From assembly GCA_024224155.1 (NCBI GenBank), contig JAAENP010000263.1, positions 1-51,058 on the forward strand: a stretch of 51,058 bases of DNA. Direction: 5' to 3'. The translations under genes were made by a program, and so were the position numbers. The stretch is from a bacterium (GTDB lineage: Bacteria; Acidobacteriota; Thermoanaerobaculia; Multivoradales; JAHEKO01). Under the pieces are notes generated by a model that did no database searches, was not told the DNA's origin, and saw nothing but the letters and a program-made list of their open reading frames with translations. This document shows, piece after piece, positions 1 to 51,058 of this stretch (its first letter is position 1; each line of letters opens with the position of its first letter).

Positions 1-523
1 CCTCCTCGACGATCTCGAGCGGCCGCGGTGACGGCACCACACGTCTCCAGCCTCGGTTCGCGTCTTCCCTCATGATCCAGCCTTCGTTCGCCTGGTGCTC
101 CCGGGCCGACTCGTTGGGGTAGAAGGGACCAATCGGCTTGGATGGGTTCTGAAACCCGGGGTCATTCCGGTCGACGACCGCCTGCGTCACCACGGCTGCG
201 ACCGTCTTGTCGATGCCGTGGCGCTTCAGTTCGTTATCCAGGGTCTGCGCGATCTGGTAGCCGATGGCGCCCTGGGTGTCGGCGCCGCAGGTGTCGAGGG
301 GCACTTCGTGGATCGCTTCCCTGGCCATCTCGGAGCGCAACAGGATGAACCCTACCTGGGGCCCGTTGCCGTGGGTGATGATGACCCGGTAGCCCTTTTC
401 GACGATGCCGGCGATGTGTCTGCTGGTCTCGCCGCAAGCTCGGTACTGATCGAAGACCGTCATGTGCTGCGAGTCCCTGATCAGGGAGTTGCCGCCAATG
501 GCGATGACCACGAGTTCTCGCAT
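1..523 (-). CDS. Carbamate kinase, first copy (3' end outside window)
   Basis: The reverse strand reads MRELVVIAIGGNSLIRDSQ and continues as a carbamate kinase. The visible 174 codons contain the nucleotide-site GGNSL at residues 10-14, the HGNGPQVG loop near residues 57-64, the DTQGAIGYQ segment and GWRRVVPSP. The family transfers phosphate from carbamoyl phosphate to ADP, giving ATP, CO2 and ammonia in the cytoplasm. The ATG at 523 is preceded by a GAAAGG-like ribosome site. The C-terminal 130 or so residues, including most of the nucleotide-binding lobe, lie before base 1. It is divergent from the carbamoyltransferase at 766 and is a paralogue of the kinase at 8559, with similar motifs but clearly different sequence. 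Family assignment is secure; why there are two copies is not known. Confidence 0.93.
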   Translation of the reverse strand, partial: MRELVVIAIGGNSLIRDSQHMTVFDQYRACGETSRHIAGIVEKGYRVIITHGNGPQVGFILLRSEMAREAIHEVPLDTCGADTQGAIGYQIAQTLDNELKRHGIDKTVAAVVTQAVVDRNDPGFQNPSKPIGPFYPNESAREHQANEGWIMREDANRGWRRVVPSPRPLEIVEE

Positions 524-765
524 TCGATACCTTTCGCCTTGATCGCACCACCGAGCCGGGACTCGGCCCTCGGCGGTCGCGAAGAAGGAAGCAGGATCAT
601 ACAGAAGGAATCTGGGTCGTAGCCAGGCCCCCGGACCGAGTCCCGCCGCCCGCAGCGGAGCCGGACCGTCGATGGGGGAGCGGACCCGCCCGAAAAGGGG
701 GTGCGGCGGTTGCTCGTATGAGACTAGGATCTGCTCAGGATTATTCTTCGAAGAAGGAGACCACG
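524..765. promoter_or_regulatory. Divergent intergenic control region
   Basis: This gap separates the leftward carbamate kinase from the rightward carbamoyltransferase, so promoters for both must lie here. On the plus strand a TAGGAT hexamer at 725-730 could be a -10 element, followed by the ribosome site AAGAAGGAG at 751-759. On the minus strand TATGAT, at about 597-602, is a -10 candidate. No convincing -35 box was found for either. A short CCGAG/CTCGG inverted repeat lies near 552-567. No small gene is supported. Confidence 0.3.
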
Positions 766-1719
766 ATGCGCAGTTTCAATGGCCGGGACATTCTCTCGCT
801 CAAGGGTTTCGAGCGCCAAGATTTCTTCCGTATCTTCGAGGTCGCCCAAGAGTTGGAGCCTATTGCTCGCAACCGGCGCAATGTCGACCTCCTGAAACAC
901 AAGACTCTCGTCACCGCCTTCTACCAGCCATCGACGCGGACTCGTTTGGCGCATGAAGCCGCCATGATCCGACTCGGCGGACAGGTGACCGGCTTCGCGG
1001 ACGACAAGATGACCCGCGCAGGCGATTTCTACCAGGAGTCGATCAAAGACACGGTCAAGATGCTCGAGTTCTATGGCGACGTCATCGTCATGCGGCACTA
1101 CCAACAGGGAGCGCCGCAGGAGGCCGCGAAATGGGCTTCGATCCCGGTCATCAACGGTGGTGATGGATGGGGCGAGCACCCGACCCAGATTCTGACCGAT
1201 CTCTACACGGTGCTACGAGAGAAGGGCCGCATCGACGGACTCCGCTGGCTGGCGGTCGGCGACATGCGCATGCGCACCATGCATTCCCTCGCCTACGGCC
1301 TGAGCCAGTTCGACTGCCCCATCACCTTCGTGTGCCCCCACGAGTTGGCGTTTACTCCGGAGTTCACGCACGAGTTGGAGGGATACAACCTCAACTTCAC
1401 CGAAGCCGATCACGTCGACCAGGGCATCGCCGAGGCGGACGTCATTCTGGTCGAGCCGGTCGTTCAGCCGGACTACACCAAATCGCGTGACGAACGCGAC
1501 GGTGACGTGGGGCTGACTCCGGAGAACTTCAAGATCACCCGTGAACTGCTGGCAACCAAGGGCAAGTCCGACGCCATTCTGTTGCACTCGCTGCCGCGCA
1601 TGGACGAGATTCCCTCCGACGTCGATATCACGCACTGGTCGAGGTATTGGCAGGAGGCCTTCTACGGCGTGGTCATGCGCATGGCGCTTCTGGCCCTCGT
1701 CCTCGGCGCCAAAGAGTAG
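766..1719 (+). CDS. Aspartate/ornithine carbamoyltransferase-family protein, probably not PyrB
   Basis: A 317-residue cytoplasmic transcarbamylase. The carbamoyl-phosphate site is intact: STRTR at 56-60, MRH at 109-111, HPTQ at 138-141 and the Arg-Thr at 170-171. The overall fold matches aspartate carbamoyltransferase in length and motif order. Two substrate features differ from E. coli PyrB. The loop that should carry Lys84 (GKKGET) reads as AGDFYQES here, and the Arg229-x-Gln231 segment reads as VVQ at 232-234, losing the arginine that holds the aspartate carboxylate. The HPLPR motif is HSLPR. I infer a carbamoyl acceptor or donor other than aspartate, probably a ureido compound, which fits the neighbouring carbamate kinase and YgeW. 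The ATG at 766 follows AAGAAGGAG; an upstream in-frame start at 718 lacks a ribosome site. True PyrB remains possible but less likely. Confidence 0.8.
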   Translation: MRSFNGRDILSLKGFERQDFFRIFEVAQELEPIARNRRNVDLLKHKTLVTAFYQPSTRTRLAHEAAMIRLGGQVTGFADDKMTRAGDFYQESIKDTVKMLEFYGDVIVMRHYQQGAPQEAAKWASIPVINGGDGWGEHPTQILTDLYTVLREKGRIDGLRWLAVGDMRMRTMHSLAYGLSQFDCPITFVCPHELAFTPEFTHELEGYNLNFTEADHVDQGIAEADVILVEPVVQPDYTKSRDERDGDVGLTPENFKITRELLATKGKSDAILLHSLPRMDEIPSDVDITHWSRYWQEAFYGVVMRMALLALVLGAKE

Positions 1720-1724
1720 CCCTC

Positions 1725-1776
1725 GGGGACACCTTTCCTTCGTGTCGCCTCCCGACTGGAGGCGTCCGGTGTCGCC
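1725..1776. terminator. Hairpin between convergent genes
   Basis: GCCTCC (1747-1752) pairs with GGAGGC (1758-1763) around a five-base loop. An outer pair, GGGGACACC (1725-1733) with GGTGTCGCC (1768-1776), matches at all but one position. It lies exactly between the stop codons of the two convergent carbamoyltransferase genes, so it may end transcription from both sides. There is no strong T-tract, so intrinsic termination is uncertain. Confidence 0.45.
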
Positions 1777-2969
1777 TAGCCGCGGCGCCGCGGTAGCTCG
1801 CGGTTGAGCAGCTTGTACAGCACCCTGTCGGGGTGCTCGAAACGATTGAGCAGGATCATTGCGGCCATGACGTACGGTTTGTGCTCGGCCTCGTAGTAGG
1901 TGGCGGTGCGGTAGCGGTCGAAGACACTGGCGGCGACTTCACCTTCCTCGCAGCTCACGCCCGTGATATCCGCGGGAAGACAATGCATGTAGAGAGCTTT
2001 GCCGTCGCGGGTCTTCGCCATCATGTCCTCGGTGCACTCCCAGTCCTTGTGCTTGGCGTTCATCTCCAGGCATTCGCCTTCGAGCGTTTCGAGCTTCTGG
2101 CTCTGGCCGGCGCGCAGGTACTCGGTTCGCTGCTGCATGACCTCGTACGGCGCCCAGCTCTTGGGATAGACGATGTCGGCGTCGGCGAACGCTTCCTCTA
2201 TGCTGTGGACGATCTCGAACGAGCCCCCCGACTCGCTGGCCTGCCGCCTGGCGATTGGGGCTATTTCCGGCATCAGGCCATAGCCCTCGGGGTGAGCCAG
2301 GCTGACGTTCATGCCGAAGCGCGTGAGCAGGCCGACAATCCCCTGCGGCACCGACAGCGGCTTGCCGTACGAGGGGGAATAGGCCCAGCTCATGGCGATT
2401 TTCTTTCCTCGGAGGGCCTTCAAGGATCCAAAGGTCTTTCTCAAATGCATCAGATCGGCCATGGACTGAGTCGGATGGTCGCGATCGCACTGCAGGTTGA
2501 TGATCGAGGGTTTCTGCGGCAGCACGCCTTCCTCGAAGCCCTGTTTGACCGCCTCGGATACCTCGACCATGTACTCGTGGCCTTCGCCGATGAACATGTC
2601 GTCGCGAACTCCTATGGCCTCGGTGAGGAAGGAGATCATGTTGGCGGTTTCGCGTACCGTCTCGCCATGCGCCACCTGCGTCTTGGTCTCATCGAAGTCC
2701 ATGAGCGACAAGCCAAGCAGAGTAGCGGCGCTGGCAAAGGAAAAACGCGTGCGAGTCGATTTGTCTCTGAAGATCGAAACCGCGAGGCCACCGCGGAAGA
2801 CCCGAGCGTCGATGCCGGCGCGGTAGAATTGCTCGAAGATTTCCGCGGTCAGCAGCACCGCTCTCAGGTCAGCTTCAGACTGTTCCCAGCTAAGCAGGAA
2901 GTCGTGGCTGCTGAGATTGGTGCGTAGCATCTTGAGCTCTTCAATGAGCGATCGCATGGGCTCCGGCAT
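1776..2969 (-). CDS. ygeW: YgeW-type knotted carbamoyltransferase
   Basis: A 397-residue protein that follows E. coli YgeW (about 396 residues) from end to end. The carbamoyl-phosphate loop STRTR is at 71-75, followed by FSFASA and the characteristic HGETVRETANMISF at 101-114. HPTQSMADL starts at 165, AYSPSYGKPLSVPQG spans 196-210, and the C-terminal part has MHCLPADITGVSC. These segments are diagnostic of the knotted YgeW group rather than ornithine or aspartate transcarbamylase. The substrate is not firmly established; in purine-degradation clusters the enzyme is thought to work on a ureido derivative of 2,3-diaminopropionate, releasing carbamoyl phosphate for carbamate kinase. The ATG follows GGGAGAAAG. 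The PLP enzyme lies 56 bases upstream on the same strand, so the two are probably cotranscribed. Confidence 0.93.
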   Translation of the reverse strand: MPEPMRSLIEELKMLRTNLSSHDFLLSWEQSEADLRAVLLTAEIFEQFYRAGIDARVFRGGLAVSIFRDKSTRTRFSFASAATLLGLSLMDFDETKTQVAHGETVRETANMISFLTEAIGVRDDMFIGEGHEYMVEVSEAVKQGFEEGVLPQKPSIINLQCDRDHPTQSMADLMHLRKTFGSLKALRGKKIAMSWAYSPSYGKPLSVPQGIVGLLTRFGMNVSLAHPEGYGLMPEIAPIARRQASESGGSFEIVHSIEEAFADADIVYPKSWAPYEVMQQRTEYLRAGQSQKLETLEGECLEMNAKHKDWECTEDMMAKTRDGKALYMHCLPADITGVSCEEGEVAASVFDRYRTATYYEAEHKPYVMAAMILLNRFEHPDRVLYKLLNRELPRRRG

Positions 2970-3025
2970 TCGTCTTTCTCCCTCGGTGTTGTGTAGTGTC
3001 GTGTGGAGTTGTCAGTGGGGGGCGG

Positions 3026-4510
3026 CTAGAGGGCCTTCGTGAGACCTGTGGCGTCGTTGAATCGTCCGATCAGCCGGTCCCACTCGTCCACCTGCTCCTG
3101 TGCAAAGGTCTCTTTCCAGAAATCATCATCCCAGAGCCGGTTGAGCTCCTCCGACGTGCGCCCCTGCTGCTCCACCCAGGTGAAGTATTTGAAGTTGTGC
3201 AGGCTCTTCTGGTCGAAGTAGGTCAACTCCCGCATGTGGTCGGTTGTCGTGCCGTCTAGGTAGCGCGCACCTGCAGCCAGCGCGTCCTCTGAGGAGAAAC
3301 TTCCATAGCACTCTCGCATCTCCTCGAGGCGCGAGGCGTAGAGCTGCATGCCATCGGTCAGCGGGCAGAAGAGCACGTCGCGCGAGTCCATGTCGTAATA
3401 CTTGGCGGTCTTGATGCTGGCGACCAGGTTGCACGCGCTGGAGATGCCCAACAGCTGCAGCTGGTCGATCAAGGTCTGATCCACACCGCGCCGGACCAGC
3501 TCGTTCTGTCCCGCCTCTTCGTTGAACAACCGCAGGAGCTGCATGGTCTGCTCGTCGTCCACGGCACACACCATGTCGGTGTTGCGGACGTTGTGGATCC
3601 AGGGCACGTGCTTGTCGCCGATGCCCTCAATGCGGTGTTCGCCGAAGCCGAACTGATAGAGCGTCGGGCACTGGAGCGCCTCGACTGCGGTCACGCGAAG
3701 AGAGGGATACTGACTGCGTAGGTAGTCACCGGCGGCAATGGTTCCGGCCGAGCCGGTGGCGCTGCTGTAGGCGGCGAGACGGCTGTTTTCGGTCTTGTAG
3801 TGCCGTTCGTAGATCTGCTGGATGATGGACCCGGTCATCTGGTAGTGCCAGATGGCGTTGCCGAACTCCTCGAACTGGTTGAAGATGACGATCTTGTCGC
3901 CGCGCTCGTGGCGCAGCTCCCAGCACTTGTCGTAGATCTCCTTGACGTTGGACTCGGTTCCGGGCGTGGCGATGACCTCGTCGGTACCGATCTCCCGAAG
4001 CCACTCGAATCGCTCGCGGCTCATGCCCTCCGGCAGGATGGCGATCGCGGGGCAGTCGAGGAGCGCGCAGTCATAGGCGCCGCCGCGGCAGTAGTTTCCA
4101 GTCGACGGCCAAACCGCCTTCTGGGTCGTGGGGTCGAAGTTGCCGGAGACCAGCCGTGGCACCAGGCAGCCGTAGGCCGCGCCGACCTTGTGGGCGCCGG
4201 TCGGAAACCACTCACCAACGATGCCGACGATGGTGGCGTCGACTCCGGTCAGCTCGGGAGGGAACTCGATCCAGTTGCCCTCACCGAAGCCACTGCCCTT
4301 CTCTTTGGCCTCGTTGTGCCAGGTGATGCGAAACAGATTGAGCGGGTTGACGTCCCAGAGGCCGACCTCCGCGAGGCCCGTCACGATCTTGGGCGGGATT
4401 CGAGAGGGATCCTTCTGCTCGGCGAAGGTGGGAAGAATAATGTTGCGTTCACGAGCGCGGGCAATTGACTTGGCGAGCACTTCTTCGTTGATGGAATCGA
4501 TGATCTTCAT
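3026..4510 (-). CDS. Fold-type-II PLP enzyme of unassigned substrate
   Basis: A 494-residue cytoplasmic protein of the cysteine synthase/threonine synthase/diaminopropionate lyase superfamily. The probable Schiff-base lysine is K108 in PTGAHKVGAAYG. The substrate loop STGNYCRGG is at 136-144, equivalent to the S/T-GN loop of the fold, and SATGSAGTIAAG resembles the glycine-rich phosphate-binding loop. It is longer than cysteine synthase (about 310) and YgeX (about 400), with extra sequence at both ends. It is not a close relative of the YgeX at 9537. It stands immediately upstream of ygeW on the same strand, so a beta-elimination or replacement on a diamino acid or its ureide is a reasonable inference, but no reaction can be assigned. 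The ATG at 4510 follows GGGGGAA; a TTG 18 bases upstream is a weaker alternative. Confidence 0.85.
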   Translation of the reverse strand: MKIIDSINEEVLAKSIARARERNIILPTFAEQKDPSRIPPKIVTGLAEVGLWDVNPLNLFRITWHNEAKEKGSGFGEGNWIEFPPELTGVDATIVGIVGEWFPTGAHKVGAAYGCLVPRLVSGNFDPTTQKAVWPSTGNYCRGGAYDCALLDCPAIAILPEGMSRERFEWLREIGTDEVIATPGTESNVKEIYDKCWELRHERGDKIVIFNQFEEFGNAIWHYQMTGSIIQQIYERHYKTENSRLAAYSSATGSAGTIAAGDYLRSQYPSLRVTAVEALQCPTLYQFGFGEHRIEGIGDKHVPWIHNVRNTDMVCAVDDEQTMQLLRLFNEEAGQNELVRRGVDQTLIDQLQLLGISSACNLVASIKTAKYYDMDSRDVLFCPLTDGMQLYASRLEEMRECYGSFSSEDALAAGARYLDGTTTDHMRELTYFDQKSLHNFKYFTWVEQQGRTSEELNRLWDDDFWKETFAQEQVDEWDRLIGRFNDATGLTKAL

Positions 4511-4856
4511 AGGCGTTCCCCCGGTCAACAGATTGATGACGAACCCATCCGGCAGCCCACCACCCCTCGCCCCCCTCCCAAGATGCCGTCCGTTCGCAGT
4601 CCTTGTGGCCCCGAAGCCGGATCCGGATTGGGTCTCGCTACGGGCCTCCGACAGGCAGTCGTCGGGCCCGCCGTGGAAAGACTAAGCTTAAGGGGCGACC
4701 AAGGTCAATCGGCGCTCGGAGGCCGGCCGTGAATGCCGACTCTGATACGGTCGGAGCGGATAGCCACATCATCCGAGCCGCTTCAAATTTCAGTTCAATT
4801 CGGTGCTTGTTTGGAGTGTCGTCCGATCGGGCGAGTGGCGTGCTGTGGGAGAAGAC
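4511..4856. other. 346-base divergent intergenic region
   Basis: This spacer lies between the leftward PLP enzyme gene and the rightward sulfotransferase-like gene. Apart from the minus-strand promoter candidate at 4679-4708 and the ribosome site GGGAGAAG just before 4857, I see no small gene, tRNA or repeat. The last 80 bases are relatively AT-rich (around CTTCAAATTTCAGTTCAATT), which suits a promoter for the rightward gene, but no clear -35/-10 pair could be chosen. Confidence 0.5.
4679..4708 (-). promoter_or_regulatory. Candidate sigma-70-type promoter for the PLP-ygeW pair
   Basis: On the minus strand TTGACC (4703-4708) is separated by 18 bases from TAGTCT (4679-4684). The arrangement matches the strong rpsA promoter at 39299 (TTGACA, 18, TATACT) and the candidate at 17203 (TTGACC, 18, TAGACT). 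It would leave a leader of about 160 bases before the ATG at 4510. The -10 box is poor, so support is moderate to low. Confidence 0.35.
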
Positions 4857-5684
4857 ATGGACAACAGCCTTCCGAAAGGGCTCGAACGCATACGGGATCA
4901 TCATCCCCGGATCTACACGATCGTTTCGCCACCGCGGTGCAGCTCGACGGCATTCTCGCGAGTGTTTTGGGAGCAGCCATCGGTGCGGTACTACTGCCAC
5001 GAGCCGTTCGAGGTCACCTACTACATGGGACAGGGCTTGCAGGAGGTTGTCGAAAAGCTCGACGCGCCCATCGATCTTGTTGAGCTCAAACACGTGCGTG
5101 GTGACACCGATGGCCGGGCGTTGGTGATCAAAGAAATGCCGTATCAGGTCGGCGAGAGGTTCCCTCTCTTGGCCGGATTGGCGACGAAACCGATCATCTT
5201 CTTGATGCGCGACCCGCGCCTGAACATCTCGTCGAGGATCAGGAAGAAGCGGGAGGTCGGTGACAGTCCGTTCTTCCCCTTGGTGGAAACGGGGTGGGAA
5301 CTGATCGCTTCGCAGATCACCCACTGTCGAAATGAGGGGATACCCCATCTGATCGTCGACTCCTCGGACTTTCGCAACAGCCCCAGCGAGGTCTTCCCGC
5401 AGGTCCTGGAGCGCTTCGATCTCGACTATGTCCCCGAGACGCTGCGCTGGAAGGAGTGCGCTGAGGTGGAGCTCGACAATCTCGAGGGCAAGCACCGACA
5501 TCTCTACGGAGAGGTCCTCGAGAGCCGGGGCATCAAGCCGGACCTGGAGTTGATCCCGCCGCTCGACTGGTTCCCCGAGGAAAGGGGAATGCGAGACCAC
5601 GTTGCCTGCTGTCTGGAGGTCTACAAAGGCTTGCGCGCCGCGGAAGAGCGGGTTCGGGGGAGTTCCGGGGGACACAATACGTAA
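4857..5684 (+). CDS. Sulfotransferase-like P-loop protein
   Basis: A 275-residue soluble protein. Near the N-terminus IVSPPRCSSTAFSRVF (residues 22-37) resembles the PAPS-binding P-loop of sulfotransferases, where a Pro-Arg-Ser/Cys-Gly/Ser-Ser/Thr stretch holds the 5'-phosphosulfate. RDPRLNISSR in the middle resembles the 3'-phosphate-binding RDPR...S motif. No signal peptide or membrane span is visible. The acceptor cannot be predicted. The ATG at 4857 follows GGGAGAAG. The last codons (Gly-His-Asn-Thr-stop) lie inside the left arm of the palindrome at 5668-5770, so the element supplies the C-terminus. Its place in a ureide island is unexplained; it could be a later insertion or an unrelated neighbour. 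Confidence 0.7.
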   Translation: MDNSLPKGLERIRDHHPRIYTIVSPPRCSSTAFSRVFWEQPSVRYYCHEPFEVTYYMGQGLQEVVEKLDAPIDLVELKHVRGDTDGRALVIKEMPYQVGERFPLLAGLATKPIIFLMRDPRLNISSRIRKKREVGDSPFFPLVETGWELIASQITHCRNEGIPHLIVDSSDFRNSPSEVFPQVLERFDLDYVPETLRWKECAEVELDNLEGKHRHLYGEVLESRGIKPDLELIPPLDWFPEERGMRDHVACCLEVYKGLRAAEERVRGSSGGHNT

Positions 5685-5753
5685 CGTCGTCGTAACACGG
5701 CTGACTGACTGTGCGGCCTCGAACGTCTCGGGCCTGACCGTGGCACGACGATG

Positions 5754-5770
<17 letters not shown>
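5668..5770. repeat. Long imperfect palindrome (REP- or MITE-like unit) between convergent genes
   Basis: GGGGACACAATACGTAAC at 5668-5685 is repeated exactly in inverted orientation at 5753-5770. Pairing continues inward with few mismatches through TCGTCGT and ACGG, giving arms of about 30 bases around a central segment of roughly 40 bases. Both convergent genes stop within it, and each ends in Gly-His-Asn-Thr-stop encoded by the repeat arm. REP-like elements with such ends are often moved by IS200-type (Y1) transposases, but none is encoded in this window. The structure could also act as a bidirectional terminator. Confidence 0.8.
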
Positions 5771-8390
<2,620 letters not shown>

Positions 8391-8520
8391 GCTCCGATTT
8401 CTCCGAGCTCAGCGTTGATTCGCGGCGTCCGGATGTTGGCTGAGGGTACCGCAGCGGTTCAGGCCGGGCAAGCAGACGGGGTCGGGCGGAGACTCTCGGC
8501 CGCCGAAGGATAGACTCGGC

Positions 8521-8541
8521 CTCGCTGCTCTCGTCAGCGAG
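8521..8541. promoter_or_regulatory. Perfect 7-bp inverted repeat upstream of carbamate kinase
   Basis: CTCGCTG and CAGCGAG form a perfect stem around a seven-base loop, 17 bases before the TTG start at 8559. A TAGACT hexamer at 8511-8516, just upstream, resembles a -10 element, but no -35 box precedes it. The repeat may be an operator for a regulator of the kinase-ygeX operon or a leader hairpin. No regulator gene is present in the window. Confidence 0.35.
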
Positions 8542-8558
8542 CCGGATCGGATGGAAGA

Positions 8559-9521
8559 TTGAGTCCCTCAGCTACTGCCTCGAAACTGGCCGTTGTCGCA
8601 GTCGGCGGCAACTCGCTTATCGCCGATGCTGCGCACGCGACGATCTTCGACCAGTCGGCGACCGCGACCGCGACCGCTCACCAGATCGCCGCGATGATCG
8701 AGCAGGGCTGGAATCTGGTCATCACTCACGGCAACGGACCCCAGGTGGGCTTCATCTTACGGCGCTCGGAGATCGGAATCAGTGAGGTGCCCCCGATTCC
8801 GATGGACTATGCGACCTCCAATACCCAGGGCTCGATCGGGTACATGTTCCAGCGGGCGTTGAGAAACGAGTTCCGGCGCCGTGGCATCGGGCGCGAGGTG
8901 GTCTCGTTGATCACGCAGACGCTGGTGGACCGGAATGACTCGGCCTTCAGCGAGCCGACGAAGCCGATCGGTCCTCATCTCGACGAGGCGACCGCTCGTC
9001 AGCGGGCCGCCGAACAGGGCTGGGTGATCCGAGAGGATTCCGGGCGAGGCTGGCGCCGGGTGGTGCCGTCGCCTCGGTCGGTGGCGATTGTCGAGCTCGA
9101 AGTGATCCGCAGCCTGGCGACGGGGGGTACGGTGGCGATCGCCTGCGGCGGTGGGGGACTGCCGGTCTTCGAAGACGAGACCGGCGAGCTCCGGCGGGTC
9201 GAGGCGGTCATCGACAAGGACGACGCCTCGAGCCTCCTGGCTCGGGAGCTCGGCGCCGAAATGCTGCTGATCACGACCGCGGTGGAGAAGGTGGCAGTCA
9301 ACTTCGGCAAGCCGGATCAGCGATGGCTGAGTCGGCTGACCCTCGCCGAGGCTCGCGAGTACCAGGCGCAGGGGCAGTTCGCCGCGGGAAGCATGGGCCC
9401 GAAGATCGAGGCGATGATCGATTTTGTAGAGCACTGCGGCGGGCGTGGACTGATCACCGACCCGGGGAATCTGACTCGCGCGCTGGCCGGCGAAACCGGC
9501 ACCGAGATCGTCGTGGGCTGA
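8559..9521 (+). CDS. Carbamate kinase, second copy (YqeA/ArcC family)
   Basis: A 320-residue protein of full family length. GGNSL at 16-20 and HGNGPQVG at 57-64 form the phosphate and carbamoyl-phosphate sites. IACGGGGLPV (from about residue 194), DKDDASSLLA, TAVEKVAVNFG and AAGSMGPKIEA follow in family order. It makes ATP from carbamoyl phosphate and ADP in the cytoplasm, the energy-conserving step of ureide breakdown. The start is a TTG with GGAAG five bases upstream; no ATG or GTG lies nearby in frame. The ygeX gene begins 15 bases downstream with a strong AGGAGG, so the two form an operon, as expected if both act in the same pathway. Confidence 0.95.
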   Translation: MSPSATASKLAVVAVGGNSLIADAAHATIFDQSATATATAHQIAAMIEQGWNLVITHGNGPQVGFILRRSEIGISEVPPIPMDYATSNTQGSIGYMFQRALRNEFRRRGIGREVVSLITQTLVDRNDSAFSEPTKPIGPHLDEATARQRAAEQGWVIREDSGRGWRRVVPSPRSVAIVELEVIRSLATGGTVAIACGGGGLPVFEDETGELRRVEAVIDKDDASSLLARELGAEMLLITTAVEKVAVNFGKPDQRWLSRLTLAEAREYQAQGQFAAGSMGPKIEAMIDFVEHCGGRGLITDPGNLTRALAGETGTEIVVG

Positions 9522-9536
9522 ACAGGAGGACGGCCG

Positions 9537-10784
9537 TTGGCGACTGAAGAACCGCTGGACTGGACCGCCAATCCCAACCCCTCGCTGGGCGAGAGAACGG
9601 ACTCTCTGGACACCATCTTGCCGGACGGCGCGCTCGAGGCAGCTCGCGAGTTCCACCGCCAGATCCCCGGCTTCCGGTACAGCCCGCTCAAAGGCCTGAG
9701 TGGTCTGGCCGGGATGCTGGGTTTGGGCGGCCTTTGGGTCAAAGATGAGGCCGAGAGGCTCAGTCTCAGCTCGTTCAAGGTTCTGGGTGGGTCGTTCGCC
9801 ATCTACAAGTTCCTCGCGCGGCGACTGGCACGCGAGACCGGAGACCTCACGTTCGCCGAGCTCACCTCCGCCGAGAGCCGTGAGCGACTGGGGGAGATCA
9901 CCTTCGCCACCGCGACCGACGGCAACCACGGTCGGGGCGTGGCCTGGGCGGCCAGCAAGCTCGGCCAGCGGTCGGTCGTCTACGTTCACAGCAAGACCTC
10001 GCGGGCCCGGATCAAGGCCATCGAGAACCACGGTGCCCGCGTCGAGATCGTCGATGGTACCTACGACGACGCGGTGCGAAAGATCGACCGCGATGCCAAA
10101 CGAAACGGTTGGCAGGTGATCTCGGACACATCTTGGGAAGGCTACGAAGAGATACCGATCTGGATCATGCAGGGCTATACGACCTTGTTCTCGGAAGCAC
10201 AGGAGCAAATGGCGGCGCAGGGCCTGGTCAGACCGAGTCACGTGTTCATTCAGGCCGGCGTCGGCGCTCTCGCAGCTTCCTGCGTTGGCTTCTACCATCG
10301 GGTACTCGGCGGTGACGCTCCGACCTGTGTCGTGGTCGAGCCCAGCCAAGCGGCCTGTCTACTGAAGTCGGCTCGGGTTGGAGACGGTCGGGCTCACCAC
10401 TTCCCGGGGGATTTGGACACGATTATGGCGGGCCTGGCTTGCGGAGACCCGAGCCCGATCGCCTGGGACCTCCTGTGGGATCGCGCGGACGTCTTCGCCG
10501 CGGTGCCCGACTACGTCGCCGCCAAAGGCATGAGGGTCTTCGGCGTTCCCCTGGACGGCGATCCCGCGGTGATATCGGGCGAGTCGGGAGCGGTGACCCT
10601 GGGGGCTCTGATGTTTGCGATGGAGGCGCCGGAGGGCGCTGCGCTCAAGCGACATCTTGGTCTGGGCGCCGACTCGCAGGTTCTCCTGGTCAACTCGGAG
10701 GGGAATACCGATCCGGACTACTTCCGCCGTGTCGTCTGGGAGGGCGTCAACGCGGTGCCCGAGGAACACCGCTACGGGCACTAG
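9537..10784 (+). CDS. ygeX: Diaminopropionate ammonia-lyase
   Basis: A 415-residue fold-type-II PLP enzyme matching E. coli YgeX. The Schiff-base lysine is K81 in SSFKVLGGS. ATDGNHGRGVAW starts at 126, with Asp128 at the position of the E. coli catalytic Asp120, and SDTSWEGYEEIPIWIMQGY holds the equivalent of Asp189. The enzyme splits D- or L-2,3-diaminopropionate into pyruvate and two ammonia molecules. Together with carbamate kinase and a carbamoyltransferase it forms the last part of the ureide route. The start is TTG at 9537, seven bases after a strong AGGAGG. The stop codon overlaps that of the convergent deaminase gene in a shared CTAG. Confidence 0.94.
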   Translation: MATEEPLDWTANPNPSLGERTDSLDTILPDGALEAAREFHRQIPGFRYSPLKGLSGLAGMLGLGGLWVKDEAERLSLSSFKVLGGSFAIYKFLARRLARETGDLTFAELTSAESRERLGEITFATATDGNHGRGVAWAASKLGQRSVVYVHSKTSRARIKAIENHGARVEIVDGTYDDAVRKIDRDAKRNGWQVISDTSWEGYEEIPIWIMQGYTTLFSEAQEQMAAQGLVRPSHVFIQAGVGALAASCVGFYHRVLGGDAPTCVVVEPSQAACLLKSARVGDGRAHHFPGDLDTIMAGLACGDPSPIAWDLLWDRADVFAAVPDYVAAKGMRVFGVPLDGDPAVISGESGAVTLGALMFAMEAPEGAALKRHLGLGADSQVLLVNSEGNTDPDYFRRVVWEGVNAVPEEHRYGH

Positions 10785-11383
10785 GCCAGGGGGATCTCGT
10801 TGTCGCTTTTCGATTCCTGATAGATCAGCGACAGCTCGGAGTAGCGAGCTCGCAGCTGCCGCACATGAGCGCCAAGGTCATCGCGCTCGGTCCCATCGAA
10901 CGCCTCGATCATGGCAACCAGGTCGTTACTCTTCCAGTAGGCGTTCTCGGACGCGTATTCGCCGTTGGCACAGCCAAAGACCTCTTCCAGGATCCGCAGA
11001 TCGTGCGGGATGTCGAAATCGTCGCGGGAATCCTCGTAGCTGAACAAATAGTAGAAGTTGTCGAAGCCGGCCCAGGTGATCGCGGAGAGGCACAGCGAGC
11101 ACGGCTCATGGGTGCTCAGAAACAGGCACTCCCTGGGATTCGGTCGTTCCCCGGAAGGCAACTCGTGAAACCTCCGGATGGCCACGACCTCACCGTGCCA
11201 CAGGGGGCACTGGGTCTCCTCGTTGGTACCCGCAACGACTAGCGCACCGTCGGCTTTGCTCAGAACCGCCGCACCGAAGACTTTGTCGCCTCGTTGCACG
11301 CCTGCCTGGGTGAGTGGGGCGATGTCGTTCTCGATCACTTCGAGAAAACGGGCAATCAAGGGCGCGGGTGAGTCGGTCTGCAC
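10781..11383 (-). CDS. Zinc-dependent CMP/guanine deaminase-like protein
   Basis: A 200-residue protein with the cytidine deaminase-like zinc signature: His-Gly-Glu at 63-65 (zinc ligand and proton-shuttling glutamate) and EPCSLC at 93-98 (two zinc cysteines). The fold covers guanine deaminases, tRNA adenosine deaminases and riboflavin deaminases. An aromatic stretch, FDNFYYLFSYEDSRDDFDIPHD, follows and is unlike TadA or classic guanine deaminase. The position between ygeX and hyuA suggests deamination of a purine or ring-opened intermediate, which is inference only. The GTG start follows AGGAGAA. The gene is convergent with ygeX and divergent from hyuA, so it has its own promoter in the 146-base gap before hyuA. 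Confidence 0.8.
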   Translation of the reverse strand: MQTDSPAPLIARFLEVIENDIAPLTQAGVQRGDKVFGAAVLSKADGALVVAGTNEETQCPLWHGEVVAIRRFHELPSGERPNPRECLFLSTHEPCSLCLSAITWAGFDNFYYLFSYEDSRDDFDIPHDLRILEEVFGCANGEYASENAYWKSNDLVAMIEAFDGTERDDLGAHVRQLRARYSELSLIYQESKSDNEIPLA

Positions 11384-11515
11384 GGCGGTTCTCCTGGTGG
11401 TTCAGCGCTCGGCGCCGGCCGCTCTCCTTTGATGTCTGCTGCGGCGCCAACGAGATTGAATTCTGTCATGACTTGTCCGGCCGGCACCGCCGGCACGACC
11501 AGCGTTTGTGGGGCG

Positions 11516-11521
11516 TAGAAT
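11516..11521 (+). promoter_or_regulatory. Candidate -10 element for a leaderless hyuA transcript
   Basis: TAGAAT ends eight bases before the ATG at 11530, so transcription would start at or next to the start codon. No -35 box is evident. A GAGAAG stretch also lies just before the ATG and could serve as a ribosome site if transcription starts further upstream. Confidence 0.4.
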
Positions 11522-11529
11522 GAGAAGTC

Positions 11530-12900
11530 ATGTCACTGTTGGTCAAGAACGGCACGCTCGTGACGAGCGAGGCCAGCGGCCCGGGCGATGTACGCTGTCG
11601 GGACGGCAAGATCGTCGAGGTGGGGCGTGAGCTCGAGCCGGGGCGGGAAGAGGTTCTCGACGCTTCGGGCCAGTACGTGTTCCCAGGGGCGATCGACCCC
11701 CATGTGCACATGGAGCTCGCGGTGGCGGGAACCGTGTCGTCGGACGACTTCGAAAGCGGCACCGCGGCCGGAATCGCGGGCGGCACGACGACGATCATCG
11801 ACTTCGTTCATCCGGAGCGGGGCGAGGACTTTCTCGGGGCATTGGAATCCCGGCTCGAGGAGGCCGCGAAGTCCGTCGTCGACTACGGGCTCCATATGGC
11901 GGTCACCTGGTGGGGCGATGGCACCGTTGAGCAGATGGCGCGTTGCGTGGCTCGGGGAGTGCCCTCGTTCAAGGTCTATCTGGCCTACAAGGCGACCGTG
12001 GGTCTCGACGACGTAGACGTAATCGAGGTTCTGCAGGCGGTTGCCGATCTCGATGCCCTGATGCTCGTCCACGCCGAGCACGGCGAGATGGTCGAGCACC
12101 TGCGGGAGCGTTTTGCGCGAGAGGGCAAGACCGAGCCCAGGTATCACGCGCTCTCTCGACCGTCGCCGCTCGAGGGCGAAGCGACGGGGCGGGCAGCCTG
12201 CCTTGCCGGAGCGGTCGGAGCCAGGCTGTATGTGGTCCACGTAACCTGCAGGGAATCCGTCGAGGCCATTGCGGATGCCCACCGCCGAGGCTGGTCGGTC
12301 TATGGTGAGACCTGCCCGCAGTATCTGCTCCTCGACGACTCGGTTTACGACAAGCCGGATTTCGAGAGCGCGGCCTTCGTTATCGCGCCTCCGATCCGTC
12401 CCCGCGGCCATCAGGAGGTGCTGTGGTCGGCCCTGCGCGAGGGCACGCTGGAGACCATCGGCACCGACCACTGCCCGTTCAACATGGCCGGACAGAAAGA
12501 GCTCGGACGAAACGACTTTCGCCTGATTCCGGGCGGGGCCGCGGGGATCGAGCACCGGCTGTCGTTGCTGTACACCTATGGCGTAAGGACGGGGCGGATC
12601 GATTTCCGCCGTTTCGTGGATCTGGTTTCGACCCGGCCCGCTCAGCTTTTCGGGCTCTATCCGCGCAAGGGCACGATCGCGGTGGGGGCCGACGCCGATT
12701 TGGTCGTCTGGGACCCCACGGCCACGTCGATCATCTCGGCGCAAAGCCATCACCACCGCTGTGATCGAAGCATCTTCGAGAGCTTCGAGATCACCGGCGC
12801 GGCTTCGAGCGTGGTCGCCGCGGGCCGCCTGCGCTACCGCGACGGAGACCTCCGAGTCCGGCGCGGTGAAGGCCGGTTCCTCGAGCGTCGCTTCGGCTAG
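11530..12900 (+). CDS. hyuA: Dihydropyrimidinase/hydantoinase-family cyclic amidohydrolase
   Basis: A 456-residue amidohydrolase with the full binuclear metal site. HxH is at His58 and His60 (DPHVH), the carboxylated lysine is K148 in SFKVYLAYK, metal histidines are at 181 (HAEHGE) and 237 (VHVT), and the catalytic aspartate is D313 in GTDHCPF. Such enzymes hydrolyse cyclic diamides including dihydropyrimidines and hydantoins. In the E. coli cluster the counterpart is HyuA; here it probably opens a ring derived from a purine, but the natural substrate is not proven. It is monocistronic or the last gene of its strand, ending in a CTAG shared with the convergent methyltransferase-like gene. Confidence 0.9.
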   Translation: MSLLVKNGTLVTSEASGPGDVRCRDGKIVEVGRELEPGREEVLDASGQYVFPGAIDPHVHMELAVAGTVSSDDFESGTAAGIAGGTTTIIDFVHPERGEDFLGALESRLEEAAKSVVDYGLHMAVTWWGDGTVEQMARCVARGVPSFKVYLAYKATVGLDDVDVIEVLQAVADLDALMLVHAEHGEMVEHLRERFAREGKTEPRYHALSRPSPLEGEATGRAACLAGAVGARLYVVHVTCRESVEAIADAHRRGWSVYGETCPQYLLLDDSVYDKPDFESAAFVIAPPIRPRGHQEVLWSALREGTLETIGTDHCPFNMAGQKELGRNDFRLIPGGAAGIEHRLSLLYTYGVRTGRIDFRRFVDLVSTRPAQLFGLYPRKGTIAVGADADLVVWDPTATSIISAQSHHHRCDRSIFESFEITGAASSVVAAGRLRYRDGDLRVRRGEGRFLERRFG

Positions 12901-13565
12901 CGGCTTCGGACGGCCACGAAGATCGTGTGCCGCGGACCGGTCCGGCCCCGGGCGCGCGCGCTCTCGGTTCGGACTCGGAAGCCGGCCCGCCGGAGTCGGC
13001 GCTCGAAGCTCGGCGCGGAATCCGCGGACCAGATCGCGAGCCTGCCACCCTGGCTCAGAGCGGCGGCGAGGCGGGCCAGGCCCTCGCGTTGATAAAGCCG
13101 CTCGTTGGTCCGCAGCGTGAAGGCCCAGGGGCCGTTGTCGACGTCCAGGAGGATCGCGTCGTAAGGCTCGGCGACTTCGAGGGCGTCCCAGACGTCGGCA
13201 TGGAGCACCTCGACTCGCGGATCTTCGAGAGGCCTCCTGGCCAGATCGGCCACAAAAACGCGGTTCCAGGTCAGCAGCGAGGAGAACAACTCACAGACCA
13301 CCACACTGGCCCGAGCGGGCAGCTGATCGAGCGTTGCCCGGAGGGTGTAGCCGAATCCAAGTCCGCCGACGAGAACCCGCGGAGCGGCACGGTTTCCGAG
13401 GTCTTCGCAGGCCAGGCGCGCCAAGGCGTCTTCCGAGCCATGAGCCCGGCTCGACATCAACTCGAGACCGTCCAACCGCAGAGCGTAGACTCCGTTTCGG
13501 CGGTAGAGCACGAGCTCCTTGCCCTCCGGGGTCGTTTCTCGGGCCAAGGTGGCGGTGGGTTGCAT
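12897..13565 (-). CDS. Spermidine-synthase-like methyltransferase-fold protein
   Basis: A 222-residue cytoplasmic protein with the Rossmann fold of spermidine synthases. VLVGGLGFGYTLRATL (near 64-79) is the glycine-rich nucleotide loop, VVVCELF ends in the acidic residue that would bind ribose, and YDAILLDVDNGP is the post-II segment with the DxD-type acidic pair. It is shorter than classical SpeE (about 280) and lacks most of the N-terminal beta domain, as do many bacterial proteins of this group with no proven aminopropyltransferase activity. An MTA- or SAM-type ligand is likely; the reaction is unknown. GAGGAT precedes the ATG. It is followed on the same strand side by ogt, whose stop is nine bases upstream of this start. 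Confidence 0.75.
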   Translation of the reverse strand: MQPTATLARETTPEGKELVLYRRNGVYALRLDGLELMSSRAHGSEDALARLACEDLGNRAAPRVLVGGLGFGYTLRATLDQLPARASVVVCELFSSLLTWNRVFVADLARRPLEDPRVEVLHADVWDALEVAEPYDAILLDVDNGPWAFTLRTNERLYQREGLARLAAALSQGGRLAIWSADSAPSFERRLRRAGFRVRTESARARGRTGPRHTIFVAVRSR

Positions 13566-13574
13566 ATCCTCGGG

Positions 13575-14054
13575 CTAGAGCGCCAAGAGGGCGCCCTCGT
13601 GCGCCAGCAGCTTTTCCTTGATCTCTATTCCTCCGCCGTAGCCGGTCAGCTTGCCGTTGGCGCCGATGACCCGATGGCAGGGAATCACGATCGGAATCGG
13701 ATTGGCGCCGTTGGCGGCTCCCACGGCACGCACGGCCTTCGGTCTCCGGATTCGCTCGGCCAGCTCGCCGTAGGAGATCGTGGTTCCGAATGGGATCCTC
13801 TGGAGCTCGTCCCAGACCCGACGCTGAAACGCCGAGCCGTGGGGAGCGAGAGGGAGATCGAACTCCTCGCGGGTTCCGGCGAAGTAGGCTCGCAGCTGGG
13901 AGACGGTCTCGGAGAAGAAACCAGGGTCCCTTTGCCACTCGGGTCGGATCGGTACAGGGTGCGTGCCGCTCCGGAAGTCGACGAGTCTGAGGCCTTCGGC
14001 GTCACCGGCGAGAAGCAGCTCTCCGAGCGGACTCTTGTAGCTCGTGTATTTCAC
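13575..14054 (-). CDS. ogt: Methylated-DNA--protein-cysteine methyltransferase
   Basis: A 159-residue suicide repair protein that transfers alkyl groups from O6-alkylguanine to its own cysteine. The acceptor is C126 in VIPCHRVIG, preceded by the recognition helix with AVGAANGANPIP. Length and motif order are typical of Ogt. The GTG start overlaps the stop of the ada-alkA gene upstream in a GTGA, so the two are translationally coupled and form an alkylation-repair operon with the methyltransferase-like gene that follows. Confidence 0.95.
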   Translation of the reverse strand: MKYTSYKSPLGELLLAGDAEGLRLVDFRSGTHPVPIRPEWQRDPGFFSETVSQLRAYFAGTREEFDLPLAPHGSAFQRRVWDELQRIPFGTTISYGELAERIRRPKAVRAVGAANGANPIPIVIPCHRVIGANGKLTGYGGGIEIKEKLLAHEGALLAL

Positions 14055-15520
14055 TCGTTCGTTCCTCCGAGCTCAGAAAGGGACCGCCACAGGTGCATTG
14101 CGCCGTAGGCTCGCCAAGGCCGCCAGCTCTCGGCCATGCGACGCATCTCGGCCGGGCGGAGAACGGTGCCGTCGGGTCCGGCGAGCCGTCCGGAGGCCTT
14201 GAGCAGCCCGAGATCGCTCGCGGGGAAAGCGTCGGGCTCCCCCAGGGCCCTCATGGCGATGTACTGGGCTGTCCAGTCCCCGACTCCGGGAAGGCTCAGC
14301 AGAACCTCGGTGGCTTCGCCGGGATCGACGCCGGGTTCGAGGCGGAGCTCGCCGCTCGCGCAAGCGCCGGCGAGTCGACGGATTGCGACGGCCCGGCTCT
14401 TCGGCATTCCGACCCGAGTGAACCTCGCACGCGCCAGCTGCCGCGGCTCGGGGAACACGAAACCCCCTGGGACTCGGCGACCGTACTCTTCGACGAGTCG
14501 GCCCGACAAAGTGGTGGCGCCCTTGACGGTGACCTGCTGGCCCAGGATGGCCCGCGTCGCCAACTCGAAGCCATCCCAGGCGCCCGGTACCCGGAGTCCC
14601 GGCCGATGGCTGACCAACGAGCTCAGCAGCGGGTCGAGCTCCAGGTGCGAACGAATCTCGGCCGGATCAGAATCGAGATCGAAGAGCCGGCGGACTCGCG
14701 CGGCGATCGTCAAGAGGACCTTCGAGCTCGGGAAGTCGACCGCCAGGACGAGCGCGTTGCCGGCTCGGACGGGCCGGACCTCCAGCCGGCCGACTTGGTC
14801 CTCCAAGCGGATGTTGCGCCGGTAGGCGCTTCCGACGATCGTCTCGACTCCCGGAATCGCTCGCGGCGCCAAGAACGCGATCAGCGCGTCCCAATCGAAC
14901 GGCTGCCGAAACGGAAGTCTGAGCTCGATCACGGCCCGGCGGGACGGGTGGAGTCCCCGCCCGGGGCGTCGCCGGAGGTCACTGGGGCTGCGCGCATAGG
15001 TCCGTCGAATCAAGTGGTTGAACCGGCGCACGCTACCGAAGCCCGCGGCGAACGCGACGTCCGCCATCGAGAGATCGGTCTCGTCCAGAAGCTTCTTCGC
15101 AAACAGCAGCCGGCGTGTCTGCGCGACGGCGACCGGAGAGGCCCCGAGATGCTTTTGAAACAGCCGGCTCAGGTGGCGCGTGCCAATGCCGAGTCGTGTC
15201 GCCATGTCCTCGACCCCGCATTCATCCAGGACGCCCGCTTCGATCTGGCGCAGAGCGCGGGCGACCGTGGCCGAAGTGCCGCTCCAGGCCGGTGTACCGG
15301 GAGCGGTCTCGGGTCGGCATCGCAAGCACGGCCGCAAACCAGCGCTCGAAGCGGCTGCCGCCGTGGGAAAAAACCGCACGTTGCGGGCCTTGGGCGGCCG
15401 TGCCGGGCAGATCGGGCGACAGAAGATGCCTGTGGTCAAGACACCTACGAAGAACCGCCCGTCGAAACGCGGGTCACGGGCCAGGCGCGCTCGTTCGCAG
15501 ATTCTGGTGTCGAGATTCAT
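14051..15520 (-). CDS. Ada-type methylphosphotriester acceptor, AraC HTH and AlkA glycosylase fusion
   Basis: A 489-residue three-part protein. Residues 1-75 are the Ada N-terminal zinc domain with C34, C38, C65 and C68 in FCRPICPAR and RPCLRC; the first cysteine would accept methyl from phosphotriesters. Residues 82-185 are an AraC-type helix-turn-helix region (VEDMATRLGIGTRHLSRLF). The remainder is AlkA N-terminal plus helix-hairpin-helix glycosylase, with GVGDWTAQYIAMRALG and the catalytic aspartate in FPASDLGL. It likely both senses alkylation and excises 3-methyladenine, controlling the operon with ogt. The ATG at 15520 follows GGAG by eight bases; a TTG 30 bases upstream is less likely. 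Such Ada-AlkA fusions are known in several phyla. Confidence 0.93.
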   Translation of the reverse strand: MNLDTRICERARLARDPRFDGRFFVGVLTTGIFCRPICPARPPKARNVRFFPTAAAASSAGLRPCLRCRPETAPGTPAWSGTSATVARALRQIEAGVLDECGVEDMATRLGIGTRHLSRLFQKHLGASPVAVAQTRRLLFAKKLLDETDLSMADVAFAAGFGSVRRFNHLIRRTYARSPSDLRRRPGRGLHPSRRAVIELRLPFRQPFDWDALIAFLAPRAIPGVETIVGSAYRRNIRLEDQVGRLEVRPVRAGNALVLAVDFPSSKVLLTIAARVRRLFDLDSDPAEIRSHLELDPLLSSLVSHRPGLRVPGAWDGFELATRAILGQQVTVKGATTLSGRLVEEYGRRVPGGFVFPEPRQLARARFTRVGMPKSRAVAIRRLAGACASGELRLEPGVDPGEATEVLLSLPGVGDWTAQYIAMRALGEPDAFPASDLGLLKASGRLAGPDGTVLRPAEMRRMAESWRPWRAYGAMHLWRSLSELGGTNE

Positions 15521-15614
15521 GCGCTTGCTCCGCCCACGGTACGGATGCAATGTACACGCTCATGCTGGCCTTGTCTGGCCGTTTTCGGACCTCGATGTCC
15601 GCGGGCGCCGGGCG

Positions 15615-15651
15615 CGAAAAAGGCCGGGGAGCCCGAAAGCGCCCCGGCCGG
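15615..15651 (-). terminator. Rho-independent terminator after the secreted-protein gene
   Basis: On the minus strand GGCCGGGG and CCCCGGCC form a perfect 8-bp stem (plus-strand arms 15622-15629 and 15642-15649). A T-tract of five (plus strand AAAAA ending at 15621) follows the stem. It sits about 20 bases after the stop at 15673 and before ada-alkA. Confidence 0.75.
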
Positions 15652-15672
15652 GAATCAAGCTATCTGCAGGCC

Positions 15673-17121
15673 TCAGCTCGGGAGGTTGGCCCGTATCCAC
15701 TGGCAGGCGGCGAGCATGCTGCTAGCCCTCTGTCCTATCGGCCCGGTCGAGGGCCGGAAGAACTCGCCGTGCCAGCCGCTGCCGCCCGGTCCCCACCGGA
15801 TCGCGGTCGAGCCCTGGGACGGGTTGATGGTACCGAGCCAGGCGATGCACTCCTGTTCGGCCGCGGTCAGCCCGCCGCTGACACTCGGGAGCGGTCCCCG
15901 CTTTTTCTCGTAGTCCGCAACCGCCTCGGCGATCGTATTTCCCTGGCCGACCGTGGCGGGGTTGACATTGAGCACGTTGCCGAGCTGAAACTTGGGGCCG
16001 ATCGCCGTCCACTTGCCGAGGATTCTCCCCTTGGGCCTCCAGAGCTGAGCGGTAGGAAGGGCCTTGTTGAGCAGCTTGCGCACCGCGGCCTGGTCCGCCG
16101 CGGACAGGGCGCCGCTGGTCGGCGGGTCGGGGTTGTCGCCGCCGCCGCCATCGCCGCCGCCGCCCGCCGGCGCTGGCCCCAGGAGCTCGGCCTTGCCAAG
16201 TTCCGCGGCTCCGATGCCGGTCGCGATCTCGAAGGCATCGCCACCCGCCGCTGCCGCGGCGCCGGCCACCTTGGCGTTGCCGCGCAGCCTGGGGAAGCCG
16301 GTGAACGCGTAGTCGACGACGACGGAATCACCCAGCCGGACCGGATCCGTCTCGGCGCACTTGACGAACTTGTTTTTCTTGACGTTGCCCTTCTTCCTGA
16401 TTCTCTCGGTGGACGTTTCGCCGGTGTCGGGATCCAGCCGAGTGATCTCGGCGATGCCCTCGACCGAGCCCTGGCTGCCCTTGTTGAAGTTGTTGCCGTA
16501 GCCGAAGCAGAACTGGACCATATCGACGCTGTCCTGGGAGATCACCCAGCCCTGCTGCCAGTCCTTTCTGTGCTTGCCGTTCTCGGCGACGATCGCTCGG
16601 TTGCGATGGTGGACCTCATTCTCTTCGGCGGGCTCGGCGTTTGGAATGGGGCCGCGCAGCTCGCTGATCAGCAGCCGGTCCTTGCCCAGGCCGCTACGGA
16701 TGTGGATCGTGCCGCCTCGTGGCCGCGGAAACCCGCTGAATTCGTAGTCCATGACCACCATGTCGCCCTGCCGGACGGGCCCGGTCTGGACGCAGCGAAG
16801 CCACTTGTTCTTGTCGAGTTTTCCGCGCTTGCCAAACTTCTCGACCACGCCTTCACCGGTGTCCGGATCGAACCGGGTGAGCGATGCCCTGCCACGGAGA
16901 GATCCCGTATTGGCCTTGTTGAAGCTGTTGGCGTAGCCGAAACAGAGGTGGACGTCATCTTCGATGTCGTTCGCAACTACAAAGGCTTCCTGGTGGCCGG
17001 TCGGGTGCTTGCCATCGTCGATGATGAAGGTCTCGACGCGTTGTTCGGTCGTGGCAAGGGTGGGCAAGCCGACGAGAAGCGCGGCGACCAGACCGAAGAA
17101 AGTGATCCGGGAGTTAGGCAT
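15673..17121 (-). CDS. Secreted protein with a duplicated domain, unknown function
   Basis: A 482-residue protein not assigned to a family. Residues 1-24 are a signal peptide (ITFFGLVAALLVGLPTLA). Two homologous units follow, about 33-137 and 180-282. Each has the pattern CFGYxNxFNK, RxDPDTGE, a Lys-rich turn, a second cysteine, PVRxGDxVVxDYxFxGFPRxRG; the paired cysteines (60/110 and 205/255) may form disulfides. An Ala/Gly-rich linker with GGGGDGGGGDN near 320-330 leads to a C-terminal domain of about 145 residues rich in tryptophan and proline. The gene is transcribed alone, with a candidate promoter at 17203 and a terminator at 15615. A structural or binding role outside the inner membrane is likely. 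Confidence 0.8.
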   Translation of the reverse strand: MPNSRITFFGLVAALLVGLPTLATTEQRVETFIIDDGKHPTGHQEAFVVANDIEDDVHLCFGYANSFNKANTGSLRGRASLTRFDPDTGEGVVEKFGKRGKLDKNKWLRCVQTGPVRQGDMVVMDYEFSGFPRPRGGTIHIRSGLGKDRLLISELRGPIPNAEPAEENEVHHRNRAIVAENGKHRKDWQQGWVISQDSVDMVQFCFGYGNNFNKGSQGSVEGIAEITRLDPDTGETSTERIRKKGNVKKNKFVKCAETDPVRLGDSVVVDYAFTGFPRLRGNAKVAGAAAAAGGDAFEIATGIGAAELGKAELLGPAPAGGGGDGGGGDNPDPPTSGALSAADQAAVRKLLNKALPTAQLWRPKGRILGKWTAIGPKFQLGNVLNVNPATVGQGNTIAEAVADYEKKRGPLPSVSGGLTAAEQECIAWLGTINPSQGSTAIRWGPGGSGWHGEFFRPSTGPIGQRASSMLAACQWIRANLPS

Positions 17122-17166
17122 AAGTTCGAGCCTCCGGGCAGAATGTCGTTTATTTGAGGATACTTA

Positions 17167-17185
17167 GCCGACCGGAGCGGTCGGC
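17167..17185 (-). promoter_or_regulatory. 5' leader hairpin of the secreted-protein gene
   Basis: GCCGACCG and CGGTCGGC form a perfect 8-bp stem with a three-base loop. It would lie in the leader between the candidate promoter (17203-17232) and the ATG at 17121. No T-tract follows on the minus strand, so it may stabilise the message or terminate the upstream PBP transcript through other factors. Confidence 0.45.
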
Positions 17186-17202
17186 GGGTGCGGCTGGGGC
17201 GG

Positions 17203-17232
17203 AGTCTACCGGCCTCTTGCCTGATCGGTCAA
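17203..17232 (-). promoter_or_regulatory. Candidate promoter of the secreted-protein gene
   Basis: On the minus strand TTGACC (17227-17232) is followed after 18 bases by TAGACT (17203-17208). Spacing matches the rpsA promoter. It lies in the gap after the PBP1A stop and before the ATG at 17121. Confidence 0.45.
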
Positions 17233-17245
17233 GTGAGAAGAACGC

Positions 17246-19621
17246 CTATTCGGCCCATACCTCGAGGATCTCGGTCCAATCCTCGACGTCTTCCGGCATG
17301 CGCTCGCGGTCCTTGGCGATGTAGTGGGCGCGCTGCTGGTACCAGGGCATCGTAAAGATCTTTTCCAGTTCCTTCGTATACTGCAGCACCGGTTCGGTGC
17401 CTTGAATGAACAGCTCTTGAACGACTCTTTCGGCTCCGGGCCGAGCCACCAGGCCCGAGAAATACTCGACCTCCTGAATCGATAACCCCGGCGGCTCGCT
17501 GAAGCGCTCGCCCGGTGTCAGCCAGCCGTCCCTGAGCCCGGCCTCGACCAGCTCCCTCCAGATTGGCAGCGCGGCCGCCGCCCCGGTCATGTTCCTGCCG
17601 ATCTTCTTCTTCAAGTCGTAACCGACCCAGGTCAACATCGTATAGCGCGGGCTGTAGCCGACGAACCAGGCGTCCGAATAGTCGTCGGTGGTACCGGTCT
17701 TGCCGGCGAGATCGAGGTCGAAGTCTCTGACCAGAGTAGCGGTGCCCCGATCGATGACGCCCTCCAGCAGGTTGGTGAGGACGAAGGCGATCTGGGGCTC
17801 GGTGGTCTTTCGAGCCTGGGTCGTATGCTCCTCGAGGATGCGGCCGTCCGGTGACTTGATGTGCTCGATCAGGTACGGCTGCACGTGAATACCGTGGTTG
17901 GAAAGCGCCGCGTAGGCCGAGGCAAGCTCGAGGGGCGAGAGATCGGCGGTACCCAGCGCAAGACTTGGAAACGGCGGAAGATCGGATTCGATTCCGGAGC
18001 GCCGGGCAAAATCGATGACCCGCTCCACGCCCACGAGGTCGAGCACCTTCACCGCCGTGACGTTCATGGAGAGCTCGAGCGCCCGCCTCATGGTGGCGAT
18101 GCCATAGTAGTCGCGGTAGTAGTTCCGCGGGCTGTAAGTGGGCTCGTTGGTCGGTCCGGGGAAGGCCGCCGGACCGTCAAAGAAGGTGTCGGCCGCGGTA
18201 TACCCGGATTCGAGAGCCGCTCCGTAAACGAAGGGTTTGAAGGCCGAGCCCACCTGGCGTTTCGCCTGAGTCGCCCGGTTGAACTTGCTGTCTTCGTAGC
18301 TCCAGCCCCCGACCATGGCTCGCACGGCGCCGGTTGCGGACTCGAGCACCAGTACGGCGCCCTCGAGCTCCGGAACCTGCACGAGCCGCAGTTCGGTCGA
18401 ATCGGACTCGTCCGGGATTTGGAACCAGGCTAGGTCGCCGCGTTTGAGAATGCTCCGTGGCCGGCCGCGCTTGGTCCATTCCATGCCGGCTGGCAGCAGC
18501 TCATAGGTACGCTCGCCGATCTGGACTCTGGCGGAGCGGCCTTCGACCGCCAGCACGATGCCCTCGTTCCAGGCTCCCGGTGAGTAGTCGACGGAGATCC
18601 AGCTTGGCAGGGTTGGCGTTTCATCGCCCAGTTCGACATGACCGGCCGGGCCTCGCCAGCCCTTGCGCTGGTCGAGAGCCGACAGGCCCCGGCGCAGGGC
18701 CTCTTCGGCCGCTGCTTGAATCATCGGATCCAGGGTCGTCGAGATCTGAAGCCCACGCTGAAAGACGGCCTCGCTGCCATGTCGGACCTCGACCCCCTTG
18801 CGAACCTCCTCGGCGAAGTACGAAGCCAGCTGGCGCTCGCGATGGGTCTTCTTGACCTTGAGGGGCCTGGCGAGCGCGGCGTCGAAGGTCTCCTGGCTGA
18901 TGAAGGCCTCTTCGCGCATCCGGCGAAGGACGTAATTGCGCCGGTTCAAAACCAGGTCGGGTCTTTTGTACGGACTGTATTCACTGGGCCGTTGGAGGAT
19001 TCCAACCAGGCTGGCGGCCTCGGCCGCGTCGAGGTCGGTGGCACTCTTTCCGAAGTACGACCGGGACGCCGCTTCCATGCCGTAGTTGCCGTGCCCCAGG
19101 AACATGAAGTTGCAGTACAGGGTCAGAATCTGCTCTTTGCTGAAGTTCTTTTCGAGCTCGACGGCGAGCAGTGCTTCCTCGATTTTGCGCCGCCAGAGCT
19201 TCTTCGGACTCAAGAACAGACGCCGGGCGAGCTGCATGGTGATGGTCGATCCCCCGAACGCGGTGGCGCGCCGGCTGGTCAGATTGCGCAGGGCCGCCCT
19301 CACCACGCCTTCGGCGTCGACGCCGCCGTGCTGCATGAAGTTACGGTCTTCGGCGGCGAGCACCGCCTGCTGGATCAGCTCGGGGACTTCACCTTCCTCG
19401 AGGAGCACGCGGCGCTCCTTGGCGAACGAGGCGAACGGCTCGCCATTGCGATCGTACAGCTGAGTTATCTGGCCGGGCTTGAAGTCCGCGATCGACTCCA
19501 CCATCGGCATATTGATGACCGAGGCGAAACCAACGCCGACCACGGCTCCAAGGACCGCGAGCGCGATCACCGGGATGAGGCGCTTGAGCCAGGTCAGGGC
19601 ATTGGGCGAAGCGCTCGGCAT
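17246..19621 (-). CDS. mrcA: Class A penicillin-binding protein 1A
   Basis: A 791-residue bifunctional peptidoglycan synthase of the inner membrane, active in the periplasm. One N-terminal membrane anchor spans about 14-36. The glycosyltransferase 51 domain has the catalytic glutamate E91 in AAEDRNF and the GGSTITMQLARRL stretch at 123-135. An OB-like insert spans about 320-415. The transpeptidase has SAFK at 459-462, SMN at 518-520 and KTGT at 641-644, all intact. A 130-residue tail follows. The ATG at 19621 has no Shine-Dalgarno; a perfect TATAAT ends six bases before it. The divergent gene at 19675 shares the 53-base control region. Confidence 0.95.
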   Translation of the reverse strand: MPSASPNALTWLKRLIPVIALAVLGAVVGVGFASVINMPMVESIADFKPGQITQLYDRNGEPFASFAKERRVLLEEGEVPELIQQAVLAAEDRNFMQHGGVDAEGVVRAALRNLTSRRATAFGGSTITMQLARRLFLSPKKLWRRKIEEALLAVELEKNFSKEQILTLYCNFMFLGHGNYGMEAASRSYFGKSATDLDAAEAASLVGILQRPSEYSPYKRPDLVLNRRNYVLRRMREEAFISQETFDAALARPLKVKKTHRERQLASYFAEEVRKGVEVRHGSEAVFQRGLQISTTLDPMIQAAAEEALRRGLSALDQRKGWRGPAGHVELGDETPTLPSWISVDYSPGAWNEGIVLAVEGRSARVQIGERTYELLPAGMEWTKRGRPRSILKRGDLAWFQIPDESDSTELRLVQVPELEGAVLVLESATGAVRAMVGGWSYEDSKFNRATQAKRQVGSAFKPFVYGAALESGYTAADTFFDGPAAFPGPTNEPTYSPRNYYRDYYGIATMRRALELSMNVTAVKVLDLVGVERVIDFARRSGIESDLPPFPSLALGTADLSPLELASAYAALSNHGIHVQPYLIEHIKSPDGRILEEHTTQARKTTEPQIAFVLTNLLEGVIDRGTATLVRDFDLDLAGKTGTTDDYSDAWFVGYSPRYTMLTWVGYDLKKKIGRNMTGAAAALPIWRELVEAGLRDGWLTPGERFSEPPGLSIQEVEYFSGLVARPGAERVVQELFIQGTEPVLQYTKELEKIFTMPWYQQRAHYIAKDRERMPEDVEDWTEILEVWAE

Positions 19622-19627
19622 CGAGCG

Positions 19628-19633
19628 ATTATA
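19628..19633 (-). promoter_or_regulatory. TATAAT -10 element for leaderless PBP1A transcript
   Basis: The minus strand reads TATAAT, then six bases, then the ATG at 19621. The hexamer is a perfect sigma-70 consensus. With such short spacing the transcript would begin at the start codon. No good -35 box is seen. Confidence 0.55.
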
Positions 19634-19660
19634 GGCCGCGCTGGGTGGAGCGCGGTTCGA

Positions 19661-19666
19661 TAGGAT
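19661..19666 (+). promoter_or_regulatory. Candidate -10 element for the gene at 19675
   Basis: TAGGAT ends eight bases before the ATG at 19675, in the 53-base gap shared with the divergent PBP1A promoter. The AGGA within it could instead be read as a weak ribosome site. Confidence 0.35.
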
Positions 19667-19674
19667 GCACGCTC

Positions 19675-20166
19675 ATGAACGACGAAGCGCAGACTCCCGA
19701 AGTCCGCACCCCGTTCGAGCCCGAGCCCGCCGATTTGGGTGGCTGCGGCAAGCCCGTGGTCATCGGCTGCCTGGCGGTATTGGTCCTCCTGGCGATCGGA
19801 TTCGTCGTGTTTCTGGCCAAGGCCAGGAACATGCTGGATTGGGCACTGCTTCAGTATCAGACTGCGGTCGTCGCCAATCTGGCGGAGGAGGTGACGGTCG
19901 AGGAACGAGAGCGCTTGGTCAGTGCCTTTGAAGACGCTCGCGCCGCCATCCGCGAGAATCGGATGGAACCGAGCGCTCTGCAGAAGCTACAGCGCTTCAT
20001 GTCTTCTCCGCCCAAACCCGATCAGCCGATTACTCCGGACACCGTGAGGGAATTGAGCGAGGTGCTGGAGTCGCTGGCCGGAGCACCGGTGGAGTTTCCC
20101 GAGGCGAGTCCCCTGGGAGCGCCGGAGCCGGGTACGACGGCGTCAGCTCATCATGCCGTCGTTTAA
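19675..20166 (+). CDS. Small single-pass membrane protein upstream of uvrB
   Basis: A 163-residue protein with no recognised family. The first 28 residues are acidic and cytoplasmic in character. A hydrophobic span covers about 34-53 ([20 protein letters not shown]). The rest is an acidic, helix-rich region with [19 protein letters not shown] and a proline-rich tail. The ATG at 19675 is preceded by TAGGAT at eight bases. The 3' end overlaps the start of uvrB by 14 bases in a different frame, so the two are cotranscribed. A link to DNA repair is not implied by the sequence. Confidence 0.7.
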
Positions 20167-22144
20167 GGTCGTTTCTCCGTTTTCGCCGCAGGGCGATCAG
20201 GTGGGAGCGATTCGGGAACTGGTGGAAGGGGTCAAGAGCGGCCGCCGCGACCAGGTGCTGCTGGGGGTCACCGGCTCGGGCAAGACCTTCACGATCGCCA
20301 AACTGATCGAGGAGTTGAATCGACCGACTCTGGTTCTATCCCACAACAAGACTCTGGCCGCTCAGCTGTTTCAGGAGTTCCGGAGTTTTTTCCCGGAGAA
20401 CGCGGTCGAGTACTTCGTGTCGTACTACGACTACTACCAACCCGAGGCCTACGTACCCCAGTCGGACACCTACATCGAGAAGGAGACCAGCGTCAACGAA
20501 CAGATCGATCGCCTCAGGCTGCGGGCGACCAAGGTCCTGTTCGAGCGGCGTGACGTCCTGATCGTCGCCTCGGTCTCGTGTATCTACGGACTCGGATCTC
20601 CCGAGGCCTTCTATGGAATGCTGCATTTTTTCGAGGCTGGCGACGGTCAGGGAATGGACGTCGCGCTGCGGAAACTCGTCGACATGCAGTACGAGCGAAC
20701 GCCGCTCGATCTCTTCCCGGGCAGTTTCAGGGTCCGCGGTGACGTCCTCGAGATTTTTCCGGCCTACGAAGAGGTCGGTATCCGAGTGGAGTATTTCGGT
20801 GACGAGATCGAGCAGATCGTGCGCTTTCACCTGCTTACCGGCGATGTGCACGAGGCCGTCGACAAGGTCGCGGTCTATCCCAAGACGCACTACGTTACGC
20901 CCCGAGAACGCCTGCTCCAAGCCGTGACCGGAATCCGGAACGAGCTGCGTGAGCGGCTCGGCGAGCTTGAGAGCCAGGAGCTGCTTTTGGAGCGCCAGCG
21001 TCTCGAACAACGTACGCTGTTCGATCTGGAGATGCTGAGAGAGGTGGGCTACTGCCACGGAATCGAGAACTACTCGCGCCATCTCTCGGGAAGAGAGCCC
21101 GGCGAGCCGCCGCCGACGCTGCTGGACTATCTGCCCGAGGATTGGCTGCTGGTAGTCGACGAGAGCCATCAGACCATTCCGCAGGTGCGAGGTATGTTCC
21201 ACGGCGACCGGTCTCGCAAGCAAACCCTCGTCGATTACGGTTTTCGGTTGCCCAGCGCGCTCGACAATCGCCCGTTGACATTCGAAGAGTTCGAGCAACG
21301 AACCGGCCAGAGGATTTTCGTTTCCGCCACTCCCGGCCCATGGGAGCTCGAACAAGCCGAGGGGCTGGTCGCCGAACAGCTCATTCGGCCGACCGGCCTG
21401 CTCGATCCCGAGATCGAAGTGCGTCCGGCGCGAGGCCAAGTGGACGATCTGTTGGCCGGAATCAGGACCGTCGTGGGGAGATCCGAGCGCGCCCTGGTCA
21501 CGACCTTGACCAAGAGGATGGCCGAGGAGCTCACTCAGTACCTGACCGAGCTCGACGTGCGGGTGCGATACCTGCACAGTGATATCGACACTCTGGAGAG
21601 GGTCGAGATCGTCACCGGCCTGAGGCGAGGCGATTTTGACGTCCTGGTCGGTATCAACCTGCTGCGTGAGGGGCTGGATCTGCCAGAGGTTTCGCTGGTC
21701 GCCGTGCTTGACGCCGACAAAGAGGGCTTTCTGCGAAGCGAAACATCGCTCATCCAGACCGCCGGTCGCGCCGCTCGCAACGTCGGCGGGCGCGTGATCT
21801 TCTATGCCGACAGGGTGACCGACTCGATGCAGCGATCGATGAGCGAGACCGAGCGGCGCCGCAAGCGACAGGCCGAGCACAACGACGAGCACGGCATCGA
21901 GCCCAAGACCATTCTCAAGGACATCCACAACCCGCTGATCCAGATGAGCAACCTCGACTACCACGACAGCTCGCTGATGCGCCTGTCGGAGGTCGCCGAG
22001 GATTCCGACCGACCGTTGAATGTGCGCATCGTCGAGTTGGAAAGAGAGATGCGCAGGGCGGCAAAGAATCTCGAGTTCGAACAGGCGGCCGTGCTGCGCG
22101 ACAGGTTGCGCGAGCTCAAGGAGCTCCAGATTCTGGCGGGGTAG
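20153..22144 (+). CDS. uvrB: Excinuclease ABC subunit B
   Basis: A 663-residue UvrB of normal length. The Walker A GVTGSGKT is at 38-45, the DNA-clamping beta-hairpin contains [12 protein letters not shown], helicase motif II reads VVDESH, and motifs V and VI ([22 protein letters not shown]) are intact. The C-terminal UVR domain ([21 protein letters not shown]) binds UvrC. It verifies damage delivered by UvrA and recruits UvrC for incision. The ATG lies inside the end of the preceding gene. uvrC begins 19 bases after the stop, so this is a uvrB-uvrC operon; uvrA is not in the window. Confidence 0.97.
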
Positions 22145-22163
22145 CCGTCCGAGGCCATGATCG

Positions 22164-23972
22164 ATGCAGGCTAGCGTCGCTCGCAAAGTCAAGGCGCTTC
22201 CGGCCCGGCCCGGGATCTACATCTTCAAGGACGTCGAGGATCGTCCACTGTACGTCGGTAAGGCGAACTCGCTGCGCAAGCGGGTCGCGAGCTACTTGAA
22301 GGGTGGCCACGAGCCGCGGCTGGAGGCGATGCTCTCGGAGGCGCACGACCTGGACTTCCTGGTGACCGACAGCGGTGCGGAAGCGCTACTTCTCGAAAAC
22401 AACTGGATCAAGCGCAAGCAGCCTCGCTACAACATCCTGCTTCGCGACGACAAGACCTATCCCTACCTGAAGTTAACGCTGACGGACAGCTATCCGAGAA
22501 TCGCCTTCACTCGCAGGATCCGGGACGATGGCGGCGAGTACTTTGGGCCCTACCTGCCGGGGGGGATCGCCAGGCGGGCGATCAAACTCGTCCAGAAGCT
22601 GTTCCAGGTGAGGGTCTGTACCATCGAGATCGACGGCAAACTGCCGAGGCCCTGTCTCTACTACGACATGCGTCGCTGCCTGGGGCCCTGCGTCGACGGT
22701 CTGACCAGCCACGAGGCCTACTCGACGGCGGTCGAGGAGGCCCGTCTCTTTCTCCAGGGCCGGAGCCAGGAGCTGATTCGCGGATTGAGGCGTTCGATGA
22801 AGGCGGCGTCCGAGGCACTCGAGTTCGAGGAGGCGGCCAGGCTGCGGGACCTGATCTCCGACGTAGAGAGCGCGAGTCAACGACGGAAGCTGTCCTCGAC
22901 CCGAGGTGAGGACGTCGACATTTTCGGCGCCGAGGTTCGGGGCCCGAATGCGGCAGTGGTCATCCTGGTGATGAGGGGGGGGCAGGTTCTGGATCGGCGC
23001 GAGATCTTCTGGGAAGACCGCAACGAGGTCACGGTCGAGCGGCTGCTCTCCGAGCTTCTTCCGCAGGTTTACGATCGCACGACTTTCATCCCGAAGGAGA
23101 TTCACCTTCCGGTTCCGGTGGACGGAGAAGCAGAGCTCTGCTCGTGGCTCTCGGAGCGCAAGGGGGAGAGGGTCTACGTACGTCTCCCTGCGCGAGGCCC
23201 CAAGGCCCAGCGGATCGAGCTCGCCAACCGCAACGCGAAGCTGGCGCACAGGCGCCGGTTCCGAACCGCCGGCCCGGCCCAGGCGGGGCTGGAGGCCCTC
23301 AGAGATCTGCTTGCGCTCGACGGCCTTCCCCAGAGAATCGAGGGCTTCGACATCTCCAATTTTCAGGGCGACAAGAAGGTTGCTTCGATGGTGGTCTGCG
23401 AGGACGGACGCATGCGCAAGACCGAGTACCGGAGTTTCAATATCCGAGGCGACCGGGGTCCGGACGACACCGCTTCTCTCCAAGAGGCCATCTTCCGGCG
23501 CTACCGCCGCCGGCTGAATGAAGTCGGCGAGATGCCCGACCTGATCGTGATCGATGGCGGCCGGGGGCAGCTCAACGCCGGCCTGCGGGCGCTGGCGGAG
23601 CTGGGAGTGGAGGAAACCCCGGTGGTGGCTCTGGCGAAGCGTGAAGAGGAGCTCTACCTCGTGGACCGGCCCGAGCCGGCTCGCCTTCCGCGCAAGGACC
23701 CGGGCCTGCAACAGCTGCAGCGGATTCGCGACGAGGCTCACCGATTCGCGATTACGCGGCATCGCAGCAGGCGCCGAAGAGCGACCCTGCGCAGCGGTTT
23801 GGATTCGGTGGCCGGAATCGGGCCGAAAAGGCGAAGGCTTCTGCTCACAAGATTCGGCAGCCTGGCCGGGGTGCGAGAGGCCGAGCTCGCGGAGCTGCAG
23901 GAGGTCCTGGGAGAGCGGCTCGGCGAGCGCCTGCATGCGGCGATGACCTCGGCAGCGGCTCGGCTCGATTGA
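22164..23972 (+). CDS. uvrC: Excinuclease ABC subunit C
   Basis: A 602-residue dual nuclease. The N-terminal GIY-YIG domain reads PGIYIFKDVEDRPLYVGKA and makes the 3' incision. A UVR motif near 210-235 (SEALEFEEAARLRDLI) binds UvrB. The central RNase-H-like domain has FDISNFQG and VIDGGRGQLNA and makes the 5' incision. Tandem helix-hairpin-helix motifs (VAGIGPKRRRLLLTRFGS) close the protein. Length and order are standard. It follows uvrB on the same transcript. Confidence 0.97.
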   Translation: MQASVARKVKALPARPGIYIFKDVEDRPLYVGKANSLRKRVASYLKGGHEPRLEAMLSEAHDLDFLVTDSGAEALLLENNWIKRKQPRYNILLRDDKTYPYLKLTLTDSYPRIAFTRRIRDDGGEYFGPYLPGGIARRAIKLVQKLFQVRVCTIEIDGKLPRPCLYYDMRRCLGPCVDGLTSHEAYSTAVEEARLFLQGRSQELIRGLRRSMKAASEALEFEEAARLRDLISDVESASQRRKLSSTRGEDVDIFGAEVRGPNAAVVILVMRGGQVLDRREIFWEDRNEVTVERLLSELLPQVYDRTTFIPKEIHLPVPVDGEAELCSWLSERKGERVYVRLPARGPKAQRIELANRNAKLAHRRRFRTAGPAQAGLEALRDLLALDGLPQRIEGFDISNFQGDKKVASMVVCEDGRMRKTEYRSFNIRGDRGPDDTASLQEAIFRRYRRRLNEVGEMPDLIVIDGGRGQLNAGLRALAELGVEETPVVALAKREEELYLVDRPEPARLPRKDPGLQQLQRIRDEAHRFAITRHRSRRRRATLRSGLDSVAGIGPKRRRLLLTRFGSLAGVREAELAELQEVLGERLGERLHAAMTSAAARLD

Positions 23973-23978
23973 CCGCGT

Positions 23979-23984
23979 TACAAT
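23979..23984 (+). promoter_or_regulatory. Candidate -10 element for the gene at 23994
   Basis: TACAAT ends nine bases before the ATG at 23994 and just after the uvrC stop. There is no Shine-Dalgarno site and no -35 box, which fits a leaderless start. Confidence 0.35.
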
Positions 23985-23993
23985 CTCCTGCGT

Positions 23994-25451
23994 ATGGCCA
24001 TCGAGAGTGCGAGTTCCGGGGGGCGGCAGACCCTTCTGTCTCTGTTGCGAGAGTGTTTGCTCGAACGGCGCACGGGGAAGCTCGCCGTGGAAGCCGCCGG
24101 CGCGGAGCGACTGTTCTACTTCGTCAGCGGAGATCTCTATTTGGATCGCGAGCATGCGCTGGCCAAAGCGGCCGGCTCACCGTCGGTGGCGGAGCCGCTC
24201 AGCCAGGATTGGATGGACAAGGTTCTCGACTACTTTGATGCGCTGGGTGAGGTGAATCATCACTTTACCGAGGGCACCGCGGGGATTTCGACGGAGCTCC
24301 TGGGGCCGGTCACGACCGCTACCTTGATCATGTGGGGAGCAGTGCGCGGACTCGACGAGTTCCAGCTACTGCGATCGCTGGGCGGTGAGGAACGGGTCTA
24401 CATCGCCAACGTGAATGCGCCGCTCGCAGAAGAAGTCCATCTCGACCCGGAGGAGGCCTTCCTGTTGAGTCGTCTGGAGCAGCCGGCGGCGGTTCGGGAC
24501 CTGCTGCGCCTGCGGGAGATGGAGCCGCTCGGAGTAGCCCAGAGGCTTTGCAGAATGGCCGCGATCGACCTGATTCGCCCCTATCAGCGGCATCAGGGCG
24601 ACGACCCGAGCTCGCTCCTGAGCCCCAAGCTTCTGGAGCGCTTCGACGCTCGGATTGGGGAGGACTTGAAACGAAATCCCATCGAGATCGACGCCGAGGC
24701 CCATCGGCGCAAACTCGCGGATCTCATGGCGCGTCTGGGTGGGCTCAACTACTACGAGCTGCTCGGGATCAGCGTCGGCTCCAGTGCCGACGAGATTCAC
24801 GATGCCTACACGCGGCTGGCTCGGCTGGTGCACGCCAGCCATGCCAAGGGCCTCGGTCTGGAAGGCAAGGAGGCTGGAGTCGTGCTGCTGTTCGAGAGTG
24901 CCACGGAGGCCTATTTGACCTTGAGTGACCAGGATCGACGTGGCCAGTACCTGCAGAAGGTGGGGGCCTTCGGCGACGGCAGCCTGTTCGGTCGTAGCGA
25001 GGAGTCGCGCAAAGAAGAGGTCGAGGAGCTTGCCGGCCGGAACTTCCACATGGCAAAGCAGTTGGTCAATCGCCAAGACTACTACTACGCGATCGAGTTG
25101 TTGAATCAGGCGATTCGAATGGAAGCAAGACCCGAATACTTCGCGCTTCTGGCCGAATGCCAGTCCCAGAATCCGCAGTGGTACGACAAGGCCATCTCGA
25201 GCTACGGTCGAGCCATTCAGCTCAGTCCCAAGGACGCCGACCTTCGTGCGGCGCTGGGAGCCGTCTACGAGAGGGCCGGCCACCGGGCGCGAGCACGAGC
25301 CGAGTACCAGGCCGCTCTGGGTATTCTGCCCGGGCATCCCGAGGCGGCGAGCGGCCTGCAGAGGGTTGACGCTAAAGTCAAGCAGAAGGAAGCCGATGTT
25401 CCATGGTGGCGCAAGCTTCTCGGCGGCTCGGACTCCAAAGAGGTAACATAG
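23994..25451 (+). CDS. DUF4388-type / degenerate J-domain / TPR protein
   Basis: A 485-residue soluble protein. Residues 10-95 resemble the DUF4388 (PATAN) module (LRECLLERRTGKLAVE, LFYFVSGDLYLD) common in regulatory proteins of Myxococcota and Acidobacteriota. Residues 250-322 have a J-domain outline (NYYELLGISVGSSADEIHDAYTRLARLVH), but the essential HPD is replaced by HAS at 280-282, so DnaK stimulation is unlikely. Residues from about 340 to 460 form TPR-like helices (AIELLNQAIRMEARPEYFALLAE, AISSYGRAIQLSPKDADLRAALG). It is likely a scaffold in signalling or assembly. The RNase P RNA gene starts within a few bases of its stop. Confidence 0.75.
   Translation: MAIESASSGGRQTLLSLLRECLLERRTGKLAVEAAGAERLFYFVSGDLYLDREHALAKAAGSPSVAEPLSQDWMDKVLDYFDALGEVNHHFTEGTAGISTELLGPVTTATLIMWGAVRGLDEFQLLRSLGGEERVYIANVNAPLAEEVHLDPEEAFLLSRLEQPAAVRDLLRLREMEPLGVAQRLCRMAAIDLIRPYQRHQGDDPSSLLSPKLLERFDARIGEDLKRNPIEIDAEAHRRKLADLMARLGGLNYYELLGISVGSSADEIHDAYTRLARLVHASHAKGLGLEGKEAGVVLLFESATEAYLTLSDQDRRGQYLQKVGAFGDGSLFGRSEESRKEEVEELAGRNFHMAKQLVNRQDYYYAIELLNQAIRMEARPEYFALLAECQSQNPQWYDKAISSYGRAIQLSPKDADLRAALGAVYERAGHRARARAEYQAALGILPGHPEAASGLQRVDAKVKQKEADVPWWRKLLGGSDSKEVT
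25444..25449 (+). promoter_or_regulatory. Candidate -10 element for rnpB
   Basis: TAACAT overlaps the final codons of the upstream gene and lies about seven bases before the expected 5' end of RNase P RNA. No -35 box is clear, so readthrough from the upstream gene followed by processing is an alternative. Confidence 0.35.
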
Positions 25452-25454
25452 ACG

Positions 25455-25855
25455 AGGCAGGAGAGCTCAGGACGGTCGCTTTCGCCATTTGGGCGGGAGA
25501 GGAAAGTCCGGACTCCTACGGGTAGCATGCTCGCTAACGGCGAGGCGCGGCGACGCGACGGAAAGTGCAGCAGAGAGTAGACCGCCTGAGGGGCGTAGCC
25601 ACCCGGGCAAGGGTGAAACGGTGCGGTAAGAGCGCACCGCTCGGCCGGCGACGGACGAGGCACGGCAAACCCCATGCGGAGCAAGACCGAATAGGAAAAC
25701 GACTTCGGGCCACCCGTCCCGAGGGCTCTGGAGGTTCCCTCCCGAGCACGCGTTTTCGGGTAGGTTGCTAGAGGACGGTGGCAACGCCGTTCGCAGAGGA
25801 ATGACCGTCACCCGCTTCGGCGGGGACAGAATCCGGCTTACAGAGCTCTCCGGCC
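25455..25855 (+). ncRNA. rnpB: RNase P RNA, bacterial type A
   Basis: The conserved 5' core GAGGAAAGTCCGGACTCC (from about 25498) and the 3' core ACAGAATCCGGCTTACAGAG (from about 25827) are both present, about 330 bases apart. Helix P1 is formed by GGAGAGCTC (25460-25468) with GAGCTCTCC (25843-25851), which sets the ends to within a few bases. GGGTGAAACGGTGCGGTAAGAGC and the GGCAAACCCC stretch are typical specificity-domain sequences. The RNA is the catalytic subunit that removes tRNA 5' leaders. The stretch contains no supported protein gene. Confidence 0.96.
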
Positions 25856-25882
25856 ATCTTCTTTCATCAGCAGACTCTCTTC

Positions 25883-26803
25883 ATGCCTGCCGCAAGTTTT
25901 CCACCGCCGTTGGCCGAAGGCGATCCGGTGGGCGTGGCCGCACTGTCGGGTCCGGTGGATCCGGCGGCTCTCGAGGCGGGCATCGAGACGCTGGCCGGCC
26001 TGGGTCTGAAGCCGGTCCTGGCAACCAATCTCGACAGCAACGCCGGTCTCTTTGCCGGTGGCGACGGTGAGCGCCTGGACGCCTTCATGGCCCTGGCCGC
26101 CAATCCGGACCTCAAGGCGATCTTTTTCGCCCGGGGCGGGCACGGCATTCTCCGCGTGCTCTCCGGCATCGATTGGAGGCTCCTGGCCAGATTCCCCCGC
26201 GCCTATGTCGGTTACTCCGACGTGACTCCGTTCTTGAATCTGGTCGTCGACCGGCTGGGCCTAGTGGCCTTTCATGGTCCGATGGTGGCCGTCGAGTGCG
26301 CGGATGGCCTCCGGGCCGAGGAGCGGGAGTCGCTCTGGGGTGCTCTTACCGGCGCACAGGCCCTCGAGGTGGCCGTCGAAGGTAGCGGCGGAACCGCTCG
26401 TGGTGTTCTCAAGGGCGGTTGCCTGAGCCTCTTGGCGGCGACCGCCGGTACCGAGCTCGCCGCCGATTTGAAGGGCGCGGTGCTGTTCTGGGAGGACGTT
26501 GCCGAGCCGCTCTACAGACTCGATCGAATGTTGACCCAGCTGAGGCTCTCGGGTAGCCTCTCCGAAATCAACGCCATGGTTGCCGGTCGCATCGAGCTCC
26601 TCGAATCAGATTCCGTGACGAACGGCGTGTCGACCCTGCTGGAGGGCTTCGGTCGTGAGGTCGGCTGCCCGGCGGCCTGGGGGGCGGCGAGCGGCCACTG
26701 CAGACCGAACCTGACGCTCCCTCTGGGAGCCGAGGCAGTGCTCGACCTCGAGGCCGGAATCCTCGAGCTCGGGGTCGAGGGGGGAAGAACTTGGCAAAGG
26801 TGA
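25883..26803 (+). CDS. ldcA: Muramoyltetrapeptide LD-carboxypeptidase (family S66)
   Basis: A 306-residue enzyme that removes the terminal D-alanine from muramoyl tetrapeptides during peptidoglycan recycling. The catalytic triad is visible: Ser112 in GYSDVT, Glu204 in FWEDV and His272 in GHCRPN. RGGHGILRVL and GVLKGGCLSLL are typical of the family. No signal peptide is present, in keeping with cytoplasmic action. It begins about 27 bases after RNase P RNA without a clear ribosome site. Its 3' end overlaps the next gene by 13 bases, so they are cotranscribed. Confidence 0.9.
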   Translation: MPAASFPPPLAEGDPVGVAALSGPVDPAALEAGIETLAGLGLKPVLATNLDSNAGLFAGGDGERLDAFMALAANPDLKAIFFARGGHGILRVLSGIDWRLLARFPRAYVGYSDVTPFLNLVVDRLGLVAFHGPMVAVECADGLRAEERESLWGALTGAQALEVAVEGSGGTARGVLKGGCLSLLAATAGTELAADLKGAVLFWEDVAEPLYRLDRMLTQLRLSGSLSEINAMVAGRIELLESDSVTNGVSTLLEGFGREVGCPAAWGAASGHCRPNLTLPLGAEAVLDLEAGILELGVEGGRTWQR

Positions 26804-27609
26804 AAGCCCGATTCAAGACGACCAGCGCGGCTTCGCCTCAGCGCCGAGTCGTGGAGCTCGCCAAGGGAGACTACGTCTTCGAGCAGGGCGATCTCGGCAC
26901 CGAGATGTACGTTATCCACGAGGGTGCCATCGAGATCATGAACACCGACATAGACCCCAGACCCATAGCGGTGCTGGAGAAGGGGGATTTCTTCGGTGAG
27001 ATGGCGATTCTCGAGGGCGCCGCGAGAACCGCGTCGGCTCGGGCCGCCGTCGATTCGAAGCTGGTTCAAATCAACGAAGCCACGTTCAGCCGACTGCTTC
27101 GCAAGGACCCGGAAGTGGCGATTCGAATCATGCGCAAGCTCTCCCAACGGGTCCGCCGTCTCGAGGAGCTTCTCCTGGAGCGCGGCGCCCCCGTGCCGCC
27201 GGCTTCCGAAGTCACGGATGCCGGGCAAACGGGCGCGCTCAGCCCGGCCGGGCAAGAGGAGGAACCCAGGGCTTCGGTGGCGGTTGCCGGAGGACCTCGC
27301 CTCGTGCATCCCGGCACCGGGGTCGTGTTCAACTTGATGCGTGAGGAAACGTCTCTGGTCGGCAGACGAGACCCGATTACCGGTATCAAGCCGACGGTCG
27401 ATCTGACGCCGATCGATCCCGAGCGCTCTTGCAGCCGACAGCACGCTCGGATCTACCCGGAAGGCGATGCCTATTTTCTGGCCGAGGACATCAGTACGAC
27501 CAACGGCACCTTTCTGAACGAGGACCGGTTGGGGACCGGCGTGCCGGCACGCATGGCCTCGGGCGATCGCGTTCGGTTCGGCTTGGTCACGTTGGAGTTC
27601 ACAGCCTAG
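26791..27609 (+). CDS. Cyclic-nucleotide-binding domain / FHA domain fusion protein
   Basis: A 272-residue soluble regulator. Residues 18-125 form a CRP-type cNMP-binding domain; GEMAILEGAARTASA keeps Glu70 and Arg79 of the phosphate-binding cassette, so nucleotide binding is possible. A Pro/Ala-rich linker spans about 132-165. Residues 168-272 form an FHA domain with the conserved GRR, SCSRQH and TTNGTFLN elements that bind phosphothreonine. There is no DNA-binding helix-turn-helix, so it is not a transcription factor of the CRP kind. It probably couples a nucleotide signal to Ser/Thr phosphorylation. Start TTG at 26791 follows GGGGGAAG; GTG at 26800 is an alternative. Confidence 0.85.
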   Translation: MAKVKARFKTTSAASPQRRVVELAKGDYVFEQGDLGTEMYVIHEGAIEIMNTDIDPRPIAVLEKGDFFGEMAILEGAARTASARAAVDSKLVQINEATFSRLLRKDPEVAIRIMRKLSQRVRRLEELLLERGAPVPPASEVTDAGQTGALSPAGQEEEPRASVAVAGGPRLVHPGTGVVFNLMREETSLVGRRDPITGIKPTVDLTPIDPERSCSRQHARIYPEGDAYFLAEDISTTNGTFLNEDRLGTGVPARMASGDRVRFGLVTLEFTA

Positions 27610-27631
27610 TCGCGAACGACTCCCCGGGTCG

Positions 27632-29713
27632 ATGACAAGAGATTCGAGCGGCGAGGCGCTGGCCGCGCACAGCCCCGTGAGCGCGCTCAAAGGCATTGGG
27701 CCGGCGCGCGAGAAGGCTCTGCGGGAAGCCGGCGTAGAGACCATTCTGGACCTCATACTGCACCTGCCTCTCCGTTACGAAGACCGGCGAACCGTGACCG
27801 AGGTGGGCGAGGTCGACGTCGAGGGTGCCTACACGCTCGTCGGTAGGCTGGAAAAGGTGAATACGGTTCGTGTGTATCGCCGTCGAATGACGCTGGTCAG
27901 GGCGACATTGTGCGGTGCCAAGGGCAGCCTCGCCGTAGCTTGGTTCAATCGGCCGTATCTGGCGGGCACGGTCACGGAGGGCGCCGAGTATCTTCTGCAC
28001 GGGAAGGTCCGGCGCAGAGGCGAGATCCTGGAGCTGGTGAACCCGAGCCTCGAGCCGCGCGACAAAGCCAGACTCGGCACCAACATCGTGCCCGTGTATT
28101 CAGCAATCGGGAGCCTGGGGCCCGCGCTCGTCAGGCAAATCGTTCAGAACGCGGTGCAATCGATCGTGCTGCGCGATCTCGAAGAGCCTCTACCGGCCGA
28201 CCTAAGAAAGGAGCACGATCTGCCCGCGCTCGGAGACGCGCTCAGAGAGCTTCATAGGCCCGCTCGAGATGGCGCCGTGGAGGAGCTCAACGCTCGTGAG
28301 AGCCGTGCTCACTGCCGGCTGGTCTACGGAGAGCTGCTCCGATTGCAGACCGAGCTTGCGCTCGCGCGCAGCGGAGTCCGCAGCCTGGAGAAGAGCCATG
28401 GCTACGCTGACCTCACGGGCGTTCGAGCCCGGGTGGCGGGGCACCTGCCGTTTTGCCTCACCGCCTCCCAGGACAGGGTCCTCGACGAGATCATCGCCGA
28501 CCTGGATCGTCGCTCGCCGATGATGCGATTGCTGCAGGGAGATGTCGGTAGTGGTAAGACGGTGGTCGCCGGCGTCGCGATGGCTGCGGCTGCCGAGAGC
28601 GGTCTTCAGGCGGCTCTGATGGCGCCCACCGAGCTTCTCGCCGAGCAGCATCATGCCAGCCTCAGCAGCCTTCTAGGCGATCGCTATGGCTTGAGATTGT
28701 TGACCTCGTCGGCTGCCACGCGGGAGGCCCGTGAGGATCTGCGAAGCGGCCGCGCGCAACTGGCCGTCGGTACCCACGCGTTGATGCAGAATGCGGTCGA
28801 GTTCGAGCGCCTCGCCCTAGCGGTGGTGGACGAGCAGCACCGCTTCGGCGTGGCTCAGCGTCGAGAGCTACTCGCCAAGGGAGAACGGCCTGACCTTCTG
28901 GTGATGACCGCGACACCGATTCCACGGTCCTTGGCCATGACTATCTATGGAGACCTGTCTCTCTCGGTCATTGACGAGCTGCCTCCCGGACGACGGCCGG
29001 TCGAAACCAGAGTAGAGTCTTTCGAAGCGCGGGACGAGGTATACGAGTGGCTGCGGGGCGAGCTCGAACGCGGGAACAAGGCCTTTGTCGTGCTGCCATT
29101 GATCGAAGAGAGCGACCGCGTCGAGGCTGAAGCGGTCGAGGGACTGGGGCGAGATCTCGCCGCGCGGCTCGCCGCCCACCGGCCAACCGTTTTGCATGGA
29201 CGAATGGACTCGGCGACCAAATCCAGGTTGATGAAGTCCTTCGCGCAGGGGGGCTCTGGGGTTCTGATCGCCACGACGCTGATCGAGGTCGGGGTCGACG
29301 TACCGGAGGCAACCGTGATGGTGATCGAAAGCGCCGAGAGATTCGGTCTGGCTCAACTCCACCAGCTCAGAGGCCGGGTCGGTCGGAGCGACCGGCCCTC
29401 GACGTGTATCGCGATCCACGGACGGCTTTCGGAAGACGCGCAGGCGCGCTTGCGCGCCTTCTGTTCGACCCATGACGGCTTCGAGTTGGCCGAAGCGGAT
29501 TTGCAGATGAGAGGACCAGGCGATCTTCTCGGCACGCGCCAAGCCGGAGTGCCCAATTTGCGCCTCACCGATCTCGCCAAGCACCGGAACTGGATAGAGC
29601 TGGCACGACAAGACGCGCGCCGCCTGGTCAGGGACCGGCCCCGGGACGGGGAGGGCTTTCTCGCGGATCTCGAATCACGGGTCGGCGCCCAGGAGCACCT
29701 GGCGGGCGGATGA
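27632..29713 (+). CDS. recG: ATP-dependent DNA helicase RecG
   Basis: A 693-residue branched-DNA helicase that reverses stalled forks. The N-terminal wedge (OB) domain covers roughly 50-200 (VGRLEKVNTVRVYRRRMTLVRA). Walker A is GDVGSGKT, motif II is DEQH in place of DEAH as is usual for RecG, and GRVGRSDRPS plus the TRG-type C-terminal region follow. The start ATG at 27632 has only a weak purine-rich region before it. The stop overlaps the start of the glycosyltransferase in an ATGA. Confidence 0.96.
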   Translation: MTRDSSGEALAAHSPVSALKGIGPAREKALREAGVETILDLILHLPLRYEDRRTVTEVGEVDVEGAYTLVGRLEKVNTVRVYRRRMTLVRATLCGAKGSLAVAWFNRPYLAGTVTEGAEYLLHGKVRRRGEILELVNPSLEPRDKARLGTNIVPVYSAIGSLGPALVRQIVQNAVQSIVLRDLEEPLPADLRKEHDLPALGDALRELHRPARDGAVEELNARESRAHCRLVYGELLRLQTELALARSGVRSLEKSHGYADLTGVRARVAGHLPFCLTASQDRVLDEIIADLDRRSPMMRLLQGDVGSGKTVVAGVAMAAAAESGLQAALMAPTELLAEQHHASLSSLLGDRYGLRLLTSSAATREAREDLRSGRAQLAVGTHALMQNAVEFERLALAVVDEQHRFGVAQRRELLAKGERPDLLVMTATPIPRSLAMTIYGDLSLSVIDELPPGRRPVETRVESFEARDEVYEWLRGELERGNKAFVVLPLIEESDRVEAEAVEGLGRDLAARLAAHRPTVLHGRMDSATKSRLMKSFAQGGSGVLIATTLIEVGVDVPEATVMVIESAERFGLAQLHQLRGRVGRSDRPSTCIAIHGRLSEDAQARLRAFCSTHDGFELAEADLQMRGPGDLLGTRQAGVPNLRLTDLAKHRNWIELARQDARRLVRDRPRDGEGFLADLESRVGAQEHLAGG

Positions 29714-30867
29714 AAATCCTCCTGGTGGCGAACACCCTACCTCCCGAAGATCTTTCGGGGGTCGGAGAGCAGGTGCTGCAGCTCTCACGTGGCCTGGAGG
29801 AGCGAGGACACGAGGTCCGGATCCTGGGGCGGGGCGTGGGTGGAGCCCGCGGACCGAAGCTGTTTTTTCCGCTCGCCGTCGTGCCTCCGTTTCTTCGTGA
29901 GGTGCGCCGCTTCCGGCCGGAGGTGGTGCAGGTGCACGAGTCCGATGGAGCGCTGGCGGCCTTGACGTTGAAGACGTTGGGCTCGGCTCTATGCCCCGAG
30001 CCCAAGCTGCTGGCTCTGTTGCAGGTGAGCTACTGGCAGGAATTCCTCGCGGTTCGCGCAATTCGTCATGAGGGTCGGGTGCTGGGACGGCCGGGCTGGG
30101 AAGAGCGGCGGTTTCGCTGGTTCAAGGCACCGTTGCAGATCGCCTTGGGTTGGTTGACCGCCTGGCTTGCGGACGCCGTTCTGGCTCCGAGCGCAGCCAC
30201 CGCTGCGGAGCTGCGGCGCGACTACGGTGTTTCGAAGGTCTGGGTGGTGCCGAATGCGACGGCGCCCGTGGACCGGAGTCCAGAGGCCGGCGCTGTTCCC
30301 CGCCATCCAGCAGCGCTCTTCGTCGGGCGCTTGCGCCTGCGCAAGGGGGTCGAGGTTGCGCTTCACGCCGTCTCCTTGTTGGAGTCGTCCGGGTTCGAGG
30401 CCCGCCTCCTGGTTGTCGGCGACGGCGAGCATCGTCTCCGCCTCGAGCGGGTTTCGCGAGAGCTTGGCCTCGAGGATCGGGTGCAGTTTCTGGGGCGCAG
30501 GTCCCGCGAGGAGGTCCAGGCCCTGATGGACTCGTCCACGGTCCTGGTCGTTCCGTCTCTCTACGAGGGAATGCCGCTGGTGATTGTCGAGGCCATGCAG
30601 CGCGGTCTCGCCGTGGCTGCCAGCGCGGTCAGCGGAATCCCCGAGGTCGTGCTAGACGGCGAGACCGGGTGGCTGGTTCCGTGCGAGGATCCGGTGGCTC
30701 TTGCTCGGGCCCTCGAGGACGCCTTGGGCGACCCGACGGAAGCGCGTCGGAGAGGAGCCGCTGGACGCGAGCGCTTGGAGCGCGACTACAGGCCGGAGCA
30801 GGTGGCGAGCCTCTGGGAAGAGGCCGTCGAGCCCTCGAAACACGGAATGCTCAGAGAGGACACTTAG
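29710..30867 (+). CDS. GT4-family glycosyltransferase
   Basis: A 385-residue GT-B-fold enzyme. The N-terminal acceptor domain starts KILLVANTLPPEDLSGVGEQV, and the C-terminal donor domain has LFVGRLRLRKG and the E-x7-E type motif in PSLYEGMPLVIVEAM. It would transfer sugar from a nucleotide donor onto a lipid or glycan at the cytoplasmic membrane face. Donor and acceptor cannot be predicted. It is translationally coupled to recG by ATGA, which suggests cotranscription but no functional link. The membrane protein gene follows after two bases. Confidence 0.88.
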   Translation: MKILLVANTLPPEDLSGVGEQVLQLSRGLEERGHEVRILGRGVGGARGPKLFFPLAVVPPFLREVRRFRPEVVQVHESDGALAALTLKTLGSALCPEPKLLALLQVSYWQEFLAVRAIRHEGRVLGRPGWEERRFRWFKAPLQIALGWLTAWLADAVLAPSAATAAELRRDYGVSKVWVVPNATAPVDRSPEAGAVPRHPAALFVGRLRLRKGVEVALHAVSLLESSGFEARLLVVGDGEHRLRLERVSRELGLEDRVQFLGRRSREEVQALMDSSTVLVVPSLYEGMPLVIVEAMQRGLAVAASAVSGIPEVVLDGETGWLVPCEDPVALARALEDALGDPTEARRRGAAGRERLERDYRPEQVASLWEEAVEPSKHGMLREDT

Positions 30868-30869
30868 AG

Positions 30870-31364
30870 ATGATGGGACGAGCCCTGCTGATGGTCGGAG
30901 CTCTGGCGACGCTCGCGTTTATCGCCACGGGTGTCCTCGGTTACATGGTTGTCGATTCGCCGACCGTGGACCGGCATGTCGTGCTGGGTCTGGCCGCGGG
31001 CTTCCTACTCCTGTTCTCGCACTCCTGGATCATGTTCTATCTAATCGGTACCGGAAAGGTGCTCAAAGAGGCGGTGGCCGAGCACGGACTGCCGGAAGAG
31101 TGGATCGAGAGGACCAAGGAGTTCAAGAACCGGTCCTACCCGTGGTTGATGATCGCGATGGGTCTCGCGATGGCCACTTTCATCCTCGGCGGAGGCGTCG
31201 AGACCCGGGTCCTGCCCAAGTGGGTCCACTGGAGCCTGTTCTACTTGGCCGTGGCCGCGCAGTTCAGGGCGCTGTACCTCGAGTTTCTGGTGCTGACCCA
31301 GAACGAGAATCTGATGAACCTCGCGAATCGAAGCGTGCGCGAGCGCGAGGGAATCGGGCCCTGA
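30870..31364 (+). CDS. Four-span membrane protein of unknown function
   Basis: A 164-residue integral membrane protein. Hydrophobic spans lie near 4-24, 36-58, 94-113 and 123-142. Histidines at the second span (DRHVVLGL, FSHSWIMFY) and a final amphipathic helix (NENLMNLANRSVRERE) are notable. I recognise no family. The ATG follows the glycosyltransferase stop by two bases and the preceding GAGAGGA can serve as ribosome site. The TGA shares one base with the ATG of the protease gene, so translation is tightly coupled. Confidence 0.75.
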   Translation: MMGRALLMVGALATLAFIATGVLGYMVVDSPTVDRHVVLGLAAGFLLLFSHSWIMFYLIGTGKVLKEAVAEHGLPEEWIERTKEFKNRSYPWLMIAMGLAMATFILGGGVETRVLPKWVHWSLFYLAVAAQFRALYLEFLVLTQNENLMNLANRSVREREGIGP

Positions 31365-32068
31365 TGCTCGATTCCGGCCAGAACGGACTCTTCGCCGGAG
31401 CCATCCAGTTCCTGGTTCTACTCCTAGCCATCTCGATTCACGAATCCGCTCACGCCATCACGGCGCTGCGCGCGGGCGACTCGACCGGTGCGGAGCTCGG
31501 TAGGATTTCGTTCAACCCACTGCGGCATATCGACGTTCTGGGCTCGATCGTGGTCCCCGTGGTTCTGATCTTCGCCGGCGGTCCCGTGTTCGGCTGGGCC
31601 AAGCCGACTCCGGTCAGGGTAGGGAGCCTCCGGCACCCGGACAGGGACCACCTGCGGGTGGTTCTGGCGGGGCCACTGTCCAACCTGCTGGTGGGCATGG
31701 CGGCCCTGGTGTCGCTCTCCGCGGTGATCTCGGTGCTTGGACCGGATGGGGCACGCACCGCGGGTCTGTGCCTGGTTGGCGACATCGATGGCGCGGCGCA
31801 GGGGGCGAACTTCCCGATCCTCTACACGATGGTCCAGTTCGCCTTCTTGAACGGCTTTCTTGGCGTCTTCAACATGATCCCGGTTCCACCCTTCGACGGC
31901 GGGCAGGTGACTCTTCATCTCTTGCCAAGAGCCTGGGCGAGCAAGTATTCGGTAATCCGGCCCTATGGCTTTATGATCGTGCTCGCGCTGGCGGCTTTGA
32001 ATGTGCTCTCCGTGATGGTGCTGCCGGTCTATCTGATCATCGCTCTGGTAATTCAGATCTCAGGCTAA
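31364..32068 (+). CDS. Site-2 protease-family (M50) membrane metalloprotease
   Basis: A 234-residue multi-span protein of the compact YwhC-like group. The zinc motif HESAH is at 26-30 in the first span, and NMIPVPPFDGGQV in a later span provides the third zinc ligand. NPLRHIDVLGSIVVP and FGWAKPTPV are typical of the group. It cleaves within or near the membrane; the substrate is unknown. It lacks a PDZ domain, so it is not RseP. The ATG overlaps the TGA of the preceding gene by one base. trpS begins 10 bases downstream. Confidence 0.9.
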   Translation: MLDSGQNGLFAGAIQFLVLLLAISIHESAHAITALRAGDSTGAELGRISFNPLRHIDVLGSIVVPVVLIFAGGPVFGWAKPTPVRVGSLRHPDRDHLRVVLAGPLSNLLVGMAALVSLSAVISVLGPDGARTAGLCLVGDIDGAAQGANFPILYTMVQFAFLNGFLGVFNMIPVPPFDGGQVTLHLLPRAWASKYSVIRPYGFMIVLALAALNVLSVMVLPVYLIIALVIQISG

Positions 32069-32078
32069 CGAGGTATTT

Positions 32079-33101
32079 GTGGTGCAGGAAAAAGTTGTGC
32101 TCTCCGGGAATCGTGCGACCGGAAGGCTACATCTGGGAAACTACTTTGGCGCGGTCAAGAACTGGGTGGACCTCCAGGGGAAATACCGGTGCTACTACTT
32201 CATCGCGGACTGGCATGCCCTGACCACCGATTACGACGACACGACCCAGGTCGCCGAGAACTCTCTCGAGGTGCTGGCCGACTGGCTGGCGGCCGGCCTC
32301 GACCCCGAGCGCTCGGTGATCTTCTTGCAGTCGTTCGTGCCCGAGCACGCCGAGCTGCATCTTCTGCTCTCTATGATGACGCCGTTGGGCTGGCTCGAGC
32401 GGGTCCCCACCTACAAGGATCAGATCCGCGAGCTCAAGAAGCGAGATCTGTCGACCTACGGTTTTCTGGGCTATCCCGTGCTGCAGACGGCCGACATCCT
32501 GCTCTACAGGGCCGATTTCGTTCCGGTGGGGGAGGATCAGGCCAGCCATCTCGAGTTGAGCCGCGAAATCACGCGGCGCTTCAACGGCAAGTTCGGCGAC
32601 ATATTCCCCGAGCCGAAGGCCCTGTTCACTCCGACGCCCAAAGTGCCGGGCCTCGATGGGCGCAAGATGTCCAAGTCCTACGGCAACGCGATCGACCTGG
32701 CCGATACTCCCGACGAGATCAGGCTCAAGTGCAAGAGCATGTTCACCGATCCGACTCGGTTGCGCCGGACCGACCCGGGGCACCCCGACACCTGCAACCT
32801 CTTCGAGTTCCATGAGCTGGTCTCGACGCCGGAGGTCAAGCAACGGGTTCTGCGAGAGTGTCCGCTGGCGCAGATCGGCTGTGTCGACGACAAGGCACTG
32901 ATCGCCGATCAGCTGATCGCCTTCCTGGAGCCGATTCGCCGCCGGCGGGAAGAGCTCGCCGCAGACAAGGGCGAGCTCCTCAATATCTTGAAGAAGGGGA
33001 GCGACAGGGCTCGGGAAAGAGCGGCGGAGACCATGGCCAGAGTCCGTGAAGGCATGAAACTGGACTACGACCGCCTCGAGCCGAAGGCGGTTGCCGAGTG
33101 A
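32079..33101 (+). CDS. trpS: Tryptophanyl-tRNA synthetase
   Basis: A 340-residue class Ic aminoacyl-tRNA synthetase that charges tRNA-Trp. The HIGH-type signature is NRATGRLHLGN at 11-21 and KMSKS is at 196-200. GEDQASHLELSREI is the usual tryptophan and ATP pocket stretch. The start is GTG at 32079 or the adjacent GTG at 32082, with AGG a few bases upstream. It opens the trpS-scpA-scpB-rluB-cmk block, and its stop overlaps the scpA start in a GTGA. Confidence 0.96.
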   Translation: MVQEKVVLSGNRATGRLHLGNYFGAVKNWVDLQGKYRCYYFIADWHALTTDYDDTTQVAENSLEVLADWLAAGLDPERSVIFLQSFVPEHAELHLLLSMMTPLGWLERVPTYKDQIRELKKRDLSTYGFLGYPVLQTADILLYRADFVPVGEDQASHLELSREITRRFNGKFGDIFPEPKALFTPTPKVPGLDGRKMSKSYGNAIDLADTPDEIRLKCKSMFTDPTRLRRTDPGHPDTCNLFEFHELVSTPEVKQRVLRECPLAQIGCVDDKALIADQLIAFLEPIRRRREELAADKGELLNILKKGSDRARERAAETMARVREGMKLDYDRLEPKAVAE

Positions 33102-33871
33102 CTCCGGCCGGCGCTCTCCCCGCAGACTGGCGGGTCAAGTTGCCGGCCTTTGAGGGCCCGCTCGACCTCTTGCTGCATCTGGTTCGGATCAACGAAGTCG
33201 AGATCACCGACATCCCGGTGGCGCTGATCTGTGACCAGTTCCAGGAATACCTCGGTCTCATGGAGGAGCTCAATTTGGACATCGCCGCCGACTACGTCTA
33301 CGAGGCGGCGTATCTGATTCACCTGAAGTCGAAGCTGCTTCTGCCGGCCACCAAGGACGAACATGGCGAGGAAGAGGACCCGCGCCAGGATCTGGTAGAG
33401 CGACTTCTCGAGTACCGCAAGCTCAAGGACGCCGCCCAGTCGCTCGCCGAGATTCACAGCGTACGGCGCGGAGTCTGGACGCGGCCCGAGGAGCGGCTCT
33501 CGGGCGGAGACGACGAAGCCGTCGATCTCAGCGAGATATCGCTCTACGATCTTCTCGGCGCACTCAAGTCCGTTCTGGTTCGCTACGACCGCGAGCACCC
33601 GCCGGCTCTTCACCTGAGCGCCGAGAGCTTTTCGACCCGGGACCAGTTCGAGCGCCTCCTCGGAGCGCTCGCCGGAGGCCGTCCGGTGGATCTGCTCGAC
33701 GATCTGGGTGGGAGGAGCTGCCGGGCCGAGGCTGTCGCCGCGTTTCTCGCCGTTTTGGAGCTGTCACGGCTTAGTCTCATCCACCTGCACCAGACTTCGA
33801 CGAAACAGGTTCTGATGTACCGGACGGACCGGCAACTCGAGCCCCACGAGCTTGAAGCCATTACTGGATAG
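33098..33871 (+). CDS. scpA: Segregation and condensation protein A
   Basis: A 257-residue kleisin that bridges SMC heads and recruits ScpB. The family signature LPAFEGPLDLLLHLVRINEVEI is at residues 12-33 (quoted segments FEGPLDLLLHL and ITDIPVA). YVYEAAYLIHLKSKLLLP follows, and the C-terminal winged helix (AFLAVLELSRLSLIHLHQ) is complete. The GTG start overlaps the trpS stop. scpB follows after 28 bases. Confidence 0.93.
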   Translation: MTPAGALPADWRVKLPAFEGPLDLLLHLVRINEVEITDIPVALICDQFQEYLGLMEELNLDIAADYVYEAAYLIHLKSKLLLPATKDEHGEEEDPRQDLVERLLEYRKLKDAAQSLAEIHSVRRGVWTRPEERLSGGDDEAVDLSEISLYDLLGALKSVLVRYDREHPPALHLSAESFSTRDQFERLLGALAGGRPVDLLDDLGGRSCRAEAVAAFLAVLELSRLSLIHLHQTSTKQVLMYRTDRQLEPHELEAITG

Positions 33872-33899
33872 GCAGTCGAATCAATTGGGACGCAATGAC

Positions 33900-34571
33900 A
33901 TGACGGATCCTCAGGAAATCGAAGCCGCGATCGAGGCGGCCCTGTTCGTGACACCCCAGCCGATACGACGGCGCAAGATTCTGGAGGTCTTCGGAGCTCG
34001 CGCTCGCGAGGAAGCCAGCGCCGCTCTGGAGAGAGTTCTCGCACGCTACCGGGCGGATGCGAATCGGGGCGTAGTAGTCGAGGAGGTGGCCAGCGGCCTC
34101 CGCTTGGTAACTCGGCCGGAGCTTCACGGCTACCTGCGCAAGCTGTTCGAGATCACCGGCCAGAACCGGTTGTCGATGCCCGCTCTCGAGACCCTGGCGA
34201 TCATCGCCTATCGACAGCCGGTCACCGGACCCGAGATCCAGGAGCTGCGCAGCGTGAGCTCGAGCGGTGTGCTGCGGACATTGCTGGAGAAGCGGCTGAT
34301 TCGGATCGCTGGGCGCAAACTGGTCGTGGGTAAACCGTTTCTCTATGCGACGACGCGAGAGTTCCTGATGCATTTCGGACTCAAGAGCCTTGACGACCTG
34401 CCGCCCCTCGAGGAGTTCGAAGAGACCTTCGGACAAATGGCAACCATCGAGGCGGACGTGCTGCCCTTCGAGGAGAGGGCGTCCACGGCCGAATCGGTCT
34501 CTGGCGAGTCACCGCAGGCTGGAGAGTCCGGGCCCGCCGCGGCCGAACCCGAGACTCCGGAGGAGGGGTGA
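33900..34571 (+). CDS. scpB: Segregation and condensation protein B
   Basis: A 223-residue ScpB with two winged-helix domains: IEAAIEAALFVTPQPI at the start and LETLAIIAYRQPVTGPEIQ with SSSGVLRTLLEKRLI in the second. It stabilises the SMC-ScpA complex in chromosome segregation. The last 40 residues are an acidic, proline-rich tail with no motif. I place the start at ATG 33900, preceded by TTGGGA; an in-frame ATG 48 bases upstream would overlap scpA. The stop overlaps the rluB start in a GTGA. Confidence 0.93.
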   Translation: MTDPQEIEAAIEAALFVTPQPIRRRKILEVFGARAREEASAALERVLARYRADANRGVVVEEVASGLRLVTRPELHGYLRKLFEITGQNRLSMPALETLAIIAYRQPVTGPEIQELRSVSSSGVLRTLLEKRLIRIAGRKLVVGKPFLYATTREFLMHFGLKSLDDLPPLEEFEETFGQMATIEADVLPFEERASTAESVSGESPQAGESGPAAAEPETPEEG

Positions 34572-35356
34572 GTCGGGATTCTGAGGGCGTGGAGAGGCTC
34601 CAGAAGGCTCTTGCCAGATCCGGTGTGGCCTCGCGCCGCGCGTCCGAGGAGTTGATCCGACAGGGACGGGTGACGGTCAACGGCGAGATCGCACGGATCG
34701 GACAGAAGGTCGACCTGCGCACCGATTTCGTCAAGGTCGACGGTAAGCGCATTCAGAAGCCTGAGCGCAACCGCTACCTGCTGCTCAACAAGCCGGCCGG
34801 ATACATGACCACGAAGTCCGACCCGGAGGGTCGCGCGACGGTGTTCGACCTGTTGCCGCCCCAGGCTCGGCGGGGCCTGTTTGCGGTCGGTCGGCTGGAT
34901 TTCGAGACCGAGGGCCTGCTGCTCTTGACCGATGACGGCGACCTCGCGCAGCTTGTGAGTCATCCTCGGCACGGCTGTGCCAAGACCTACGAGGTAAAGG
35001 TGAAGGGAAGGCCTTCGGAGGACTCGATCCAGAGGCTCAGGTCAGGAATCAGGCTCGACCGCAGGCGCACCCGGCCGGCCCGAATCGCGGCTCTGGGGGG
35101 CACCCGGGGCCGGCGTGCGGCGGAGTCCAACACCTGGTGGAGAGTCGAGCTCACGGAGGGCAGAACAAGGCAGATTCGAGAGATGTTCGCTCGGATCGGT
35201 CATCCCGTGTTGCGTTTGCGTCGCACCGCGATCGGGCGCGTCGGGGATCGCGATCTGCCGCGAGGGGCCTTTCGGGACCTGTCCGAGGCCGAGGTCCGCC
35301 AGCTGGCAGGCGTGAGCTCCCCGAAAGGACCGCCCGCGAGAAAGAGACGGACGTGA
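34568..35356 (+). CDS. rluB: RsuA/RluB-family pseudouridine synthase
   Basis: A 262-residue rRNA modification enzyme. An S4 RNA-binding domain occupies about 8-55 (LQKALARSGVASRRASEELI). The catalytic aspartate is D111 in GRLDFETEGLLLL, and NKPAGYMTT and RTRQIREMFARIGHPV are typical. Position between scpB and cmk is common for the 23S rRNA enzyme RluB, but RsuA-type specificity cannot be excluded by sequence alone. The C-terminus is basic. GTG start, with GGAGG immediately upstream. Confidence 0.92.
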   Translation: MSRDSEGVERLQKALARSGVASRRASEELIRQGRVTVNGEIARIGQKVDLRTDFVKVDGKRIQKPERNRYLLLNKPAGYMTTKSDPEGRATVFDLLPPQARRGLFAVGRLDFETEGLLLLTDDGDLAQLVSHPRHGCAKTYEVKVKGRPSEDSIQRLRSGIRLDRRRTRPARIAALGGTRGRRAAESNTWWRVELTEGRTRQIREMFARIGHPVLRLRRTAIGRVGDRDLPRGAFRDLSEAEVRQLAGVSSPKGPPARKRRT

Positions 35357-36048
35357 GCGGCACGATGATCATCGCGATCGATGGGCCGTCGGGAGTCGGC
35401 AAATCCACGGTCGCCCGGGCCGTGGCTCGGGAGCTGGGCTTGCCTTACCTCGAGACCGGAGCCATGTATCGCGCTCTCGGTCTCGAGGTCCTCGAGCGAG
35501 GTATCGATCCCGAGGATAGGGACTCGGTCGAGGATCTGGCGGCATCCTTCGACCTTCATCTCCAGCCGCTCGAGGACGGGTCGTTCGCGATTCAAGTTGG
35601 CGGCGAGCCGGTGGGCGCGCGGATCTACGGTCTGAGGGTCACCGACGCGACCTCCAAGATCTCGGCCTATCCCGGTGTGCGTGAGCAGATGCGGCGGCTC
35701 CAGAGGTCCTGTGCGATGGAGCGGGGAGGAGTCCTCGAGGGCCGCGATATCGGCACCCGGGTGGTGCCGGAAACGCCCTTCAAGTTCTTCCTGACCGCCG
35801 CACCCGAGGTCCGAGCCGAGCGCCGTTGGCGTCAGTTGCGGCAGGCCGGTGTCGAGACCCCCGACTTGGCCGACATCGAGCGCGAGGTCCGCGAGCGTGA
35901 CGAGCGCGACAGTTCGAGAGACGACTCGCCCCTGAGTTGGGACGAGACCTACCGTGTCATCGACACCGGCGAGCTCTCGGTGGATGAGGTCATCGCCGAG
36001 ATCACAACCGAAGTCGGGTCGCAGCCGAACGCTTCGGAAGACGGCTGA
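35353..36048 (+). CDS. cmk: Cytidylate kinase
   Basis: A 231-residue NMP kinase that phosphorylates CMP and dCMP. The P-loop is IDGPSGVGKST at 9-19. YLETGAMYRALG binds the nucleoside monophosphate, and GRDIGTRVVPE plus RDERDSSRDDSPL (LID region) follow. The start could be GTG 35353, which overlaps the rluB stop as GTGA like other junctions here, or ATG 35365. In many bacteria cmk is followed directly by rpsA; here three genes intervene. Confidence 0.93.
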   Translation: MSGTMIIAIDGPSGVGKSTVARAVARELGLPYLETGAMYRALGLEVLERGIDPEDRDSVEDLAASFDLHLQPLEDGSFAIQVGGEPVGARIYGLRVTDATSKISAYPGVREQMRRLQRSCAMERGGVLEGRDIGTRVVPETPFKFFLTAAPEVRAERRWRQLRQAGVETPDLADIEREVRERDERDSSRDDSPLSWDETYRVIDTGELSVDEVIAEITTEVGSQPNASEDG

Positions 36049-36085
36049 GCGGCGCAGTTCTCGGACCGTGGCAAGATGTGCCTCC

Positions 36086-37309
36086 GTGGAGACGCTCAGC
36101 ATCAGATCGGCGCGGCGGCTGGCGTTGTGCCGAGCCGGCCTTTTGAAGCCGGAGTGGACCGGTTTGCCGAGGCGAGCGAAAGGGCGGGGGGCGCGGGCGC
36201 GCGAGGCCGCTCATTCAGTGGTGCGGGGCTTCGGCTATCTCCAGCTCGATACCGTTGCTATCGCCGGTGCTCGAAGTCACGCCATCGTCCTGCTTTCGCG
36301 GCTCGAGGGCTTGGATCCGACGCTGGGTGAAGAACTGCTGCAGCCGGGCGAGCCGGTTTTCGAGTACTGGGGGCACGAGGCGAGCTGGATGCCCATCGAG
36401 CTATATCCGGCCTTCGAGTTTCGCCGCCGGGAGTTCCTGGGACGGCACCCTTGGTGGGGCAACGTCGTGGCTCGCAACCGAAGGGTGGCGCAGAGACTGC
36501 GCCAGCGCATTCGGGAAGAAGGGCCCCTGCGCTCGGTGGACATGGAGGGAAAGGGCAGCAGTGGCTGGTGGGACCTCAAAGTGGCCAAGCGCGTGGCCCT
36601 GGCGCTGTGGTCCAGTGGGGAGCTCGCCATCCGGGAGCGCAGGAATTTTCAGAGGACCTACGACCTGGCGGAGCGCGTGATCCCGGAGTCCGTTCGGTCG
36701 CATCCGCTCGGGAAGCGCGATGCTCAAGACGTTTTGCTTCTCAAAGCCCTCGATGGGCACGGTTGGGCACCCACCGGCACGCTGGCCCAGACCTGGCGGC
36801 TGGTGAATCGGAAGAAGGAGATTCTCGGAGCGCTCGGTCGTCTGTCGGAGCGCGGCGAGATCGTGCGCTGCGGGCTCGAGAATCCGGCCGGCCAGCCGAC
36901 GCCGGGCTGGATTCGGACGAGTCACCTCGAACTGGCCGCGCGGCTCGAGAGAGTCCGGCCGCGCCGGGACAGGGGCGTGCTGCTGTCGCCTTTCGATCCG
37001 GTGTTATGGGACCGGCTCAGGGTCAAACGCCTCTTCGGTTTCGAGCAGATGCTCGAGATCTTCAAGCCGGCACCCAGGCGAATCTACGGCTACTACTGCC
37101 TGCCGGTGCTCGCCGGCGAGCGCTTTGTGGCGCGTTTCGACCTGAAGGCCGATCGCAAGAAACGAGCGCTGCGCGTCCTTTCGTGCCGCTTCGAGGGCAC
37201 CGGAGACGGTCGTCCATCGACCCCCGCGGACGGCGAGGCCGCCCGCAGCGCTCTCGATCGCTACGCCGGCGCGCTCGGGTTGGAGCCGAAGGGTTGGCGA
37301 TTACGCTGA
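36086..37309 (+). CDS. YcaQ-family DNA glycosylase
   Basis: A 407-residue winged-helix protein of the AlkZ/YcaQ (HTH_42) superfamily. The catalytic QxD motif is Q53-L-D55 in YLQLDTVAI, as in E. coli YcaQ (about 410 residues), rather than the QxQ of AlkZ. YWGHEASWMP, ARNRRVAQRLR and the C-terminal FDPVLWDRLRVKRLFGF are shared family segments. YcaQ enzymes unhook interstrand crosslinks and excise N7-alkylguanines. The GTG start at 36086 gives the family length; there is no clear ribosome site. It adds to the other repair genes in this window. Confidence 0.9.
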   Translation: METLSIRSARRLALCRAGLLKPEWTGLPRRAKGRGARAREAAHSVVRGFGYLQLDTVAIAGARSHAIVLLSRLEGLDPTLGEELLQPGEPVFEYWGHEASWMPIELYPAFEFRRREFLGRHPWWGNVVARNRRVAQRLRQRIREEGPLRSVDMEGKGSSGWWDLKVAKRVALALWSSGELAIRERRNFQRTYDLAERVIPESVRSHPLGKRDAQDVLLLKALDGHGWAPTGTLAQTWRLVNRKKEILGALGRLSERGEIVRCGLENPAGQPTPGWIRTSHLELAARLERVRPRRDRGVLLSPFDPVLWDRLRVKRLFGFEQMLEIFKPAPRRIYGYYCLPVLAGERFVARFDLKADRKKRALRVLSCRFEGTGDGRPSTPADGEAARSALDRYAGALGLEPKGWRLR

Positions 37310-37340
37310 TTCCGGGCGGAAGAGATGCGCGGAGATTGTC

Positions 37341-37346
37341 TAGAAT
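37341..37346 (+). promoter_or_regulatory. Candidate -10 element for the gene at 37354
   Basis: TAGAAT ends seven bases before the ATG at 37354, in a 44-base gap with no Shine-Dalgarno site. The same hexamer and near-identical spacing precede hyuA. Confidence 0.4.
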
Positions 37347-37353
37347 CGGCCTT

Positions 37354-38112
37354 ATGAATCTCGGCCGCCGAGGCTTCGCATGGTTTTTTCCGTTCGTTAT
37401 GTGCTCTGCGATCTGTGAAGCCGCAGGCTTGCCCTCGGGTGAAGAGTTGATGGCGGCGTCAATCGCTGTTCATGACCCGGAGGGCGTTTGGAGCTCGACC
37501 GCGCTCGAGTTGACGATCGAGGAGACCCGGCCCGAGGGACCCGCCCGGACGACGGAGGTCGGAATCGATATCGCCGGCGAGCGATTCTCTTGGTCGACGA
37601 CCCGCGATGGCCATCGGCTCGCCGGAGGCCTCGATGGCAAGAGCTGCGAGCTTCTTCTCGACGGCCGAACAAACATCACCGACGGCGAGCGAGACGAGCA
37701 CCGGCTCACCTGCGAGCGTCTGAGGTGGATTCGGAATTACTACACCTATCTGTGGGGCCTGCCGATGAAGCTCCGAGATGCCGGTACTCACCTAGCCGAA
37801 GAGGTGGTGGCGACCGAGTTTCAGGGCCTCGACGTGCTTTCCCTCAAGGTCACCTATGACGAGGCGGTGGGCGGCGACACTTGGTACTTCTACTTCGACC
37901 CGGTGACCTCGGCCCTCGTGGGTTACCGGTTCTTTCATGACGAGAGCAAGAACGACGGCGAGCACATAACGCTCCAGGACATCGCGGCGGTGGGCGTCCT
38001 CAGGCTGCCGAAGAGGCGAGCCTGGTACTACAACCAGGGAGGCGGCTACCTGGGCACCGATACGCTGGTGTCGCTGGAGCGCGGTCGAGATGACTCGGGC
38101 CGAGAGCCTTAA
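37354..38112 (+). CDS. Exported DUF6503-like protein
   Basis: A 252-residue protein with a signal peptide at about 1-24 (GFAWFFPFVMCSAICEAAG). The middle has RWIRNYYTYLWGLPMKLRDAGT and the later part WYFYFDPVTSALVGYRFFHDE, which recall the DUF6503 family of LolA-like outer or periplasmic proteins. Function in that family is not established. Length (about 230 mature) and beta-strand-rich pattern agree. Its 3' end overlaps the start of queG by 23 bases in another frame, so the two share a transcript. Confidence 0.7.
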   Translation: MNLGRRGFAWFFPFVMCSAICEAAGLPSGEELMAASIAVHDPEGVWSSTALELTIEETRPEGPARTTEVGIDIAGERFSWSTTRDGHRLAGGLDGKSCELLLDGRTNITDGERDEHRLTCERLRWIRNYYTYLWGLPMKLRDAGTHLAEEVVATEFQGLDVLSLKVTYDEAVGGDTWYFYFDPVTSALVGYRFFHDESKNDGEHITLQDIAAVGVLRLPKRRAWYYNQGGGYLGTDTLVSLERGRDDSGREP

Positions 38113-39271
38113 GCGAGTCGCCGAGCGCATCGGCTTCGATCGCGTCGGCGTGGCCGCGGTTGGTCCGGCCGCAACCGGTCGGGCCTTTCTCAAATGGCTG
38201 GCGGACGGTGAGCAGGCAGGCATGGGGTACCTGGCGCGGCGGGTGGAGAAGCGGCTCGACCCCAAAGAAGTGCTTCCCGGCGCGCAAAGCGCCCTGTGCG
38301 TGGCTTTGCGTTACTGGCCGCTGTCGGGGGCTCTGCCGGAAGCGGAAGCCGGCGACGATCTCTGGTCCGGAGTCGCCCGCTACGCTCGAGGGCTCGATTA
38401 CCACGACGTGATGCTCGAACGTCTGGAGCGGCTCGAGAAGGAGATCGCCGCGGCGATTCCTGGCACGAGAACCAGGCGCTATGTCGATACCGGACCGGTC
38501 TTGGAGAGGGATTTAGCGGCCAAGGCCGGTCTGGGAGCCTTCGGGAAGAACTGCAATCTGCTGGATGCGGAGATGGGGTCGTACTTCCTGCTCGGCGAGG
38601 TCCTCACAACGGCGGAGCTGGAGCCCGACTCTCCGATCGCGGATCTCTGCGGGACCTGCACCCGGTGTCTCGAAGCTTGCCCCACCGGAGCTCTCATCGA
38701 GCCGTATCGATTGGATAGCCGGCTGTGCATAAGTTACTGGACCATCGAGCATCGGGGGACGATTCCGGAGGCCGTGCGCCCGGGGATCGGCGACTGGGTG
38801 TTCGGCTGTGACGTTTGTCAGGAAGTTTGTCCGGCCAACGTCGACCTGGAGCCGGCCCACCATCCGGAGCTCGAGCTGGCCGACAAACGGCGCGAGCTCT
38901 CGCTGACCGACTTGCTTCGGCTCGACCGCGAGGAATACGTGGAAAGATTCCGGGGCAGCCCGATGAAGCGGGCAAAACTCGAGGGCCTCAAGCGAAACAC
39001 GGCCGTGGCCATGGGAAACAGGGCGGATCGTCTGTATCTCGAGCCGCTCTCGGAGGCTCTCGAAGACGATGACGATGGTGTGCGGCAGCACGCGGCATGG
39101 GCCCTGGGCCGGCTCGTTGTGAGCGACGACGAGACGATCCACGGTCGCCGGTCCAGGCTCGAAGCGGCACTGGCCAGAGAAGCCGTGGCCAAGGTTCGCG
39201 CCGAAATCCAGGTCGCGCTCGAGGCCACCGAGCCGGGGCGGTCGCGGGAGTCCGCGGCCGCTCGAAAATGA
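38090..39271 (+). CDS. queG: Epoxyqueuosine reductase
   Basis: A 393-residue cobalamin-dependent iron-sulfur enzyme for the last step of queuosine synthesis on tRNA. The catalytic aspartate is D133 in YVDTGPVLERDLA. Two [4Fe-4S] clusters are provided by CGTCTRCLEACP (C187, 190, 193, 197) and CDVCQEVCP (C240, 243, 247). The C-terminal 90 residues form HEAT-like helices (EDDDDGVRQHAAWALGRL), as in the longer QueG form. The ATG lies within the preceding gene. No other queuosine gene is in the window. Confidence 0.95.
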   Translation: MTRAESLKRVAERIGFDRVGVAAVGPAATGRAFLKWLADGEQAGMGYLARRVEKRLDPKEVLPGAQSALCVALRYWPLSGALPEAEAGDDLWSGVARYARGLDYHDVMLERLERLEKEIAAAIPGTRTRRYVDTGPVLERDLAAKAGLGAFGKNCNLLDAEMGSYFLLGEVLTTAELEPDSPIADLCGTCTRCLEACPTGALIEPYRLDSRLCISYWTIEHRGTIPEAVRPGIGDWVFGCDVCQEVCPANVDLEPAHHPELELADKRRELSLTDLLRLDREEYVERFRGSPMKRAKLEGLKRNTAVAMGNRADRLYLEPLSEALEDDDDGVRQHAAWALGRLVVSDDETIHGRRSRLEAALAREAVAKVRAEIQVALEATEPGRSRESAAARK

Positions 39272-39298
39272 GCCTCCGTTGTCGAGGCGAACGATTTC

Positions 39299-39328
39299 TT
39301 GACACTCGTTCAGAGGGGTGTCTATACT
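39299..39328 (+). promoter_or_regulatory. Strong sigma-70-type promoter of rpsA
   Basis: TTGACA (39299-39304) and TATACT (39323-39328) are separated by 18 bases. This is the best promoter in the window and lies just after queG. It predicts a leader of about 100 bases before the rpsA ATG. Confidence 0.8.
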
Positions 39329-39369
39329 CCCAAATTCCGAGTTTCCAAGCGCTTAGGTGGTACTCGGCA

Positions 39370-39404
39370 CCCGCAAAACGCGCGGGCGACGGGCTCTCGG
39401 CCCG
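39370..39404 (+). promoter_or_regulatory. Two hairpins in the rpsA leader
   Basis: CCCGC (39370-39374) pairs with GCGGG (39382-39386), and CGGGC (39390-39394) pairs with GCCCG (39400-39404). They lie 15-60 bases before the AGGAGGT ribosome site at 39418-39424. S1 represses its own translation in E. coli through leader structure, so a similar role is possible here. Confidence 0.45.
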
Positions 39405-39432
39405 ATCAAATCGCACTAGGAGGTATTGTTAG

Positions 39433-41400
<1,968 letters not shown>

Positions 41401-41472
41401 CGCGCCTAGAATAGTGCATTCTGCGATGCCCGACAGACGGAGACCTAGATAGAGAGGGGAGCCAGGTAGGTG

Positions 41473-41766
41473 ATGACGAAAGGAATGACGAAAGCGGAAC
41501 TGGTTGAAGAGGTGGCGAAAACGACACAGCTCACCAAGAAGCACGCCGAACTGATCGTAAACACCGTTTTCGAGAGCATCGTTACTTCGCTCAAAGACGG
41601 TGACAAGATCGAATTGCGGGGCTTCGGCAGCTTTCGGATTCGCAATCGAGGTCCCCGGATCGGCCGAAATCCCAAGACCGGTGATCGTGTCGATGTTCCA
41701 CCCAAGCGGATTCCCTACTTCAAACCCGGCAAGGAACTGAAGGAGCTGTTGAACACTCACGGGTAG
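41473..41766 (+). CDS. ihfB: Integration host factor / HU-family DNA-binding protein
   Basis: A 97-residue DNA-bending protein. MTKAELVEEVAKTTQLTKKHAE forms the N-terminal helices. GFGSFRIRNRGPRIGRNPKTGD, with the apical proline region of the beta-arms, and PYFKPGKELKELLN are diagnostic. The sequence is closer to IHF than HU, and location directly after rpsA matches the rpsA-ihfB order of E. coli. It may work as a homodimer; no ihfA is in the window. ATG 41473 is chosen, with GTG 41470 adjacent; GAGGGGAG lies about ten bases upstream. Confidence 0.93.
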   Translation: MTKGMTKAELVEEVAKTTQLTKKHAELIVNTVFESIVTSLKDGDKIELRGFGSFRIRNRGPRIGRNPKTGDRVDVPPKRIPYFKPGKELKELLNTHG

Positions 41767-41790
41767 TCGGGACTCGGCGACAGCGCTTTC

Positions 41791-42201
41791 GTGGCAGAAC
41801 AAGCTAAAGAGATTTCCGGCGCCGCCGGCGCCAAAGTGGGTGAACTCGTGAGAACGATTCTGCTGGCATGGGCGATTCCGGGAGCCGGCCACTTCTATCT
41901 GGGGAAACGCCGCCGCGCGTTGCTTTTCTCGGCTCTCGTCCTCGTCTCCCTCTGGATCGGCTACAGCCTGGACGGCAATCTGTACACGGTCGTTGGAGAT
42001 CGACCGCTTACGGTTCTGGCGACACTGGCATCGATGGGCGTGGGGTTCCCTTACTTCGTGCTGCGCTACTTGGCGGGCTACGCCGGGGAGATTACGGCGC
42101 CGGCGTACGAGTACGGCAGTGCCTTCATTCTCACTGCCGGCCTGATGAACCTGTTGCTGGTCCTGGATTGCTGGGATCTGGCCACCGGGCAGAAGGACTA
42201 G
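41791..42201 (+). CDS. DUF6677-like membrane protein
   Basis: A 136-residue integral membrane protein. After a cytoplasmic start, RTILLAWAIPGAGHFYLGKRRRALLF resembles the TM2-type motif in which a Gly-x-Gly-x-Phe-Tyr-Leu-Gly turn joins two spans. Hydrophobic stretches lie near 22-34, 44-58, 70-92 and 108-125. The assignment to DUF6677 is from memory of the pattern and is tentative. GTG start at 41791 with no strong ribosome site. It may be cotranscribed with ihfB and the small gene that follows nine bases later. Confidence 0.65.
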   Translation: MAEQAKEISGAAGAKVGELVRTILLAWAIPGAGHFYLGKRRRALLFSALVLVSLWIGYSLDGNLYTVVGDRPLTVLATLASMGVGFPYFVLRYLAGYAGEITAPAYEYGSAFILTAGLMNLLLVLDCWDLATGQKD

Positions 42202-42210
42202 GGTAGCGAG

Positions 42211-42402
42211 ATGCCGGTCAACCACGTCTTGCTCATGACCGTGTATGCCTTGATCGTCAGCACGTTCTTCGCCTTTCTGTGGCGTCGAACCAGGGCCGCG
42301 CGAATACGGTTGTTCGTTCAGCTGTTTATCGGCCTCATGGGTGGCGGTATCCTTCTCGCCTGGCTGATGTACCCATTCCCTTCGGGGCCTCCGGGAACCT
42401 AG
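42211..42402 (+). CDS. Small two-span membrane protein
   Basis: A 63-residue protein with hydrophobic spans at about 5-24 and 34-54, separated by a basic loop (WRRTRAARIR), and a short proline-rich end. No family is recognised. The ATG is preceded by TAGGGTAGCGAG, a passable ribosome site. It sits 27 bases before lpxB, in line with the membrane-protein gene upstream, which supports it being real; reading direction and spacing agree with an operon. Confidence 0.55.
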   Translation: MPVNHVLLMTVYALIVSTFFAFLWRRTRAARIRLFVQLFIGLMGGGILLAWLMYPFPSGPPGT

Positions 42403-42429
42403 CGCCTAGGTCCGCGCCGCTACGGTACG

Positions 42430-43563
42430 ATGAACAAGCGGGTTCTGATTGTCGCCGGTGAGGCTTCGGGCGATCTCCACGGCGCGCGACTGTTGCGCGA
42501 GCTGCGCAGCCAGGTCGGCGAGCTCGACCTGTATGGCCTGGGGGGCGAGGGAATGAGGGCGCAGGGCGTTGATCTCATCGCCGACGTCTCGACGATCTCG
42601 GTTATCGGACTGGCGGAAGTCGCCAGGGTACTTCCACGGGCGCGCAAGATCTTCAGAGAGGTCGTGGCTCGTGCGAAAGCCGAACCCCCCGACGTCGCGG
42701 TGTTGATCGACTTCCCCGAGTTCAACCTCCGCCTGGCGCCCGTTCTGAGCGAGTTGGGCATCAAGGTCGTCTATTACGTAAGCCCCCAGGTCTGGGCTTG
42801 GCGGAAGGGGCGAGTCAAGTCAATGGCACGGTGCGTCGACAGGATGCTGGTTTTCTTTCCATTCGAAGAGGCCTTTTATCGGGGTCGAGTCGACGTGATC
42901 CACGTGGGTCACCCCCTGGTCGACGAAGTGCCGTCGAGACCGCAGGTTTGGGATTCGAAGGGCGAACAAACGCCGCTCAAGGTTGTTCTACTCCCCGGCT
43001 CCCGCAGCAGCGAGGTCAAGCGTCTTCTTCCGGTCCTTCTGCCGGCCGTCCGTGAGTTGAAGCGAGTGCGTGACGCGCTTCAGGTCGTGCTGGTCGAGGC
43101 TTCGACGGTGAGAGCTGGGGTGATCGAGCGGCTCCTCGAGGACAGCGGTGTCGAGGTGGAAAGAGTCCCGGAGGCCGACCGGTTCGAAGCGATCGCGTCG
43201 GCCCACCTCGCCCTGTGTGCTTCGGGAACCGCTACCCTGGAGGTAGGATTGCTGCGAACGCCCATGATCGTCGTGTATCGAATTGGCTTGTTCAGTTATT
43301 GGCTGGGGCGGATCGTGGTGAAAGTTCCATTCGTCAGTTTGGTGAACCTGGTCCTGGGCAAGGCCGCCGTGCCGGAGCTGATTCAAAGCGAAGCGGCGGC
43401 CGACAAGATAGCTGCTGAGGCTCTGGATCTCCTCGGAAACGAGGCTCGGCGCGAGACGATGCGTGCCGAGTTGGGCGGGCTGAGGCGCGCGCTCGGGGAA
43501 TCCGGCGCCGCCGCCCGCGCCGCCGCCGAGGTCGCGAGTTTTCTCGGAGGCGGGACGGCATGA
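42430..43563 (+). CDS. lpxB: Lipid-A-disaccharide synthase
   Basis: A 377-residue GT19 glycosyltransferase that joins UDP-2,3-diacylglucosamine and lipid X on the inner membrane. VLIVAGEASGDLHGARLL, IDFPEFNLRLA, YYVSPQVWAWRKGRV, PFEEAFY and VLLPGSRSSEVKRLLPVLL are family hallmarks, all intact. Its presence shows that the cell makes lipid A. The stop overlaps the ABC transporter start in an ATGA, linking synthesis with export. Confidence 0.96.
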   Translation: MNKRVLIVAGEASGDLHGARLLRELRSQVGELDLYGLGGEGMRAQGVDLIADVSTISVIGLAEVARVLPRARKIFREVVARAKAEPPDVAVLIDFPEFNLRLAPVLSELGIKVVYYVSPQVWAWRKGRVKSMARCVDRMLVFFPFEEAFYRGRVDVIHVGHPLVDEVPSRPQVWDSKGEQTPLKVVLLPGSRSSEVKRLLPVLLPAVRELKRVRDALQVVLVEASTVRAGVIERLLEDSGVEVERVPEADRFEAIASAHLALCASGTATLEVGLLRTPMIVVYRIGLFSYWLGRIVVKVPFVSLVNLVLGKAAVPELIQSEAAADKIAAEALDLLGNEARRETMRAELGGLRRALGESGAAARAAAEVASFLGGGTA

Positions 43564-45395
43564 GTGTGCTCGGGTTCCTGGGCGGTTACTTCAAGCGCTA
43601 CTGGCTGTGGATCATCTTCGCCGCAGCTACCGCGGGCGTTTTCGCCCTGGCCACCGGCGCACTGGTCGTGTTGATCGAGCCGGTCTTCGAAGAGGTCCTC
43701 CAAACCAATGCCCAGGACGTCGAACAGGTTCGGGACATTCTAGAGGGTGCGGGAGAAAAGACCAGCGCGGTTCGCTCCGCCGCCGCCAAGGCATACGAGC
43801 AGCTCAAGGACTACTGGGGTGTCACCGAGGACACGGTCGTTTACTTCGTGCCGCTGTTGGTGATCGCGGTGTTCCTGTTCAGAAGCGTCGCGGCCTTCGT
43901 CAGCTCGTACCTGTTTCAGCACATCGGTCTGCGCGTGATGACCGATATTCGCAACAGCCTCTATCGCAGAATCCTGGAGCAGAGCAGCCGCTTTCACGCC
44001 CAGCACCCGTCCGGTGAGCTCACCAGCCGGATCGTCAACGACATCGCCGTGATGCAGGCCGCGGTATCGACGCGAGCCGTCGATCTCGTGCAGCAGTCGA
44101 TGACGCTCGTCGTGCTGATGGTGGTGCTGTTTCAAAACAACCGCAGTCTCGCCCTTGTTTGCGCCATCGGCATCCCGGCGGTCTTGTTTCCGATTGTCAG
44201 ATTCGGCCAGGGAATGGGACGGACCAGTCACAAGAGCCAGGAGCGCGTGGCCGATCTGGCGAATTTGGTGGGCGAAGGAGCGCGCGGGCATCGAGTGGTC
44301 AAGGCCTTCGGGATGGAGGACTTCGAGCAGGGGCGCTTTGCCGAAGCTACGCGCCGGCACCTGCGAGTCAATCTCTGGGCCTCGATGTTGAACAGTCTCT
44401 CCAGTCCGGTGATCGAGACGATGAGTGTGATCGGCATGTGCGGGTTGCTGGTGTACGCGGGACTTCAAATTCGCCAGGGCGCGATGTCTGCCTCCGGCTT
44501 CATTGCGTTCCTGTTCAATCTGGTCTGGATGTATGAGCCGATCCGGAAGCTCAACAAGGTCAATCTCGTGATCCAGCAGTCGTTGGCGGCGGTCAAGAGG
44601 GTCAAGGGTCTGGTCGAGCTCCCGCTCGAGATCGCCGATCGACCCAACGCCCAAGTCATCCCGAACGTCGAGGCCGACATCGCCTTCGAGAACATTTCCT
44701 TTGCCTATACCGAGCAGGTCGTCTTGCGCGACGTCAGCCTTCGAATTCGCAAGGGCGAGGTGGTGGCGCTGGTGGGCCCGTCCGGAGCCGGCAAGAGCAC
44801 TTTGGTCAACCTTCTGCCGCGCTTCTTTGATCCCGACTCCGGCTGTGTTCGCATCGACGGCATCGATATCCGCGACTTCACTCTCGAGAGTCTGCGCGGC
44901 CTGATCGGCCTGGTAACCCAGGACACGATTCTCTTTAACGACAGCGTGCGAAACAACATTGCCTACGGACAGCAAGACGTTTCGCTCGAGAGAATCCGCG
45001 AGGCGTCGGCCGCCGCCTACGCCGATGAGTTCATCATGCGATTGCCACAGGCGTACGACACCGTTATCGGCGAGTCGGGGCTTCACCTTTCGGGTGGACA
45101 GCGTCAGAGGCTGGCGATCGCGCGAGCGCTCTTCAAAGACGCGCCGATTCTGATTCTCGACGAAGCGACTTCGCAGCTCGATGCCGAGTCGGAAGCCTTG
45201 GTCCAGAAGGCGCTGGTGAACCTCATGGAGGGCCGGACGACAATGGTCATCGCGCATCGCTTGGCGACGGTGCAGATCGCGGATCGGATTGTCGTGCTCG
45301 ATAACGGGAGGGTTGTCGAGCAGGGGCAGCACAACGAGTTGATGGCCGGCGGTGGCGTCTACAAGCGACTGTACGACTTGCAGTTTCAGGAGTAG
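43560..45395 (+). CDS. msbA: MsbA-type lipid A ABC exporter
   Basis: A 611-residue half-transporter with fused membrane and ATPase domains. About six spans lie in residues 1-330. Walker A GPSGAGKST is near 404-412, the signature LSGGQRQR near 511, and Walker B LILDEATS follows. A 60-residue insert after the first span is acidic. Coupling to lpxB suggests flipping of lipid A core, as for MsbA; other glycerolipid or drug exporters of the same family cannot be fully excluded. yicC begins nine bases downstream. Confidence 0.9.
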   Translation: MSVLGFLGGYFKRYWLWIIFAAATAGVFALATGALVVLIEPVFEEVLQTNAQDVEQVRDILEGAGEKTSAVRSAAAKAYEQLKDYWGVTEDTVVYFVPLLVIAVFLFRSVAAFVSSYLFQHIGLRVMTDIRNSLYRRILEQSSRFHAQHPSGELTSRIVNDIAVMQAAVSTRAVDLVQQSMTLVVLMVVLFQNNRSLALVCAIGIPAVLFPIVRFGQGMGRTSHKSQERVADLANLVGEGARGHRVVKAFGMEDFEQGRFAEATRRHLRVNLWASMLNSLSSPVIETMSVIGMCGLLVYAGLQIRQGAMSASGFIAFLFNLVWMYEPIRKLNKVNLVIQQSLAAVKRVKGLVELPLEIADRPNAQVIPNVEADIAFENISFAYTEQVVLRDVSLRIRKGEVVALVGPSGAGKSTLVNLLPRFFDPDSGCVRIDGIDIRDFTLESLRGLIGLVTQDTILFNDSVRNNIAYGQQDVSLERIREASAAAYADEFIMRLPQAYDTVIGESGLHLSGGQRQRLAIARALFKDAPILILDEATSQLDAESEALVQKALVNLMEGRTTMVIAHRLATVQIADRIVVLDNGRVVEQGQHNELMAGGGVYKRLYDLQFQE

Positions 45396-45404
45396 GGGAA
45401 GAGT

Positions 45405-46283
45405 GTGCGAAGCATGACGGGTTTCGGTGAGGGAAGAGCCGAGAACGAACGGCTCGAGGTTGTCGCCGTCTTGCGCACGGTCAACCATCGTTTTCTGGAC
45501 CTGTCGGTGCGCATGCCCGAGGAGTTCAGGATGCACGAGCCGGAGTTGGTCCAGAGGCTGCGGGACGCGCTCGATAGGGGCCGAGTGGAGCTCAGGCTCA
45601 CGGTCACGCCCAGGGGCGAACGAGCGGTCAGGGTCCACATCGACGAAGAGGTCGCGGCGCGCTACGTCGAGGTATCGAACCGGCTCGCCGAGAGGGATGG
45701 CGTCGCGCAAGGCCTGGCGAGTGGCGACCTGTTGCGCCTGCCAGAGGTGGTATCGGTCGAACCGGCCGACGCTGCGACACCGAGCCGGGACAAGGAGGCT
45801 CTCGGCAGGGCACTGGACGAAGCGCTCGAAAACCTGCTTGCGGTTCGATCGAGAGAAGGAGCTGACCTGGCCGGAGTGCTGCAAAGAACGGTGGGCGATC
45901 TGACCAAGGTGGTTTCTCGTCTGGCGCAGCTGCGTTCCGGGCTCCAGCAGACACTCTACGAAAGAACACGTGATCGCCTCGAAGATCTGGCCGGCGAAGT
46001 CGGCGTTGACGAAAGCCGGTTGGCGCAAGAAGTGGCGCTGCTGGTCGATCGAGCCGACGTTCAGGAGGAGATCGATCGGCTGAATGCCCATGTCGAGAGA
46101 TTCGCGGCCCTCCTCGACGCCGAGGATGCGGTGGGCAAGCGCCTCGACTTCCTCGCGCAGGAGATTCTGCGAGAACTGAACACGATCGGCTCCAAGTGTC
46201 GCGACTCGAAGGCGACGCAGCTGGTTCTCGACGGCAAGGTTCTCTGTGAACAGCTTCGGGAACAGGTACAGAACGTAGAGTAG
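45405..46283 (+). CDS. yicC: YicC-family endoribonuclease
   Basis: A 292-residue protein of the YicC/YloC family. The N-terminal RSMTGFGEGRAE and TVNHRFLDLSVRMP and the C-terminal GKRLDFLAQEILRELNTIGSK are the family signatures. Members form hexameric ribonucleases that act on RNA in an unusual manner. GTG start at 45405 follows GGGGAAGAG. The gene is directly upstream of gmk, a conserved pairing. Confidence 0.93.
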   Translation: MRSMTGFGEGRAENERLEVVAVLRTVNHRFLDLSVRMPEEFRMHEPELVQRLRDALDRGRVELRLTVTPRGERAVRVHIDEEVAARYVEVSNRLAERDGVAQGLASGDLLRLPEVVSVEPADAATPSRDKEALGRALDEALENLLAVRSREGADLAGVLQRTVGDLTKVVSRLAQLRSGLQQTLYERTRDRLEDLAGEVGVDESRLAQEVALLVDRADVQEEIDRLNAHVERFAALLDAEDAVGKRLDFLAQEILRELNTIGSKCRDSKATQLVLDGKVLCEQLREQVQNVE

Positions 46284-46288
46284 AGAAC

Positions 46289-46942
46289 GTGAGGGGAACA
46301 CTCTTGATTGTGTCGGCTCCGTCAGGGGTCGGGAAGACCACGTTGATTCGGCGCGCGCTGACCGGAGAGGACTCGGCGCTCGAGGGCGTCCGTTTTTCCG
46401 TCAGCCACACGACCCGGGCCGCCCGCTCGGACGAAGTCGACGGTCGCGACTACCACTTCGTGGATGAATCGGTCTTTAGAAGCATGCTCGAGCGAGACGA
46501 GTTTCTCGAATGGGCGGATGTCTACGGCCAGCTCAAGGGCACTTCCCGAAACGCGGTTCTGCCGCTCTTGGAGCGGGGCTTCGACGTCATTCTCGACATC
46601 GACGTGCAGGGCGCCGCGCAGGTGCTCCAAAGCTATTCCGAGGCGGAAAGTGTGCTGATTCTGCCACCGAGCTTTGCCGAGCTGGAGAGGAGAATCCGCG
46701 AGCGCGGCGGAGACCCACCCGACCAGCTGGCCCGGCGGCTCGCCCTGTCTCTTCCGGCCATCGAGCGTTACGAGATGTACGGCTATGTTATGATCAACGA
46801 TGATCTGATACGCGCGCAGGAAACCCTGCGCGCAATTCTCATAGCAATCCGACACCGCCGTGAGCGGCAGAGCGAGTGCGTCGCCGAAATCCTTGAGGAC
46901 TTTCGGAGCTCACTCGGCAAAGCCGGCACGGAGGGATTCTGA
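46289..46942 (+). CDS. gmk: Guanylate kinase
   Basis: A 217-residue enzyme that phosphorylates GMP to GDP. The P-loop is SAPSGVGKTTL at 9-19; SHTTRAARSDEVDGRDYHFV binds GMP, and DIDVQGAAQV completes the site. GTG start at 46289 lies five bases after yicC. The order yicC-gmk-rpoZ-coaBC is widely conserved in bacteria. Confidence 0.97.
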   Translation: MRGTLLIVSAPSGVGKTTLIRRALTGEDSALEGVRFSVSHTTRAARSDEVDGRDYHFVDESVFRSMLERDEFLEWADVYGQLKGTSRNAVLPLLERGFDVILDIDVQGAAQVLQSYSEAESVLILPPSFAELERRIRERGGDPPDQLARRLALSLPAIERYEMYGYVMINDDLIRAQETLRAILIAIRHRRERQSECVAEILEDFRSSLGKAGTEGF

Positions 46943-46958
46943 CCGGAGGTAGGCCGAC

Positions 46959-47186
46959 GTGTTGAAGTATCCCGACAAGATTGACAGTAAGTTCAGATTC
47001 GTTCTGCTTTCCGCCACGAGGGCGGAACAGCTTGTGCGTGGAGCGAAGCCGAAAACCGAGTCCGGCCCCGGCAAACCGAGTCGCGTTGCCATGAAGGAGA
47101 TCCGGCGAGAGCTGATCGACTGGGACTACGGACCGGCTCCCGAGCCCCAGGAGGAAGAGGAGCCGGCGGAAGAGACCGAGTCGTAG
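46959..47186 (+). CDS. rpoZ: RNA polymerase omega subunit
   Basis: A 75-residue protein. KIDSKFRFVLLSATRAEQL is the conserved omega core that contacts beta prime, and KPSRVAMKEIRREL the second helix. The last 20 residues are strongly acidic. The GTG start is set by GGAGGT at 46945-46950. Omega helps assemble RNA polymerase and in some bacteria forms part of the ppGpp site. Position between gmk and coaBC supports the call. Confidence 0.93.
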   Translation: MLKYPDKIDSKFRFVLLSATRAEQLVRGAKPKTESGPGKPSRVAMKEIRRELIDWDYGPAPEPQEEEEPAEETES

Positions 47187-47217
47187 CCGACCGGCTGAAA
47201 AGAAGGCCTTTTCTTCG

Positions 47218-48450
47218 GTGCCGATGAGATCACGGAACCTACTGCTGGGGGTCACCGGGGGAATCGCCGCCTACAAGGCGCCGGCGATCGTACGTAGGTT
47301 GCGAGAGCAAGGCTTCGACGTCCGCTGCGCCATGACGCGTGCGGCCGAGTCTTTCGTCGCGCCCCTCTCTCTGGAAGTGGTTTCGGAGGCTGCGGTGTAT
47401 CGACAGAGCTACCTCGAAGCCAACGAGAGCGGCCGCGAGCTCCACATCGAGGCCGCGGAGTGGGCGGAAGCGGTCTGTGTCGCTCCCGCAACCTCGAACT
47501 TTCTTGCCAAATTCGCGCTCGGGATCGCCGACGATTTCCTGCTGACCTCGCTGCTGGCATTTGACGGTCCGGTGCTTGCCGCACCGGCGATGCATCCCAA
47601 GATGTGGGGACAGAGAGCGCTCCAGGCCCATGTCGCCACTCTCAACCGCTGCGGGGTCCGGTTTCTCGGGCCGGCAAGCGGTGAGCTGGCGTCTGGGGAC
47701 AAGGGCATCGGGCGGATGCTCGAGCCGGAGGATATTGCCGCCGAGGCGGCGCGTCTGCTGCAACGGACGGGGGCGTTGAAGGGCGTTCGAGTGCTGGTGA
47801 GCGCGGGCCCGACGCGCGAGGCGATCGATCCGGTTCGATTCCTCTCGAGCCGCTCCACTGGCAAAATGGGTTTCGCCGTCGCCGCGGCGGCGGCGGCGGA
47901 GGGCGCGGAAGTGGTTCTGGTTACAGGCCCGGTGGCGCTCGAGACCCCGGCGGGCGTCGAGCGCGTGGACATCGTGAGCGCGGCAGAGATGGCGAACGCG
48001 ATTCGTGAGCTGGCGATCGGCTGCGACGTAGTCGCAATGGCGGCCGCGGTTGCGGATCTGCGCCCGGCTTCGCCCGCGGATCACAAGATCAAGAAGGCCC
48101 TGGCCTCCGATCGACTCGAGCTCGAGCGCACGGAGGATATTCTGAGCGGGCTTCGCGATCTCGTCCCCAGCGCCGTTCTCGTCGGCTTTGCCGCCGAGAC
48201 CCAGCGGCTCGAGGAATTCGCTCGAGACAAGCTTCGGTCCAAACGGCTGGACCTGATTGTCGCCAACGATGTCTCGCGATCGGATATCGGTTTCGCGAGC
48301 GATGACAACGAGGTGACGATTCTGAGGGCGCGAGGAGACTCTCTGGACGTGCCCAAAGCGGCGAAGGCGGAAATCGCTGGGAGAATCATCGACGCCATCG
48401 CGGAGGAACTGGAGTCCAAGAGTGGAAAAGTTGTCTCGATCTCTGGTTGA
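47218..48450 (+). CDS. coaBC: Phosphopantothenoylcysteine decarboxylase / synthetase
   Basis: A 410-residue bifunctional coenzyme A enzyme. CoaC covers about 1-185: GVTGGIAAYKA binds FMN, H76 in ELHIEAAEWAE is the catalytic histidine, and PAMHPKMW (123-130) replaces the usual PAMN motif. The position of the E. coli reductive Cys158 reads ASG, with Ser159. CoaB follows with SAGPTREAIDPVRFLSSRSTGKMG and DLIVANDVS. The two motif changes occur together in some other phyla, so the enzyme is probably active. Start GTG 47218 or ATG 47224. udg overlaps the last 29 bases. Confidence 0.95.
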   Translation: MPMRSRNLLLGVTGGIAAYKAPAIVRRLREQGFDVRCAMTRAAESFVAPLSLEVVSEAAVYRQSYLEANESGRELHIEAAEWAEAVCVAPATSNFLAKFALGIADDFLLTSLLAFDGPVLAAPAMHPKMWGQRALQAHVATLNRCGVRFLGPASGELASGDKGIGRMLEPEDIAAEAARLLQRTGALKGVRVLVSAGPTREAIDPVRFLSSRSTGKMGFAVAAAAAAEGAEVVLVTGPVALETPAGVERVDIVSAAEMANAIRELAIGCDVVAMAAAVADLRPASPADHKIKKALASDRLELERTEDILSGLRDLVPSAVLVGFAAETQRLEEFARDKLRSKRLDLIVANDVSRSDIGFASDDNEVTILRARGDSLDVPKAAKAEIAGRIIDAIAEELESKSGKVVSISG

Positions 48451-49132
48451 GGCCCTGGCCTATTTGCGGGACCTGGGCTATCAGGATCTCTCGGCCGACG
48501 TTCTTGCCGGCGAGTCTGCCGGAAGCGACCTAGAACTCAAGGTCGACCTTCGGCGGGCAGAGAGTCCACCGGCGGCGGAACGGGCGCTGTCTCTTGCCGG
48601 TGTCGCCAAAGAGGCGAACGGCTGCGAGGAGTGCCGGCTGAGCAAGACCAGGAAAAGCGTCGTCTTCGGTTCGGGAAACCCGGACGCCGATCTCATGTTC
48701 ATTGGCGAGGGACCGGGCGCGGAGGAGGATCGGCAGGGTCTGCCTTTCGTGGGGCCTGCCGGAGAGCTCCTGACCAAGATCATTCAGGCCATAGGTCTCC
48801 AGCGAGACGACGTCTACATCGCTAACGTCGTCAAGTGCCGGCCGCCGCAGAACCGGGATCCCCACCCCGACGAGGCCAAGGCCTGCCGAGGGTTCTTGGA
48901 GCGTCAGGTTGAGCTCATCCGGCCTCGCGTTATCGTGGCCCTGGGCAGAGTGGCGGCGCAGAACCTCCTGGACAGCTCGGCTCCGCTGGGGCGTCTACGC
49001 AACGACTGGCACAGTTTCAAGGGTGTGCCGGTGCGAGCGACGTATCATCCCGCGGCTCTCCTGCGGAACGCTTCCTGGAAGCGACCGACTTGGGAAGACA
49101 TGCAGGTGGTGCGCGATCGGCTCAATAAGTAG
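48422..49132 (+). CDS. Family 4 uracil-DNA glycosylase
   Basis: A 236-residue iron-sulfur glycosylase that removes uracil from DNA. GEGPGAEED at 95-103 is the water-activating motif and TYHPAALLRN the second motif. Cys68, Cys71, Cys139 and Cys155 give the [4Fe-4S] ligands in the family pattern (CEEC, KCRPP, KACRGF). An N-terminal extension of about 50 residues is poorly conserved. GTG start at 48422 lies inside the end of coaBC; a later start is possible since the extension is not needed for the fold. Confidence 0.95.
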   Translation: MEKLSRSLVEALAYLRDLGYQDLSADVLAGESAGSDLELKVDLRRAESPPAAERALSLAGVAKEANGCEECRLSKTRKSVVFGSGNPDADLMFIGEGPGAEEDRQGLPFVGPAGELLTKIIQAIGLQRDDVYIANVVKCRPPQNRDPHPDEAKACRGFLERQVELIRPRVIVALGRVAAQNLLDSSAPLGRLRNDWHSFKGVPVRATYHPAALLRNASWKRPTWEDMQVVRDRLNK

Positions 49133-49148
49133 GGCCGCCCAGGACTGC

Positions 49149-49154
49149 TAACAT
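49149..49154 (+). promoter_or_regulatory. Candidate -10 element for the glycosyltransferase at 49163
   Basis: TAACAT ends eight bases before the ATG at 49163, with no ribosome site between. The same hexamer is found before rnpB. Confidence 0.35.
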
Positions 49155-49162
49155 TGCACTCT

Positions 49163-50158
49163 ATGGAACTAGAGCGCCTTGTGGAGCGGGACCGAGGCGA
49201 GAGCGTTCGGCGGGCCTCGGGATCCGATCTGGACGTCAGCGTCCTGGTGCCGGTCCTGAACGAGCAGGACACGGTTGCCACGCTGTCGGCCCGGGTCGTC
49301 GAGGTTCTGGAGGGCCTCGGCAAGGCCTTCGAGATTATCTTCGTCGACGACGGTTCGTCCGACCAGACCTGTGCACGGGTTCGGGAAATGAATCAGGTGG
49401 ATGCACGGGTTCGTTTGGTCAGGCTGCGGAGAAACTTCGGTAAAGCGGCTGCTCTCTCGGCCGGGTTCGACGCGTCTCATGGTGCGATTCTGGTGACCAT
49501 GGACGGCGACCTTCAGGACGACCCCGCCGAGATTCCGCGATTCCTCGAGCGACTGGAGGCCGAGGATCTCGATCTGGTCTCCGGGTGGAAGAAAAAGCGC
49601 CACGACCCGATTTCGAAGCGTCTGCCGTCGAAGGTCTTCAACTGGGCGACCCGGATCATGGGAAACATGGATCTGCATGACTTCAACTGCGGCTTCAAGG
49701 CCTACCGGCGAGAGGTTCTCGACCAGATCGCGGTCTACGGCGAGCTGCACAGATTCATCCCGGTTCTCGCCAGTCGGAAGGGATTTCGAGTCGGAGAGCT
49801 CGCGGTTCAGCACCATCCGCGCCGGCACGGTGTCAGCAAGTACGGTTGGGATCGGTACTACAAGGGCCTGCTCGACCTGATCACCGTTTTCTTCATCACC
49901 AAATACACTCGGCGGCCGCTTCACCTTTTCGGGGCGATCGGCCTGCTTTCCCTGACCATCGGGCTGGCGATCAACACCTACCTGGCCATTCTCTGGTTCA
50001 ACAACGAGACTCTGTCAAACCGGCCCCTCCTCCTGTTAGGCATCCTGATGATGCTGGTGGGCATTCAGGTGCTGACCACCGGGCTGATCGGCGAGATGAT
50101 CACCTATAAGAGCTTCGATCGCCGGGATTCGTACTCGATCAAGGAAAAAGTGGGTTGA
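49163..50158 (+). CDS. GT2-family glycosyltransferase (dolichol-phosphate-mannose synthase-like)
   Basis: A 331-residue GT-A enzyme. SVLVPVLNEQDTV starts the catalytic domain, FVDDGSSD and MDGDLQDDP bind the nucleotide sugar and metal, and NCGFKAYRREVL is typical of polyprenyl-phosphate glycosyltransferases. Two C-terminal membrane spans (about 256-280 and 290-315) anchor it, as in GtrB/ArnC-like proteins. It likely loads a sugar onto undecaprenyl phosphate. ATG 49163 is preferred to a TTG nine bases upstream. The stop overlaps the next gene in a TTGA. Confidence 0.9.
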   Translation: MELERLVERDRGESVRRASGSDLDVSVLVPVLNEQDTVATLSARVVEVLEGLGKAFEIIFVDDGSSDQTCARVREMNQVDARVRLVRLRRNFGKAAALSAGFDASHGAILVTMDGDLQDDPAEIPRFLERLEAEDLDLVSGWKKKRHDPISKRLPSKVFNWATRIMGNMDLHDFNCGFKAYRREVLDQIAVYGELHRFIPVLASRKGFRVGELAVQHHPRRHGVSKYGWDRYYKGLLDLITVFFITKYTRRPLHLFGAIGLLSLTIGLAINTYLAILWFNNETLSNRPLLLLGILMMLVGIQVLTTGLIGEMITYKSFDRRDSYSIKEKVG

Positions 50159-51058
50159 ATCGCCCCCTGAAGGTCCTTTTTCTCACCCAGACTTTTCCTC
50201 GCTTTGCGGACGACACCGCCGGTCCTTTCATTCGAGAGCTTGCGCGCGGTCTGGTAGCCGGCGGCGACTCCGTCACGGTACTCACGCCTCATGCCGCGGG
50301 TGTCGAAGCGGCTTGGAACGTGGATGGTGTGCGGGTGGAGAGTTTTCGCTACGCGCCGGAGCGGCTCGAGCTGGTGGGCTACAGCCGAAGTCTCGATCGC
50401 GACGAGTCGATCCGGCTCGGGGTATTCCTGGCGACGCCGCTGTACGTACTGGGAGCGAGGCGCAAGCTTCGTCAGGTGACGGCGCGCGATTCCTTCGACC
50501 TGCTTCATGCGCATTGGGTAGTGCCCAATGCCTTGGTCGCCGCGCCGTTCGCCCGGCGGCTGCCGATCGGCCCGGGGCTGCATGGTAGCGATGTCTTTCT
50601 AGCGGAGCGCGCCGGTGTGCGGCGGCTGGTCGGCAGGGTGCTCGCAAGATCCTCTTTCCTGACGGGCTGCTCGCCGGAGCTGGTGGATCGAGTATGCGCC
50701 CTCGGATTCCCACGCGAACAGGCCCACGTGATTCCCTACGGCGTCGACGTGGACACCTTCTCGCCCGGTGCCGAACAGGGCATGGAGTGGCGCAGTCGGA
50801 TGGGCGTCCCGGAGGGTGCGCCACTGGTTCTGGGTGTCGGCCGGATGGTGACGAAGAAGGGATTTCATGTTCTGCTCGAGATTCTGCCGAGCCTGCTTGA
50901 GGAGTTCCCATCGAGCCATTTCTGCCTGGCTGGAGAGGGCGATCTGCTGGCCGCCTTTCGTGAACGGACCGCGAAGTGGACCGATCGTGTTCACCTGCCC
51001 GGTATCGTGCTCCGGGACACCCTCCCGGATCTTTACCGGGCCGCCGATATCTTCGTAC
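50155..51058 (+). CDS. GT4-family glycosyltransferase (3' end outside window)
   Basis: 301 codons are visible. The protein starts MNRPLKVLFLTQTFPRFADD, has HAHWVVPNALVAA and HGSDVFLAERAG in the acceptor domain, VIPYGVDVDTFSPG at the domain hinge and VLGVGRMVTKKGFHVLLE at the donor domain. The E-x7-E motif should lie beyond base 51058. TTG start overlaps the previous stop; AAGGAA lies about eight bases upstream. It probably acts in the same surface-glycan pathway as the GT2 enzyme. Confidence 0.88.
   Translation, partial: MNRPLKVLFLTQTFPRFADDTAGPFIRELARGLVAGGDSVTVLTPHAAGVEAAWNVDGVRVESFRYAPERLELVGYSRSLDRDESIRLGVFLATPLYVLGARRKLRQVTARDSFDLLHAHWVVPNALVAAPFARRLPIGPGLHGSDVFLAERAGVRRLVGRVLARSSFLTGCSPELVDRVCALGFPREQAHVIPYGVDVDTFSPGAEQGMEWRSRMGVPEGAPLVLGVGRMVTKKGFHVLLEILPSLLEEFPSSHFCLAGEGDLLAAFRERTAKWTDRVHLPGIVLRDTLPDLYRAADIFV

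What the first reader, a model, noticed from the sequence alone, without database searches (positions are those of the whole stretch)
1..12900. Ureide/purine island with paralogous pairs of three enzyme classes
The sequence shows two carbamate kinases, two carbamoyltransferases and two fold-type-II PLP enzymes around a purine-hydroxylase-type protein, a deaminase and HyuA. The E. coli yge cluster has one YgeW and one YgeX with one carbamate kinase. The doubling suggests two parallel branches, each releasing carbamoyl phosphate and making ATP, perhaps for two ureido products of one purine. Left-hand genes (CK, PyrB-like, YgeW, PLP) and right-hand genes (CK, YgeX, deaminase, HyuA) look like two sets.
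Basis: partly seen in the sequence, partly recalled or inferred. Interest (0 to 1): 0.75.

Follow-up and report, generated by a model that had tools for sequence, protein, structure and literature searches.

The report
Uric-acid degradation island, two carbamoyltransferases
This looks like a bacterial gene island for breaking down uric acid without oxygen, put together from two sets of genes, and it may save energy twice per molecule because it carries a second enzyme that could strip off urea-like groups as carbamoyl phosphate.

Summary
The window is one end of a MAG contig; its first gene, a carbamate kinase (CK1), runs off it. Contig C124 ends in the other half of a CK and carries YgeY, YgfK, an SsnA-like protein, a threonine-synthase-like PLP enzyme (THRS), guanine deaminase and a second xanthine dehydrogenase. 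Together they cover the reductive uric-acid pathway published in 2025. The doubling has an explanation: two same-genus genomes show an older island (YgeW-B, M20-B, THRS-B, PLPK-B); here a cassette (YgeY, THRS, CK1, ATCL, YgeW, PLPK) stands in their place, while CK2, YgeX, deaminase and HyuA stay. The two carbamoyltransferases are not duplicates: one is YgeW, the other (ATCL) a pseudo-aspartate-carbamoyltransferase with its carbamoyl-phosphate site kept and aspartate-side residues changed. ATCL sits divergently beside a CK in 7 of 7 class genomes that have it and tends, weakly, to occur where the ureidase is missing; it may remove the second ureido group by phosphorolysis, giving two ATP per urate in series, not two parallel branches. 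PLPK is an unnamed OASS-fold family, in 64 of 148 class genomes, 53 of them without YgeX. Island identity is strong; both enzyme roles are untested.

The parts
2..523 (-). CK1, carbamate kinase, N-terminal 174 aa; cut by the contig end, C-terminal half probably at the end of contig C124
   Evidence: NF009007 216 bits, arcC 217 bits over the half; C124 end codes the C-terminal 158 aa, 51 of 58 aligned bases identical in the overlap; both halves 74-75% identical to the one CK at that place in G039
524..762 (.). 239-bp intergenic region between divergent CK1 and ATCL; presumed shared control region
   Evidence: divergent CK-ATCL arrangement in 7 of 7 ATCL-bearing genomes of the class; gap computed; control function inferred
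763..1719 (+). ATCL, pseudo-aspartate-carbamoyltransferase (318 aa); proposed second ureido-phosphorolysing carbamoyltransferase
   Evidence: TIGR00670 238.8 vs 236.95, just over; K84->Y, RxQ lost, HPLP->HSLP, carbamoyl-phosphate residues and R167 kept in 10 of 10 aligned ATCL rows; genome has separate PyrB and ArgF
1776..2969 (-). YgeW, knotted carbamoyltransferase (397 aa)
   Evidence: TIGR03316 606.8 vs 500; 60% identical to E. coli YgeW
3026..4510 (-). PLPK, OASS-fold PLP enzyme (494 aa), unnamed family; proposed beta-eliminating enzyme of the lower pathway
   Evidence: PF00291 60.8 bits; no NCBIfam model over cut-off; invariant K108 and N139; AF2 mean pLDDT 85, best Foldseek/VIA hits OASS, beta-cyanoalanine synthase, CBS
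4803..5684 (+). ORF of unknown function travelling with the cassette
   Evidence: no NCBIfam or Pfam family at E 0.001; 62% identical orthologue at the same place in G039
5754..8390 (-). XDH-family molybdenum hydroxylase with Fe-S domain (878 aa); proposed urate-to-yanthine reductase
   Evidence: TIGR03311 922 vs 830; 27% identical to E. coli XdhD
8562..9521 (+). CK2, carbamate kinase of the older island
   Evidence: arcC 360.9 vs 358.25; 83-85% identical to the CK beside XDH and YgeX in G037 and G038
9537..10784 (+). YgeX, diaminopropionate ammonia-lyase
   Evidence: NF006058 504 vs 276, TIGR03528 492 vs 532; 46% identical to E. coli YgeX
10781..11383 (-). CDA-fold deaminase, substrate unknown
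   Evidence: PF00383 40 bits; next to YgeX in G038, G040 and G047, about 6 kb from it in G037
11530..12900 (+). HyuA, D-hydantoinase; proposed to open ureidomethyl-hydantoin
   Evidence: TIGR02033 537.8 vs 393; 38% identical to E. coli HyuA

Best explanation
The island encodes one reductive uric-acid degradation pathway, assembled from two gene sets. SHOWN by sequence: the gene set is there (XDH, YgfK, SsnA-like, HyuA, YgeW, YgeY, YgeX, CK; YgfK, SsnA-like and YgeY on the neighbouring contig, which also has guanine deaminase and an ordinary xanthine dehydrogenase). It is composite: a cassette carrying YgeY, THRS, CK1, ATCL, YgeW and PLPK stands where same-genus genomes carry YgeW-B and M20-B, and THRS-B and PLPK-B are gone from their slot between the deaminase and HyuA. 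INFERRED from the published pathway: urate -> yanthine (XDH) -> dihydro form (YgfK) -> ureidomethyl-hydantoin (SsnA) -> 2,3-diureidopropionate (HyuA) -> one ureido group removed by YgeW with phosphate -> the other removed by YgeY (hydrolysis) or, the new proposal, by ATCL with phosphate -> 2,3-diaminopropionate -> pyruvate and ammonia (YgeX, or PLPK/THRS). YgeW and ATCL would each release carbamoyl phosphate, which CK1 and CK2 turn into ATP. So the two carbamoyltransferases would work in series on the two ureido groups of one molecule and give up to two ATP per urate, where the E. coli scheme has one phosphorolytic step. PLPK, with THRS, is most likely a beta-eliminating PLP enzyme acting on diaminopropionate or 3-ureidoalanine (albizziin). 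My confidence: island identity about 0.9; cassette swap about 0.8; ATCL as the second phosphorolytic step about 0.4; PLPK as eliminating lyase about 0.35.
For: Pathway genes over curated cut-offs except SsnA; the pathway itself is published (PMC12507026; PMC12990295). Contig junction: half CKs in matching orientation at both ends, and the same order YGEY-THRS-CK-ATCL-YGEW-PLPK-ORF4803 on one contig of G039. Cassette swap: gene order in G038 and G037. ATCL: carbamoyl-phosphate residues kept, K84 and the RxQ motif changed, R167 kept; divergent with CK in 7 of 7 class genomes and convergent with YgeW in 6 of 7; in 5 of 5 Chloroflexi loci with ATCL the order is ATCL-YgeW'-CK on one strand; the genome has its own PyrB and ArgF. 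M20 ureidase (YgeY or M20-B) present in 3 of 7 ATCL+ and 9 of 11 ATCL- genomes of the family. In Chloroflexi a YgeY-clade gene is present in 1 of 5 ATCL+ genomes and in 7 of the 8 genomes whose cluster stretch was seen to lack ATCL. A related pseudo-ATCase beside a carbamate kinase phosphorolyses allantoate in vitro (PMC4016543). PLPK: with YgeW-type genes in 54 of 64 PLPK genomes, 46 of those 54 without YgeX; OASS/CBS fold; a Bosea plasmid homologue lies near RidA and a TauE/SafE exporter.
Against: YgeY is present here, so ATCL is not needed to complete the pathway; G039, G045 and Chloroflexi L156 also have both. The ATCL/ureidase association is weak: Fisher 0.14 in the family, 0.032 in Chloroflexi, 0.007 pooled (4 of 12 vs 16 of 19), with no correction for relatedness or MAG gaps; by NCBI's YgeY cut-off instead of the clade the Chloroflexi figures are 3 of 5 vs 8 of 8 (0.13) and the pooled value 0.03. 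Absence of ATCL in those Chloroflexi genomes rests on the cluster stretch, not on a whole-genome search, and three further genomes were left out because the stretch was cut (G153, G156, G161; counting them as ATCL- gives 9 of 11). In G046 ATCL-CK stands without YgeW beside it. PLPK and THRS persist where YgeX is present (PLPK in 11 of 13 YgeX genomes), so a plain replacement of YgeX is too simple. 30 of 80 named PLPK loci show none of the pathway genes. The contig ends are not identical (51 of 58). SsnA is well below its curated cut-off and lacks about 55 N-terminal residues of the E. coli protein. The XDH is only 27% identical to XdhD. No separate YgfM was found in the annotated stretch; the only FAD-type XDH subunit seen belongs to the ordinary xanthine dehydrogenase.
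Confidence: 0.5

Rival explanations
1. Plain redundancy: the island is the known reductive uric-acid pathway, and ATCL, CK1 and PLPK are leftovers or spare copies from a horizontally imported cassette with no step of their own.
For: All steps of the published pathway are covered without ATCL and PLPK; same-genus G037 and G038 have no ATCL and one CK in the cluster stretch seen; YgeY is present here.
Against: ATCL is 76-85% identical between genomes of this class and Chloroflexi and stays beside a CK in both; its changed residues are fixed in 10 of 10 aligned rows; PLPK and THRS were replaced by counterparts, not simply lost.
Confidence: 0.25
2. Two parallel branches: each set degrades a different ureido compound, for example the reductive diureidopropionate route and an allantoate/ureidoglycine route.
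For: Two syntenic sets with a CK each; a pseudo-ATCase of another subgroup is an allantoate-cleaving (ureidoglycine) carbamoyltransferase (PMC4016543); G045 carries A-type and B-type clusters on one contig; C124 also has an ordinary xanthine dehydrogenase.
Against: Both carbamoyltransferases lie in one set; ATCL lacks the HPLA motif of the ureidoglycine enzyme; I recognised no uricase or allantoate gene among the island genes that I annotated, though I made no search for uricase; the right set has no carbamoyltransferase.
Confidence: 0.12
3. ATCL is a regulatory or moonlighting ATCase-like protein, or a true aspartate carbamoyltransferase that happens to sit here.
For: Just over the TIGR00670 cut-off, 238.8 against 236.95.
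Against: Aspartate-side residues changed in all aligned rows; a true PyrB is elsewhere in the genome (TIGR00670 324.6 bits); catalytic carbamoyl-phosphate residues kept.
Confidence: 0.07

Closest known systems
Reductive uric-acid degradation cluster of E. coli (ygeWXY-hyuA-yqeA-ygfK-ssnA-xdhD; PMC12507026)
   Same: XDH homologue, YgfK, SsnA-like, HyuA, YgeW, YgeY, YgeX and a carbamate kinase are all here.
   Different: Adds a second carbamoyltransferase (ATCL), a second carbamate kinase and two further PLP enzymes (PLPK, THRS); short SsnA; distant XDH; genes on both strands.
Pseudo-ATCases of Barba et al. 2013 (PMC4016543), subgroups 1-3
   Same: ATCL has STRT, HPTQ and HSLP and reads VQP at the RxQ position, the signature given for subgroup 3; the pairing of a pseudo-ATCase with YgeW, xdhABC and hyuA was noted there for Nocardioides (subgroup 2); subgroup 1 has CK and purine context, and its Rubrobacter member phosphorolyses allantoate.
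   Different: Subgroup 3 was reported with a Na+ symporter and an asparaginase and is given no function in the sections I read; ATCL sits in a reductive uric-acid island beside CK; the motif reading depends on a one-residue alignment choice; no direct sequence comparison with the published members was possible here.
O-acetylserine sulfhydrylase / cystathionine beta-synthase / beta-cyanoalanine synthase (fold-type II PLP)
   Same: PLPK's core, about residues 40-405, superposes at VIA-align Z 27-29.5 in the 50 rows shown (e.g. 3vc3_A: 299 residues aligned, rmsd 3.0 A, 21% identity) and keeps a lysine and an asparagine-loop motif.
   Different: About 90 extra residues at the C-terminus and an N-terminal extension, a highly conserved CPT...HRIEGIGDKH stretch that the model places with low confidence (pLDDT under 50 at 281-299), and far below all cysteine-synthase cut-offs (94 bits against 351).

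Membership tests
Reductive uric-acid degradation cluster | XdhD/XdhA-type molybdenum enzyme | tested here: met
   TIGR03311 922 vs 830; but 27% to E. coli XdhD
Reductive uric-acid degradation cluster | Yanthine-reducing YgfK (or UacX) | tested here: met
   C124: TIGR03315 917.5 vs 835
Reductive uric-acid degradation cluster | SsnA | tested here: inconclusive
   Best families are SsnA models, but 242 vs 455.5, N-terminally short
Reductive uric-acid degradation cluster | HyuA, YgeW, YgeY, YgeX and carbamate kinase | tested here: met
   TIGR02033, TIGR03316, TIGR03526, NF006058, TIGR00746 over cut-off; TIGR03528 for YgeX just below (492 vs 532)
Reductive uric-acid degradation cluster | Conversion of urate to pyruvate through yanthine and diureidopropionate | not testable with these tools
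   needs enzymes or cultures
Genuine aspartate carbamoyltransferase (for ATCL) | RxQ and HP[LG]P motifs (PMC4016543 Table 1) and K84 (recalled) | tested here: not met
   R and Q positions changed, HSLP, K84->Y in 10 of 10 aligned rows; two partial ATCLs, L130 and L154, were not in that alignment
Pseudo-ATCase subgroup 3 (for ATCL) | STRT, HPTQ, HSLP, VxP | tested here: met
   read; VxP is met as VQP with a one-residue alignment choice
Pseudo-ATCase subgroup 3 (for ATCL) | Branch position at the root of ATC II beside published members | tested here: inconclusive
   ATCL groups with E. coli PyrB on a long stem; published members not available here
Ureidoglycine carbamoyltransferase (pseudo-ATCase 1) | HPLA with AIA/AIS/SIA | tested here: not met
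   ATCL has HSLP
Diaminopropionate ammonia-lyase (for PLPK) | NF006058/TIGR03528 match | tested here: not met
   no such match for PLPK at E 0.001
Cysteine synthase (for PLPK) | TIGR01139 over curated cut-off | tested here: not met
   94.4 vs 350.95

The most novel reading that the evidence does not exclude
ATCL is a new carbamoyltransferase activity (2,3-diaminopropionate or 2-/3-ureido-alanine carbamoyltransferase) that lets some anaerobes split off BOTH ureido groups of 2,3-diureidopropionate by phosphorolysis, doubling the ATP from urate and making YgeY dispensable; and PLPK with THRS form a YgeX-independent end of the reductive uric-acid pathway that is spread over many phyla and has not been described.
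Probability: 0.35. Interest if true: 0.68.

Novelty: new variant of a known kind. Interest (0 to 1): 0.52.

Why it matters
The order of the two ureido cleavages is named as open in the commentary on the reductive uric-acid pathway (PMC12990295). A natural variant with two different carbamoyltransferases, in some genomes with no ureidase found, makes that question testable with two purified enzymes. If both cleavages are phosphorolytic, the carbamoyl-phosphate energy yield of anaerobic urate breakdown doubles. PLPK and THRS would show that YgeX is not a safe marker for the pathway: in this class 53 of 64 genomes with PLPK have no YgeX hit, so surveys that require YgeX would miss many candidate uricolytic bacteria.

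Tried and rejected
First idea, dropped: that ATCL simply stands in for a missing YgeY in this genome. C124 carries YgeY, so the idea survives only as a comparative tendency.

Dropped: that ATCL and YgeW, or PLPK and YgeX, arose by duplication in this genome.

Dropped: that PLPK merely replaces YgeX. 11 of 13 YgeX genomes have both.

Corrected on re-checking: I had counted all 11 Chloroflexi genomes without ATCL in the fetched locus as ATCL-. For three of them (G153, G156, G161) the stretch is cut before the place where ATCL would lie, so I left them out. I had also called the XDH single; C124 has a second, ordinary xanthine dehydrogenase.

Led little further: clustering unlabelled neighbours of PLPK gave mostly families that I could not tie to the pathway, apart from ABC-transporter-like genes (my reading). 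The plasmid search with ATCL gave only matches of 38% or less in the 15 of 33 rows shown. selD and other selenium genes were not looked for. The VIA-align list covers model residues 34-415; the C-terminal 80 residues of PLPK were not searched alone. The papers by Liu et al. cited in the commentary were not read.

Choices that affect counts: YgeY counted by tree clade in Chloroflexi; with NCBI's cut-off the figures are 3 of 5 vs 8 of 8. G043 counted as ATCL-, though its contig ends 145 bases past YgeW, where ATCL would lie. Short or duplicate rows were dropped before the trees (alignments under 230 or 260 residues and identical rows); some window rows remain as cut copies. L130 and L154 begin inside ATCL, so what lies upstream was not seen. 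YgeW counts at E 1e-50 include relatives below the curated cut-off (15 of 60 are over it). THRS counts (E 1e-60) do not include THRS-B.

Full report
WHAT IS IN THE WINDOW. From left: CK1 (2-523, -; cut by the contig end), ATCL (763-1719, +), YgeW (1776-2969, -), the OASS-like PLP enzyme PLPK (3026-4510, -), an ORF without family (4803-5684, +), an XDH-family molybdenum enzyme (5754-8390, -), CK2 (8562-9521, +), YgeX (9537-10784, +), a CDA-fold deaminase (10781-11383, -) and HyuA (11530-12900, +).

THE ISLAND CONTINUES ON ANOTHER CONTIG. The window is contig C263 of a 5.7-Mb, 576-contig genome. Among the seven PF00696 hits in that genome, the only other half kinase is at the right end of contig C124, in matching orientation: C-terminal 158 aa there, N-terminal 174 aa here. 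The overlapping ends share 51 of 58 bases, so they are not identical, and the join is an inference. It is supported by G039 (same family), where YgeY-THRS-CK-ATCL-YgeW-PLPK-ORF4803 lie in that order on one contig, and where both halves of CK1 are 74-75% identical to the one CK. C124 adds, from the junction leftwards, THRS (threonine-synthase-like), YgeY, YgfK, a short SsnA-like protein, an AzgA-like permease (36% to E. coli GhxQ), a cytosine-deaminase-like amidohydrolase (below its cut-offs), and further left both subunits of an ordinary xanthine dehydrogenase (TIGR02963 656.9 vs 467, TIGR02965 1292 vs 849.5) and a guanine deaminase (NF006679 352.7 vs 351).

WHAT IT IS. XDH, YgfK, SsnA, HyuA, YgeW, YgeY, YgeX and carbamate kinase are the parts of the reductive uric-acid pathway (PMC12507026: abstract, outline and found passages; PMC12990295: first part of the text). 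There urate goes through yanthine and 2,3-diureidopropionate; YgeW removes one ureido group with phosphate, YgeY hydrolyses the other, and YgeX cleaves diaminopropionate. The order of the two ureido cleavages is given as unsettled in PMC12990295. The cluster was noted earlier in the selenium context (PMC2276186, passages) and in PMC4016543. The guanine deaminase and ordinary xanthine dehydrogenase on C124 could feed guanine and xanthine into urate, upstream in the same chain; this is inference.

WHY THINGS ARE DOUBLED. Both other same-genus genomes in the class search (G037, G038) carry an older form. In G038, on one contig: CDA-like, SsnA, YgfK, a YgfK-like gene, YgeW-B, M20-B, then XDH, CK2, YgeX, deaminase, THRS-B, PLPK-B, HyuA. 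In G037 the part from the YgfK-like gene to HyuA lies on one contig, with several kb between YgeX and the deaminase. In the window's genome YgeY-THRS-CK1-ATCL-YgeW-PLPK-ORF4803 stand in place of YgeW-B and M20-B, and THRS-B and PLPK-B are gone from between deaminase and HyuA; the whole-genome search found one PLPK in this genome. Each replaced gene has a counterpart in the new cassette; ATCL and CK1 are the additions. Both carbamoyltransferases belong to the cassette.

ATCL. It is on the ATCase side of a 77-row carbamoyltransferase tree, on a long stem of its own; YgeW and its relatives are on the OTCase side. The genome has a separate PyrB (324.6 bits) and ArgF (390 bits). In 10 of 10 aligned ATCL rows the carbamoyl-phosphate residues (STRT, R105, H134, Q137) are kept. 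K84 is Y, the residues aligned with R229 and Q231 are changed, R167 is kept, and HPLP is HSLP. From memory, K84, R229 and Q231 hold aspartate's beta-carboxylate and R167 its alpha-carboxylate; if so, the substrate is an amino acid without a beta-carboxylate, as 2,3-diaminopropionate is. PMC4016543 (abstract, sections 6, 7, 9, 10 and passages) calls such proteins pseudo-ATCases. Its subgroup 3 signature (STRT, HPTQ, HSLP, VxP) fits ATCL if the motif is read as VQP. Its subgroup 1 member from Rubrobacter phosphorolyses allantoate in vitro, and its subgroup 2 member from Nocardioides lies beside ygeW, xdhABC and hyuA. So the idea of a pseudo-ATCase in purine breakdown, and one instance beside YgeW, are already in print.

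ATCL IN OTHER GENOMES. It occurs in 7 of 148 genomes of the class, all in one family (E 1e-40), and in 5 of 80 named PLPK loci, all titled Chloroflexi, Anaerolineae or members of that group. It is divergent with a CK in 7 of 7 class genomes and convergent with YgeW in 6 of 7; in G046 a multicopper-oxidase-like gene takes YgeW's place. In 5 of 5 Chloroflexi loci the order is ATCL-YgeW'-CK on one strand, then THRS and PLPK. In L106 and L152 a GntR-type regulator (my reading of the sequence) precedes ATCL, with no YgeY in the locus. M20 ureidases (YgeY or M20-B) were found in 3 of 7 ATCL+ and 9 of 11 ATCL- genomes of the family; the four ATCL+ genomes without one are 70-91% complete. In 16 Chloroflexi genomes searched for YgeY, a YgeY-clade gene is present in 1 of 5 ATCL+; in 7 of 8 whose cluster stretch was seen without ATCL; three more (two with YgeY) have a cut stretch and are left out. 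ATCL was not sought genome-wide in these. By NCBI's cut-off the Chloroflexi figures are 3 of 5 and 8 of 8. Fisher values: family 0.14, Chloroflexi 0.032, pooled 4 of 12 vs 16 of 19, 0.007; by the cut-off 0.13 and 0.03. None is corrected for relatedness or gaps in MAGs. In G048 and G049 the slot after CK that holds YgeY in G045 has other genes. I read this as a tendency, not proof, that ATCL can do the work of the ureidase, by phosphorolysis.

PLPK AND THRS. PLPK has no NCBIfam model over cut-off. Fifteen and 21 aligned members keep K108 and N139 in lysine and asparagine-loop motifs. The AF2 model (mean pLDDT 85, pTM 0.89; residues 281-299 under 50) has an OASS/CBS-type core: best VIA-align row 3vc3_A, Z 29.5, rmsd 3.0, 299 aligned; O-ureido-L-serine synthase 3x44_B is also listed, Z 27.6, rmsd 2.9, 293 aligned. 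In the 148 class genomes: PLPK in 64 (E 1e-20), YgeX in 13 (over cut-off), YgeW-type in 60 (E 1e-50; 15 over cut-off), THRS in 43 (E 1e-60), YgeY in 41 (over cut-off). PLPK and YgeW-type occur together in 54 genomes, 46 of them without YgeX; 11 of 13 YgeX genomes have PLPK. In the named genome collection at least 589 stretches encode relatives; the best 80, from many phyla, were kept. Of these 80, 34 have two or more pathway genes in the fetched stretch, 27 of those 34 with THRS and none with YgeX; 30 of 80 show no pathway gene, some on short contigs. A gammaproteobacterial locus has YgfK-SsnA-XdhB-XDH-PLPK-YgeY-YgeW-CK-THRS on one strand (L083). Two distant plasmid homologues (44-46%) lie near M20 peptidases and TauE/SafE exporters, one also near RidA, which suggests beta-elimination chemistry. 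I propose that PLPK and THRS act on diaminopropionate or 3-ureidoalanine. Since PLPK is kept beside YgeX, they may act on another isomer or an earlier intermediate. This is inference.

NOVELTY. The pathway is known, and pseudo-ATCases in purine breakdown are known. In the held library (open-licence PMC only) six searches, of which I saw the listings, and term look-ups in PMC12507026 showed no description of a second carbamoyltransferase, PLPK or THRS in the reductive uric-acid pathway. The papers by Liu et al. cited there were not read, nor were the supplements. I therefore rate it a new variant of a known kind.

Noticed in passing
L008:4733-5800 (C124), L180 about 2300-3400 (G038): The SsnA-like protein of this genus starts about 55 residues later than E. 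coli SsnA, at a conserved DTTPGLVCAHHH-type start; the short form is shared by two genomes, so an assembly error is unlikely.
   Followed up: partly
L053, L116, L137: Three clusters carry two adjacent OTC-side carbamoyltransferases of different subfamilies, with PLPK and a CK-like gene in the locus: possibly an independent solution to the same double-ureido problem.
   Followed up: partly
L009:13556-19428 (C124): Guanine deaminase next to both subunits of an ordinary xanthine dehydrogenase, left of the SsnA-YgfK part: the same island seems to oxidise xanthine to urate and then reduce urate.
   Followed up: partly
L228 (Rhizobium sp. NXC24 plasmid), L229 (Bosea vaviloviae plasmid): PLPK homologues outside uric-acid clusters, near M20 peptidases, TauE/SafE exporters and, in Bosea, RidA: perhaps N-acyl or sulfur amino-acid breakdown.
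   Followed up: no
L187 (G046:C160): ATCL-CK pair next to a large multicopper-oxidase-like gene and without YgeW (my reading of the ORF, not a family search).
   Followed up: no
window 4803-5684: ORF with no NCBIfam or Pfam family that travels with the cassette; its sequence reminds me of sulfotransferases (recalled, untested).
   Followed up: no
window 13575-15550: Ada/AlkA fusion next to an O6-methylguanine methyltransferase, unrelated to the island.
   Followed up: no
L107-L154, Anaerolineae loci: Several PLPK loci also hold ABC-transporter-like genes with a lipoprotein (clusters 2, 7, 8, 9), possibly a purine or nucleoside importer (my reading of sequence starts).
   Followed up: no
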